NCBI GenBank assembly: GCA_030533445.1
Contig: CM060064.1
Location: 23,283,126 to 23,347,125 of the forward strand
DNA length: 64,000 nucleotides
Source of the DNA: Cyprinodon diabolis
Lineage: Eukaryota; Chordata; Actinopteri; Cyprinodontiformes; Cyprinodontidae
Reading direction: 5' to 3'
How positions within the stretch are numbered: position 1 is the stretch's first letter; each line of letters opens with the position of its first letter. The translations under genes and the position numbers were made by a program. A model generated the notes under the pieces. It saw only the letters and a list, made by a program, of their open reading frames with translations. It was not told where the DNA came from and made no database searches. Shown one piece after another: positions 1 to 64,000 of the stretch.

Positions 1-75
1 GTTAAACTACTGCTGCCACCATCTGTAAACTATGCTCAACATATTTGACATGTTTTTTTATGTTACTTTAACCAG

Positions 76-3000
76 CCTGCTCCAGAAGAGCAAAAGGAAT
101 CAGAGATAAAGGAAGAGCCTGAAGCAGAAGAAGTGAAAAAGGAGGCTACTGAAAAAACAGAGGAGGCAGCAGAAGAGCAGAAGGCGACTAAAGAGAAAGA
201 AACAGTAACTGAGCAGGCAAAGAAAGAGAAGCCTTCAAAGGAAAAGAAGACTGAAAAGAAGACAGAGGAGGCTAAAGGCCCCAAACGTCCAAAAACCATG
301 CAATGTAAAGTCACCTTACTGGATGACACTCTGTTTGAGTGTGAGCTTGACGTAAGAGAAACGGCTTATTATATCCACCTATGTTTATATATTGCTCTAA
401 CCGTTAGTACGGTTATACAGACTGATGACACCTGTTATGTCCACACCAATAGAAACATGCTAAAGGTCAGGAGCTTCTAACGAAAGTGTGGGACCATGTC
501 AACCTGCTGGAGAAGGATTATTTCGGTCTGGCCATCTGGGAAACTCCAACCAGCAAGGTCTGCATCTTTTTCTTTATTTATGATAGAAAAAGAAAAGGGA
601 CTAAGACCCTAACCTGAGACCTGTGGTTGTTCTTCCTCCCCTAGACATGGTTGGAACCTGTCAAAGAGATCCGAAAACAGGTTTCAGGTGGCGTCTATGA
701 GTTTACATTTAATGTAAAGTTTTACCCTCCTGATCCGGCACAGCTTACAGAAGACCTCACCAGGTATTTATATCTTTAACCTGAGCAAGCACTTAAAGGA
801 ATAGTACACCCAAAACATGATTAGCCTTCATTTTCTACTCACCCCCATGCTGAACAACACTCTGGAGTACTTTTTTGATATCTCAAATGCATCTGGAGAT
901 CTGGGAGGCTTCTTACTGTCTGCTGACATTCAAATAATGGAGGTCTATGGTGCCCGAGGCAGAAAGGTCCATAAAAGTCCACAAAAAACGTCTCAATATT
1001 CCTCCATACTGCTCGTCCAATGTATTCCAAGTGTCCTGAGTGGGTAGCGTCCATAATTTACTCGAAACGAAGTCATTTAGAATGTTTTTAGAGCATAAAC
1101 TGTAGTGTATAGGATTTCCTAAAAGCGCGCGCCTGCGAGTTCACGAGCCTACGGAAACCTCGGCAGACCAAACCAGATGAAAGTGCGCATTCACCTCGGC
1201 AAAAAACTCATGCTCTTCCTCAACACTGAAGTCCTCAGACATTTTTCTTTCGTTGTTTCTTTCTTTGCAAGGGTAAACAGCACATTTCTTCTTCTACGCT
1301 TGCATTATCAAGAGCAGACGCTGAATGTGCACTTTCATCTGGTTTGGTCTGCCGCGGTTTCCGTAGGCTCGTGAACTCGCAGGCGCGCGCTTTTAGGAAA
1401 TCCTATACACTACTCCCAGATCTCCAGATGCATTTGAGATATCAAAAAAGTACTCCAGAGTGTTGTTCAGCATGGGGGTGAGTAGAAAATGAAGGCTAAT
1501 CATGTTTTGGGTGTACTATTCCTTTAATACATCACCTAAGCTAAAATGTCATCTTTGATAAGCTGACCTGTGATGATGTTAAAAAGATGATTCTGGATTT
1601 TTGAAGTAAGATTGTGTTAAAAAGCTATAGGATGCAAACCAAACTGTTGGATAATACCTCTGATACCAGAGTTTAATAAACTCCCACAGAGCTGATTTTA
1701 ACACCTTTTCATGGTTTATATAGTTCCACAATTTAAAGAGTCAAATTAACACTTTAAAAATAGTTAAATACGCTGTGTCAGAGTTTCTATTTTAACTGAC
1801 AATTTAGAGTTCAATCAACACTCTGGGATGAAATAATCAATACTAGATAGTCGCTTAAGATAAATCAACAACTTCTTTACTTTAAAATGTCTCAGTAGGA
1901 AAACATTACTTTATGCTCCGGGTTAATTACGATAAAGAAAATGGAAATCCTTCCAAACCAGTAAATGAAAAACAAACGGCTAAAATGCTGGTGACAGCTG
2001 ACACTGTTAAATGTAAATACACAAACAGGCATTGGCCATTCAGGTTAATTCTTTTCATTACATTTAATTATTTCTTTCTGTTGCTTTTAATCTTCCTTAT
2101 GGAACATGCATTACAGAGCAAACCAAACTACTAGTGAGCATCTGATCAAATCAAACGGTCATTTTAAAAACGACAAAAGTTTAAATGTGATATATATTTT
2201 AAAAAAAGTCACATCATTGTGTAAGATACAACCATAACAGGTCAGAACGTTTACCAACTCATTACTCATCATACAAAATCGTTTCGCAGCTCTCCACCAT
2301 GTTGAAAGGTCAAAGTTTACCTCATCTCTGCAACTCTGATATCATAAAGTTATACCAACTTTCCAGTGGAAATTACAACAGCATTTCTGATGTCATTTTT
2401 GGTATTTACTATAATCATGATACCACATGAAGGCAGCTTAAGCATCAGCAATGTGTTAACATCCCACATGAACTATTGGCTAACACATTGCAAAAAGTCA
2501 TTATAAAAAGGATGCTTTCATTTAACATTCAGTGAAATGTATATTTCTAGACATGAAATATTTATCAATTTAAAGGATCTTAATCAAAGCTTTAAGAGGT
2601 TGCTCCTATTATGTGCTGCAGCAGAACATGAATTAAATGGTGCCGTTTTCAAGCAGTATTCCAGTCTTTAACCAGAAGCTAAGGAGTGAATTTTCCTCCC
2701 AGAGGATGAAACTCAACAGCAATGCAATCAGCTCTATGTAATAACCATAAAACTAGACACAATTTAAATCCTTAACTCAACACTAAAATATTTACCATTG
2801 GAAATGTACCACCTTAGTTTATGCTGTGTAAGGAGGTGGAACCGCGGGGCTTCCGTTTGGTGCGCTGCCACGTTTTTTTACGTGTCCAAGGCGCCACGGC
2901 CGCTGGCCTCTTCTCTAAAATAGGCAGCTTTTCTATTTTTTGGTGCTTCCACTTTAAATCCACGTCAGTCTAGTGTAGAGGGGATCGTTAAGCCTAGAAG

Positions 3001-6000
3001 TCAGTTGATGAAAAGGAAAGCAGATCCCTTTAAGTTTACATATAAAAGATATGGAATTGTATATTTTGGACTTTTTTTTTTTAGTAAAAGTTGTATTAAT
3101 ACAGTAAATTAAATGCTAATACGAGCATTGAAAAAGGAGTAAAAAAAACAACTATATATTTAAACTCACCAACAATAGATACAAAGAAAAAAATAAGATA
3201 AAGTAATAAAATAAAACCAGACACATGAGTCGCTGGTATTTCTAGCAAAATAAAAACTTTACTGACTTGTTGTTCTATTTAAAGCCTACATGTTCACTAC
3301 TAGAGCGTGAAGTTCGCTCTGCTCTGAAAACGCTCCCTGTGGAATAAGGTGGCTGGGAGACGCTGCAGCACCGCCTCTCCATGGGGAGCATGCACTGATT
3401 TTACATCCAGTAAAACCAGAGGGACGGGGCATATCACAAACGATAAACACGTGATAACATAGCACACACCAGCTAACTAAAGATTAGCAAAACTCATCCT
3501 AATAAGCTCTTGAAACAGTGACTGAATGTTGGGGTCTGGCTGCAACCCAGCTTTACTTATCTTGTCTTGGCCTTGGTGCTCCATTTCTCCTGTCTGTTAT
3601 ATCAATTGTGCTAACACTGAATGGCGTGACAGAAAACAAGGCTTATTGGACTTATTCTGTGTTTTTTTTTCTTTTCTTCAGTTGATAAAATTTTCTCCCT
3701 GATATCTCAGAAGCACCTAGGAACAAAATTACAGCTCCTTGCATCGACTTATATAGTGTTTAACCTTAAATAATAGGATAAATATATCATCTTTTTTTTT
3801 TATCTATGTGGCTAAAAGGGAATTTGGACCATTAGCAATTTATCAAGATGGGCAGCGACTTACCAGTGATGGACCAACCTATTACCATTGATTTCTGTGT
3901 AAAATATTACCCAATTTAAATGTGGCAACTGTTTCAAGTTTCTTGAATTTAGGTGCTGATACTTTTAAGATTGAAGCTACAGTAAGACAAAAGTTATTAA
4001 ATGCTTGAACTCTTTCAAACCTTACTTCAAAAATGCCAAACATCGCTTACAATTCAGCTTGTGTTTTTTTTGTTTGTTTGTTTGAACTGTTTAAAGTGTT
4101 TTCATATCTTTATATTTTATTTCTTTTGCAGATATTTCCTGTGTCTTCAGCTTAGGAAGGACATCATGCTTGGGGTTCTTCCTTGTTCTTTTGTCACGCT
4201 GTCCCTGCTGGGCTCCTACACGGCCCAGTCAGAGCTAGGAGAATATGACCCGGAGCTCCATGGGACTGATTATGTTAAAGATCTAAACCTGGCACCAGGG
4301 CAGACCAAGGAGCTGGAGGAAAAAGTAATGGAGCTGCACCGAACATACAGGTCATTAAAGAGTTAGAGACAATCATTTAAAGGAATAGAGCTTTGTTAGC
4401 AAATACTTTTCATTACACTTATTAGGTACCGGTAGGTTTATTGTTTCTCAGCCCAACAGGGAACATCTTTGTTTTAACCTTCAGATGAATCTTTGAAAAT
4501 ACTTTTTTCCTCCCTTGCATATTAAGGTCAATGAGTCCAGCCCAAGCAGATTTGCTGTTTCTGGAAAATGCCAAGAAACTTGCGATGTATGGAGTTGATC
4601 TGCACCAAGCCAAGGTAAAAAAAATTTTTTTCAAATAAGAAAAAAAAAGCTTTCCTTTTTGTTGTAATGTTCTCATTTTTATGTAATGTCTTCCTTTTTC
4701 AAAATGCTTGATAATACTTTGCAACAGCCATCATGTTTTTCATCATTAAGCTTTAATGACAAAATCGATGTCAAGTCCCTTGGAGATAAAAAATTTAAGG
4801 ATTATAACATTTCAAACCATGTGACCTCAGACTAAATGAATGAGGAAAGAAAGACTTCCCCCTTGTGACAGTTTTGCGTAAGTACCAGGAGATAACATTG
4901 TTTTTTTTTTTTCTTGCATGCAGGATCTGGATGGTGTTGACATCACACTAGGTGTTTGCTCCAGTGGTTTGATGGTTTACAAGGACAAGCTGAGGATCAA
5001 CCGTTTCCCGTGGCCCAAAGTGCTCAAAATCTCTTACAAACGAAGCAGCTTCTTCATTAAAATCAGAGCTTCAGAGGTATATCCATTCTCACCCATTATT
5101 TGACAATTAAAACTAGACTGGGCGTCCTACTGATGACTGTTGTTGTTTGATGGATGGGCTGCTACCAGTTATTTTATTTTGTTCTTTTTTTTCTTCCTGT
5201 GCAGCAAGAGCAGTATGAGAGCACCATTGGCTTCAAGCTTCCCAACTACAAAGCCTCAAAGAAGCTTTGGAAAGTTTGCGTTGAGCATCATACTTTCTTC
5301 AGGTAAAAAAAAAAAAAGAACTTTACTTACTCTGATGGGAACCTTTTTTCCTCAGAACAAAAGATAATAAGCAGCTTTACTTTATCCTCTAATTGATTGC
5401 AGGCTAAGTGAAAACTGCAGGTTAATAATTGTTACATCTGCAGTGGAAAAGCTGCAGACTTATCTTCCTACTCTATGCATTAGACTTCTAAGGTTTTTGG
5501 TATCTCAATAAATAATAAAAATGTTCAACTCCTTTATAGATACATCACACACAGTGTGGTGTATTTCAATGGTTTATTTCCATATTTAGTGTATCAGAGA
5601 ATTTATTGTAAGACTAATCAAAAAAAGGATTTCAATAGATAAATGTGATATTATGGTTTACACAACTGTGGTAAACAGCTGAGTTTATAGTTCTCCAATT
5701 AACTATAAATGGAAGCCTCCACAAGGATGGCAATAACTGGCTTTTTACAAGATTCTGCATCAAAACATATGAACTCAAATTTTACTTCATTAACGTCTGA
5801 CATTGCTTAGTGATGCATTTTTATTATTTTAGTTCTGAATTTCCTTAGTTTGAGTAATAAAGAACTGAAAGAACAATGTCTCTCCTTCTCAGGGTTCCTT
5901 CCGTGGAGCCTCCATCCTCCCGCCGTTTTCTTGTCCTGGGTTCCAAGTTCAGGTATAGCGGCCGTACTCAAGCCCAAACCCGACAGGCCAGCTCCATGAT

Positions 6001-6065
6001 CGACCGGCCAGCCCCTCGCTTCACACGCTCTGCCAGCAAGAGGTTGTCACGTAACTTAGACGGTG
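76..6065 (+). CDS. epb41: epb41 exons: headpiece end, FERM domain and FERM-adjacent region
   Basis: Eight exons. Exon 76-351 starts with a Lys/Glu-rich stretch and then [12 protein letters not shown], the usual start of the 30-kDa FERM domain, where an internal start Met gives the short isoform. FERM lobes continue through 453-557 ([17 protein letters not shown]), 645-763, 4132-4350 ([11 protein letters not shown]), 4527-4614, 4924-5076 ([20 protein letters not shown]) and 5205-5302 (VEHHTFFR). The FERM-adjacent exon 5893-6065 has [20 protein letters not shown] and ends in phase 1 at LDGG. Junction phases are 0,0,2,2,0,0,2,1 and all donors and acceptors are GT/AG. The 101-bp intron at 352-452 is very short, while intron 764-4131 is long and holds a foldback transposon. 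All FERM motifs look intact, so this part should be functional. Confidence 0.95.
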
Positions 6066-9000
6066 GTAAGGGAAACTGTGTGTCTGAAATAGTTTTGTTG
6101 CTACAAGGGTTGAGAAGCAGCTGTCTGACTTGTTTCGCTTCTGCAGCTGGAGATCAGACTCTCCAGTTTCTGCAGCTACTCTCTGCATCATGCAGGTCTG
6201 AGGTTGATGATTGGTCTTTGTTGATGGCAGCAGAAATGTCCCGGCCCTCTGCTGAATTTGCAGGTATCGGGATGTGCATGAAGTGCATAAGCTGCTGGTT
6301 TAGTGCTAAATGCTTTCGCCCTAATAACTTATCGATATGCAAACCGGTTATCATTTGTTTTTACTTTCATATTTTTTTTAAACACAGCTTTTCAGCTTGG
6401 TAACTATTTATATTTTGACTTACTCTAACTTGACTCCTGGCTGTTTTTGGCTGCTTTGCACTGTTAAATGAACATGAGCTTCTTCTCTTACCTCGGTTCT
6501 CAGTCATATCCAGTGTTGGAGTTTCTCTTCCCCATTTTTAAGGTGGAAAACTGGACCTGATTCTAACTATCACCTTACACTACATTTTAACTGAACAACC
6601 TACTCGTCACTTTTGCACCGGTTTTTATTAATAAAGGTTGTTCAAAGAAATTTTATTTGCCACCCTGCATTTTTTAAAGAAGATAAACGAGCCATTTCAT
6701 CTTGCTGGCACTAACCTCATCATATCGGCTTGCAATAGTCCTACAGTGGGATAAAACTGCTTGCATCCAACTAAGTTAAAAACCTGCTTGAAGCATCTGT
6801 AACAGTCGTAACATTCTGAACCATAACGTAACTTCAATCGCCTCGCCATCTCTTCACAGCCAGAGGGGAGTCTGAGCAGACTTCCACTCAGTCCTCAGAG
6901 GAAGGACAGCTTGTTCATTCAGTCACAATATCCCGGAATGCCACTGAGACCACAGACGGCAGCGCTCAAATCATTGGTGAACAGCAGGGAATAAAGGAAG
7001 GAGAGTGGTTTGACCTTCTGTATCGGGAACCTTCTGTAGCAGCTGTCCAGAATTTTGATTTTGTGAAACAGCCAGGTATCTGCAATTATACAGCCAACAC
7101 TTTTTCTACATTTTTATCTTGTAATGTTTAAAAACATTGTATCTGTTTTAAGCGTAAAACTTGTGGTTTATTTATGTATGGGTAACTATTCGATTCCCAC
7201 AGATACACTGCGCATAAATACTGTTTTGCAAATACTGAACAGGAAAATAGCTTAATTATAGCACTTATTAGAACTTTGGAGTTGTCATTATGTGTTTACC
7301 CTTCTTTATTATTTGTTTTCTTCAATATTTGTGTTAACTTAATAATTAATCATGTCCATAGTAATCAGTCAACATGACTTTTAGGAGTTCATTGTTTTTA
7401 TTTCCTAGAATACTTATAGAAAGTTATTTATTTACCTCATTTCTGTATTTGGGAAAAGTGCTTGCTTGCCTTGGTTGCATTCATCTTTGTTTCTTTCTGC
7501 GTGCAGGATGCACTTGGATCCTATCATTGGTCATCTTTGTCAGGCAAATCGTTCAATAACAAAAATGTTTTATAAATGGTCTACTTCTAAAGTTTTCAAA
7601 ATTCAACAGCTCCAAATTTCCAACAATTGCCCCTAACGACCCCCCATTCAGAGGCATGGCCCAGGTATTGCAGGCTAACAAAGAATCCAAAATGACTCCC
7701 CATTACTAATGGGCAGACCCTTTTTTTCTGGTTCACTTTGCATGTTTTCTAAGCCAAAACAAGTTTTTGGCTTAGATTCTTCTAACTCTATGCTACTTCT
7801 GACATTTTGAATTGAAAGCTTCCTGTATGGGAAGTGAAACGTCTTCAAACATGGAAGCAAAGTCCAGTGGATTTTTTTTGGAATTACTATCACCTGGATG
7901 ACTGAGAATCTTCACCAGCATATTCAAAATACTTTGGATGGAAATTTATACTTGAATTTAATTAGTTAAAGCTTAAATGTTGGAGAGGTTTTATTTGAAA
8001 AAGAAATGAGGAAAAAGGATTTTAATAATTTAGATTTTGTGTAATGATTCAAAAAGAGTCAACAGATGGAAAAAATATAAAGTACCTTCCAGTTGCCTTG
8101 ATAGGATGAAATGTATTTATCCAACTCTACATGCAAACATCTGAAGATTGTGGATTTTGGTTCTCTGGTTCAAAGATGTACATAATTTCTCTGATGTCAG
8201 TCAAACCCAGCTTGGCGTCCTCCTCCTCCTCGGACCGCCTTTATCAACCTGCACCATCACAGCAGGACGACTGGTTCCTGTACTTCGACCGATTCTTATC
8301 CAAGTTTGAAGAAAAGACTCTGTGTGAGTTGTTTTGGGGATTTGTGACTTTTTTAATTTTAAACCTGCTCAGTAAAACTGACCAGCAGCCTGCCTTATGA
8401 TCCAGATTATTGTTCCTATTTAAAGTTTGACGTTAGCTGTATCTTTGTGCTCTTCTCAGCATCTCGTAAAACTCAGCCTCAGATCTTTGTGGAGGAGCTT
8501 GTCACATCAGTAGACAAACAGGAAGACACTACCGAACAAGTCATTGAAAGACTGCAGAGATCTGTGGTCTTAATAGATGCACTGGCAGAGATGGAAGATC
8601 TGGAAGAGAAGCTGAAGAAAGTGAGGGACTTGGAGGAAAGACTTGAAGAAACAGGGGAGATGACAGAGAAGATTCTGAGGATGGTTGAAGAAGATCTGGG
8701 GCAGGAAGAGGTGGAAAGGTTAAAGGCGGAAGAGGGTGATTTGGATCAGGTGGTATTAGACAAATATGTGAAGAGGCTGGAGACCATAGACGATGATGAG
8801 GATGAACTGGGAGAGCAGATCAGGCAGGTTTTTTTCAAAGGTTTGATCCCAGTAGAGGAAAACGAGCTGAATCAATTAGACGATAGTTTGAAGGAAAAGC
8901 TGCAGAAGATGGAAAGGGAATGGCTGGAAGAAGTACAGGAAACATTTGACGCTGCAGGAGTTTCTGGAGCAACTTCTGTTGTGACTCTGAAGATGGTTGA

Positions 9001-12000
9001 ACACAGGGGCGAGAAGACGGTGACTGTTATTGGTGAGGGGGAGAAGTCAGATGGGAATTTAGAACAATTGACTCAGAGGGAGGTTATAGAGATGCCTGAT
9101 TATGGGAATCCACTTCAGAGGGCAAATGACGATGAGTGGTACCTGCTTTTTTACCGTCCTCCAACCCAAGTAATAGCCAGCCCATCAGGTACAGTATGCT
9201 GCTCTATAAACTATATGGCACTTCTACTAATCGTTCTAATATGCTAACCGTTTTACGTGAGATAAAAGTGATGTGGCAAATATGAATAACACATTGACCA
9301 ACTAGTTCAGTTCATTGAATAACTTTGTGCTTGCTGCTGCCGTGCTCCCTGCGGATGAGATCACCTCGCATTTGGACTTTACTGCTTTTGAAAACGCTTT
9401 TACAGCCTGTGGCACACATTACCACCCATGTTAAGTCTTTATTTCTTTTTTTTTGCTATTACCCTTATAATCAATCTCTACTGTAGATGAGAGTAAATAT
9501 TTGAGTTCAGTGGAGAAGAGACAGGTAGGAGAAGAGGAAATTCAGGAACTGCAACGACCGACGCTGATGGAAAAGGTGGATGACTGGTTTATGTTGTTGG
9601 CTGGTATTCCAAGAGAAAGCCCCTACATAGAACCAGGTAATGCTTAATAAAGGTTGTACTGTTTTCGTGCTTCTGCTTTGTAATCTACTTGCTGGCTGAT
9701 TAAATGTGTGAACTGCCGCTGATTGAGGAAATCTTCTCCTGGTTCCTTTTATCAGTAACCATTAAGGAGGCCCAGGTTGATAAAGAAAGGGTCGTCTCTG
9801 TGGTTGAAGTTTCAGAAGATTACAAAGTTGAGGAGAGGCTGGTAATACAACAGGCTCCCCAAAGCAATAAAGAAATCCAACCAGTGACTCAGAGGGATGT
9901 TGATAGGTTTGTGTCGCTGGATGTTCCTTCTAAACAAACTGAAAATGTACAACCAGGTATTGGAAAACATTCGCACTGACTGGCAGTTTAAGTGCAGCAA
10001 ATTGTTCATTATACAGGCAGGAAAGACTGAAGTTTTTTTCTTTTTGCTTTTGGTGTTGTTGGAGTGAGTCTAGCAGGGGGTGTTTCCCAGTCCCAGATTG
10101 AAGCTGTCCCAGCTGTTGATCTGAGAGAAAAAAGAATGGAGATTTTTGTAGAGGATGCAGAAATAAAACAAATTCCAAGACAAACTGAAGATGACTGGTT
10201 TGTGCTGTTTGACCTTCCAGATAGGGGATCATCTTTTATGCAAACAGGTATTACTAATATTTCTTTCCCTTTTTATGTATTCATTTTTCTTGACTTGTTG
10301 TTTTATTTAGAAATCCTGTTGTTCAACTTGCAGTTCCATTTGTCGATTCAGGATTTGCTTTAAAAAGTGAAATATTGAAACGGCACTGAAATATTTAACT
10401 TCTATCAGTGGGCGGCCATTAATCAATTAAAGAAATAGAGCCTGAGATGCTGAAGCTTAACAAATGGGGTGTGACATTCTAATTTAACTGGCAGTATGTC
10501 TTCGACTTTTTTTGTTTTATCCATAGCTTCAAAAGCTGAGTATGTTCAGGTTCTTCATAGAGAAAGCATGCCAACCATGCCTGTGACTGAGTTAGAGGAG
10601 AGGAGGGAGGTTATAGTTGAAGAGATCTCGATTCAGAAACACACAAAGAAGCTTCCAGAACAGACAATATTGCATCCAGTGAGCAACCGAGATGATGATT
10701 GGTATCTGCTGCTGGACACAATTCCCAAAGTGAGGCCTTATATACCTCCAGGTAACTTTGTCCTTTAGATGCCTTTTTTAATGAAATTACTACAATACGT
10801 GTGATAGGAGTTGAGAAATTTAAATTTTTCAATTTAAATTTACATTTTTTCCAGTTTTAGTGCCACAAACATCTAAAGCCATTCCAAGTGTTTCAGGTGA
10901 AGCAAAAATTGTAGAGCAGAGGTCATCATATCCGATTAGCCCACAGCCTTTGCAGCCTCTAGAAAAAGATGACTGGGCCATTGTGTTTGAGACGCCAGTT
11001 ATTGTGCCTACAGGTACAAGATCATTGTATTTTAATCTTTTAAATTTCTCCGCTTTTTTGACGCAATTGTAACGCAACCATTTGGACATTTTGTGTGTGC
11101 CAGTTGCCGCTGCTGAGACTATGATGTTTAAAGAGACAAAGACGTTTAAAGTCGAGGCAAAAACCACAGAGATTACATCGTACAAGGAAGCGAGAACCAC
11201 TGAGATTAGAGCAGAAGAGGAGGTGATAATTGGCACGGCCAGCAGACAAGATGGTACTCGTTCTTCTGAAATAAGGCCAAGCCGACCTCCAACTCTATCA
11301 AACCTAGAAGATGATTGGCTTGACCTGTTTGACATTGCTCAAGAGAAACGCATACTCTCTCCACCAGGTATTTTTAATTAGCTTAAGGCAGTGTGTACTC
11401 TGTGCTATTTGCTTAAAGTTTTTGAATACTAATTTTTCTATGTCAGTTGCTGCGGTTCGGAGGGTTGAAATACTGGTACCCAGTGAACCAAAACCAAAAG
11501 CCGTCATGGAGGATTTAAGGGGACCTGCTGTGACTTTAGTCAGCCGGCCACAACCAAAATCTGTGAATGATGATTGGTTTGAACTGCTTCATGCAGCAAA
11601 AGAACCAGGTACTCTGCTGTTTGTATTTCCGTGTCCTTATGAGCCAGAATCCCTCCTGATGGGGTGTGTTGTTTGCTCCACAAGTGAGCTGATACTTGGT
11701 GCTTACTGTAAGGTTATGGGTTATAGAAGTCTACGTTTCTGTTTCTAGACTGTATAAACTTGGCCAATTTGTTACTATTTTTTGTCTTAACTATCTTAGT
11801 GCTGCTCCAACTGGTTTAACATGTGGCTGTTGCAGTAAAAACATTTTTATCGGCTGAAACAGTAGATTCTGGTACACAGCTTCTTAACTCGTACAGGAAT
11901 TCATCACCATAGCTCGACATTCAGGAATAAACAGAACTCCGTCAGATATATGGCACACAGTACATGTGCATTTACAGATAGGAAGAAAAAGTTACAGAGG

Positions 12001-15000
12001 AATAGTTTGTGTACTTTTTATCATAGTTTTTCCTTTTGATTGTGTGTCAGTGGCTGTGAAGCAACAGGACCTCCTTGTTCCTGAAGTCAGAGAGGCTAAA
12101 ACCTTTGTAGTCCCAGAGCAAAGAAAACAGCAGAGGGTTTCTATAGTGGATGAGAAGTGGCAGCAAAAAGAAGCATTGAAGGAACGTCCACTGCAAAAAA
12201 AAGTGGAAGATGATTGGTTTGTTCTTCTGGATCGCACTCCAAAGACATCAGGTACACCATGAATTAGAGCTTCAGCTAAATATTGCTTGTTTATATTCTT
12301 CTTGGCGTGAAGTTGTTAATGTCAAACCTAACAGTTTTATGGTGATATGAAGGCCCTGAAGGCTATCGATGCTCTGTAGTTCTTCGCCACAATAACGCCC
12401 GGTCTTATATCTATATCAGTCGCTGCTCCTGGACGACGCAGGCTCCCATCAGAGGTCAGAGCTCCCGCTCCTGTGGCCACAACAAGGACTGAAATTCCTA
12501 AAAAGCCACAATTTGAGATGCGGATCCTGGAAGAAAGGCAGCCTCTCATGCAAACACTTGTCACTGATGATTGGTTTGTCCTGCTAGATTCTGATGCCAA
12601 AAAGTCAGGTACTTTTACTGTTTAGTGTGGAGTGCTTTTTTTTTTTTAAGGCTACTTTATGGGTTTTTCAGCTTCATAAAAACATACTAATTTGCTACCT
12701 GGATACACTGGCTGATGCACAGGTGTCTGCTCACATATTAATAATGGACAGTTTTTGCTGGTTGACGAAATAATGCTTAAAAGACGTTTGAATACCTCGT
12801 CATCAATACGTCTGAAATTGGACTTAACTGCTTTTTTGCGCTCTTTGTATTATTTCGATTGAAAGATGCTGCCTCATTATTCCACCTCAAGGATGTCTGC
12901 TTCTTGCTTACTTTTCATTCTTTTATGAGCTTTAAAAACAAAAGCACTAAAAAACCCATCAGGTACAGTATACGCCTGCTGTATTTTTATCTACCTAATT
13001 ACAGGGGGACCTAATGCAGTAAGTATGGTTGATTACTGTTTCAGTTGGCCTTATAAATGCTGAATGAAGAGTTCAAATATCTTAATTATTAAATGTTGGC
13101 TTTAGAATTTCAAACACATTTTCTTATTCTAACAATTTTTTTTTTTTTGTAGTTGTGAGCTCACAGAGGGGCACACGTCCGGTCAGCGCTCCAGTCTTCT
13201 CCCAGGCTGCCCTGGCAGAGGCAGGGATCCCAATGGCCCCCTTGGACCAGCCCCAGACCTCCACCCCCATAAAGACCAGCCGCCTGGAAGAGAGGAAATT
13301 GGAGGTCACAGTGGAAGCAGCAGAGCCTTCAAAAATGGAGGATTTGTCTGAGGTCAAGGTATTAAGCTCTTTTATCTACCCTATATTTCCATATGGGATG
13401 GAAAATGAAGAATGTGTGTAACATGCTTGTGACATCTGTAGTAAAGATCAGATCAAAACTAAAAAAATGAATCATTTTTTATATCTCAGTAGCATATATC
13501 AGGCTGAAATGTAAAAAATAAAAACTTTGATTTGATTACCTTTGTAATATATGTATTTAGTGGGGGGTGTTCACTGTTTGAGAACTGCACAGTGTCCATA
13601 GAAACCATCAGTAGCTATCTAAGAGAGTGAAGCCAGAAAAGAAAAAAAAAACATGTTATGCCATCACAAATCTAAATATAATCTAAAGAGTGTTTCTAAA
13701 GAAGAATAGCAAAACAAAGAAAATACAAAGTTCTGCTTTAATGGGAAAAGATGGATGTAAAAACCCACTAAAACCAGGTAATAACTGATGTTGAGTCAAA
13801 ATCATGTACTTTAGTTTTCTAATATTTAGTATTTTTAGATGCAAAATCATGACGTCATCATAAAATATGTGTTCAAAGGTTTTTAGTCCTCCTTTAACAG
13901 GGGTTCCAATTGATTAGTGTCTGTATTTGTATGTCAGCTAATAGTTTTTTGCAGTTTGGGGGAAGATTTTATCTAAGATCTGCCTTAGCTGTGGTATCTT
14001 GTTGTTAGCGATACAGAAAGAGAACTTGGTGACTTTCTCAGTGTCTGAGAGTAAACTGTGTGTCTTGCTGCTGTAGCCAGCAGCATGGCGGGAGCAGAGG
14101 GAGGGTGACTCTTCACTGATATCCACCATCAATGGGGACATTCAGGTTAGTGGAGGACACAGGCCTCTAACAGGTTTTAATGAGTGCAACCAACAGAGGG
14201 TGCTAACAGGTCTTCCTCTCTTCTCCCCCCCTCCCCGGGGTAGCATGAGTCTAGGACCGAGAAGACAAGCGTGGAGGGGGTGCAAATGCGAAAGGTCAGA
14301 CTCTCGGTGCTGTACTTTTCTCCACTTCTGATTTTTCCATGTAAAAGAACTAACGCAACCCTCTTCCCATGTTGTGCCTCCATACGTCAAATTTAACACT
14401 CGGCAGATTTTTCAGCAGAGAGATAATGTTTATATTGAATGGTAAAAGAAATGCAGTTCTGTACAGAGTCTGTAAGAATCTGGTTTAAACTATTCTAGAT
14501 CCTGTCCTATTTATTCACTATGCTTTCCTCAGCTAAGTAGAAGTTTAAATTTGCTTGCTGTCATAAACTTTCGAATGCACACATGCATGATCTTAGACTA
14601 ACTGGTGTTTTTTTTTGTTCTTATTTTCACAATATAAGTCCTTCTTCATTACTAGTTTAGTACAGTTTTGGTCACTGCACCAGATTGTTTTGCATGCTCG
14701 TCTCTTGTATTACTGAACTCTATTCTATGCATGTCCAGCGCGTGGCGGCGCAATGCCAGCGCACAGGAAAGCTAAAAAAACCCACACTTTTTTTTTCCTT
14801 TTCATTCTTCACAGAAAAAAGCTAAGAAAATTGAGGGTGACTCAATTTATATCAGACATAGCCTGTTAATGCTGGAGGTTTGTATCTGTTTCAGAGCTCT
14901 CAAGCTGCGTTTTTCTTGCTCTTTGGCAAACGGGCTGCTGTTGCTGCTGCTGTTAATCTCACGCTTGCATGTGCTATGATTCACAGTAATTCTTGCATCG

Positions 15001-18000
15001 GCGATAGATGACTGTCATTGTGTGAAAAATTTACTTGGTTAAGTCAGGAGAGTGCTGCTGAACTTTAAAACAACAATAACAATCCTAAATCAGTGATTCC
15101 TTTGCTGTCGATAGTCATTGTTAGCCAGACTTTTAAGTAAAACAAGAACTTTTAAAGTGTTTTTAGGTGAAAGCACTATGAAATCAGCTTACACCACAAA
15201 TAAAGTTAAAATCAGGTATTCACATGACATAATACATCACCGAGTGAGAGAATGATCTCTTCTGATTAACATACACTGAGACCACCATGCCTTTTAACAA
15301 TTTGGTTATAGCCAGCAAAGTATGTCTCTGCATTCTAAGTTTCCAGAGGTTTAATTTACACTAATGAGCTAAAAAGATGATAGCTTCAAGTACCTTCCTT
15401 GCTGATGTACTTGAAGGCAACACTTTTAAACAAGCTGAAACACCAAGAAGAAAACTGTGGAGCACCACATTAGTCTCTATCAGAGTAAATACCATCACAG
15501 TATCTGATCACATCATTCAGAAAGCAGTGTTTTTTTGCCAGACATGAACATCAGCCGTATAACGAACTATATAGCATGTCAAAAGAAGCCGTTTTCCCAA
15601 AAAAAACAAAAAAAAAAACAAGAAATTGCCAGATTCCTGTATGCATATGGACTATGCCAGGGGTCCCCAAACTTTTTCCTGTGAGGGCCGCATAACTTTT
15701 CCCTTCTCTGATGGGGGGCCGGGGTCAGTTTGTAACAGAAAAATTGTGACGATTGCAAGAGGGCCTAAATTTATGGCGGGATTTATGTCTTTATGACAGG
15801 AGTCATAGTGTCTCCGCAGGTTATATTGTTTGAATACCGCCACCGCATCTTGACAGACGAGACAGACTTTATATTGAACAAAAAAAATTATCGTTTGTCC
15901 AATTCAGGTTTAATGCCCTGCATTCTGAATCAATCTTTCTCTTACCTTTTCTTTTCGCAATTATTCTGTTCGCTCTTTACGGAAGAGAATTAGGGCCATT
16001 CAAAAGAAAAAAAAAACTATTCAATTCTGACTTTTCTTTCTTAATTAAAGTCAAAATTCTGACTTTTTCTTCAGAATTCTGAGAAAAAAAGTCAGAATTG
16101 AATAGACTATTATTTTTATTTTTTTAATGGCCCTAATTCTCTTCTGTATCTCTTTGAGAAGGGCGGGTTTAAGATTTTATGTTGGGGGTTGCCAGATAGG
16201 GGCACAGACCCTAAAAGGGTGGAACTTGTCGCGTTATGTGTATGAAATAGTTACTAATAGTTAATAATAAAAAAAACTTCATAATTAAGGAACATTTTAT
16301 TGCAACTGTCCAACTTTAATATCAAAAACAAACAAAAAAAACACTTATATGAAAATACTGTCTGGTATTGTTCAGGGGGCCGGACCAAGTGTGGAGGTGG
16401 GCCGGATCTGGCCCGCGGGCCGTAGTTTGGGGACCACTGGACTACGCCATTAATACCATAAGATTTTGGCCCATATCCTGCGGTCTGATGAAAGGATCCT
16501 TGAAGTGTTAGCTATGATGGGCATGGTTAAGTTTGAATTAAATAGGGGGGAACCATAGAAGTTTGATAACAGCATCCCCACTGGAGTACGGCGGTGGCAG
16601 CATTATGCTATGGGGGTGGTTTTCTTGAGAATGAACTGGTTATCTTCACAAAATAGGCGGAACCTGAGAATTAATCATGATTGAAATATTAGAGAAACCT
16701 CCTAAGATAGCTTTCTGGTACATACAGTCTTCCAGTTGATAAATGCCCGAAATCATGTTGTCAGATTTGTTATGTATTGGCTTAACAACAAAGAAATTTA
16801 TGTAAGAGTGGTCATCACAAAACTTTTTTAGTCGAATAGAAAATAGATGTGGGCAGAGCTGAAAAGATGCGTTTGCAAGGCAACCTACAAACCAGGTCTG
16901 TCAGACGGAATGGGTCTAAATTCCTGTAAATTATTATGAGAAGTTTGAGAAGAGACAAACACTAAGATCACCCCAATCATTGAGCTTCAAGGGAATTCTG
17001 ACAAGAAACGGTGGAAATGAATCTGTAACAACACACAAATCCTGTAATTTGTGACGCATTTTTTTTCAAGTAGACCTATTTTGATGTTCTTAAAATATTA
17101 CCTTTTTCATTTAATACATAAAACATAAAGTTAATATTTTATTGATAGTACTGTTAGGGAAATCAGTGCCTGCCTACAATATCTCCGATTGGAGCATCTT
17201 TAGTTTATAGTTGCCCCCTTTGTTTTTTCCAGAAACAGACTTAATCTTGTTCATCAGTATTCTCCTGCTTCTGCTTCTGCTCATTGTCACAGTAATTACC
17301 TTAAATGCACTGAAGTTTTGCAGCAGTAATAAGTAAAAGTCTTTGCCTGTAAAAACAAAAAACCATATAACTAAAGGTCTTTGCTGTGTGATGTGTAGCC
17401 ACAGTATAGTCTGAGAAACACAGCTTTAAAGCTCCAAATTTGGTTCTAATAAATAGCCTGCAGTTGGTTTTGCAACATGACTGCCACCATCTCTTGTTTT
17501 TAATCTCAACTTGCTGCCAAATGTTGCTAAATCAGCACTTCTTCTGTCACATCAGTTCATTTCATCCAATGAACGTGTTTCCTTCTCTGTCAAGGCTTTG
17601 TTTCAGTCATCTCAACCATGTCTGCTGTCAATACCCCTGCTGCCCATTGATTTGTGGCCTGTTTACTGATTCTTTCTATTGCAATTCTAATGCTGTGGAA
17701 TTAAAACCCCTTATTGATCGTTTTGTGGCTTGTTTGAATCTAATAGTCAGTCAGCTGCCAGACTTCATTTGAAGCCTGAAAAAGCACTGCTGATGATCTG
17801 CTTTGAAAAAGTGGCGCATTTGTTCTTTTGTGAAGAAGTACAAACATCTGGATTGATTTCTTCTAATTTTTCCCCTGCAGAATTACATGTTAACTCTGCT
17901 TCTGCTTATTAATGAAATCAGCAAGAAATGATTTCCAGATTGAGCAATAGAGCACAGAATAATGTAATGGTTTCCTTTCTTTCTTTCTTTTATTCCTGCT

Positions 18001-21000
18001 GTCCCGCTCTGCCCTACATCTCTCATCACCGTTGTCCATTGTTTACATCCTTTACCCTTGTTCCACAACACCTCGTCCCTCTCCGCTCGACTTTTACCTC
18101 ACTCACGTAGGAGTTCGATAAGCCTCAGGAGGACCTGCTCCGGCACCACGCCAGCATCAGTGAGCTGAAGAGGAACTTCATGGAGGCTGTGCCAGAGCCG
18201 CGGCAGAGTGAATGGGACAAGCGCCTGTCCACGCACTCCCCGTTCCGCACCCTGGGCATCAATGGCCAGCCGCTGCCCAGTACAGACGGGGTAAGTTCAG
18301 AAGATCTCTTTTGCATCCAAACAGATCTAGGGGTTCAGGAATTAGAGGGACATGTCATTAAGTCACATATTACATATATATCTTTATCTTGTTGTAAATG
18401 TGACCTAAGATTTTTCCTTTTCTGGTAAATCTGCTGACTTAGTAAATAAATTTTGGAGGGACTTTGTCTCCTCCTGCTGCTCTTTATTGTCTTCATGTTG
18501 AACTCTGTGCACAGTGTATGCATGTAGTTTCTGATTAAACTGATGGCACGTATTAAGGAGCACATGCATGTGTATGAAGGATGCGGTTGGACCGGGTGAA
18601 CCAAGCATGTTGCTTTACTTCCTCTACTATTCAGACAAACAGCTTCTGTTGGTCAGGTCATTTGCTCTCCGAGAACCTGGCCCTGGGTTTATCTGCACTG
18701 GATGTGTCTGAATTCCTGACATGTTTGTGTTGCATGACTGACAGACCTGACTTGGAAAACAATACTGCATGACTACAAGTTAAGCAGGTTTCTACCAGGC
18801 GTGCACGTTCTGACTCAGAGCAGTTTCTCCTTTTCTCCTCTCTTCTCTGTTCCTCCTTCATTGCTCTCTGATTGCTTCTAATCCCCTTTCTTTGCTTTCA
18901 CTTTTGTTTGGCTGATGCTTTTGATTAAAAAACAAAGTTTCATCCACTAATGCATCTAAACTTGCTGTACTTTTCAGAAGTATTCACATAAGTAATCATG
19001 TGATTACAAAGTTTATTTTATTTACCAGGATTTAGTCTATATATAAAACTCGAGGTTTACTGTAGAAACACGTGAGGCTAAAGAAAAACATATCCACCTG
19101 TAACCGAATAGTTTGTGTCCGTACCTTAACCCAATTAAATCTATGGAAAAAGCTTTTTAACCTTTCAAACTGAGCTCAAGCTATTTTACTCGGAAAAATT
19201 GTGATATTTCAGTTTGTGGCGAAAACAAAGATTTGCAGCGGCAAGAGCATTTTTATCTCTGTGTCTTCCCGGTAAAATCAAATACCAATAAAATACAACA
19301 GAGACTATGTTTTTAATCTATGGGTTAAAGGGTTACTTTCTCATCAAAATGCGGTTCGGTTGTACAAACATCAGTGAGGAAATGAAACAGAACCCAAGCA
19401 GAAAGGGCTTAAACTCAGCAATCATCATGTCCCATTTCCTGACACAGGTTGCTGCTGGTTTTATAAATTAGTTTATCGTTCTGTTAACCCTTTTATGTTA
19501 AATATTGTTATCCGTAAGAGATGAAAAAAGGGGGCTATAAGTAGAGTTGTGCTGATTCCATTTTTTGGAATCAATACCCATACCTGATACCTGGCTGTGC
19601 AGTATCGACACCATCTAATTGAAATTGATGTGTGTGTGTATATATGAAGAACTGCATACTACTAGGATGTAAAATAATTGCCATCATTGCTTTGTCAAGC
19701 TGCTGCCTACCTTTGTGAAACAGGAACAAAAAGACTAATACAAAGTGAATCCAGTAGAACATTTTATTGCCTAACTGGAATGTGTGACAACAGTTGAATA
19801 AAATTTTGGCTCTCAAAATGGTATCGGTGACCTATTTGTTGGTACTCGCTGATACCAATACCACCATTTTAGTGCTGGATTGGGGCCCCGCCTGATACTG
19901 GTATTGCTATCGGTGCAAGACTAGTTATAAGCTGACTAGATCCTATCGACCATGGAAGCATAACCCTGTGCTTAAATGGGTAGTTAACCTAAGTCAACCT
20001 GCAGTACCGTAAATCCTCTAATTTATGACCGAAATTGCGGAAAAGAACTTGTTAAGTTTTACCAGCTAGAAGAGCGAAGTATGCGAGAACGCTGGGACCC
20101 TTTTTCCACCTGGATCTCTGCTATTTTTCGCTTTCATGTCCCTCCCTTGTCGGACTACTCACCCCCACTTCCTCACCGCCTCGGCCGTATCTAGACCCGC
20201 AATGTATAGCACAGACTACGCTTCAATATCAAGCATAAATTAAAATTGTCTGCGTCAAGCTCACTGCGACACACTGCTGCAGGAGTATAACCAGCCACAC
20301 AATCGTTCTGATCTGAAAGACAAATGTGATTACCGGTAGGTCGGGTGGTAACCAGGCAGCGTTTAAATTACAGAATTTTGTTGGCCTTCGTTGTTCTGAA
20401 TTTCCCTTGAAATATATACTTTACTTTTTCAATAAATGAAACTAGTATTTTATAGGTTCAAAGAGACACAAAATCTCGTTTTTATTCATTCTACTGGTAG
20501 TCTGTTTTGATCAAATAGAAATAGAGGCCTGCCTCTAATTCTGGCTTCCTTCCAATAATGGCCTGGACCACGATGTGCCTGAGTGAAATGAAGGCCCTGT
20601 CCTATATTAGAGGATTTACGGTATTAGATTTATTCTGGGTGTCGTTGAATTTAAAATTTCATTTTAATTGTATAAAAAGATGCAGTTAAAGTGGATCACT
20701 TTGTCATTTCAGATTCAAAGCTATTCATTGGACATGGAAATCAAGGAGTGCATGTTAAAATGCATGTGGTGCTAAAATTTCCATGCTCTAGGATAACAAT
20801 GAAATTTTAACTTTTGTTGAAGTAAAGCTTTTATTATTTAAATAGTAAGAGATTGCATAATGCTAGCAGTTTAAAATCAGTCATATCAGACTCTTCAAAA
20901 TTCCTCCCTCTCATCTCTCTTCCTCCCTCCTCCTCCTCCCCCTCTCAGTTTGTCATCCGCCTCCCACGCGGCCCTCTCCTAGACTTCTACTCCAAACGCA

Positions 21001-24000
21001 GTTGAAGGGGGGGGGGGGGTCTTCTCAACGCTTTGGACTTCCTGCACAAAGGTGTGAATGTGACGTACGAAGGCCGCGCCCATCAGCCCATCACTCTCTA
21101 GCTTTCCTCTCTGTTCCTCTCTTCCTTCTGCAAACACCACTCCAGCGCTCTTCATCTCCCATCCTCTTCTCCAAAAGACTGTAAAGACTTTAATTCTTTC
21201 TATTTCCTGAGGTTGAACAATCGTCTGGTGTTTTTCCAGCCAGAAACGGACCTCATCTCTAAAGACTAAACGCTGGAATTGTTTAACATTTTCTGTGATG
21301 AAATTTAATGATAACTACAGCTGGTAATCATCTTAAATTTTTTTATGTCTGACCGGATCACTTGAAGCCCATTTTATACACGTTTGGGTGCGTTTCTGTC
21401 TTCACTAGTTCTTAGGATTCTGTCTTTGGATAAACAAATCACTGTGACTTTTTTCTGAACACACAAGAAGAACAAATTTAAATGAGTTGTTTTGGGGATT
21501 TTATCTATGCTCTTCCTTACAATGTAGTATTTCCTGTAGTAGGAAACCTCGAGGCGGCTCAGTTGTAATACAGTTCTTTACCTTCACAATAAGAGAGTAC
21601 TTGTTGCATGATGTTTTGACAATCAACTTAGACCAAGGAATAAAAAGGCATTCCATAACCAGCTCAGTCTTTTTATTTTTTTTTTATGTGTATTGAGTGG
21701 GATTTTATTGTGAAATTGTCATGTGCTAAAATTGATGTTTAAGTGCATGGTTGTCTTGGCGGTTTTTATGTTTGGAGTTTGTAATAACTGCAGTTTTTCA
21801 ATCTTATTAAAACATTTAACTAAAACAGCTTGATCACCGTGCCTCAGACGGGAGGAAAAGAAAGGACAAATTAGATATGAAACAAAATAAAAACAAATAA
21901 AGAAACTTAAAGTTTCTTTATTTGTTCTTGGCTAAGATCTGTTCAAGACTCGTGCTCTCTTTAAATCAAAACCCAAAGAAAAAGATAGAAGCGGCCATTC
22001 AAATATAACGTGCAGTGTTGAGAGGTTAGCCATTTACATTACCTCTGATAGGCCAGCTATTGCAGTTAAGATGCTGATTCAATTAAACCCAATGAGGCCT
22101 TTTAGAAATGATTAATCGACTATTAATACAATTCAAAACATGAACAGGAAGGACCATATTAGGGCTTTGGAAGTGCCGACAGTCTATCACATTTGAAGAC
22201 CCTGTTGATATACTGATATAAACCATCTCAATGAGATAAAGTAACTATAATGACCTTAAGTCAACCTATAAAACTATAAAACACTTATGTTTAAATAAAT
22301 GTTGTAGTCCCTTGCTATGTCGGAATACGAAATCCAAAAGAAATGAAATATATATTTAACTAAGTTTAAAGTCCTCCTAATGAAATGGCCATTGTACGTC
22401 TGTCTGTGCAGTAAAACAACTTAAAGCAAAGTCTTTACAATCTCCTATTTTGGTGCTAAGCTAACCAGCAGCCCTAACTGTGTTCTTAAGAAAGCAGCTG
22501 ACAAGACATCACCTCGATTACCCTCTTAATATAAATAACGTTGATAAAAACACGGCCATTTCCTTCCGATGAGGATTTTGTACATGCAATTTGCTAAAAC
22601 GTTAGCAGGCCTTGTTTCCACTCCTTGGTATTTCATCTTGATATATTTTTGTACAGCTCCAGTTAAAGACAATAGCTTACAGGAAAAATGTTTTTCTGTT
22701 TTATAAACATGGTATGCTACTTGAACATTGTTCAGCACCATGATAAGCATGTTAGCTATGGTCACGTCATACCATCAGGGAGGAAAGTATAGCAGCCAGT
22801 CTTTTTACCTCTGAAGGTCTTTGCAGAAGTAGAAACACAGTTTGCTGCAATAACTCAGAAATTATCAAACAACCTGTAATACAGAGAAATGCTTGGTTTC
22901 CTAGGGATGCGACCAACACAATGGACCGGTAGTTGGATTTAGCAGGGATTAAATTAGGGCTGAAACAATTAATCAGGTTAATCATAATTAATTTGATTAT
23001 TGAAATAGTCAACAACTAATTTAGTAATCGATTCATCTTTAACTGTAGTATAGAGAGTGTAAAACATGCCTTTAGCTGACAGAGTGACCCACTTAGAGCA
23101 GTAAATATATCAAAATTGTACAAAAAAAATATATAAACATCTTGCATTTAAGATAAAAGAAAATAAAGAAAAAACTTTTCTGTCAATATGCTCTATAAAG
23201 AACTCCTCAATCAGGAAAAGTCTAAGATTCACCTGGTTTTATTTGTCAAAAAGGAATGTTTGGCTATCTGGTTATTAATTGATTAATCGAAAAATCATTT
23301 GCCTGATTAATCGATTTGCAAAATAATCACTAGTTGTAGCACTAGATTAAATATTCATATTTATAGTAGATAAATGGCAAAAGGCATTACATTATTTGAA
23401 AAAGCTTTTGAATTTATGCATTTTCAATGTTTTAAAGCTGTAATTTTCCCAGAAGAAAGTAAAAACCTCTGCTGTTCAAAACTCCTTATAATTGTTTTGC
23501 ACATTAAGCAATGAACGTTGTTTGTAGGGGTACATTTTGGAGGCATCTAATAGATCAGAGTGATATTCACAGAGGAAATACATGTTCTGTAAATCTAGGT
23601 TAACCAGTCATGAAGTTTGGCAAGTTCCTGAATCATGAAATACATGGGTAGATAGTGGTTTGTGCAATCAATCGTTGAAACGCATAATTTTTGGTTGAAA
23701 AAGCAATTAAGATCAGATAATTTCTGTTTACATCCTACATTCTGATATCTTTAGTAGACAGAAAAGGCATTCAAACTTGTCTATGATTCATGTAAATGTC
23801 ATTTGTTACCACAACACTTTGTCTCCTTATGATCATAGTGACCGTGTTTGTCTTTTTTTAGAGTGTGTGCATTAGTCCCTCTTGCACATGTTCAGAAACA
23901 AAAACTCATCATGAGGAAACCAGCAGTAATTTGGGGATCTCTGAGGTATTAGGTCCCTCTGAGAGCAATCAGAGAGAGCCTGCTGGTGTGGAAGCCTGCG

Positions 24001-26895
24001 GCGCTGCTGTTAAAGAGAAGCCGTATGATCATGAGGTTGGGGTTTTTCAGACTCACATGGTGCCCCTCGTAGAGGTGGAAATGGCACAGCTGGTTCCTCC
24101 GGTTGAGTTCTCCTGTAAAGAGTTACACGAGATCCAGGAGGAAGAAGGAACGTGTCCTGTAGCACCTGAGTGCTGCAGGGGAATAGTTGGACCTACCCCA
24201 GCTTCCTATTTCCGGAGCGATGGTCCGCAGGTCATACGCTGCTTCCAGGTAGTCTATTAAATCCCTCAACATGGTGGGAGATGGTGCATCTTTTCCTTCT
24301 TGGGCTTTAGTTTCCACACTTGCTGACTCCTTTGCAGCACCTGGACACAAGAAAACGCATCAATCTAAAAAAGACTTTAATGTTTTTTTTTTAAATAAAT
24401 GAGTGTGCTGCAGAGGTGTTGCACAGTGATGCTGTAAGGTCCTAACTGGTGACGGGCTGCTGTAGCAATAATACTTCCTACTTTCACACACAATGATTAA
24501 AATAAGTGACTGTCACATGCAAGTGTTGGATAGGAAGTCAGAGGTGTGACCGTATTTCTTCGGGAAACAATCAAAGCTAGTTTGGTCTGGTGGTGGAAAT
24601 TATTTACACTGAGAGGGACTGCATGGTGTGAAAGAAGAACTAATTGCTGTGAGAGGAGAAGTGTCTGGTTAAACAGCGGCTCACGGGGCTATGCTCCCAT
24701 CCACAGCCCCCTCTGGTGCAGACCCAGACTGTCACCATCACAGCTGTTCCCAACTCCATACCCGGTGACATCTCCACCACAGAGGTCCCCATCGTCCCCA
24801 CCAAGACCTTCACCTATGAGTCTTCAAAGGTAGGGCTGACCCTAACCCAGCTCCAGCAGCAGCTCAGTCCAGATCTACCTCACCTCCAGAAGTTGGCGAG
24901 CTAACATACACTGGATTTTGACAGGGGGGGTGGGTGCCACTGCAATGCACTGCAATGCACTGCAATGCACCTTCATAAAATAAAGGTCAGTCATCATATG
25001 ATCCTTTTTTTTCTTCTTTTGGTGTTTTCCTCAGATGTCAGATGAAGGGACAGATGAAGACAAAGAAAGCTCTCTATCCTCTTCCAAGACCATTACCTCA
25101 CAGACGACCAGCGGCACCACTGTTACCACCACTACTACCCATATCTCAAAGGTTAGCTGCTAAAATGTTTCCTGCTCCCCTTTTTTTATTTCATCCCATA
25201 CTCTGGACCTGCTAAATGTATTTTTACCTTTTCAGGTGGTAAAAAGTGGATCATCAGAGAGCCGTGTGGAGAAGAGAATCGTCATTACAGCAGACTCTGA
25301 TGCCGACCAAGAACAGGTCCAGGTAATAAAAGTTTTCTCTCCCTGTTGAAACCATAGTGGAAGGATGAGCGTTTTTTATTTTTTTTAAAAAGATCTAATT
25401 TAGACTAAATAATAAGCTGGAGGCTTTAATTGGAGTAATCAGTCTACAACAGGGTAGAATGTTTTTTCTACTGTTGAATGTATTTTTATTTATGCAGTTT
25501 GAAATGATAAAGAATGTCCTTATTTTTAGGTAAAAACATTATTTATTGAGTGTCTGGTAGAATTATTAAAGCTGTGCTAAAGTTTGTAAGTGAAATAATA
25601 GAATTTCCTGGATGCTGCAAAGCACAATATGTGGTGCAATGGGTTGCCGTACAGTAAAGTTTTCATACCTAATTAAACAGTACTGTATTTTCTCTTTAAA
25701 CCACAAGTTTAATTGATAAATGGAAGGAAATAAAACTATCTTTGCACTTTGCTTCAAGGGCTAGAAAGTGCACTAAGTGGGATTTAACTAATTAATCTAT
25801 TGGGCTGTGGCTATATGCTATCCCTCCATTTTGGGGAGTTTGTAAAATATATGATTTGATATTATCAGATTCTGGAGGCGAAATGTTAGGAAAATGTATA
25901 TGTCATCACTTTATTTGTATTAAGTTACAGGCATTTGGCCTGCACAGAAATGGAAGTGTCATGCTTTATCCAGCTGTGTGGTGACTTATTACCACCTGAA
26001 TTAAAACTGCTCCCCCGCCTGTCATTGTTTCCTGCGTCTGTAAGCCCTGATTAGAATATTGTTTGTCGTCTCCACTTCCCAAAGGCTGACTCGGTCAGGT
26101 AAACTCACCAAAGGCTGCCATCTTTGCCTTACTCTCATCAAACAACGAAATATCACAATTATAACCAAACTTCCGGCACATGTTGATTTGCTAGTTTGGT
26201 GTGTAAACGTTAGTAAGCAATCGAGCTCAGCACAGTTAAATGATCCAAGGTTGGTCTGAACTCGACACGGATCGGTTTTCAGAGGGTAGTTTAAATGGAG
26301 CTAGAGTAGTCCTAATTTTTTGTGCTCGAAATATATTTTGCTACAATGGATTTGTAATAAATCTCCTACCATTTTTGGATGGAAGATGCTTATTTTGGAA
26401 TATATCCCTCTCGACTTTCTAACATGCCTCATCCACTCTTAGACTGACACTTTTGGACGCATATGGAAGCCCTTCCTGGACTATTCTGAAGGACTGTGTC
26501 TACCATCCTGTCTAGAGCGTTTATAAATGCTTAGGTTTGGACTCTATAATGATGGAAATGTGTATGCCCCCTATCTTATCTTTTCTTTTCTGCACTGCTG
26601 AGCTTGTGTTCTATGTTATGTTGTTGTTATTAAACAAAAATTAATAAACATATCTATAAAAAAAAAAAAAAAATGGGGCTAAAGTTGAACTTAGACATTG
26701 AGGAAGTGTCATTCTCCCTCTGGTTTTACTCTCCTGTTCTGCTGAAAAGTAACTTGTGTCAAGTGTTGATTTCTTTCTAGGACAATAAGTGGTAATTATC
26801 ATTAACCCTATCACGACCACTCCGCTGTTTTATCATGTTAACATGAATAAATGTTTGTCTTTCAGGAGAAACATGGTGGAGCATCAGCATTGTAA
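76..26895 (+). CDS. epb41: Protein 4.1 (band 4.1 family), 5'-partial, multi-exon gene
   Basis: Membrane-skeleton adaptor that in the known family links spectrin-actin to transmembrane proteins at the inner plasma membrane. Canonical exons read with consistent phase: 76-351, 453-557, 645-763, 4132-4350, 4527-4614, 4924-5076, 5205-5302, 5893-6065, then 13 phase 1-1 cassettes (6147-12608), then 13153-13358, 14077-14145, 14244-14294, 14815-14877, 18111-18290, 24707-24829, 25035-25151, 25236-25322 and a likely terminal exon 26866-26895. Order is headpiece (Lys/Glu-rich), FERM, FERM-adjacent region, the novel insert, spectrin-actin-binding region, and C-terminal domain. It matches protein 4.1R better than 4.1N/G/B (for example [25 protein letters not shown]), from memory. 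The first exons lie upstream of the window. Teleosts carry epb41a and epb41b; I cannot tell which this is. The final canonical C-terminal exon was not found. Confidence 0.93.
764..4131 (+). other. Long epb41 intron: contents
   Basis: Apart from the foldback transposon at 793-1527 I see no exon here. Two GC-richer patches (about 2830-2920 and 3300-3430) stand out from the AT-rich intron and may be old repeats or a regulatory island; no start site or splice site supports an exon. Poly-T and poly-A tracts are scattered. Confidence 0.4.
793..1527. mobile_element. TTAA-flanked foldback DNA transposon, copy 1
   Basis: Bounded by TTAA at both ends, with termini TTAAAGGAATAGTACACCC and its reverse complement. 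The arms are long inverted repeats (the sequence from about 793 reappears inverted towards 1527), but the right arm is deleted between the CTACTC and CCAGATC motifs near 1415. A closely similar, fuller copy lies at 33964-34882. No transposase. TTAA target sites are typical of piggyBac-like elements; the family assignment is inference. Lies in an epb41 intron. Confidence 0.8.
6147..12608 (+). CDS. epb41: Tandem array of 13 symmetric 'DDW' cassette exons inserted in epb41
   Basis: Exons and core motif: 6147-6263 VDDWSLLM; 6860-7075 EGEWFDLLY; 8201-8323 QDDWFLYFD; 8460-9188 DDEWYLLFY; 9487-9636 VDDWFMLLA; 9756-9956 DVDRFVSLD (Trp lost); 10065-10247 EDDWFVLFD; 10527-10751 DDDWYLLLD; 10855-11013 KDDWAIVFE; 11104-11367 EDDWLDLFD; 11447-11608 NDDWFELLH; 12051-12251 EDDWFVLLD; 12420-12608 TDDWFVLLD. 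Every exon is a multiple of three and phase 1-1, starts mostly with Val/Ala and usually ends ...P-P/G at the donor. The motif sits 10-20 residues before the exon end. The preceding linker is rich in Lys, Glu, Pro and Val, often with an EERR/VEE segment. Total is 2919 bp (973 aa). It lies where mammalian 4.1R has the short U2-type spacer. Intact frames in all 13 argue for selection. Function is unknown; repeated short linear binding motifs is my inference. Confidence 0.85.
8460..9188 (+). CDS. epb41: Large 243-codon cassette exon with acidic coiled-coil-like segment
   Basis: The longest cassette exon, phase 1-1, fully open for 729 bp. After a short linker (residues about 1-40) comes a charged helical stretch of Glu/Lys/Leu heptad-like text, with [18 protein letters not shown] at about residues 42-60 and continuing to about residue 180. 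The end returns to the array type with [12 protein letters not shown]. The internal charged helix is not seen in the other cassettes, so this exon either gained it or is the ancestral form. I do not recognise a named domain. It would make a rod-like spacer in the middle of the array. Confidence 0.8.
13153..26895 (+). CDS. epb41: epb41 exons: spectrin-actin-binding region and C-terminal domain
   Basis: 13153-13358 ([10 protein letters not shown], like RPTSAPAITQ in mammals) enters in phase 1 and ends in phase 0. Then come 14077-14145 (INGDIQ) and 14244-14294, followed by 14815-14877 ([20 protein letters not shown]), which matches the alternatively spliced exon that gives erythroid 4.1R its spectrin-actin binding. 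18111-18290 carries [19 protein letters not shown] and STHSPFRT. The C-terminal domain exons are 24707-24829 (LVQTQTVTI), 25035-25151 (Thr-rich) and 25236-25322 ([15 protein letters not shown]). The last exon, 26866-26895, adds only EKHGGASAL and a stop. The family's usual final segment (an AIKEAKEQHPDMSV-type exon) was not found up to about 30 kb. Confidence 0.85.
15658..16439. mobile_element. hAT-type non-autonomous DNA transposon
   Basis: Termini CAGGGGTCCCCAAACT and AGTTTGGGGACCACTG are imperfect inverted repeats typical of hAT (Charlie-like) elements. They are flanked by an 8-bp target duplication, gactatgc (15650-15657) and gactacgc (16440-16447), with one mismatch. No transposase frame. 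It lies in the epb41 intron 14878-18110 and itself carries a smaller nested element. Confidence 0.85.
15980..16146. mobile_element. TA-flanked palindromic MITE nested in the hAT element
   Basis: The inverted ends CGGAAGAGAATTAGGGCCATT and its complement are flanked by TA dinucleotides, as for Tc1/mariner-type insertions. The interior is a near-palindrome of CAGAATTCTGAC-like text. The same termini bound the 1.04-kb composite at 35558-36597. Confidence 0.8.
16560..17060 (+). pseudogene. Fossil Tc1/mariner transposase fragments
   Basis: Two patches match the Tc1 transposase coding pattern: 16590-16625 (GGTGGCAGCATTATGCTATG, the V-M-x-W-G segment) and about 16840-16960 (a degraded 'WAELK...' C-terminal segment). 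The frame is broken by stops and indels, so it is not functional. It is part of the intron between epb41 exons 14815-14877 and 18111-18290. Confidence 0.6.
17233..17336 (+). CDS. Candidate alternative terminal exon encoding a transmembrane tail (epb41 locus)
   Basis: A strong pyrimidine tract and acceptor (ccccctttgttttttccag) precede an exon that in phase 1 reads [20 protein letters not shown] and continues [14 protein letters not shown] to a TAA stop. The hydrophobic run of about 21 residues is long enough to cross a membrane. AATAAA follows at 17449, 113 bp after the stop. Phase 1 does not fit the neighbouring phase-0 exons, but it fits the donors of all 13 DDW cassettes and of the FERM-adjacent exon 5893-6065. 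A splice to it would skip the spectrin-actin-binding exons and yield a tail-anchored product. Phase 0 stops after three codons. Phase 2 is also open but gives a polar peptide. Transcript support is not available. Confidence 0.5.
19542..19923. mobile_element. hAT-type MITE with GTATCGG-like text
   Basis: Ends TAGAGTTGTGCTGA and TCGGTGCAAGACTA are imperfect inverted repeats. Flanks are gctataag (19534-19541) and gttataag (19924-19931), an 8-bp target duplication with one mismatch. Subterminal repeats of GGTATCG/CGATACC type are common in fish hAT elements. Non-coding. In intron 18291-23861. Confidence 0.7.
20007..20621. mobile_element. TA-flanked MITE (CCGTAAATCCTCTAAT termini)
   Basis: CCGTAAATCCTCTAAT at the left and ATTAGAGGATTTACGG at the right are exact inverted repeats, with TA on both sides. 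The interior has no long reading frame. Tc1/mariner-like target choice. In intron 18291-23861 of epb41. Confidence 0.75.
20949..21005 (+). CDS. epb41: Candidate alternative terminal exon of epb41 (FVIRLPRG tail)
   Basis: A long C/T tract (20900-20946) ends in ctctcag. In phase 0, which matches the donor of exon 18111-18290, the next 57 bp read [18 protein letters not shown] and stop. The base composition is unlike the flanking intron. Use of this exon would end the protein after the spectrin-actin-binding region and omit the C-terminal domain. AATAAA occurs at 21639-21644. It could be a chance acceptor, but the match of tract, phase and composition makes it plausible. Confidence 0.4.
   Translation, partial: FVIRLPRGPLLDFYSKRS
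22955..23344. mobile_element. hAT-type MITE (TAGGGCTGAAACAATTAATC)
   Basis: Starts TAGGGCTGAAAC and ends GTTGTAGCACTA, with an exact 8-bp target duplication gattaaat at 22947-22954 and 23345-23352. The interior is built of ATTAATCGATT-like palindromic text. Non-coding. Confidence 0.85.
23862..24248 (+). CDS. epb41: Probable alternative in-frame exon of epb41, 129 codons
   Basis: An open stretch of 387 bp bounded by ctttttttag and CAG|gtagtc, phase 0-0, so it can be included between 18111-18290 and 24707-24829 without a frameshift. It is acidic and unusually Cys-rich ([13 protein letters not shown] near the start; [12 protein letters not shown] near residue 100), with no recognised domain. 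In the protein 4.1 family this position commonly holds alternatively spliced exons before the C-terminal domain. The Cys content would be odd for a spacer in a cytosolic protein. Confidence 0.6.
24941..24970. repeat. Perfect 3 x 10-bp tandem repeat
   Basis: Three exact copies of TGCAATGCAC directly follow a G-run in the intron after epb41 exon 24707-24829. Too short for an inferred function. Confidence 0.9.
26050..26672 (+). repeat. Possible retroposed sequence ending in poly-A
   Basis: A stretch with composition unlike the flanking intron ends in ...aataaacatatctat followed by 15 or more A (about 26658-26672). That is the layout of an inserted polyadenylated transcript or LINE 3' end. I recognise no gene, no long frame is open, and no clear target duplication was found. 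Lies just before the last epb41 exon. Confidence 0.35.
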
Positions 26896-28245
26896 CAGAG
26901 CCCTCCCTCATCCCTTTGACTCAGCACCTCCAACATCCTTTAGACTGCGACACTCTACGCACGCAGTGTCCAAATCTGTTTGCGCACAAAAGACCTCAGA
27001 AATCTGCTCTAAAATGACTGCGTAGACTGTTCCTTGTAGATCCACTTAGTTTGTTTTCTGATCTGAGCTCTTCACAGTAGGTAGGCGCTGCTGATTAAAT
27101 GCTTCAAATATCATCCTGGTATTTTAGCGTGGACACTTTTGATTGGTTGAAAACCAGCCTTTTTTATCAGCTTTAGTAATCTCAGTTATGTTTGCTTTGA
27201 AATGCTTTTATTGTTTTTTTTTTCAGTGTGGTTTTCTACAGATGTAGAGCTTCAGTTCAGGAACCGTGATTAGCAGTGATTCCCTTGGTGCTACTCTGGG
27301 AAAGCGTTAAGAAGACATTCATGTGAACTCTTTTTTTTTTTTTTTTTTGTTTATTTGTTAAATTCAGGAGAGATTTTTTTTATTATTATTGTTCAAATTA
27401 CATACCTCACATTTACAACATGAACAAAGATATTCTGTGCTCAAATTTGAACAGTTTCTTCGGCTTTGTTCCCTGCTCAGGTACGAAAAGTGATGTCTAA
27501 ATCTTTGCTTCCCCAACCAGCATGGAACCTGTAGCCTACACCTTCTTGTAAAGTTTAAACTGAAAAAAATGATCTATTTTCAAATATTTCTCTATTTTGT
27601 AAAAGTATGATTTTTTTATAATATTTGTAAAGATTTGAGCTTTTTAAGTTATTCATATCCATTGGGTTTGTAGGTGACCAGCTGTTTAAAGACATGTTCT
27701 GCCTGAATCATTCTTATTCGTTTTCTCTTGTAGTCCACCAAGTTTACCACTCTTCATCCTTTTACAAACATGTGCTCCCCTTAACCATATTTCACTCATT
27801 GTCATTCTTTTCACATACAGTGGCTTCTGGAAAAAGTAAACGCCTCCCTGAAAGGCCAGGTTTTTAATCACGTTATTAAAAGTGGGCCTTTGATTAAATG
27901 TTTTGAAACCTCTAAACCTGATGTGAAATATATCCATCTTTAAAAGGTAATAGTATGAAGCATTAAAAGGTCCAGCAAAATGTCAGTTTAAAGTTAACAC
28001 TTTATTGAAGTACCTGTTCATTTTTTTATCTCTATTTTTTTTGCTATAATTAATTTTGTTAACCTATGTATCATCTCTTCAAAAAAACAAGTGTCATCCT
28101 GTGACGACATGTTTGTCCACAGCTCACCACAGGTTACCTGACCACAGATTTTCCTTATCAGAATAGGTTTGATTTTGATGTAATTTAAAGTACAGTGATG
28201 CTGAAAAACAGAATCCATGTTCATCATTAGCTTTTTAGGGTTTGG

Positions 28246-28295
<50 letters not shown>

Positions 28296-29860
28296 TACAT
28301 AAAGAATTGGCTTTTGTTTTTATGCCACACTTCCCAAATTCAGCAAACTTCTTCAGCAGTGTCATAAAGAGCTGAACAAATAAAATCCTTAATTTATTAT
28401 CAATCAAACAACTTTGATGATCCAGTCTGCAGGCGCAGCGCCCAGCCATTGTTTTAGAACCAGCTATATTCTGAAACATCAGCAGCTGGGGTAAAACCAT
28501 CCAGCATTGGAGTCACCGAATCGGTTCTCTCTGCTTACTTACTTTCTGCTCGACACATTCATTGACTGATGTGTTGCACTCCTGAGCTGTGTTCCCATTT
28601 AGTCACATGGAGATTATTTTCACGTGTTGAAAACAAGCTTTGACACAATGTCCTGCAGGTTTCCAGTCAGCCTCCCTGACCAGTTTCTTCATTTAACCAA
28701 AACTGTTAAAAGTTTAACAGTTTTAGTTAAATGTGCAGTTTATGTCAAATGTGCAGTTTATGTTAATAATGCTGTGGTTTGTATATATGAAGTTTGTTGC
28801 TGGATTTTCCTCCTAATGGATTGTTTTTTTTATAAAGTGAAACCCTTTTGAGGCGATATAAAATCCCTACTGGTTTTGGCTTAAAGCTAAAACAAGGTGA
28901 TTATCAAGAAGATCCTTTAAGGCCACCCTGATCTTTCTTTAATGCAAATTGGATTAAATAGAATTGATGGCATATGAAAACTCGAGACTAAACACTGAAG
29001 CCAAATCAAAAGTTGCTTCAACAAAGTCTTAGAATGCATTCATCCAGCCAGCCCATTGCAGCTGGTTTTTTTTTAAGTTTTTTTTACTTGAATTATACAG
29101 GATATGTCACAATATGTGTGGATCAAGGTTTCTTACATTTGATTGGGGTGTGTTTACTTTTAAGAGCCATTTGATTTAGTCAGTAATGTTTGTTTTTTTG
29201 CTCTGGTCTGCTTATCTCAGGTGTTTGACGTTCTAAGACCACAGACCTCCGTATGAGGAATTGCCATCGATGTATATCCATCTCTTGTAAATGCACATTC
29301 ATATTGAGTCAAGTGAGGTCAATGCAAATGAAACTTCTGTCACTATTATCATACATGTAAGGGATGAAGGCAGCTGCCCGAGTATATGTGGCTTTTTGTT
29401 TTTTCTCTCACAGGAGCACAGGTTGTCAATTTTTTTAATGTTCTGCGATACAGTAATTTATTTGTGAAGTCGGAACTGTTTCATGTGATTTTGATGTACT
29501 GTGGTGTTTTAACTAGCTTCAAGGCTTCAGGTAGAGACAACACGTTTTGCAAGTTTGCAAAGCCTTTTGAACCACATAGTTTTGAGTAGATTTGCACTTA
29601 ACCTCTGTTTTCCTTTGCTTTTTTTCTATAGAGAGGAATGTTTGACTAACTTTTAGAAAATTCTCACTAACATTTCCTTTTTGTCATTAGGTCCAGAGTT
29701 TGTCTAATGTAGCTTTATTCATTAAAACATACCCACAATCTTCTGATGAAAGTTTTATTGTTTCCTAATAAGAAAATTTTGATCGTAGACAAAGAAGCTA
29801 TTGTCGCTTTGTGAATTCTCCCTGTCTTTTTATGAAGAGAATAAAACATGCATTCACTTG
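26896..29860 (+). other. epb41: Probable long epb41 3' UTR and downstream DNA
   Basis: After the TAA at 26893-26895 no further coding exon is visible. The stretch holds an (AT)n microsatellite at 28249-28300. A canonical AATAAA lies near 29840, about 60 bp before an A-run at 29899, and could be the distal poly-A site. The 3' UTR extent is inferred only. Confidence 0.35.
28249..28300. repeat. (AT)n microsatellite
   Basis: Uninterrupted alternating AT of about 45 bp, then ATAC-type interruptions. It creates spurious Tyr-Ile repeats in translated frames. Confidence 0.95.
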
Positions 29861-30159
29861 CATTCTTGTTGGGCTGTCTGTGTGAACTTTAGCCTAGCAA
29901 AAAAAAAAAAAAAAAAAGCAAATACTGCCTTATGTTACTGAGATACCGGTAGTTAGATAGAAGTTTCATGTATCAACAAACGATGGTCGTCCTGGTAGAG
30001 ATGTGGGCAAACATTTCTGCCAGTTTTTTAAAATAACACATAATTTTAAGATTCTTTAATAAACAGATGTTGGTGTCTATATTCTACTATATTTTGCTTA
30101 GGGTTAAAGATAAGAAAGATGAGAGAACGGGTAATTTTAGTATGGTAGGAGTGTTGCTC

Positions 30160-30542
30160 TTAAAGGTACAGTGTAGGATTTTCGCAAATCTTTGTAAAGA
30201 CCTGCCCTTCCCACTTAAAAAAAAAATATATATATATATATATATACATGCACGATCCTGTACCCGCTCCTGAGAGGTGACGCCTATTAAAAGTGCATGA
30301 GCATGCACAAGCCCATTTCCTCGTGCATGCCGTTTAAAAGTTGCTGTTAGCACCGCCCATACAAGCTTACTTTGGAAAAGATTTGCAATTTTTCCACTAT
30401 GTCAGACTCACCACCTGTAAGTGAAAATGGGGACGAGCACGTAGGACAGCCTTACGCAAACATATCACAAGAATTATTGACAATTAGAACCACTTATTTT
30501 GATGATCCTCCCGGAAAAAGTGCACCCTCTACTATACCTTAA
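30160..30542. mobile_element. TTAA-flanked MITE (AAGGTACAGTGTAGGATTTT)
   Basis: TTAA bounds both ends. The left terminus TTAAAGGTACAGTGTAGG and right terminus CCTCTACTATACCTTAA are imperfect inverted repeats. Contains a (TA)n tract at about 30223-30246. Intergenic between epb41 and csnk2b. Non-coding. Confidence 0.65.
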
Positions 30543-30798
30543 GTCAGGAAATATCCAGGAAAAGGTGGTGGGAAAAAAAAACCTTGAGAAATAATCTGGA
30601 CAGATTGCAGAGCAGAAGGTTCAGATTATTGCATTAAAAAGAAGCAGTCTGTTGGCAAGTAGGGATATGTAGAGGTCAATAATCAAAGTATACTTCACGT
30701 TTAAAAAATATACTTTAAGGGAATTATTTTTGATCCTTAAATGTTTTCAAATTTTAACTTTACTGCAAAATGTTACTGCATTAAAAGGTGATTTCAAT

Positions 30799-31287
30799 TA
30801 GGGCCGTCACGATACTAAACTTTTCAACTCTATACCGATACTAAGGAAAATATTCGATACTCGATACCAATTTCGATACCACAAGGATAAAAACAAAGTT
30901 TTCAAAATTCTACAGAAATATTTTCACTAATAAATAAAATACAATAAGAACAATATTTTGAGGTTGTATGCTGTGCATAATATTAAGCAAGCTTCCTTGG
31001 CTATGCTTTGCACACATAACAATGACACTGGCCAAACCGGTTAAGAAACAAAAATAATTCTCAACAGCTGCACCTGTTACAAAAAAAAAAAAGTCTAAAA
31101 CTGAAAAGTGCACAGAATTATTCAATCACACAGTGTTCAGAAAGGGCAGTTTCCACTATTCTGCACTTTAGATGAATGACTGCTTAGGTGCCACTGGTGG
31201 TGGCACTGTATCTATACGAGAATTGTATCCGGATACAACGTTTCAGTATCAATACTTTTTTGAGTATCGATACTTTTGACAAACCTA
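30799..31287. mobile_element. hAT-type MITE (TAGGGCCGTCACGATAC)
   Basis: Begins TAGGGCCGTCACGATACT and ends TATCGATACTTTTGACAAACCTA, flanked by an exact 8-bp duplication atttcaat (30791-30798 and 31288-31295). Subterminal GATACC/GGTATC repeats. Intergenic. The remaining intergenic DNA up to 31838 shows nothing else. Confidence 0.85.
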
Positions 31288-31918
31288 ATTTCAATAAAGG
31301 TAATTAGACCTCTGTGGAGGGCACAGCAACATGTATGTACCTGTGACATAAAGACAGCTGGTAGAATAAGGTTTATACATGAATGCAAATTATCAGTAAA
31401 TATAAATGAGGCAAACGTTTATATTTCAGTGTCTGTTATTTTCCCAAACTATCCAGTTTGGTGTATCTTGATCACAAAAAAAGGCACCAGGGGGATTTTT
31501 TATTTTTTTCCAACAACTTTGGCAAAAAATAAATAAAAATAACACCAAACATCTGAGTGCATGTTGATAAGACCTTTTTTTTTATATACACAACTTTAGC
31601 ACAATTCTTGGTTTGAGATTCATGAGGCCTTATTTCTGTTTTTCTTTTTTCTTTCTAGCAGATAATATCGTCACAATCTTCAAAGTTAACTGGAGCTGTT
31701 CACTGCTTAGCCCCTCACCTATCCACTTACATCTGCATAAATATATTTGCTAATGTGGATTTGTTGTAATTTTCTTTAAATCAGAACAGCAGGATGTGTT
31801 TAAAAGCACAAACAAAGATGATTTTAGGTAACTGTAAAGCTTTTTATTGGGAATAGTGCACTTCTTCAAATGAGTCAGATGATAATGTTTGAGTCCATTG
31901 TCATTGCAAAGTTGGTCT

Positions 31919-34900
31919 CTAGCGAATAACCTTTGCTGGGCTTTTGAAACTTGATGCCGTCTGAAGCTGCAGTTGATAAGCCATGGGGTGAATTTTGAAA
32001 CCATACAGCCTGAAGAAAGAGAAATTAGATCCCGGTCCATACGAAAGAGAAAAGACCTGCTTAAAACAAAAGTGAGCAAACCTTGGTACGAACTGGCTGG
32101 CTGGTCGCTTCGGTCGATACTCTGGGTTCACCATGAACAACATATGAGGAAATCCTGTGCCGAAGTAGGCTCCATCTGTATGATGGTGTCTGGATGATCT
32201 GGGGCTGTACACGTCCATACACTTTGGACAGTAAAGCTTCACCATTGATTCTCCAGGGATGTCTGATAAGCCTAGATTAGAAATAAAATATTTAGAAAGG
32301 TTTGACGATGGTGAATTAAGGGAAAAACAGTCAGCCTTACCAATAGGAAGCATTGGCTGGTTCTCGCAATTTACCCTGGGACAGCAGCCAAAGTCCCCTT
32401 GCTGATATTTTTCCAGCTAAAAAGAGAAAAAAAGATGAAGATAAATGGTGACGATTGATTTAAACAAACTCATGCTCCTTTTACATAATACAGCAGTTAC
32501 CATTTGTGCAATGCCTCTGTTTGTGAGAATGTAGCGTGCATGTATAAGACCATAGAGCATCTCAGCTGCCTGCTCAGTCAAACCGCTCTCATTCGGATTG
32601 TCTTCAGTTTCCTCATCTGTTACAGAAAAGTCATTTAGAAATTTAAAATTGTTTTTTTCCCACCCATTTATGACCGAAAGCAACACCACCTTATAACCTT
32701 ACCTGCCTCCAGGTCGAGGATCAAATCCAAAGCCTGACGGAAATGAGGCACCTGCTCACTCAGACCCGTAAGGTTGAACCTATCCTGAATGTAATCTTCA
32801 TCTATCTGAAATACAACAACAAAGGATCGTTAAGAGGCTGATAACAGCTGCAGGTAATGTTGCTGCAGCAGAAGCAAAACACTGTAGTTGAGTGAAGTTC
32901 AAATATGATATTGTTTGACGTTTTTAGAATATAAGAATTGATCAGAAAGGACTCTGAATTATTTTTCAAGAACTGTATTAGTAGACATTAGCAGTAGGTT
33001 GAAGCAAAAGGTTGAAGATTTTAAAGTCATAACATGTCTATAACCAAACTAAACAAGAAGGTGTACTAATCTGACAAAATTCGTTTACATAAGCCTGTCT
33101 CTGCTTGTATGTTTTATTTCCATTTTCCACTTTGTCATGCATTAAAAACATGATTTATGAGACAATTACATATATACAGGAACAGAATCGGTACACAAAA
33201 TAAGAGCCTTTTTACTTTGGTCTATATAAGAGGCCAGAAACATTTTCTATTCACAGACACACCTATGCTCTCCTGCCACAAAAACATTTTAAAGTGTGTG
33301 CTGAATTACTTTTATATGAAAGGTGTGGAAATAAACTGAAAATCAATTTAACATCCAGACTTGTGGATAATCTAAATTTTACAAAGAGAACAAAATATTT
33401 AGTAGAATGAGGTCAATCCAGTGAGCCTTTTCTATAAATATGAAAATTGACGATAAATAGGTTAACCATTTAAACATGTAGAGCACATGGTTGGAGGTAA
33501 ATTAAACATCACAAACACTTTCTGCCATTTGTTGAAAATCTTCTATGCAGATATTGCATAATAAAGGAAAACAATGTAACCTAATTCCACTTAGAAATAT
33601 TCCTTATTGTACTTTGATGGTGACTTAGCTGTGAATTAAAACAGTTCTACTTTGGTTCTGTCAGAGCTACCATTGCCCTGGACCTGCAGGTTACTATAGT
33701 AACCGGTTTCCATCATTCTCATGACAAAAAATAAGGTAGTCAATTAATGACTATTAGGTAATATTTCATTATTATGAGAAAGTATCTTATACTTATGAAA
33801 TAGTACCATAATTTCCTCTTTTTTTCTGGGGCTTATTTTTGTGCTTTCCAATGGTAACAAAACCTATAAAAAATAAACTAGAACCACCACAAGTGACAGT
33901 AGCTGAATTAAAAAACCTTTTAAAGTTACTGTCGGATTTTCTTGTTTTTTTTTTTTTTTTAACTTAAAGGAATAGTACACCCAAAACATGATTAGCCTTC
34001 ATTTTCTACTCACCCCCATGCTGAACAACACTCTGGAGTACTTTTTTGATATCTCAAATGCATCTGGAGATCTGGGAGGCTTCTTGCTGTCTGCTGACAT
34101 TCAAATAATGGAGGTCTATGGCGCCTGAGGCAGAAAGGTCGATAAAAGTCCACAAAAAACGTGTCAATATTCCTCCATACTGCTCGTCCAATGTATTCCA
34201 AGTGTCCTGAGTGGGTAGGGTCCATAATTTACTCGAAACAAAGTCATTTAGAATGTTTTTAGAGCATAAACAGTAGTGTATAGGATTTCCTAAAAGCGGT
34301 TCACGAGTCTACGGAAACCGCGGCAGACCAAACCAGATGAAAGTGCGCATTCAGCTCGGCAAAGAACTCATGCTCTTCCTAAACACTGAAGTCCTCAGAC
34401 ATTTTTCTTTCGTTGTTTCTTTCTTTGCACAGGTAAACAGCACATTTCTTCTTCTACGCTTGCATTATCAAGAGCAGACGCTGAATGCGCACTTTCATCT
34501 GGTTTGGTCTGCCGCAGTTTCCGTAGGCTCGTGAACTCGCAGGCGCGCGCTTTTAGGAAATCCTATACACTACTGTTTATGCTCTAATAACATTCTAAAT
34601 GACTTTGTTTCGAGTAAATTATGGACGCTACCAACTCAGGACACTTGGAATACATTGGACGAGCAGTATGGAGGAATATTGAGACGTTTTTTGTGGACTT
34701 TTATGGACCTTTCTGCCTCGGGCACCATAGACCTCCATTATTTGAATGTCAGCAGACAGCAAGAAGCCTCCCAGATCTCCAGATGCATTTGAGATATCAA
34801 AAAAGTACTCCAGAGTGTTTTTCAGCATGGGGGTGAGTAGAAAATGAAGGCTAATCATGTTTTGGGTGTACTATTCCTTTAAATAGAATGATGGTTGATT

Positions 34901-35139
34901 TTCGATAACTCTTAGAATTTCCTAATCCACATATTTTTAAAACCCCAAAAATAAGTTTCCAAAACCCACGAGTTAAAGGGACACATGATCAGAGACGTGA
35001 TTGCTTTATAAATGGGCTCGTAGGTTTTATTATTGGATCGAAATTTCAAAGTAAAAGTAAAACTTACCTCACAGAACAACTCGTTTCCTCTGAGTCCACA
35101 GAACCAGGATATCCAGGACACTTCCTCCGAACTGCTCAT
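31919..35139 (-). CDS. csnk2b: Casein kinase 2 regulatory subunit beta
   Basis: Regulatory dimer of the CK2 Ser/Thr kinase tetramer. Coding exons (- strand): 35139-35068, 32805-32703, 32616-32501, 32416-32341, 32271-32082, 32009-31919. They join in frame to 215 aa, the same length as human CK2-beta. The N-terminus [20 protein letters not shown] holds the autophosphorylation serines. The acidic loop ([12 protein letters not shown]) and the zinc site CPRVNC ... CPKC, which forms the dimer, are present. The C-terminus is FKSPAKVIR. Two residues around the first zinc pair differ from the mammalian form as I recall it (FGCCPRVNC against FGYCPRVYC). The first intron (32806-35067) carries the second foldback transposon copy. 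AATAAA at 31848-31843 lies about 70 bp past the stop. Confidence 0.97.
33964..34882. mobile_element. TTAA-flanked foldback DNA transposon, copy 2 (full-length)
   Basis: Same termini and TTAA flanks as 793-1527. Left arm (33964 to about 34330) and right arm (about 34500-34882) are long inverted repeats with few differences, around a central region with AACACTGAAGTCCTCAGAC. Mirror-image short frames on both strands come from this palindrome. Located in csnk2b intron 1. No transposase. Confidence 0.85.
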
Positions 35140-35345
35140 CCTCCTGACAAATAGCTGCGCTTTTATATCTGCTGCTAGAAACTAGATTCGGTAAAAGAAG
35201 CTTGAAAGACACTGGATACCAGTCCAGAACTAGTTTGAGTTCACCGCAACATACGTTGACGGTTAGTGTACAAGCAAACTAGCTTGCTGCTAGCGCTAGC
35301 CTTTCCTCTCTTCCGTGATGAACAACTTCCGGTAACGAGGGTTTT
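35140..35345 (-). promoter_or_regulatory. csnk2b: Likely csnk2b promoter and 5' UTR
   Basis: DNA just upstream of the csnk2b start is less AT-rich than its surroundings. It holds an ETS-type site ACTTCCGG at 35325-35332 and a second CTTCCG nearby. No TATA box is obvious, which fits a housekeeping gene. Inference from motifs and position. Confidence 0.45.
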
Positions 35346-35557
35346 CAAATTAATGGTCTAAAACGTCTACTGTAATATCAGGAAATAGAAACATTAGAGC
35401 AGTGATTTATAACCGGGGCTACTCGTTCCCCTAGGGTGCATGCTACATAAAAAATTTACCCCATTAAGGCCATGTGTATCATATTTGAAACATTGCTTTT
35501 TGAGACCTCTGCGTCTTCAGTAAGATATTTTTGTTCTTGAAAATCAGGACTTGCATA

Positions 35558-36597
35558 CGGAAGAGGATTAGAGCCACTGAAAAATAAGAAAAAAGTTAAC
35601 TGATTTTTAAATATTACTTCAGTTTAATATGGAGAAAAAGTCAGAATTTGGACTTTAATCTCAGAAATCTGACTTTTTTCTCAGAATTCTGACTTTAATC
35701 TTCTGACTTTAATCAAGGGGGCTCCCCTTGGTGTCAGGGTAAAAAAAAAAAAAAAAAAAAGCCGTTGGAAATCCGTGGGCACGGATTGATAAACTGGGTG
35801 TACGGTTTTTTAATCCGTGCGCGCAGATTAAGAAACTGTGCTCTCGGTTTATTAATCCATGCGCGCAGATTAAGAAACTGTGCTCTCGGTTTATTGATCC
35901 GTGCAAGCTGATCAATAAACTGTATGTCCTGCTTTGCATTCCGTGCGCACACAGCTGCTCCGGAACCTTCAGAGTTCGATGCAAGTTAAAGCTCTAAAGC
36001 CTGCTCATTAAAGCATCGCACTGCACTAAGTCTATATGTTTATATATATAACAATTAATTGACTAAACTTACCTTGTAGGTGTGACTCATGCATTGAACT
36101 CTGAAGGTTCCAGAGCAGCTGTGTGCGCACGGAATGCAAAACAGGGCACATAGTTTATTGATCCGAGCGCACGGATCAATAAAACGAGAGCACAGTTTCT
36201 TAATCCATGGGCACGGGTTGATAAACCAAGAGCACAGTTTCTCAATCCGCGGGCACAGATTAATAAACCGAGAGCACAGTTTCTTAATCTGTGCGCACGC
36301 ATTGGAAAACCGTGCGCTCAGTTTATCAATTCGTGCCCACGGATTTCCACCGGCTTTTTTTTTTACCCTGACACCCAGGGGGCTCCGTACTAACACAGAC
36401 ATGGTTACGGCTTGATGCTAACATGTTTGTTAGCTGTCAGAAAACAGTCAGGTTTCTGAGATTAAAGTCAGAATTTAGAGAAAGACGTCATAATTCTGAG
36501 GTGAAAGTCAGAATTCGGATTTTTTTTCTCATACTGAAATGAAATTTAAAAATCAGTTAAAGTTTTAAATTTTTTCAGTGGCCCTAATCCTCTTCCG
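35558..36597. mobile_element. 1.04-kb nested palindromic element with internal tandem repeats
   Basis: Outer inverted ends CGGAAGAGGATTAGAGCCACTG and CAGTGGCCCTAATCCTCTTCCG are flanked by TA. Inside lies a second inverted pair: GGGGGCTCCCCTTGGTGTCAGG near 35717 and the matching CCTGACACCCAGGGGGCTCC near 36368. Inside that are arms of about 36-bp repeat units, such as GATTAAGAAACTGTGCTCTC on the left and its complement on the right. The right arm has one or two more units than the left. The outer ends match the MITE at 15980-16146. No credible protein. Confidence 0.75.
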
Positions 36598-37502
36598 TAC
36601 TTACACAATCAGACACATGTAGCTAACAGAAAAGTTTAAACATTAAATATTATACAGAAATGCCTAATGTATCAAAAATGATTCAAATAAAGGATCTAAT
36701 TTAACTTACACAAAATGTTTGCCGTTTTTTTATTTTTCCTTTTGCAGAAAGTTCAATGACTACTCCAGTAAAAAAAACAAAAAAAAAAACATTGAAGTGC
36801 TTCATGGTTCAGGCTTTAAAGGGTTAATTTTAAATAACAGGGATGGGATCTGCTTTTCTTTCTGAGGACCAAATTGACAATCATAACAGGCTTTTATCAA
36901 TCAAAAAGTAAGTTTTTCTTATATGTTTGAGTTCAGCTTTGACACACGCATCAAACCCAAGCAGAGGAACATCCTGGGAGTAAAGAACAGCCTGGTGTAT
37001 TGATCAAAAGTAATAATTAAGTCAGTCTGACTATTATTTTTGTTAATTATTTTGTTCCCATATCATTAAGTTTAAATGTGACTATAAGGGAGTTACTCAG
37101 AGGAGCTCGTTTTTTTAAATAAAAGTTTATATGATTTTATTTTGTATTGATTTTGATTCCTTGCTAATTTTCAGGCAACATATTTATGTGGCTTTTTTTT
37201 TATTTGTGATTGACAGCATAAAATGCTTAAGAATTAAATGCTCAAATTGAAAGATACAGTAAAATATTTTTTTATTTTGTAATCAGTTGTTGTACATCCC
37301 ACTTTTGGGCAATCATCAATACTTTTGACTTAGAGGGGTGCTAAGACATGCTAAGACAAAATTCACAAAGGTGTAATGTAATATTGCTTTCTCTCTTTTT
37401 TAATGAAATAATAGTTCCAAAAAATTGGATATAAGAAAAATGTCAAGACGAAGTCTTGAATGGTATAGCCCAAGTAAAATTAACATAATTGTAGAAACAT
37501 GT

Positions 37503-37561
37503 AGCCATATAATGTATACTCGTCAGGTATACATAGTATGACAAGTATACATTATATGGCT
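37503..37561. repeat. Short inverted repeat
   Basis: AGCCATATAATGTATAC and GTATACATTATATGGCT are inverted copies separated by about 25 bp, forming a stable stem in the DNA downstream of aif1. Possibly a tiny MITE end pair. Confidence 0.7.
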
Positions 37562-37731
37562 GCACTTTTCTACTGTTATGCTTTTCATTTTAGCATCCAA
37601 GTAATACAGTAATTTCCCTTCTTTTTAAGAGTCGTGGAAGTTTATTTTTGTTTTACATCGTGAATGCATCAGAAGTACTCTTCAATAGGATAAACAGAGC
37701 AAAAATGACATTTTCGGGTGCTGTAGAGGTT

Positions 37732-40499
37732 TCATGGAAGGTCTGAAAAGGTTTTGCGTGAAGGTGGACCAACATCCTTCTGCTCCTGCTCCTTTCCCAT
37801 TCCTTCAAACATGAGGATCCTTAACAGAGGAAAAAAAAAACTGATTATTTTGCTTTTTTATATCATATGGTTTATACTTTCTGAGATCTTTAATGAGATA
37901 AAGTCTCCCCAACTTACACACATTCTTGTTTTTCATTATGTAGCAGAAGTGGATAGTAACACAATGAATTTATCCAGTTATATTTACTCGAATAACCTTT
38001 TAAACAAAATTTACTTTTAGGGGTAGTTTTACTACACTTTACTTTTTAATTTAGTAATAATACTACTCTTGGGTAAAATTTCTCCCTACCCTATCCTACA
38101 TGAGTTAATTGAATTTAAAAAGGCAGACTTTTTTTTGGGACAAAAATGCACTGGAGTAAAAAAAAAAAAAAACACATACCCAGTACCAACAAAGTGAGAC
38201 TTCTTGTTTGTACAAAGATATTTTGTAGTATTCTTTATTATTTTTTTAATCTGCAGAGCTCATTGAGCTATTGGATAAAGTTTGCACTCTTCTAACATAC
38301 ATTATATTGTCAAAGGTACTGGTTAATACCATAAAAGGAACATTTTTGGGTATGTGGATAAGTTGTAGGTGGATACAATTTGGTGTAGAGAAACTTCATA
38401 GGCCTGCACAGAACCCTAGCCTCAACCTTTCAATTCTGTTTTTCACATGTAAATGTGAATTCCGCCTTAAACCTTGAAGTAAATATTTACAGAATAGTTA
38501 ATTTTGCTATTGCTATGATTGAACAGATTGACCCTATAGATAAAGAGTAAGATGTCATCAAATTTCACATACATTAATAAGCAGATGAAAACTTCTGGCA
38601 AAGTATTTGCCGCAGGCATTTTTTAACACGTGGGAAAAATTGTTAGATTTTGTAATTTACCATTTAAAGCACCAGAATTTGTATATTAGAATATTAATCA
38701 ATGTTATCATTAGATACTCGATGCTTAAGGTGGCCTTTTAACCAAATATTTCTTCACTCTTGAGTAATTTCCTAGATGATTACTTTTTACTTTTACTTGA
38801 GTTAAAATATTTTGAAGTGGTGCTACTCTAACTGGAGTTGGTATACCCACCTGATATGTAGTGAGGACCATGTATTGACTCCCCTTGACTTCCATTCAAT
38901 TCTATTCCCTTATCCTGACAGTTACCCTAAACCTTACCTTTACCATTGCATTCCTAACCCCTTACCTTAAGCTAAACTAAATTTCATCCTAAACCTAACT
39001 GTTTGCCCAAAAGGTAGTAAGGGGCAGCAAAATGTACTCAATTTGATGGTGAAACCAACCAGAAAAACAGGAACAAACACATATGTTTTGTTCTGCTATA
39101 CTTACGAGTACTTTCCTATATTTCCATTTATTTTCAATTCATTTCAATGGCCTTACCCCAAACCTAACCTCAACTCAATTCACACCTTAATCTGTAACAC
39201 AAGAGAACTTTTGCTCGTTGGGACGAGTCGACCGATTCCAACAAAATTACATTTTCCTGGGACTGTCTCAATACACTGTTCCCTTTAGGTAACAAATACA
39301 GGGCCAACACAGACAAACATATGGTGCTGTACAGTTCTGGCTAGGTACTGATAAAAGGGCTTCACTGTTAAAAACATGGTTGACCAAGGTGTGAAAAATA
39401 AAGAAGCATTACTTATAACTTATTAGGGTAAATGTCTTAAAAATAAAGTAGCCATAAGGTTAAAAATATCTCATATTAAACATATTTTAAAAAATAAGTT
39501 TGTACCACTTTACTCAAGGCTATCATTCAAGTTTCACACTAACGAAATCCTTCTTCCAATATATAAAGAAATAAAGCAATTTTCTTTCTTTTTAACACGG
39601 AAACAGACATTTTTTAATACATCCAAAAGCATAGTTTGGTATTAATGTAGATTCAATGTCTAGAATCAGACACCATTTTCAGTTTCATGTAAAACTTATT
39701 ATACTCACAGCCTAAGTATTGCATTTCGTTTCCCCAGCATCATATTCAGGAAGTCGTGGTAGCTGAATGTGTCCTTTGATGGACTTCCAGTCACCTCTGA
39801 CATCATCTTTTTCAGCTCTAAGTGTGTTTTGGCCAGTCCCAGTTTTTCCAGCATACGTTTTAACCCCATCATATCTGGAAGATGGTACAGTACATATATA
39901 GATTAATAAATTAAACAAGTTAAATGTTGCTGAAGAGCCACTTTTTAAAAAATTCACTGTAGCTAAAAATACTTTCACTGCGTAGAAGCCTGGTTTACAG
40001 AAATAATTTACCTATATCTCCTTTGTCATTGAGATCAAACTCCATGTATTTCTCTAAAACACAAAGAAATGTTTTACAGATTATTATACAATAGTATGAA
40101 ATGGAGAGAAGCTAATTGTAACTTTAAAAAACTTACTTTTGAACATTTCAAGTTTTGCTGCCAGATCTTCTTCTTCTGCATACTTTGAATCCATAAGAAA
40201 TACCTGAGGAAGGGATTAATAGGTTAGGATAAGTTGCCTTGTTTGGACGCTCCATGTAACTTAACTGCTGATATGGCAATTATTCTAGCAAACCTCATTT
40301 ATAGAGTTGAGTTTTTCCTCTTGCTGAGACTTGAGGAGGCCATAAGCTTTGCCTCCTGTTAAAAATGAAAAAAACAGTAATGACCAAATGAGTCGCTCAA
40401 AAATATTAATGAAATATTAAAAGTCCCCCCCCCCCCCAATGGAATTGGTTTGTATATCTTTAAAATGAATACAAGCATACCTTGAGCATTGTTATCCAT
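37732..40499 (-). CDS. aif1: Allograft inflammatory factor 1 (IBA1)
   Basis: Small EF-hand calcium and actin-binding protein of macrophages and microglia. Exons (- strand): 40499-40481, 40355-40294, 40203-40137, 40053-40012, 39874-39709, 37819-37732, giving 147 aa, the same length as human AIF1. Seen are [16 protein letters not shown] at the N-terminus, [20 protein letters not shown] (first EF-hand loop), [19 protein letters not shown], the second EF-hand region with [20 protein letters not shown], and the short tail ending FSDLP. An AATAAA lies at 37646-37641, about 86 bp past the stop. Neighbour order csnk2b-aif1 recalls the mammalian MHC class III region. Confidence 0.97.
38870..39320. repeat. 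Possible interspersed repeat rich in CCTAAACCTAACC-like text
   Basis: Within the last aif1 intron. Blocks such as ACCCTAAACCTTACC and CCCAAACCTAACCTCAAC, with Ca-rich flanks and a closing GGGACTGTCTC segment, look like a degraded interspersed repeat. No terminal repeats could be fixed. Confidence 0.3.
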
Positions 40500-42527
40500 T
40501 TGTGCGAGCAGTGCTGGGAAACTAATACTAACTGACTGAATTTAAACGCTGTGGCTGTAAATTGTATCTGAAGAGGAAGTGAGGTCTGGGTGAGGTTCCT
40601 GTATTAGAATTCAGGCTGCACAGAGCTGAAGGTCAAACGAAAGTTTCAGAAACTGGAATTCACATTTATGGTATTTCACCATGCTCGGTCATTCATAAGC
40701 ACTGCATGTTGGGTTTCTGCATCATCCTGCCCAAGATTTCCTCACTGATATGTTTCACCTTTTTACAGCATGAACAAGCTTACATGTCTTCACTGTTTTA
40801 AGGAAGTAATGGTGTTGCAACATGAGAGGTTTTTGTAAGTCTATAGATAGATACATTTTCTGGTTTAAAACTAACACGCTCATGAGCAAGATACAGATAC
40901 AAAAATTATTTTTACTTTAAAATAAACACCTTGTTAATACATGTCCTTTTAAATGAAATCAACTGTTGATGATCACTGAAGAATTTCTAAACCTAAATGC
41001 TATGTATTATGTGGATCCATGCATCCACCTGTCCATCCATCCGTCTGTCTTTCCATCAGATAAGAAGCAGGCCTGTCTGACATGCATTGGAAAGTTGCTC
41101 TACTTTCTGCAGAGAATGCAGACACAACTCTTTTTTTAGGTGCACAGGGATCGGAGGGTCTTCCACCCAGATGCTCCATTCTCCTGCTGCACCAACAAGA
41201 TGCCTCATGGGAGGCAAGTTTTTCTCCGGATCTACAAAATACTGTAGAAATGCAGACTCCTGTGAAACCCTCGTCAAAATACTGAAAACTTGTATTTTTC
41301 AAACCCTTGCTTTAAAGTTTTGGTCGACTGTTCCCAGGAAAAAACAGCCACACTGCTCTGTCTGAATCCAAGGTTCAAAAGTCAGGCTAAGCCTCCTTTA
41401 TCAGCTCCCAGTAAGCTTTTCCAGGGAGGGAGATCACTTCTTTATTTTTATATACAAAAAGATGTATTTCATGTGTTTTTCCCCCCGCTATTTAAATGGA
41501 TGTTGTTTACAGTTAACAAAAAAACAATAAAATAAAATAAAAAAAGAGTTAGAGCAAATTAGAATGTTAAGTAGGCAGTAAAAAGGGTTGACCTAGCAAA
41601 AACTATGTTCATGGGCTGGCATGTAATTAATCATTTTTTTTCCCCTATGCTGAGCTGTTAGAAAAACTCATTTTGCTTTATTAGCAGCTTTTGGCTTGTC
41701 TTTTCTGTTAGCTTTTAGTGTTTTTTCATCTTTCTATTGTCAATTCTCCATCCATTCTATTTCCCCAGATGACTTAGTTATCCGATCAAGCAGAAAACCG
41801 TGATCCTCCTGTTGAGCTTGAATTATTACTTTTTGGTTGTATGTATTTACCAAGACCATCTGAAAAAAATAAAAATAAATCAGCATGTCTTTATTGCTTG
41901 TTAGCAGAGAAGGGCATAACACGGTGATGACAGTTTTAAAATAATCACTAAGAAAGGCTCACTTGAGCATTGCCTTCTTTCATCAAACTTAGATTTTCTT
42001 AGTGTTAGATTCCGTTTTCATAAAAAAATTAATACTAGCTCTTCAGGTAATCCAGAAATGTACAGTAATGTTTATTTCTTGTCACCAGATGGCACTATTG
42101 CTTCATCAAAAGAAGGTTTCCAAGTCAAGCTCACTGGACAGTACTTGTGGTTTCAAAGTCACAGTAGTTAATATAGACAAAGGAACTGAGAATTTGAATG
42201 TGAAGGTGACAAAAGGTACAAAAGCAGAAACTCTTCTGACTTTGCTGCATTAGTTAGATAATGGAGCACTTGTACCTTCGGGTTTTTCTATTTGTATTTT
42301 TTTTAAAACATGAATCTAAATGCAGTGGTGAGTTTGTTTTTATGAGCTTATTCATGATAATGTCGAATCAATATAAGTATATCTTTATATGTTTTTTGTA
42401 GATTTAAACTGCATTAATATCACATGAAATTGTAATATGGGGAATATATATTTTTATGTGTGGTTATTTTCAAATATGTTACCTTTTAAATAATGTACTA
42501 TGATTCCATCATAATCTGGCTTTGCAG
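40500..42527. other. Region between aif1 and the first Ig receptor
   Basis: No gene could be fixed. Short frames overlap on both strands at 41000-41365 but share no splice support. A 5' exon of the + strand Ig receptor should lie here. The best candidate piece is 42089-42213, which ends NLNVKVTK followed by a GT donor in phase 1. It looks like the end of an Ig domain but carries no signal peptide and may be decayed. Confidence 0.3.
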
Positions 42528-43987
42528 TGACTAAGGAGGTGTCAGGTTTTAAAGATGAAGAGGTGGCCCTGATATGCCCAGACTTTCAAATTAAGGATCC
42601 ACCTGACTGCCACAGAGCTAGACTGGTGAAGTTGAAAAATGCCACGACTATATTCGAGCATCCGAAGGAAATCCAGAAATCCAATCGCGTGACTTTGAAA
42701 GAAAACAGAGAAGGAAAGACATGCATATTTTTGGAAAACCTGCAAAAATCAGATGAAGGGAAGTACAACTTTGAAGTTTGGAAAGGGTGGGACAAAATTA
42801 ATGCCACAGAGATATCCCTGAAAGTGAAAGGTAGGTTATTCATTTGATCAATTTTAGAACATTCTGCAAGGTAGATCGATCACATGTCTGATTTTTCAGA
42901 CTGCAGAAGCCTTAAACCAGAGTTTGCAACCCCTGGTGCGACTGTAAGCCTGAACTGCTCAATGAATGAAGAAACAGCCCCTTCAAACATCACATGGGGA
43001 AAGCTGAAAGGGAAGACTTCTGTACCCGTTGATTTGGAAAGGGTTACAATAAACGGAGTGCACCTCACAATCAAATCTGTGACTGAAAAGGACAAAGGAT
43101 GGTACAAATGTGATTACATGCTGAGTCAGAGTCCACACTGCTTATCGATTAACCTCCTTTTCAAAGGTTATCAAAGTCTGATCCTTCCAGTATTACAACA
43201 AATAAATGTTGTATATACAGTAACTCTCAGTATTTTTTTTATTTTCTCTTCCTGATTAAACAGAAGATGTGTCTGTGACCACAATGTTTCCAAGTTCTGC
43301 ATTTTCAGAAACTCAGGAAGGTATGTTCTGTTTTTAGTTTTCGATAAACACTTGGTCTCTTTTTTTATGGTGGAGCTTAAATAGCTTCTTTTTTTATGCC
43401 AGCATTTTCTCAGGTTTTAGAGACTGCTACAAAAGGAGAAGATGAAACCTCAAGTTGGGTTATAACCTTGGTCATTATCTTGATTCTCACACTTGCAGTC
43501 TTGACAGGACTGTTTATTTACAAGAGATGCAAAACTCCAGCAAACTCTGCAGGTGAGCTATGCCTATAAGCTCCTCGAATTCCTTCAGATTCTGTGCAGT
43601 GATGATAAACTTTTTGTCTTTATCATATGAATTATGTTTGTGCTTGATGATCAGGTTGCTTTAGAGAGTCTGGGGATGTGTATGAGAATGTGAATCTTCC
43701 ATGTTCACCAGGTTCACCATTTATATATTTTTTTACGTTAATTTGAACCAAAAGGTAATATTGCATCTTTTAGTTGTGATTTTTTTTTTCTACAACCAAC
43801 AGGCGCTACAAACCGAATCAACAGCTTGTATGCATTCCCGGAGGAGAGTAATGAAGTGAGTACTTGTAAGTATATTACAGGCCATGCAGTGCATCCGTAT
43901 TGAATATATTCACATAAAATTCCAACAATGTCATCTTTCTTGCAGTTCAAATCTAAGAATTCTCCGGATGCATGTGGCAAATCATGA
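42528..43987 (+). CDS. Transmembrane receptor with at least two Ig domains, 5' end unresolved
   Basis: Exons: 42528-42830 (Ig, VALICPDF ... YNFEVWKG), 42900-43166 (Ig, VSLNCSMN ... WYKCDYM), 43264-43320 and 43403-43552 (stalk plus WVITLVIILILTLAVLTGLF, a membrane helix, then KRCK), 43655-43711 (GDVYENVNLP), 43803-43855 (NSLYAFPEE), 43946-43987 (ends SPDACGKS). Phases are 1-1 until the last two exons, as usual for Ig genes. The tail carries YENV, a Grb2-type YxN site, and YAFP. In the first Ig domain a second Cys is absent at the usual W/Y-x-C site (YNFEV). A signal-peptide exon was not found, so the gene is incomplete here or 5'-decayed. Role is unknown; an immune receptor is likely from architecture. 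Confidence 0.75.
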
Positions 43988-45020
43988 AGATTTTACTCCA
44001 TCCTTATTCAACCAGTTTAATCAATGCATTTATTATGTTTTTTAATCAAAAACTGGTCACTCATTCTGTACATCTTTAAATACACCATGTTAATGCTAGG
44101 TTTGACTTCCTTTTTCCTCCAGAACTGTCATCTTTGTGCCATAGATTCAACATTTGTCAGATGCACACCCAAATGTGAGTTTTCCACAGCTTCCCAAAAC
44201 GGCTTTATTTGGTGACAGGGGAGGCTGATGGAATAGGGGAACTTAGTGAAATGTTACAGAAAGTTTGTGATGGTTTGAGCTGTGAAAAGCAGCAGTCAGA
44301 AGAGAGGTAGACTATAGTCCTAAAAAGATAAAAAATAATTAGCAGCACTCTGCAGGGCTCTGGCTTTTGAAAATGTAAAGTTGGCACAAAGAGTGCCACA
44401 GAAGAAATGTTAAACATGAAGTGTGATAACACAGTTAAGGGAGATCTTTTATGTTGTTTCTTACTCCACTGTCTGAACATTGCAGCTAAAATCCTGATTA
44501 ACTGGTTAAGTTTATATATATTTCAAATCTTGTCTGCGTTTGTTGAGCATAGATTTGATTCCTTCCCTTAGCTGACAGGAGAGACGACTACTATGGTGTT
44601 TTGCTATGGTTTTCCTTGTATTGTGCATCCAGATTCCCCAGACTTTGGTTGCAACTAGTAGCTTGAGATACTGCCACCTTTCTGTTGCTTCAAACCAGCC
44701 TGCCTGTTCTCATTTGACCTTTTAGTTGCCGCCTACTGGAAACATTTTAGTTTTTTCCTTTTAATCTCCAGAGATTGTTATGGGTGAATATCTAAGTAGA
44801 TAAGCAGTAAGACCGCTACGCCTGCATTAACAATCTTGCAGCCTCTGTGAGCTGTCTGCACAATTGCTTGATGTCTGAGTGCATAGCTACAATGTGATTG
44901 GCTGATTTGTTATTGGTGTTAACAAGCAACCAGAAAGGTGTAGCCAATAAAGTGACCGTTGACTATATTTTAAATTAACTGCATCCTTTAAGTGAAATCA
45001 ATCTTACATTGTTGTCTTGC
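43988..45020. other. Intergenic region between the two Ig receptor genes
   Basis: The genes converge tail to tail. I see no exon or clear repeat here. AATAAA for the - strand gene lies at 45033-45028. Confidence 0.4.
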
Positions 45021-45145
45021 AAAAGGTTTTATTTCTTTCAAAATGTGAAAATACAAGTCATTTTGTAAATCATGGTCATTGTGTTGCACAAGAAAAACAT
45101 TTCAGAATTTAAATAAAGACAAAGATCAATGTTAATTTCCTTCCT

Positions 45146-47394
45146 CTAGTTTACAGCTTGTAATAAACTGTAGAAACCATCATTAGTGGTGTCCGCTTCT
45201 CTTTTTGGTTGTTGCCGTATTTCCTGGTCCTGAATGACATCATAAACATGGGTCTTGGAAGAAGAACACTCAAATTAGCACATCTCCATACATCCTCTTG
45301 ACATGAACAAAAAGCAAATGTTTAATTTTTATTACCATTGAGATGCTTGACCTTGCATCAGCTGCACAAAGAGAGAAAAATAAGAAGTTATAGCATTTAT
45401 TACATAATCCAAAACGGAAAGTTAAGGGGAGGTGTTCCGCTACCAGATTCAGTACTCGGATCCTTGTTCCTCTTAAAGTAAATAAAAAGTCCTCCTGTTA
45501 CTGCACACATTAAAAAGCCCAGAAGGAGACCCATCCATGTGAGGATCTGTTTGGCTGAGAAGATTAAAGTCTTATTTCCTATTGTTCATGCTAATAAAGC
45601 ACACATATTTAACAGCAAAGTAAACACACATACATACATTTAACAGAGTGCCAGCTTCTGGATGCCATCAGGGAGCCTTCTCTGTACACAGAGCAGGTTA
45701 TTTCATCCGGCCAAACTGGGAGACGAAGCTTATTAATCAAGGTGTTATTAACCTTCAATAATCTGCCTCGCCAGTCCTCTTGGTTACTTCCAGACCAAGA
45801 TAAGTTGAAGTTTTCTTCACATTCTTTAGTGCATGTGAGCACACAGGTCAAAGTGAGATTTCCTCCTGCAGGATCAGTATCTGCTAAAACTGTAAGATAA
45901 AGAAGAGTCAGAACAGCTTTTGTTATAGTTTAAGTCCCTTCATATCCTTTCATGTATCTTAAACACTCACCATCCAGAGTGTGCAGCCTGATTTTATGCA
46001 ACACAATTTTCTCTTCTGAAGAAGCCATACACTGGTAGTCTCCGGCATGCAGTGGACTTAGTTTACTGATTACTAATGATGAGTCTTTGCTCACATGATT
46101 TTTTTCAACTAACATATTAGCCAGTGTTTTTTTATTCAAAGCCCACACTAAGCTGTCTCCAAGTCTGAGAGAGGAACTGTTTCTGCAAAGAAGTGACACT
46201 GACTCACCAACAGGAGTAAACACTTCCTCCAGCCCCTCTATAGGAAAAAAAAAAAGAAGAAGTTTACCCTTTGTACATGTTAAACCATGGTGTTTATTTC
46301 TGTCTGAAATCTATAACCTTTTACTCTTGTCTCATAACTGGCAGTTGCTTTCACCTCCTCATTCAGGACTACTTGGCATTTCCATGTTCTGTGATGGTCG
46401 GTGATTTTTTTGGTGATGATCAGTTTGGAGAAGCAAACAGATGGATTTTCAAATCGAAATCTTTTACCAGTTATAGGAACATCACCGGCGGTAGTCCACT
46501 TCATATGAATCCTTGTGTCATTACAGGGGACATAGCCTGTATATCTACTGAGGGAGCAATGCAGTTCTATTGTGTCATCTGCAGCAGTTTGGGACTCATT
46601 AACTGTTGGAAAAAAAAAATAAATTAATTAATTAATTAATATATTTTAAGAATTTTATTAATAAAAATCTTACTATCAATGATCTGAAGAAAAACTCTCC
46701 AATTTCGTTCTCCATGTTTACAGTTGTACATTGTCGCATAGTTACGTTCCATATGAGTTATCTCCAGGGAGCAATCTTTCAACAGATGGTACTTCTTTCC
46801 GTTTGAATCTGTCACTTTTCCAGCCGTCACCAATTCATTTTCCCATGCTAGAAACTTGTCAGTCCAGTTAATAGAAGAGCAGGATCCAACAGATAAACCA
46901 CACGGCAAAATAACTCTGTCTCCTTCTTTTGCAAACATCAGCACAGGATCTGTTTGCCATGAAATATGCATTTAGTTTATTATTAGCTATTATTATTATT
47001 TATTAGTGGAAAAAATACATTCTTTTGTTCAGCAATTCCCAACCACTCCTTGTTTACTGAAAACGTGTCTAGTCCCTTGCTGTTGAGTTGTTTTTTTTCT
47101 TAAACCTAAACATCCCTGTTGGAAAGCTAGTCTCCTCTAAGAAATCTGAGTAAAAAACTGTGATTTACGGTAAAAATTTGAGAAGAAAATTATATGTTCA
47201 CAGAATGAGGTTCCAGCTTAAATACAACACAGAAGTATGAAATTATTTCTTGCATGACTACTTTTCACTAAAAAAAACACATTTTGCTGATTAGATATTA
47301 AAAGGCTGTTGTAATTACCTGAGGAAAGAAGGGCGCCTGAAGTCCAAAAAACAAATATAATGGGATAAAGTCCAACCCAAAGCAGGAAAGTCAT
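45146..47394 (-). CDS. Type I membrane protein with four Ig domains
   Basis: Exons (- strand): 47394-47319 signal peptide (MTFLLWVGLYPIIFVFW), 46949-46674 Ig1 (VILPCGL ... MYNCKHG), 46602-46318 Ig2 (IELHCSL ... WKCQVV), 46237-45971 Ig3 (SLLCRNS ... DYQCMAS), 45889-45638 Ig4 (LTLTCVLTC ... ITCSVYR), 45554-45444 (MGLLLGFLMCAVTGGLFIYF membrane helix, then KRNK), 45361-45336, 45253-45146. All join in frame to 466 aa; Ig exons are phase 1-1. The tail has VYDVI and FYSLL, two tyrosines in YxxI/L context but too far apart (about 22 residues) for a standard ITAM. Four Ig domains plus one helix resembles CD4/LAG3 layout, but no Cys-x-Cys motif is present. I do not recognise the family. Confidence 0.85.
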
Positions 47395-48009
47395 ACTTCT
47401 TTCAGCGGTAAATTATTGAACATAACTGACACGAATCTCATAATTTAGCAGTGCCTTAAGATACAGTTTCCTGTTGTTGTGACATCCCATGAGAGGATGT
47501 GATGGATACAACACTGCCAAAGTATTACACCATATAAACTGGTGTAATACTTTATGTTTTCCTGTTAAAAATTTTTGAGTAAATGCAAATTTTACATTCA
47601 ACCTTGTCTCTTCTGTCTCGTTTGGAAGACAGACATTTTAAAAAAATATATTTGTGCAGTTAGTTTAGTACATTTTACTGCAATAGGATAGTGGGTCTGG
47701 TGTTTTTTGCTTTGTGACACTCACCTCACAATGGCCAGATAATTTAGTGTTCTGTGAAGTGAAACCTGAGCACAAGCTGCTTGAGTAAATTTGGGATAAA
47801 TTGGACTCACTGCAAGCTTCCATAAATTTGTTATGTTTTTAATTATTTTAAAGTATCTGATTTAAGTAAATTATTTGTAAGAATGCAACTGAAAGCTGAA
47901 ATACATTTAAATCTTAAATAAGTAGATAACGGGCACAGGGAAGCCCAATGGTTGAACACAATAAAGCTGCCTATAGATTTTTATCAACATGCTACATCTC
48001 ACTTGATAT

Positions 48010-48013
<4 letters not shown>

Positions 48014-48066
<53 letters not shown>
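48014..48066. repeat. (AT)n microsatellite
   Basis: About 53 bp of alternating AT upstream of the four-Ig gene. Source of spurious Tyr-Ile frames on both strands. Confidence 0.95.
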
Positions 48067-48068
<2 letters not shown>

Positions 48069-48859
48069 TGTTTTGGAGTGGCCCAGTTAGTCTCACTTCA
48101 GAATCTGAGGATGTGGCCAAGGATTCGGGTGATGGAAGGTAAGTCGGACCTCCAACCCCAAAGACTTGGATCTTATCACTAAAATATATAGCAGGTGAAA
48201 ACACTATAGCTTTCCAGAACTGAGATTAACAAGCGGTTACAGGTCTGGCAAAGTTCAGGAAAGAGTTTTTTTGTGTGTATTTTACCGTTAAGTAAAGCAG
48301 CCAAGAAGCCGATAGGGACTTCATGGTGGTAATTCTAACATGTTCTCTGTAAAGTTAAGTTCTTTATAATTATTATAATATATATTAATTAATATTAATT
48401 TGACGTAAACATTTATGTTGACAGTGATTTTGAAATAATTGGTTAAGCTTTATTATATATTAGCTACATAAAAATTTGAAAATAAATAATTGATTTTGTA
48501 TTATTTTTCCCACTTGCTCTCAAAATATTTTTTATTTTGACAGATGAGCATTTAATCAATCAAATGCACTTTGTGTGTCACTGCTTGTTTCCATTTAATG
48601 TGGCCTTTATGCAAATTCTTACTAAGGCTGCATTTTACTATTACCGTATGGCCAAAACAAATGGCCTACATTTTCGTTGTAACCATATGTTTAAACTTTT
48701 TCATAGCTATCAGAGTCTCTGATTCTTTTTCCACCATCAAGGGTGTGCAGCATTAAATTATGGAATCTTTAGACTTAAATATGCAAATGACTCAGTTTGC
48801 TGACTGAAATTGTTTAGACACAGGTTTTCTCAGGTAATATCAGTGTATTTTCTTTAATT

Positions 48860-49680
48860 CAAAGCCCACTATGCTGTCTCCAAGTCTGAGAGAGGAAGAT
48901 GTGACACTGACTCATCAATTGCAGCAATCATTTCCTTAGGTCCAGAAAAGAAAACAGAACTTAACCTTTTTACGGATTAAACCCGTTTTAATTTCTTAGA
49001 GCAATTAATAGCCTCTTCACACTTGTGTTATAACTGAAGTTTACTTTAACCACATCCTTCTGTGTTACTTGGCATTCCAATGGTCTGTGAGGGTGGGTAG
49101 GTTTTTTGGCGGTCAACAGTTTTATAAAAGAAAAGATAGGCTTTCAAGAGTGAATCTTTTACCATTTATAGGAAAATAATCCCCATTTGTCACTTTGATA
49201 TGCATGTCTGTGCCGTTTTTTCTTTTTTTGTTTTTTTTTTTGTGGGGGACATATCCTCTAAATGTATCAAATGATACTGTAAGCTCAACTGTGCCCTCTG
49301 CTGGGAATGGTCTTTCAACAATTGTTGAATAAGAAACATTTAATTATTATTTATTTTAAGGCTTGGATGATGTGCAACCACAATACTAATGGATCAGCAA
49401 ACCAAAGTGATACCCATGATTTTAGGACTCCTCTACCACATATTCAAGACTGGGCATCAGTAGGTCTCCTATTAGTCACCTCAAGGGAGTAATCCTTCAG
49501 TAAGTGGTATCTGCTGTTATTATTTGAAGATGTCGCTCTTTCAGATGTTTCTACCCTAAATTATCCTCCTCTATAAAGTTCATGGCCCAGTGTATCAAGG
49601 CACAGGATTCAATGGAATGTAAACCATATAGTGAGCTTACTCTCCTTTGACAAAGATCAGCTAATTATCTTTTAGTAATT
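48860..49680 (-). pseudogene. Decayed copy of the four-Ig receptor (Ig3, Ig2, Ig1 remnants)
   Basis: Three blocks in the same order and strand as the gene at 45146-47394. 48862-48912 matches the Ig3 exon (CTGTCTCCAAGTCTGAGAGA is shared). 48990-49290 resembles Ig2 (CTTTTACCAT.TATAGGAA shared). 49470-49660 resembles Ig1 (CTCAAGGGAGTAATC...). Frames are broken by stops and indels, and no signal or membrane exon was found. It shows a past tandem duplication of this receptor. Confidence 0.7.
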
Positions 49681-50705
49681 GAACGGTATGCTTTGGGAGC
49701 TATAATTATAGCGATAGGAATGTCCCATTACTTCACGAATGATTACTCACTTTTTCTTGAAGTATAGTTTTGGTATGTAAAGTAAATGGTATGTCAGGAC
49801 AGCATTAACGCTTTATAGTACAAAAGAAGAATTGAGGTTTTTAACTGCTAACTATGTATGAGTAAAATTAAATCAAACAAAAGCTTTTTATATAATAAGA
49901 AAAACCTGAAACCTTGACGAAGCTGTTCGTCAAGTGAAAAAAAATCAGTTCACTTCTAGATCAGAATCTGCAAGAATAGCAACTATAAAGGACTCCAGAA
50001 CAAAGAATATATTTTTTCTAAACTATACTGTTCACTGGTGTCAAACAGGTAAAAACCAACAGTTTAAAGCACCAAAACATTTTATCAAATGAGATGATGT
50101 GCCAATAACAGAAACAAAATAAGAAAAGGTACACACAACATCCTGGATTCATCCTTCAAAAAGTATTGAATATTGATATAGAAGCATAAAAAAAAATAGT
50201 GACAAACAGTTTCTTTTAATGCATCTTTTGAAAATTATATTGGTAACCTGTTGTAAAGAAGATGGGTCTGATTAATATAGTTATTTTTTCTATTTGGTCA
50301 GATTATTTGACAGGAATTAATTTTTGTATGCTTCTATAAATGTTCCTAGTGTATTTAAACTTGTGACTTTTGAAGGCATACTTTTTTTTTTAGGTATGAC
50401 TTAATTTTATTTGTCTGTATAGGATAACCATTAGGCCCAATGACGATGCAGTGGTGAGTAAAACGCATGTGAAATGTTTCTCCACTAGGTGGTGATATAT
50501 TAGCTTGAAAATTAAGGTAGCCTATTCAAAAACAGGTGCATAAGGCTGCATGTGCATTGCCAAAAAAAGTTAAAATAAGACATTTCAATCTCTCTGTTGA
50601 TTCAAAAAAGTTGGTTCCTCGTGTTGAATTTGTTTAAAACCTCAAATGCAACAAAAATAAAACATTTACAATGTCATGTGTGCACAGTATTGTCCAAGGA
50701 CAGGT

Positions 50706-53700
50706 TTAAGGCCTGGGAAGGGCAATGACTTTGTAGGCCTTGATTTTAAGCACAACACTGGCAACCCCCCTGAGGTCAGGAAGGGAGTTTTCACCCTGAG
50801 GAAGGACAAACTGGAAATCTCTGAGCAAGTAAGCAGTAAACAGAAAAAGCTCAATTTTGGCGACAGACTCCCCCAGGCAGAGCCGTGCACCACCTCCGAA
50901 AGGCAATAGGCAGCGGGTAGAGCCGTCTCCTCCCTCCAGAAAGCGCTCTGAAAAAAAAAATAAAATAATAGAAATAATACTGCTGAGTGAGCTCAGAAAA
51001 ACAAAAAACAACAACAACAAAAAAACCTTCGCTGGGGACTAAAACTGTACCTGGTTTGAAGCTGTATGGCTCAGACCAAACGGCGGGATCATGATGAGCT
51101 CCAAAAAGATTAGGAATGATGACTGTGTTCTTAGGGATGAAATAACCTGCAATGCTGGAGATAAGTTTGAAATCATTGGCAACTAAAATGTCAAAAGCTG
51201 CAGAAAATGTGCCTTTAATAATTCAATTCAATTCAGTTTAATTACATAGCGTCATCTCAAGGCACTTTACAATTCAACCAGATCATACAGTCAAATCGAT
51301 TCAGTTTTCTGCCTCAAGAAAACCTCTTGATTGCATCGACTCATTGACTCGAAGGCAATCTCTCCGAGTCAATGAAGGGATCCTCTCATGACAGTGGAGA
51401 GGAAAAACTCCCTTTTAACAGGAAGAAACCTCCAGCAGAACCAGACTCAGTATGAGCGGCCATCTGCAGAGGCCCACTGGGGTTCAAGGAGACAGAAGCA
51501 GGTAAGATTTAATAAGAAGATACATGTGCTGAGTTTCAAAACTTAATACAAAGTGCCCTTCACATTTTTTACACCCCCTGCAATATCTTAAATTGTCCTA
51601 AAAAAACAATTAGAGTCTATCATTACAGCAACAACTATACTATTTAGGAAAAGATTATTAAAACCTCTTATAAGATCAGTAAACATGGCGCAACAGAGCT
51701 CTATTTTCATTGGCTGCTCTTCAAAATAGGAAGTACATGTAATGATTTTCAAATTAGATTATGACATTCAATAAAATCTATCTGTAAAAAAGAAATACAT
51801 AAATCCACTGCTGTACTTGTGATCACTGAATTGGAAAATGTATGAATACATACCAAAATAAAATTGCTGAACTTTTAATCCCTTTATGAATCCAAATTAA
51901 AACAATGCATTGGGGCACATTTAGTCACTGTTTCTGAGCTGACCTGCTGTCCCTGATGGCTCTGTGTGGGACGGCCAAAGGAGCAACCGGCCTCAGTCTG
52001 AGCATCTCACTGATAAGAGAGGACAGCATAGGGAGCCTGTGTCTGTCGCTGTATTTTGGATACCGCTCCTCTAAAACTGTGCAAAGCTCCTCATATACGC
52101 TTGTCTGCACCTGGGGCATGGGAAATAACAGATGAGACACATATATTATCTGTTAAATATGTAAATGGTATGCTGTAGAAATATCAATATTTATAGATTC
52201 CCATGCCTCCGGTCTGTGTAGCAGGAAGGCCACAGTCCAATTGAGCCAGGCTGCTGTGGTCTCTGTTCCCCCAATCAGAAGGTCCACAGTGGCCATGTGG
52301 ACATGAACATCAGTCAGGAGCTGGACATGCAAAAAAAAAAAAAAAAAGCCTACAGTTTGTTTTTAGGTTGAGGTATGCTTACCTAAATAATTAGAATTTT
52401 TTATGAATTTGAATGAAAAGCTTCTATTTTTACATTCCTGGTATTTAGTGTATTTTTGTACCTCTCCACATTCTGTGCTTTTTTGTTTTCCAAGGCCTTG
52501 GAGGAGGAATCCTGTGATAGCGTCCTCATTTATTTTGTTTTGGGACTGCAAAATGTGGAGAGATAAAACAGTAAAACAGTTACAGTTAAGCAGATTTGGC
52601 CATATTGATTGAATTTAACATTTAACCTAACATAACTCTACACAGAAGTTATTTTATCTATTTGCTTTTGTTGAACTTTTTTTTAAAACTAAAATCATCA
52701 TTTACTGGATGTTTTTCTGTTGTTTAATTCACCATCAGTAAATGGAAAGAGTAGCTATGGTCTAAACGCCAACCTAACAAACATGACTGTTGACCTAAAT
52801 TGACAAGTGGGGTAAAAAAAAGCGTTGATAAGAGAATCAGCAAAGAAGACCAATAATAACTCGAGAGAGATGATACTGGGCCATCTAGCAGCAGGATAAC
52901 TAGTTATGAACTCCACAAATTTGTCATCCACAAAACAGACAATTTTGTTGAATCATAAAACAAAACATAAAAAACTCTGCCTGCACTTTGCTGCCAGTCA
53001 TGTGAGGGAAACAGATAAATCTGCAGTAGACAGTAAAAAGAGGCAAAAAGGGATTTTTTTTGGCCCAAAAGTAAAACACATTAGGTTTGATCTTCAAAAG
53101 GTTTGCAAATCCTAAGACACGTTAAGATTTGTTTTTACATCAAGATCAAATCTTTAAAAACGGTGCAAAGGGATTTGTACTTGCAATCCAGCAGCGGCAT
53201 GTACAGACCTTTTTTTATGGTTGTGCGTTATTCAATATGCAAATAATATTCTAAAGACAGGACTACCCAAATCTATGGGTGGCTGATATGCAAAGGTAAA
53301 CATCTATCATGTCCCGAGCGCCTCTTAAAATCTAAAACTCAGCTCTGCAGCTCTTTTTGTCAGTTTTTTAGTACTTCTAAAATCAGCTGCAATGTGACAC
53401 AAAAAATGGTCTGTGGTCATTATTGCCCCCAATGAGGCATTGATTCAATGCCAGATGTTGCAAAGATATTCTGTAAGCATGTAAACATATTTAGATAATC
53501 AGAAATAACAAAAATACAATAACTTTGATAGAGAATAAAATGCCTATGCAGGTGGGCACAAATTAATGCAGAGGTGTGCTGTGTGTGTTTTAAATAAGAT
53601 ACAATCCCCTGCATGAAACATGGTGGTGGTGGCATCAGGCTGTGAGGTTGCTTTTATTTTGAGAAGCTGGCCAGAGTTAATGGCTAGATGGATGGAGCTA

Positions 53701-56700
53701 AACACAAGGCCCAGGTGATAGATAACCTTCCATAGTCTATAAAGATTGATGGGGCGTCACTGCTGCGATGGACTGGCAACCTGTCCAGGGTGTACACCGC
53801 CTCTCGCCCGTAGAAAGCTGGAGATAGGCACCAGCACCCCTCGCGACCCCACCTGGGATAAAGCATGTCAGAAAATGGATGGATGGATGGGACCTCAGTG
53901 TAATTTTCAGTCTGATGTGGTTTGAGTTCTTTGAATTTCTTTGCAGGAAGAATCAGTCCCTACATGTGCAATGATAGGGTGCAGCCAGAACTGTGGTGGT
54001 TCTACAGTCTTTTAAGTATTACTTGTGCATTTTTCTAAACATCACAGCTATGCACTTGCTTTATAATATACTTAAGTTTGAGAGTTGCAATGAGTCAAAA
54101 TGTGAAAAGAAGGGGCTTTTATACTGTTTTAAAGAAACCCATTTATTCAACACTTTCAGATAGTATCTGCAAGATTTGAGCAGGTCTAGAACTCCACATT
54201 TGATCAAAACACTGACCTGGGAAGAGAAATATACTATTTCATGGTTGAGTACAGGGTACGAACGATATGAGGTTAGGACGAACTAACAAAAACAGGTAAA
54301 AGGTTACAAAGAAACTTTTAAAACTCACCCACCTTGTAATCATTAAGGTGCTTTTTAATGATTGCATCCCTCCGGGCCACCTCTTTGAGAAGGCGAGCAA
54401 ACACAGGGTTTGGTAATTTCTATAAAAGATAGAAGGATAATTGAAACTATAAATGAAATGTGCTTCTATAACCAGATAACTGTTAGTCATGATGTTACTG
54501 ACTCTTAGTAGCGGAAATGAATCCAGGGCTGAAATCCAGGAGGAGCCCCAAAGGGCAACAATCTCATTTAGACAGCAGTGCAGCTTCTGCAGCTCTGGTG
54601 AGGTCTTATCGTACTAGAAAAGAAAATACACACGGTGTTCTAGTCTAAAATGGACATTGTGACCTTCTTTATGTAACCCGTGCTTCTAAAAACAGAAATT
54701 TAAACCGCGACTTTGCCCTCTCCCCAACACAAACAAGCAACCAATTTCTGGTCTGGCACAATCACAGCTGTTCATTGAAGTACATTTTATAAACTGTCTT
54801 CAGTACTCAAGAGTTCCACACAAACAGCTGTTGAAAGAGACCTACTTCTTTTCCAAAAGCTAAAGTGGTGATGACGTTACTGGCTGCCACAGTGAAATCT
54901 TCTGAGAGGTCAACAGCTCTCTCTTGATAGTCCAACAGAACCTTCGAGATAAACAAGCCAGTCTTTATCAGATTTTGTGATGACATTGGAAATACCCCAG
55001 CATTTGCTCTGGTCTCACTGGGACTGTCCTCATTTTCTGTACCTTTCTCAGATGCAGGGCTTGCCTCTCAATCACGCCATGTATAGACTGCTGGCAGCAG
55101 CGCTGCAGAGCGCTGTGAACCAGACGCCGCTGTGCCCTCCATTGTTCAGTATAATCTCCCAGAGAGATGTTCCGCCCTCCTCCAGATACGATATCACCTG
55201 TTTTAGAAACACTATCAGCATATCTGACGACTGCAAAAGTTGGATTTTTATCCAATGATGCTGTATACTGAATTTATTTATTTATTTTTTATAATTCTAA
55301 TGACTGGAATTTGCTGCTAAAAAAACAAAACACCAGCCCATTAAACAAGGGGAACAAATAAATGTATCTTATCTTAGCTAAAGGGAATAATACTAATAAG
55401 AGTGGAACTTATCTTTTCAGATGAAAAGCATAAAACATTTAATTCATCAAATTTCAATAGCCTTGAAGGTGTCTCATGTGAGGAAGAGTAAAGATGTAAA
55501 GATTCCAGTGTTATTGAAGTCCACAGTCACAGAAACTCAGCTGCATCATCTAACAGGATTTTTTAATGCCTCTCATACTTTCCTCTGCTGATGTTTATGG
55601 AAATACTTCATCTTCTAGTAGGAAGTGGCATCTGCTGTCTAAGCCTCCTGAATTATCAGTGCTTAACTGGCCAGTGAACTGGTTTGACATCAACCCATTC
55701 AATCTCTAATTTCTGTATCATCAAAAGATATGAGGCAACAGACCCAACAACACAGACAATATAAAAACAGCTAAGTGTTGTTATTTAACCTACATATTTC
55801 TCATGACCTTTTTTTATCTAACAGTTGTTCCTCTTGTTTTGGCCCTTTTTGCTATGTTGGATTATTTTTAAGACTGAATTAGACATACTTACCTTCTGAT
55901 TACATTCTAATTTGATAAGATATGCAGAAGTGTGTACAGTATCCAAAGACTACTGAAGTAAGTGCAGCACTACTTATATTTTACTCATGTAAAAAGAAAA
56001 AGAAGCCAATCAAAAAATTAAGCATATAAAATATTTAGTAAAAAGGCCACTCTGAATAAACGACCATTTTACTATTAATGGCTATACAGTCTTACAAATT
56101 TTTTTTTAATAGATTTTGTTAAAAAATATTGAGATCACTACCTAGATTATATTATGTATCGGTTAGAATAGGGAAGGTTACTACAAGTTACAAAACGCAA
56201 CTGTATAACTCTTTACTGTATTTTCACTTGACTGTAATATGACACAGCAGAATCAGCAGATGGAAAATAACCTTAAACAAATGAAGCTGGGGAACAAATA
56301 ATACATTTCACTTAAAAATGAATTATAGGTATGTCTCTGGTTATTTTACGTTAAAACCAGCCTGTTCTTCCCTGAGTGGAGTTAGTCATTAGGTAGAGAA
56401 CCTAGAATTCTTACTACGTCATACTTCGGTGATAATTCATCATATTTTTACTTAAGTGAAAGCTAAAGTACAGTGCACTAAAACTATTTCCAGAAATATA
56501 TATATCTTTCAAAAGTTACTAAAGTGAATTTGACAGAATATATGTAATTTGTTACTACGTACCTGTGGAGACATGTTAATCAGAATTGCAAAGAACTGAA
56601 TTGAAGGTTGTCTAACCTGTGTAGGAAATTGGTCGCCCTGCAAAGTCGGACCATTTCTTCACCAATGCTTCTCTGATGACGTCACAGCTGTTAAGCACCA

Positions 56701-57196
56701 CCATGGCTTAAGAAGAAACATAGTGGAGATAAATGTTTTTAGAAAAAAACAGATGCTGATCTAATAAAAACACACTGTGTAACCCGTTTTGATGATTACT
56801 TGTTTTTCCGCATTTGAGCCGGTAAATACTCCCATAGCGTTGGGCTAAATTGGTCAGGTGAATCGGTATGTGATCGTTTGTCAACTCCATCATGTTGCCA
56901 ATAAGAAAGTGACTGGGAGGGCCAGGGAGAGATGGTTTAAAAGAACTGTGAAGAAACTGATATAGATGATGCAGAAGCCCAGATTTAACTCCTTCAAAAT
57001 GTTTGAAAAGAAAAAAGAGAGGGCAGAAGCATTAGTCCAACATAATCACATGTGGTAAGTATTATAAGACAGTGAATTAGGATATACCTGCAGACTTACT
57101 TTTTCTATCCTCTCCTTGTGAATGAGTGTCACGCTGACTGGAAATCAGCACCATCAGGAGACATACGAGAAGGAAGAATGCTCCAACACTGACCAT
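50706..57196 (-). CDS. cyp21a2: Steroid 21-hydroxylase, cytochrome P450 family 21
   Basis: Endoplasmic-reticulum P450 that 21-hydroxylates progesterone and 17-hydroxyprogesterone towards cortisol. Twelve exons (- strand): 57196-57100, 56991-56800, 56706-56617, 55197-55043, 54941-54846, 54613-54503, 54419-54333, 52545-52462, 52320-52207, 52110-51944, 51154-51051, 50947-50706, giving 512 aa. Seen are an N-terminal membrane anchor ([16 protein letters not shown]), a Pro-rich hinge (KPSLPGPPS), WSDFAGRP, the I-helix GGTETT at about 321-326, ExxR (E377-R380), and the heme loop [10 protein letters not shown] with ligand Cys456. The family's lipid-pathway motifs IPNL.GAH and RFLE are kept. The donor after 52207 reads GC, not GT. 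The last introns hold a teleost repeat and a Tc1 fragment. It lies directly downstream of tnxb on the same strand. Confidence 0.96.
51220..51505. repeat. Common teleost interspersed repeat (ATTCAATTCAATT type)
   Basis: Starts with ATTCAATTCAATTCAGTTTA and carries GGAAAAACTCCCTTTTAACAGG and GAAGAAACCTCCAGCAGAAC, text I know as a high-copy repeat in many fish genomes. Its formal class is not certain to me. In the cyp21a2 intron between exons 52110-51944 and 51154-51051. Confidence 0.7.
53600..53890. repeat. Tc1 transposase fragment followed by a LINE-type 3' tail
   Basis: 53615-53700 (ACATGGTGGTGGTGGCATCA ... GATGGATGGAGC) is the Tc1 transposase coding pattern. 53755-53890 (GACTGGCAACCTGTCCAGGG ... 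TGGATGGATGG) is the common fish LINE 3' end with a GGAT tail; I think RTE-type. Both are truncated and lie in a cyp21a2 intron. Confidence 0.6.
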
Positions 57197-57884
57197 CGTT
57201 ATCTCTACTGCCATTTTGTCTCTTCTAACTCACCCCTCCTTCACAAAGCTGGTCGGTACGCTGCTCTACTCCTTTATAGTCCTGACTTAGAAATGCTGTC
57301 AGTGTTTGTGCTCAAATCAAGGATAGCAAAATATTTTTGAAGTTAAAACCCAGAGATGTGATAAGTCTGGCACATGTAACACAAGATAGCCTGCATGTGT
57401 TGAAGGGTATACAAATACTCCTCTGTTTACATGGCAGTCAGTGAAGCTGTTGTTTATTATTGTGTTAACAAGTTTTTTAAACACTGATAGATTTTTGTAC
57501 AAAATGATTCAGGTTTCTATAAAAAAAATCTCCACAGAAAACACTTGAGGCCCACTTTATCAATGTTTATTCCAATTGACAGTGCATAATAATACAGTAA
57601 TAGTGGGATTAATATGTGTAGGACACAGACACTTATCAGATTCCAAACAGATCAAATCTCATCTGAGAAAAAGTGTTTGAAGGCATACAGAAGATACAAT
57701 GAATCATTTCCTTCACCTTGTTGTTCCATTTCCTATAAGAACACCTCAGAAAAACATTTCACACTGAACCAAACAAGACAATAGCCCCAGTAGTTTTGTA
57801 CTGTAAGAAATTCCTACATGGAATTAAATTTAGGGAAACATATGCAGATGCAGATATGTACAAGTCTTGGAGCTTGAAATATCT
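57197..57884 (-). other. Spacer between tnxb and cyp21a2, holding the tnxb 3' UTR
   Basis: About 690 bp. AATAAA for tnxb lies at 57571-57566, roughly 315 bp past the stop codon. The remaining 370 bp to the cyp21a2 start must hold its promoter; a compact arrangement. I cannot fix steroidogenic-factor sites with confidence. Confidence 0.5.
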
Positions 57885-60800
57885 TTAGCCATGAGTTGCT
57901 GGGGAAAACCGGGAGGGTCTGAACTTCATCTCAGAGAATGGAATAGAGGAGTCTTTGCCTTTCCAGTCTATCCAGACTATTCCCTATAACAGAGAGAAAA
58001 AGAAAACAGTAAATCACTGACATACGGTACATCAGAGTATTTAAATAGTGCTGAAAAGATTTCTACCTGATTATCACTGTTCATGCCATAAAGGCCATTG
58101 AGGTTAACTTTGTAGCAGTTTTTGTACCACCAGCCCCCCATGTAGGCTTTTGCACAGTGGATTCCCAGAGAGTTTGGTTCCTTGTCTCGGGTTGAGAATG
58201 GACGTCCATTATGGTACCTCATTGAGTCGCCTGAAAGAGAAAAACATCCTAATTAGGATCTGCTTAAATTATTACTTTTTTGTTAAAATACTTGCAGATT
58301 TACTTTCCTGAAAAAAAGATCAATAGAGGAGCATCTATCTCATTTTAATGTGAGTATCATATAATAACTTTATGCTTCCTGCACTGTCATCTTCTGTGAT
58401 AGCTTGTTCTAGTCTGTTCTCTGTTACATAACCTTAACGTAAAGGGAGCTAATGATTAGCTAGAGATTTCAGCAATAACATTTTTAAATTTTAATAATTT
58501 CTTGATATAATTAGCTTGAATGCTAAAAAGTGTATTAAAACACAGACTAATTTAATGTGCAATACATTACAAGGATGATATGAACCTTTAAGTTAAACAA
58601 ACATTAAAAACAATATCAGTCTCTCAAACATGGGGCTACAGAATGGTTGAGTTCTATAAATTAAAAAACTCAAATCATAACCAACCTACATTTTTTAAAA
58701 TATTTTCCTTTTTTTAATGTTTTAAATGGGATACATATAGGCCAACCAAAGATATAAAGCTATAAAAATGTTTATAGGATAATATTGAAGACACTGAAAC
58801 TATTTTTGGTTTGCTCAAAAACTTAATCTCCATCAAAATGAAGACATTAAACACCACAGGAGGGAGTCCTTTTAAGAATTAGCAAGTTTAACATGAGTTA
58901 TAAAATTGTACATTATTTTTAAAGCAGTAAACAATTTCATAGATCTGTTTGCAATGCATGTTGATTTTCTTTTAAAAATGCACCTGCTGTTCCTGTGTAT
59001 CCGGATACAGTCAGAGTGTAGTTCCTCTCTTCTGAAGCAACAGAGAAGTTGGTGTAGCGAGCATAAGCTGTGTCATTTCCAGATCTTAAATCCACTCTCA
59101 AACTCACAGGGCCCATATTGGTGAGGTTGTGCAGAAGCTCATTTCCTGGGAACAGAATTTTAGTTAAGCTGGATGGGGGAAATACGGTCTTGAAGTAGAT
59201 GATAATATGAACAATGATCTGCAACAATACCAAGCCAGAACTCTTCACTCAGATTTCCAAAACCAGCTTTGTATTCACTCCAGGTTCTGAAGAAATCTGT
59301 TTTGCCATTCATCCTTCTCTGGAAAACCTAAAAAAAAAAAAAGAAATCCCAATACAAACATTTTTTCCGTGCGGTTTTTACAACTGGCTTGGTAAACGTC
59401 TGTAAATGTAGCACTTTATTTTACCGTCCATCCGCCCCCATCTGTCTCCATGTCACAGTAGACTCTGACTGAATGCCCTTCTTTTCCTTGAGGGTAGATG
59501 TTAACTTCCCCAGACTCAAGAGCACCATTTAGCAATTCCTGTGAGCATTCAGTGGGGAAGGGAAAACGCAGCTTCCCTAGAGGCAAAGGAAAAAGCAGTT
59601 TTTAGATAATCATAAATTTGGACTCTTAGTAATTTAATCTAAACAGCTGGAAGAAAACCACTTTACCAGTGACGAACTGTGATGTGACCAGGGATGTATA
59701 CTTCTCATTTTTCTCGCCTTGTACCACAACAAAATAAGATGATGAAGGCATGAGGCCGGTCAGTTTATACTCTGTCAAGGTTGGCTCCAGGATTACTTCC
59801 TAACACAGAAATGTTTATAGAGTTATTAAGCTTCACTTCTAAAACTGTAGAATCATTTTTCTGATTGTTGGGTCCAAGTAAAGAAGGGTTGTCTGTCACC
59901 TTTGCCTCCTCTTTTTCAGCCTGATAGATCACTTTGTAGCTTTGATAAACAGCGGAAGGTCTCCAAGAAATCATGGCAGAACGAGCGCCAACTTCCCTGG
60001 GTTTAACCACTGGAAGACATGATAAGTCCACTCATTGTAAATTCACCAAAGTAAAACTGTATTCTGGGTCCTTCAGTCATTCTCATTCTACTTACCAGTG
60101 GCTGTCATAAATGTAGTGGACATCCCCATACTCTGGAGGCTGTTCTTTTGGGTCCTCACTTTGACCTTATAGAGGGTACCTTTCTGTAGGCCTTTCAGCT
60201 GGTACTGCACTGAGTTTCCCGAAAGCATCACTGTTACCGTGACATTGGGAGCTGTAATTAAATAGCCGAAAAACAAACAAACATAAAAAAATTGTCCAAT
60301 TAGTTCATTTTATGCCTGTTTTCACAGTTGCTTCCAAACTCACTCTTGTAGGACTCATAGCTAATGATGAAACGGTCCACTTTTCCCAGGCTGGGTGTCC
60401 ATCTGAGCAAAGCTCTGTTATCTGTTACATTGATGACTTGAAGATTTGTTGGAGGGGCGGGTACTACAATCAAGAAACAATCCAAAGCATATAAACTTTG
60501 CTTCTTGTATGCCAAGTAGTAAATCAAGATGACTGATCATCTCTGACATACCTGTGGTAATAACTGAGGTGAGTTCATCACTGTAAGCCTTTCCTTTGGT
60601 TGTGCTAACACTGATGATGTATGACGATCCAGCAGACAGGTTGGATAGAACCACATTTGACTGTTGAGGTCCCACAGTCACAAACTGGCTCTTCCCTGTC
60701 AGTAGGAACACAACCATAACATTACATTTCTTAAACAATATGGGCAATATTGGAGGCTTACAATCTATATTTATGAACTTTTTCACACACATATATATCA

Positions 60801-63691
60801 ATATGTTTATCTCATAATAAAGTTAGTTTGACTAACCTGTTACAATGTTAATGTATGTTATCCTGAATCCTGTAAATATCCTGTTTGGTTTGGTCCACGA
60901 AATACCCAAAGAAGACTCTGTTACATTACTGAAAACCAGTTCTTTTGGTGGCTCAGGACCTGAGAGATAGAAGTGATTATTTTATGAATCATTTCTTTTT
61001 GTTATTGTTTCCTTTAGGTATAGCACCTTTAAGAGCATTTGTAAATATTGGTCTTAAATAATAACCTGTGGTTGCTGTAACTCTGTGAATCGTCGACCTC
61101 TTGTCTGCTGTACTGCCATATACATGTACAACATAATGTGTGTTTGCCTTGAGCTTGCTAAACTCCAAGGATCGCACACTGCCAGGCACCACTCTTGAGA
61201 TCCTCTTGTTTTCAGTTTTACCTCTCGATCCAATACTTTTAGCAGAGGAGACAGTTTTGTTGATTCTCTCTGTTTGGACCTCAGTCAAGTTCCTATTGTT
61301 TGACATCAAGTCTTTTTCCATAGTTCCCTCTGCCCCATTAACATCCTTGGCACTACCTGCCTGAGGCTGTCTCATGATCACAGTAAAGTTCTTGAACATG
61401 TGTTGTGGAGCTAACCATGTGATGATGAAGCTAGAGGAAGAGATATTCACAGCCTTCACTGATCCTAAACCTCCATGTTTTCTGGTGCTCATCCCAGAGT
61501 CAACGATTGCTGTCTTGTCCTCATGGACTTTGATGTTCGTGTTTGATTGAGTTGAATTTTTTCCGTAATCAATGGATAGCTCATTTTTCTTTTCCAGATG
61601 ATCCTTCTTTTTTGGTTCTGTTGCAGTATTCTTGTTTGTCACTGGGGTCTGCTCCACAGACTTATTTTTGTTTTCATTCTTGCTTTTACTTGTGTTGTTG
61701 CTGGTCTTTTCTTTAATCAGTGTGACATTTGCTTTAGGATCGTCTTTTAAATGTGGCGGTTTAAAAGTTGGTTTCCTGGTACGTTCTTCGTTTCTACTTT
61801 CTGTATCATTTGATGGAGGAACCTTCATTACTGGTTCCCCTCTGCGGGCCTCCTCTTCTTTATTTTTGTTATTGTTTGATGGAGAACCTTCAACTGTAGT
61901 AGGACTGCTTGCAGAGGGACTGGAAGAATCTTTGCTGTCGGACTTCTTCCTCAGAGCGTCAGGATTAGATTGACTGGTTGTAATCGATATCACTTTCTGT
62001 GTAGAGTCAGTTTCTTCAGAACTCTTCTTCTTGATATCTACTGAACAAAAAAATTAGTCATTCAAAGGTTAGATAAAGTATACGTTTAAACATAAACTCA
62101 TACTTACTTTTGCTACATTCAACATCTTTTGCACACTTGCTGCAGTCAAGACCTATGAATCCTTTATGACAAATACATTTCCCCTTCTCACATTTCCCAT
62201 GGTCACTACAGTCATTTGGGCAATTTGCAGAACATGGACCTAGGTAACAAGAGAAGAATCACAAATATTAAATCCAGTCTGTATTGAGTGATGTTAGATA
62301 TAATATACTCGTAAAAAATAGCTACATTTCTCTTTTAGGGAAGACATCTCTCTTTCCAGTCGGGTCAGGCGTTCTTTCAGAGTAACCATCTCGGCTTCAC
62401 AACCCCCGGTACACCCACCAGGTAGCAGCTTGATCTTATGTGTCATCACCAGTGGAGCACCAGGCTTCAGCGTCAGCTTCTGCTCCTTTGTGTGGCTCGA
62501 CTCATCATTATTACTGATGACCACTTCGATGGGCTGTGAAGAAGCTGTATTGTCTGTGCAGGCTGCATCGATTAAAGGAGTACGACTTGTAGACGCAGAG
62601 CCTGTTTCTTTATCTGCTTCTGAGCCACCAGTTCTTTCACTTTGATTTTTTTTTTGACCAGGCTTATCTATGGTCATCTCGTGACCGCTGTGAGGGTGGG
62701 TGTGGTTAACCTTATGGCTTTCATTTATGGTCTTAGTGCCACTGGGAGAAGGCCGAGTATTTTGAGTAGTCTTGTCCTTTGAATTTCTAACTCTATTATG
62801 AAGGGAAGCATCAGAAACAGTTTGAGTAGGTGATACTGTAGGTTGGTCTTTGGTCATTTTACTACTGTTTCTGGGTAAAGTCACAACATTTGGAGAAGGG
62901 TCATCTTTGGACCTCTCGTCATGCTTGGCTCTAGTCTTGTCGCTGGCAATTTTGCTGCCATTGGTAGGCAAAGACTGAACATTTATTGTAGGCTTGTGTT
63001 TGGACTTGTCATCGCTGCTGCTGAGGTGAATATCATGGACGGTCTGGTTACCAGAAACTGTTGTCTTGTCTTTGGTGGTTTTATTGTCACTGGGGAGAAT
63101 AGACTGAACATTCTGATTGGGTTTGTCTTTAGCATTCTTCTCATTACTGATGGAAGGAGATTTTGCGGACATAGTTTGATTATCAGAATGCTTGTTTTTG
63201 GTTTTTAACGTGCTGCCTGATGAAATCTTTGTGAGTGTTGTCTGATCTTTGGGTGATCCAGTAGGTCCAGGCTTGTCTTTGCTAGTCCTTCCTTCACTGA
63301 GTGATGGCTGCTTAGCTGAAGTAGCTGGGATGACTCTGTGTTTTTCTCTGTTGGTGTTACTGAGAGGGGCTTTAGGAGCCTTTGCTTCTGGTTGGGGAGT
63401 GGTTTGAATTACTGCAACACTAAGCTTGCTTTTGTTGGTCATCATTGGACTGGCTATTGTAGATTTTTGGTTGGAGGATACAGCAGGTACTGTCACAGTT
63501 ACTGTGTTTGTCTTTAGGGAGGGATGCCCACTCTTTTTGGAAAGGGGAGCAGTGGTTTTTGGTTTTAAAAATGTAAGAACAGCATTGGCTTTGGTGATAT
63601 TACTTCCTGTGGCATCTCTACTCTCAATGGTCGGGGTTTGAAAGGAGGGAAATGGGGTTAGAAGAAAGACAAGTCCTAGGGCAAACAACAT
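57885..63691 (-). CDS. tnxb: Tenascin-X-like extracellular matrix protein, compact form
   Basis: Secreted matrix glycoprotein. Fourteen exons (- strand): 63691-62326, 62239-62108, 62040-61066, 60959-60837, 60695-60552, 60463-60344, 60251-60096, 60009-59900, 59799-59667, 59576-59425, 59327-59231, 59145-58984, 58230-58067, 57983-57885, giving 1310 aa. Order is signal peptide ([18 protein letters not shown]); a Lys/Thr/Ser-rich stalk of degenerate repeats (residues about 20-420); CTGGCEAE plus a heptad helix for chain assembly (about 424-455); one EGF-like module (456-499); a second low-complexity spacer; four fibronectin III domains (about 665-824, 825-913, 914-1005, 1006-1086); and a fibrinogen-like globe (1087-1310: [41 protein letters not shown]). 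Mammalian TNXB has many more EGF and FN3 units. The gene is tnxb by domain plan and by its cyp21a2 neighbour. Confidence 0.92.
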
Positions 63692-64000
63692 ATTGAAATG
63701 GCTTCTTTGAGTGAGTAAATCAGCATATGTTGTAGAACTTTTGGAAGACTGTACGTTATCCTGCTGAAAAAATATAATCTCTTTCCTCTGTCCTTAGATG
63801 TTGCTGGGGATGACTTTGGCAGGACTTCCCTAGAGATGGAAAAAAAGAGTTAGAAGCTTCACTGTGCTTAGTAGGTTTTCCTGAGCAAAGAGGCACTTTC
63901 AGTACTTACCTGCTACAGTGCACCCATTTAAATTATGAAGCTAGAATTGCTCCTTAGAAGATTCTATTCTATCAGAACATTGTATGACTACTCTAGTTCA
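63692..64000 (-). other. tnxb: Upstream of tnxb start
   Basis: 5' UTR and possible promoter DNA. CTCTAGGGAAG (revcomp of 63826-63834) could be a splice acceptor for a non-coding first exon. Nothing further can be supported before the window ends. Confidence 0.3.

Follow-up and report, generated by a model that had tools for sequence, protein, structure and literature searches.

Textbooks treat protein 4.1 as a standard component of the membrane skeleton, that of red cells included, and the locus described here raises the question of what a long array of similar exons, lying in the middle of a gene of this kind in the fish Cyprinodon diabolis, might encode. An earlier interpretation, made from the letters alone (the sequence-only reading), saw in it a set of duplicated exons kept for a short docking motif; taken as a whole, it is partly supported by the analysis below.

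Thirteen in-frame exons within a protein 4.1 gene

The array is real: in the window (the whole 64,000-nucleotide stretch that was analysed) it occupies positions 6147-12608 and consists of 13 exons, which together make up 2,910 bp, that is 970 codons. Just as the sequence-only reading had it, every one of these exons is in phase 1 at both ends and keeps an intact frame; each also has a length divisible by 3 and AG/GT borders. With the 8 exons before it and the 9 after it, the array forms a single frame of 30 exons and 1,688 residues with its sole stop at the end, which runs continuously from the FERM and FERM-adjacent (FA) exons into the spectrin-actin-binding (SAB) and C-terminal domain (CTD) exons of EPB41 (Table 1).

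Table 1. Exons of the EPB41 gene in the window, with the motif of each array exon
Feature	Position	Strand	Remarks
EPB41 exons 5' of FA exon, FERM domain	76-351, 453-557, 645-763, 4132-4350, 4527-4614, 4924-5076, 5205-5302	+	FERM_N, FERM_M, FERM_C
FERM-adjacent (FA) exon	5893..6065	+	PF08736; exon after FA starts in phase 1
Array exon 1	6147..6263	+	motif DDWSLLMA at 6206
Array exon 2	6860..7075	+	motif GEWFDLLY at 7000
Array exon 3	8201..8323	+	motif DDWFLYFD at 8266
Array exon 4, 729 bp	8460..9188	+	long predicted helix (relative's model), then motif DEWYLLFY at 9131
Array exon 5	9487..9636	+	motif DDWFMLLA at 9579
Array exon 6	9756..9956	+	decayed motif VDRFVSLD at 9899; intact frame
Array exon 7	10074..10247	+	motif DDWFVLFD at 10190
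Array exon 8	10527..10751	+	motif DDWYLLLD at 10694
Array exon 9	10855..11013	+	motif DDWAIVFE at 10968
Array exon 10	11104..11367	+	motif DDWLDLFD at 11310
Array exon 11	11447..11608	+	motif DDWFELLH at 11569
Array exon 12	12051..12251	+	motif DDWFVLLD at 12209
Array exon 13	12420..12608	+	motif DDWFVLLD at 12566; mean motif identity 0.97 (54 species)
RPVSAP exon, directly after array	13153..13358	+	phase 1 start; mean identity 0.85
Spectrin-actin-binding (SAB) exon	18111..18290	+	PF04382
C-terminal domain (CTD) exons	24707-24829, 25035-25151, 25236-25322, 26866-26895 with stop	+	PF05902, profile 5-80 of 107

The gene is protein 4.1, as had been proposed, since the three FERM lobes, FA, SAB and CTD are all matched by Pfam in one joined protein (FERM_C 1.9e-29, SAB 2.9e-26, FERM_M 1e-21, FERM_N 7.3e-20, FA 7.1e-18, CTD 7.9e-15). 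The CTD profile is not matched over its full length, as it is in the eel protein P0161 (1-107), yet the match lies above the curated cut-off; a full-length profile is a feature of many protein 4.1 members, but the Pfam cut-off does not demand it. Membership in two other families was considered and rejected, as the Pfam results at E ≤ 1 contain no titin, Ig or fn3 match and no Xin actin-binding repeat.

The order of FERM, FA, SAB and CTD is that of mammalian protein 4.1R/EPB41 (80 and 135 kDa forms), with which the fish gene also shares an in-frame internal ATG (MQCKV, here at 298 within the FERM-part exons) and alternative exons around SAB (PMC10887211, in part). On the other hand, the fish gene has 970 additional residues between FA and SAB, and its CTD is shortened. 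The sequence-only reading knew of no such array in mammalian EPB41; as far as the matches listed below and a 2024 review go, this agrees, the review counting 21 coding exons in the gene and describing four domains (PMC10887211).

An acidic or glycine-tryptophan core had been claimed for 12 of the exons, and we find [D/G][D/E]W in 12 of the 13, the exception being exon 6, whose guppy counterpart (P0052, paired by eye) reads DDWFALLD. Whether such a pattern could arise by chance was assessed with a profile of 598 motif copies taken from 51 fish proteins, none of them from the pupfish order (46 SAB-type copies were left out), and run on all six frames of the window; as the copies were picked with the pattern [DEGNS][DE]W, conservation at the acidic and W positions follows from the selection itself. 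The 11 best matches fell in 11 of the 13 array exons, nine of them at E < 0.01 and two at 0.13 and 0.19, with the next match at 5.9; exons 6 and 9 were not recovered in this search. Twenty first-order Markov shuffles of the window gave no profile match at E < 0.01.

Duplication, conservation and distribution among fishes

Repeated exon duplication, as the sequence-only reading proposed, is supported because five tandem exon-plus-intron copies lie within one jgi contig. Its further claim, that the motif is better kept than the linkers, also agrees with our protein-level data: over 54 species, mean identity to the window was 0.712 for motif residues and 0.445 for linkers, and none of the circular shifts of the motif mask attained the observed motif identity. 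Few substitutions fall inside the 104 motif residues, namely 1 of 30 against C. variegatus (a conservative D to E), 18 of 324 against Xiphophorus couchianus and 20 of 330 against Fundulus heteroclitus. The linkers may matter as well as the motifs, because they too are conserved (45% identity, 93% alignable).

The array of Cyprinodon variegatus is 97% identical to that of the window, and the frames, on whose presence in closely related fish the sequence-only reading had made its case depend, are present in the relatives found. A protein search gave 252 proteins at E ≤ 1, the best 120 of which all bear fish names. Related arrays occur in teleosts, with two motifs in arowana (one record, a weak match at E = 0.023, its motifs spotted by eye), 6-7 in eels and 10-15 in spiny-rayed fishes, as counted with the loose pattern [DEGNS][DE]W, which may take in a few matches outside the array; a stricter pattern lowers the count in shad from 16 to 12. 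One protein per species was hand-picked from the matches, giving 69 for motif counts, 54 plus the window for conservation, and 51 for the motif profile and register counts. The matches listed include neither a tetrapod nor a gar nor a shark (candidates of 440-1400 aa or 522-1660 aa; about 7,990 scored; best 120 of 252); these searches could miss them, a protein with a single motif would score too low to appear, and 90% clustering conceals isoforms.

Where the name of a match has a paralog letter, it is b and never a; the records nearest to the window carry no letter. The zebrafish record named 'protein 4.1b' bears 10 motifs by the stricter pattern or 11 by the loose one and in this resembles the window, but its linkers are strongly divergent (28% identity to the Myripristis query). 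Zebrafish epb41b (merlot/chablis) mutants are anaemic, and the passages describing them make no mention of the repeats (PMC10245139, PMC6765189, each in part). Database names for array proteins are inconsistent, and include 'titin homolog', 'uncharacterized' and several titin-like ones.

Such names, together with the loss of the exon 6 motif in the window species, might be taken to mean that the array is a mis-annotation, its exons being open by chance or belonging to a non-coding or dying gene. We regard this as highly improbable, since all 13 frames are open and phase-matched, many teleosts have orthologs, conservation is specific to the motif, and a sequence of spliced length exists, as described next.

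Splicing and predicted structure

A 3,750-base contig (P0127) contains a 1,085-codon frame spanning the array, SAB and CTD exons, which is as expected of spliced RNA, although a retrocopy is an alternative; the sequence stops short of the FERM exons. The proposal that array exons can be removed in frame by splicing holds as far as predicted isoforms go, as these database predictions omit array exons in frame. Among 13 array deletions tested, six have both ends within 2 residues of window exon borders, one begins inside exon 4, and six have no clean placement. Among the records compared, 8 of the 18 species showed no array difference. As to the wider proposal that any subset of array exons could be spliced in, most of the isoform differences listed affect the exons on either side of SAB and not the array itself. 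We also considered, and rejected, the idea that FERM-less isoforms arise from an alternative promoter: of 19 records whose starts were compared, 18 are without the FA string YSGRTQ, but their starts are scattered over many unrelated places, so that partial gene models may explain them.

Structure prediction suggests that the tail encoded by the array is apparently mostly disordered. AlphaFold2 confidence is low around the motifs (38-40 sequences), which is weak evidence for disorder. In the P0127 model neither helix nor strand is placed at the seven motif copies found, its helices being confined to the stretch that resembles exon 4, the RPVSAP exon and SAB; in a relative, the counterpart of exon 4 is predicted as a helix of about 100 residues. 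In the P0109 model a helix of four residues lies on the second motif and one of 11 residues immediately precedes the first, with very low confidence for both. A confident motif helix was rejected.

These models bear on the idea that the motif forms a short amphipathic helix, or is a linear motif of another kind, made for a different partner such as an endocytic adaptor or a nuclear or muscle protein. L or F at +4 (556 of 598 copies) and D or E at +5 (482 of 598) would suit it, being more than the plain core of an LC3/GABARAP-interacting region (LIR) needs. We nevertheless hold it to be unlikely, as none of the seven P0127 copies is predicted helical, though one of four in P0109 is at low confidence, and as a search of solved structures with the motif peptide gave nothing useful, its best match (E = 0.24) being a designed protein.

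A candidate docking tail and its possible partners

The reading that we prefer, with a probability of roughly 0.6, is that the array encodes a disordered, splice-adjustable, multivalent docking tail, grown as a teleost elaboration of what is probably protein 4.1b (epb41b). A single phase-1 exon, placed between the FERM-FA and spectrin-actin-binding parts, would have undergone tandem duplication again and again, and the result would be a long, mostly disordered tether with about 12 copies of a short docking motif of 11-residue consensus. The tail might gather many partners at the membrane skeleton because each copy would bind one small partner domain, and skipping of whole exons would cut the number of sites and leave the frame intact. 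What the analysis shows is the set of exons with its frame, their orthologs, conservation specific to the motif, a single sequence of spliced length, in-frame isoforms at the level of prediction, and a predicted structure of low, disorder-like confidence; binding in trans, the importance of valency and the choice of partner we infer. FAM21, with its LF-acidic repeats, and similar tails are comparable in that an acidic-aromatic peptide recurs many times along a disordered tail, although motif and gene differ. Should a multi-site docking tail that mammals lack account for much of the extra length, fish 4.1 would have functions unforeseen by the mammalian model; zebrafish epb41b mutants serve as models of 4.1 deficiency. 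Since every motif copy has an exon of its own that can be removed, the array also offers a clean test of how short-motif valency evolves.

It might also be assumed that the array acts mainly as an entropic spacer or spring between FERM and SAB, with motifs that fold back on their own FERM or bind spectrin-actin. Protein 4.1 is a mechanical protein, the array sits between its membrane-binding and spectrin-actin-binding parts, and the acidic linkers with proline and valine, reminiscent of the titin PEVK region and of Xin repeats (which also contain a tryptophan), fit such a role, as do the titin-like database names and the long helix of exon 4. Still, a spacer alone needs no tryptophan motif kept while linkers change, and an AlphaFold2 model with FERM and four motifs, judged on its confidence of about 26-31 around the motifs, shows no docking; we thus find this explanation improbable.

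As for the partner of the docking tail, our best guess from motif composition is the Atg8 family, on its GABARAP side. The repeated motif would then be an LIR, by which teleost 4.1b tethers many Atg8-family proteins to the membrane skeleton, a reading that we put forward as possible but rather doubtful. It is a specific-partner version of the docking-tail model. An aromatic-X-X-[L/I/V] core with preceding acidic residues (G or N allowed at -2) can be read, in at least one of the two registers, in 510 of 598 copies and 11 of 13 window exons, while W-X-X-[L/I/V] is found at 162 of 652 other tryptophans of the same proteins. However, the strict xLIR expression fits just 9 of 598 copies, and the GIM-like form (V or I at X1) 249 of 598 copies and 2 of 13 window exons. 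Phe at X1 in the first register, or Trp at X-1 in the second, seems unusual, and F stands at the gamma position of the second register in 24% of 805 copies. The combination of an aromatic residue at +1, a hydrophobic one at +4, an acidic one at +5 and Pro at +7 to +9 is present in 222 of 598 copies, compared with 543 of 200,000 random 20-mers from the same proteins; as the copies are mutually related, this excess reflects motif conservation, not LIR function.

Read in the second register, the consensus F-V-L-L-D-V-V-P matches what is reported for the PCM1-GABARAP complex, namely an aromatic residue, valine at X1, an acidic X4, a hydrophobic X6 and proline at X7 (PMC6499816, in part), and known LIRs include DDDWTHLSS, DDFWVRVAP and HDDFVMIDF (PMC5538626, in part). 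A strong LIR is described in giant ankyrin-G, likewise a membrane-skeleton protein (PMC8727931, in part). A literature listing for 4.1 together with GABARAP contained one review, on ankyrin-G, with all three terms. More speculative, and unlikely in our view, is the fuller picture in which teleost 4.1b would be a splice-tunable multi-LIR scaffold with about 12 GABARAP-type motifs, one per exon, anchoring Atg8-family proteins to the membrane skeleton and linking membrane remodelling in red cells or heart muscle to autophagy or receptor trafficking. The array consensus resembles the extended LIR motifs of p62, PCM1, ATG13, ULK1 and giant ankyrin-G in having acidic residues, a core of the form aromatic-X-X-hydrophobic, an acidic residue at X4 and a proline near X7, whereas the array differs from them in its doubled aromatic (WF) and its approximately 12 copies per protein.

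The array exons and their motif

Thirty exons on the forward strand of the window join into a single open frame of 1,688 residues, with AG preceding and GT trailing the exons and a stop codon finishing the last one. The protein matches the Pfam families FERM_N, FERM_M, FERM_C, FA, SAB and 4.1 C-terminal domain (CTD), and no family matched between FA and SAB at E <= 1. The sequence-only reading had placed 13 extra exons in this interval (6147-12608), and we found them at exactly these coordinates, in frame and all of phase 1-1, every length being divisible by three and the sum being 2,910 bp. It had also claimed a core motif in 12 of them, a short acidic-tryptophan peptide (DDWFxLLDxxP-like), and [D/G][D/E]W indeed occurs in 12 of the 13, about 13-25 residues upstream of the exon end. 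Exon 6 has lost its tryptophan (VDRFVSLD) with the frame intact, and this loss looks derived, because the guppy counterpart (record P0052, paired by eye) reads DDWFALLD.

A profile of the motif was drawn from 598 copies in 51 fish proteins, none from the window's own order. Its top 11 matches across the six frames of the window fell on 11 of the 13 array exons, nine of these reaching E < 0.01, and 20 Markov shuffles of the window gave no match at that threshold. Exons 6 and 9 were not recovered by the profile.

Spread, conservation and growth in teleosts

The array is a real teleost elaboration of a classic protein, functional-looking and little annotated. It is 96-97% identical over its full length to those of Cyprinodon variegatus and C. 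tularosa (30 and 33 substitutions, respectively), which marks the window as that of a close pupfish relative. A first protein search gave 252 matches at E <= 1, the best 120 of which were all fish-named, under titles including 'titin homolog', 'uncharacterized' and 'Protein 4.1'. Later searches used shortened queries, which kept long close relatives from filling the list; one gave 57 matches at E <= 10 (55 named, all 55 fish) and a second gave 40 (39 named, all 39 fish). The array also occurs in smelt, salmonids, zebrafish and other cyprinids, catfish, electric eel, shad, eels and bonefish, and the arowana match is weak (E = 0.023). By a loose pattern, arowana has two motif copies per protein, eels have 6-7 and the remaining 66 species 9-16. 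No non-teleost name stood among the array matches listed, an absence that is provisional since the searches were bounded by length, candidate number, matches listed and sensitivity. Whenever the name of a record specifies the paralog, this is 4.1b. In zebrafish, the epb41b gene is merlot/chablis (PMC10245139).

For mammalian EPB41, PMC10887211 describes four domains and 21 coding exons. No description of the array was found in the accessible portions of the literature on epb41/epb41b, merlot/chablis, 4.1R exons or cardiac isoforms, nor in those on 4.1 with GABARAP or on EPB41 with tandem exon duplication or teleosts, and a literature search for DDWFVLLD had no match. Murata and colleagues reportedly described, in 2010, two zebrafish cardiac 4.1R isoforms with unique structures (cited in PMC3166722).

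Selection on the short motif, as had been proposed, has protein-level support: across 54 species, identity to the window is 0.712 for motif residues and 0.445 for linkers, and circularly shifting the mask that marks the motif never attained the observed value. The motif is better conserved than the linker in 12 of 13 exons, exon 1 being equal. The motif makes up 104 of the 970 array residues; it takes one of 30 substitutions in C. variegatus (a D to E), 18 of 324 in Xiphophorus couchianus and 20 of 330 in Fundulus heteroclitus.

The suggested exon duplication has a counterpart in P0136, a 3,987-base jgi contig that encodes a tandem series of five exon-and-intron units, with the introns translated, at a spacing of 102-103 codons. 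Neighbouring copies share 44, 69, 82 and 47 of 98 residues without gaps. As this contig holds five tandem units, its sequence supports growth of the array by tandem duplication of a phase-1 exon along with its intron.

Putative transcripts, predicted structure and probable docking

The record P0127, a 1,085-codon frame on a contig of just 3,750 bases, covers exon-4-like sequence, later array exons, the RPVSAP exon, SAB and CTD, without FERM exons. It should derive from spliced RNA, because in the window these exons are spread over about 18 kb, a retrocopy being the alternative. FERM, array and SAB are joined in numerous database records, all predicted. Among database predictions for 18 species, isoforms show array-internal losses in ten and none in eight. 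Of 13 losses mapped on the window exons, six have both ends within two residues of exon borders, one begins within exon 4, and six have one or both ends without clean placement. Eel records show comparable losses, and the majority of listed isoform differences fall outside the array.

The AlphaFold2 model of P0127 (40 sequences; mean pLDDT 38.5) has helices only in the exon-4-like part, the RPVSAP exon and SAB. That of P0109, a relative's protein with four motif exons (38 sequences), builds the FERM domain and renders exon 4 as a helix of about 100 residues, possibly a coiled-coil segment that might dimerise. Confidence near its four motifs is about 26-31, with helix on the 11 residues directly ahead of the first and on four residues of the second. 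These models are consistent with a disordered chain that carries short motifs.

The array probably acts by docking. Nearly each exon would contribute one motif copy on a flexible linker, the copies together would provide multivalent docking, which is the simplest account, and exon skipping would reduce their number with the frame kept.

As to the partner, the closest published pattern among those checked is the extended LC3/GABARAP-interacting region (LIR), which we regard as a lead from sequence and not as membership. The motif core reads W-F-V-L from W and, in a second register, F-V-L-L-D-V-V-P from F; the latter has, as described for the PCM1-GABARAP structure, an acidic residue at X4, a hydrophobic one at X6 and proline at X7 (PMC6499816, PMC5538626). 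An LIR core in either register is present in 510 of the 598 motif copies and in 11 of the 13 array exons of the window, compared with W-X-X-[L/I/V] at 162 of 652 other tryptophans. However, the strict xLIR expression matches just 9 of 598 copies, the GIM-like form matches 249 copies and two of 13 window exons, and the doubled aromatic looks unusual. The four second-register features occur jointly in 222 of 598 copies and in 543 of 200,000 random 20-mers, a comparison that gauges conservation more than function because the copies are related. Among membrane-skeleton proteins, giant ankyrin-G provides a precedent (PMC8727931).

Further features of the window

Coordinates of the gene, the exons flanking the array and neighbouring features
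Feature	Position	Strand	Remark
EPB41 gene, most of	76-26895	+	30 exons, one open frame
FA exon	5893-6065	+	last before array
RPVSAP exon	13153-13358	+	first after array
Casein kinase II regulatory (beta) subunit, next gene	31922-32416	-	PF01214, E = 3.2e-30
Immunoglobulin-domain frames	42.5-43.3 kb	+	within 42515-63793
Immunoglobulin-domain frames	45.9-46.3 kb	-	within 42515-63793
Cytochrome P450 piece	50.9-51.2 kb	-	
Fibronectin-III frames	60.4-62.1 kb	-	
499-codon open frame, Ser/Thr/Lys-rich	62.3-63.8 kb	-	without family

After the SAB exon lies a candidate small exon (20949-21005) that would terminate the protein ahead of the CTD; matching residues were found in two of the records compared, P0030 and P0112. 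An alternative 129-residue exon between SAB and CTD (23862-24248; SVCISPSC...IRCFQ) is kept or skipped in predicted isoforms of several fish. The CTD itself is short in the window (25236-26895), ending in GGASAL and covering profile positions 5-80 of 107; it is also short in two other spiny-rayed fish scanned, and full in an eel record.

Two element copies with inverted ends (795-1500 and 33966-34855), linked by a 30-base match at 795 and 33966 and a reverse match at 1470 and 34825, are probably a non-autonomous DNA transposon. Within an EPB41 intron, the stretch 15660-16440 is flanked, by eye, by GGGGTCCCCAAACT-like inverted ends, and we take it to resemble a hAT transposon.
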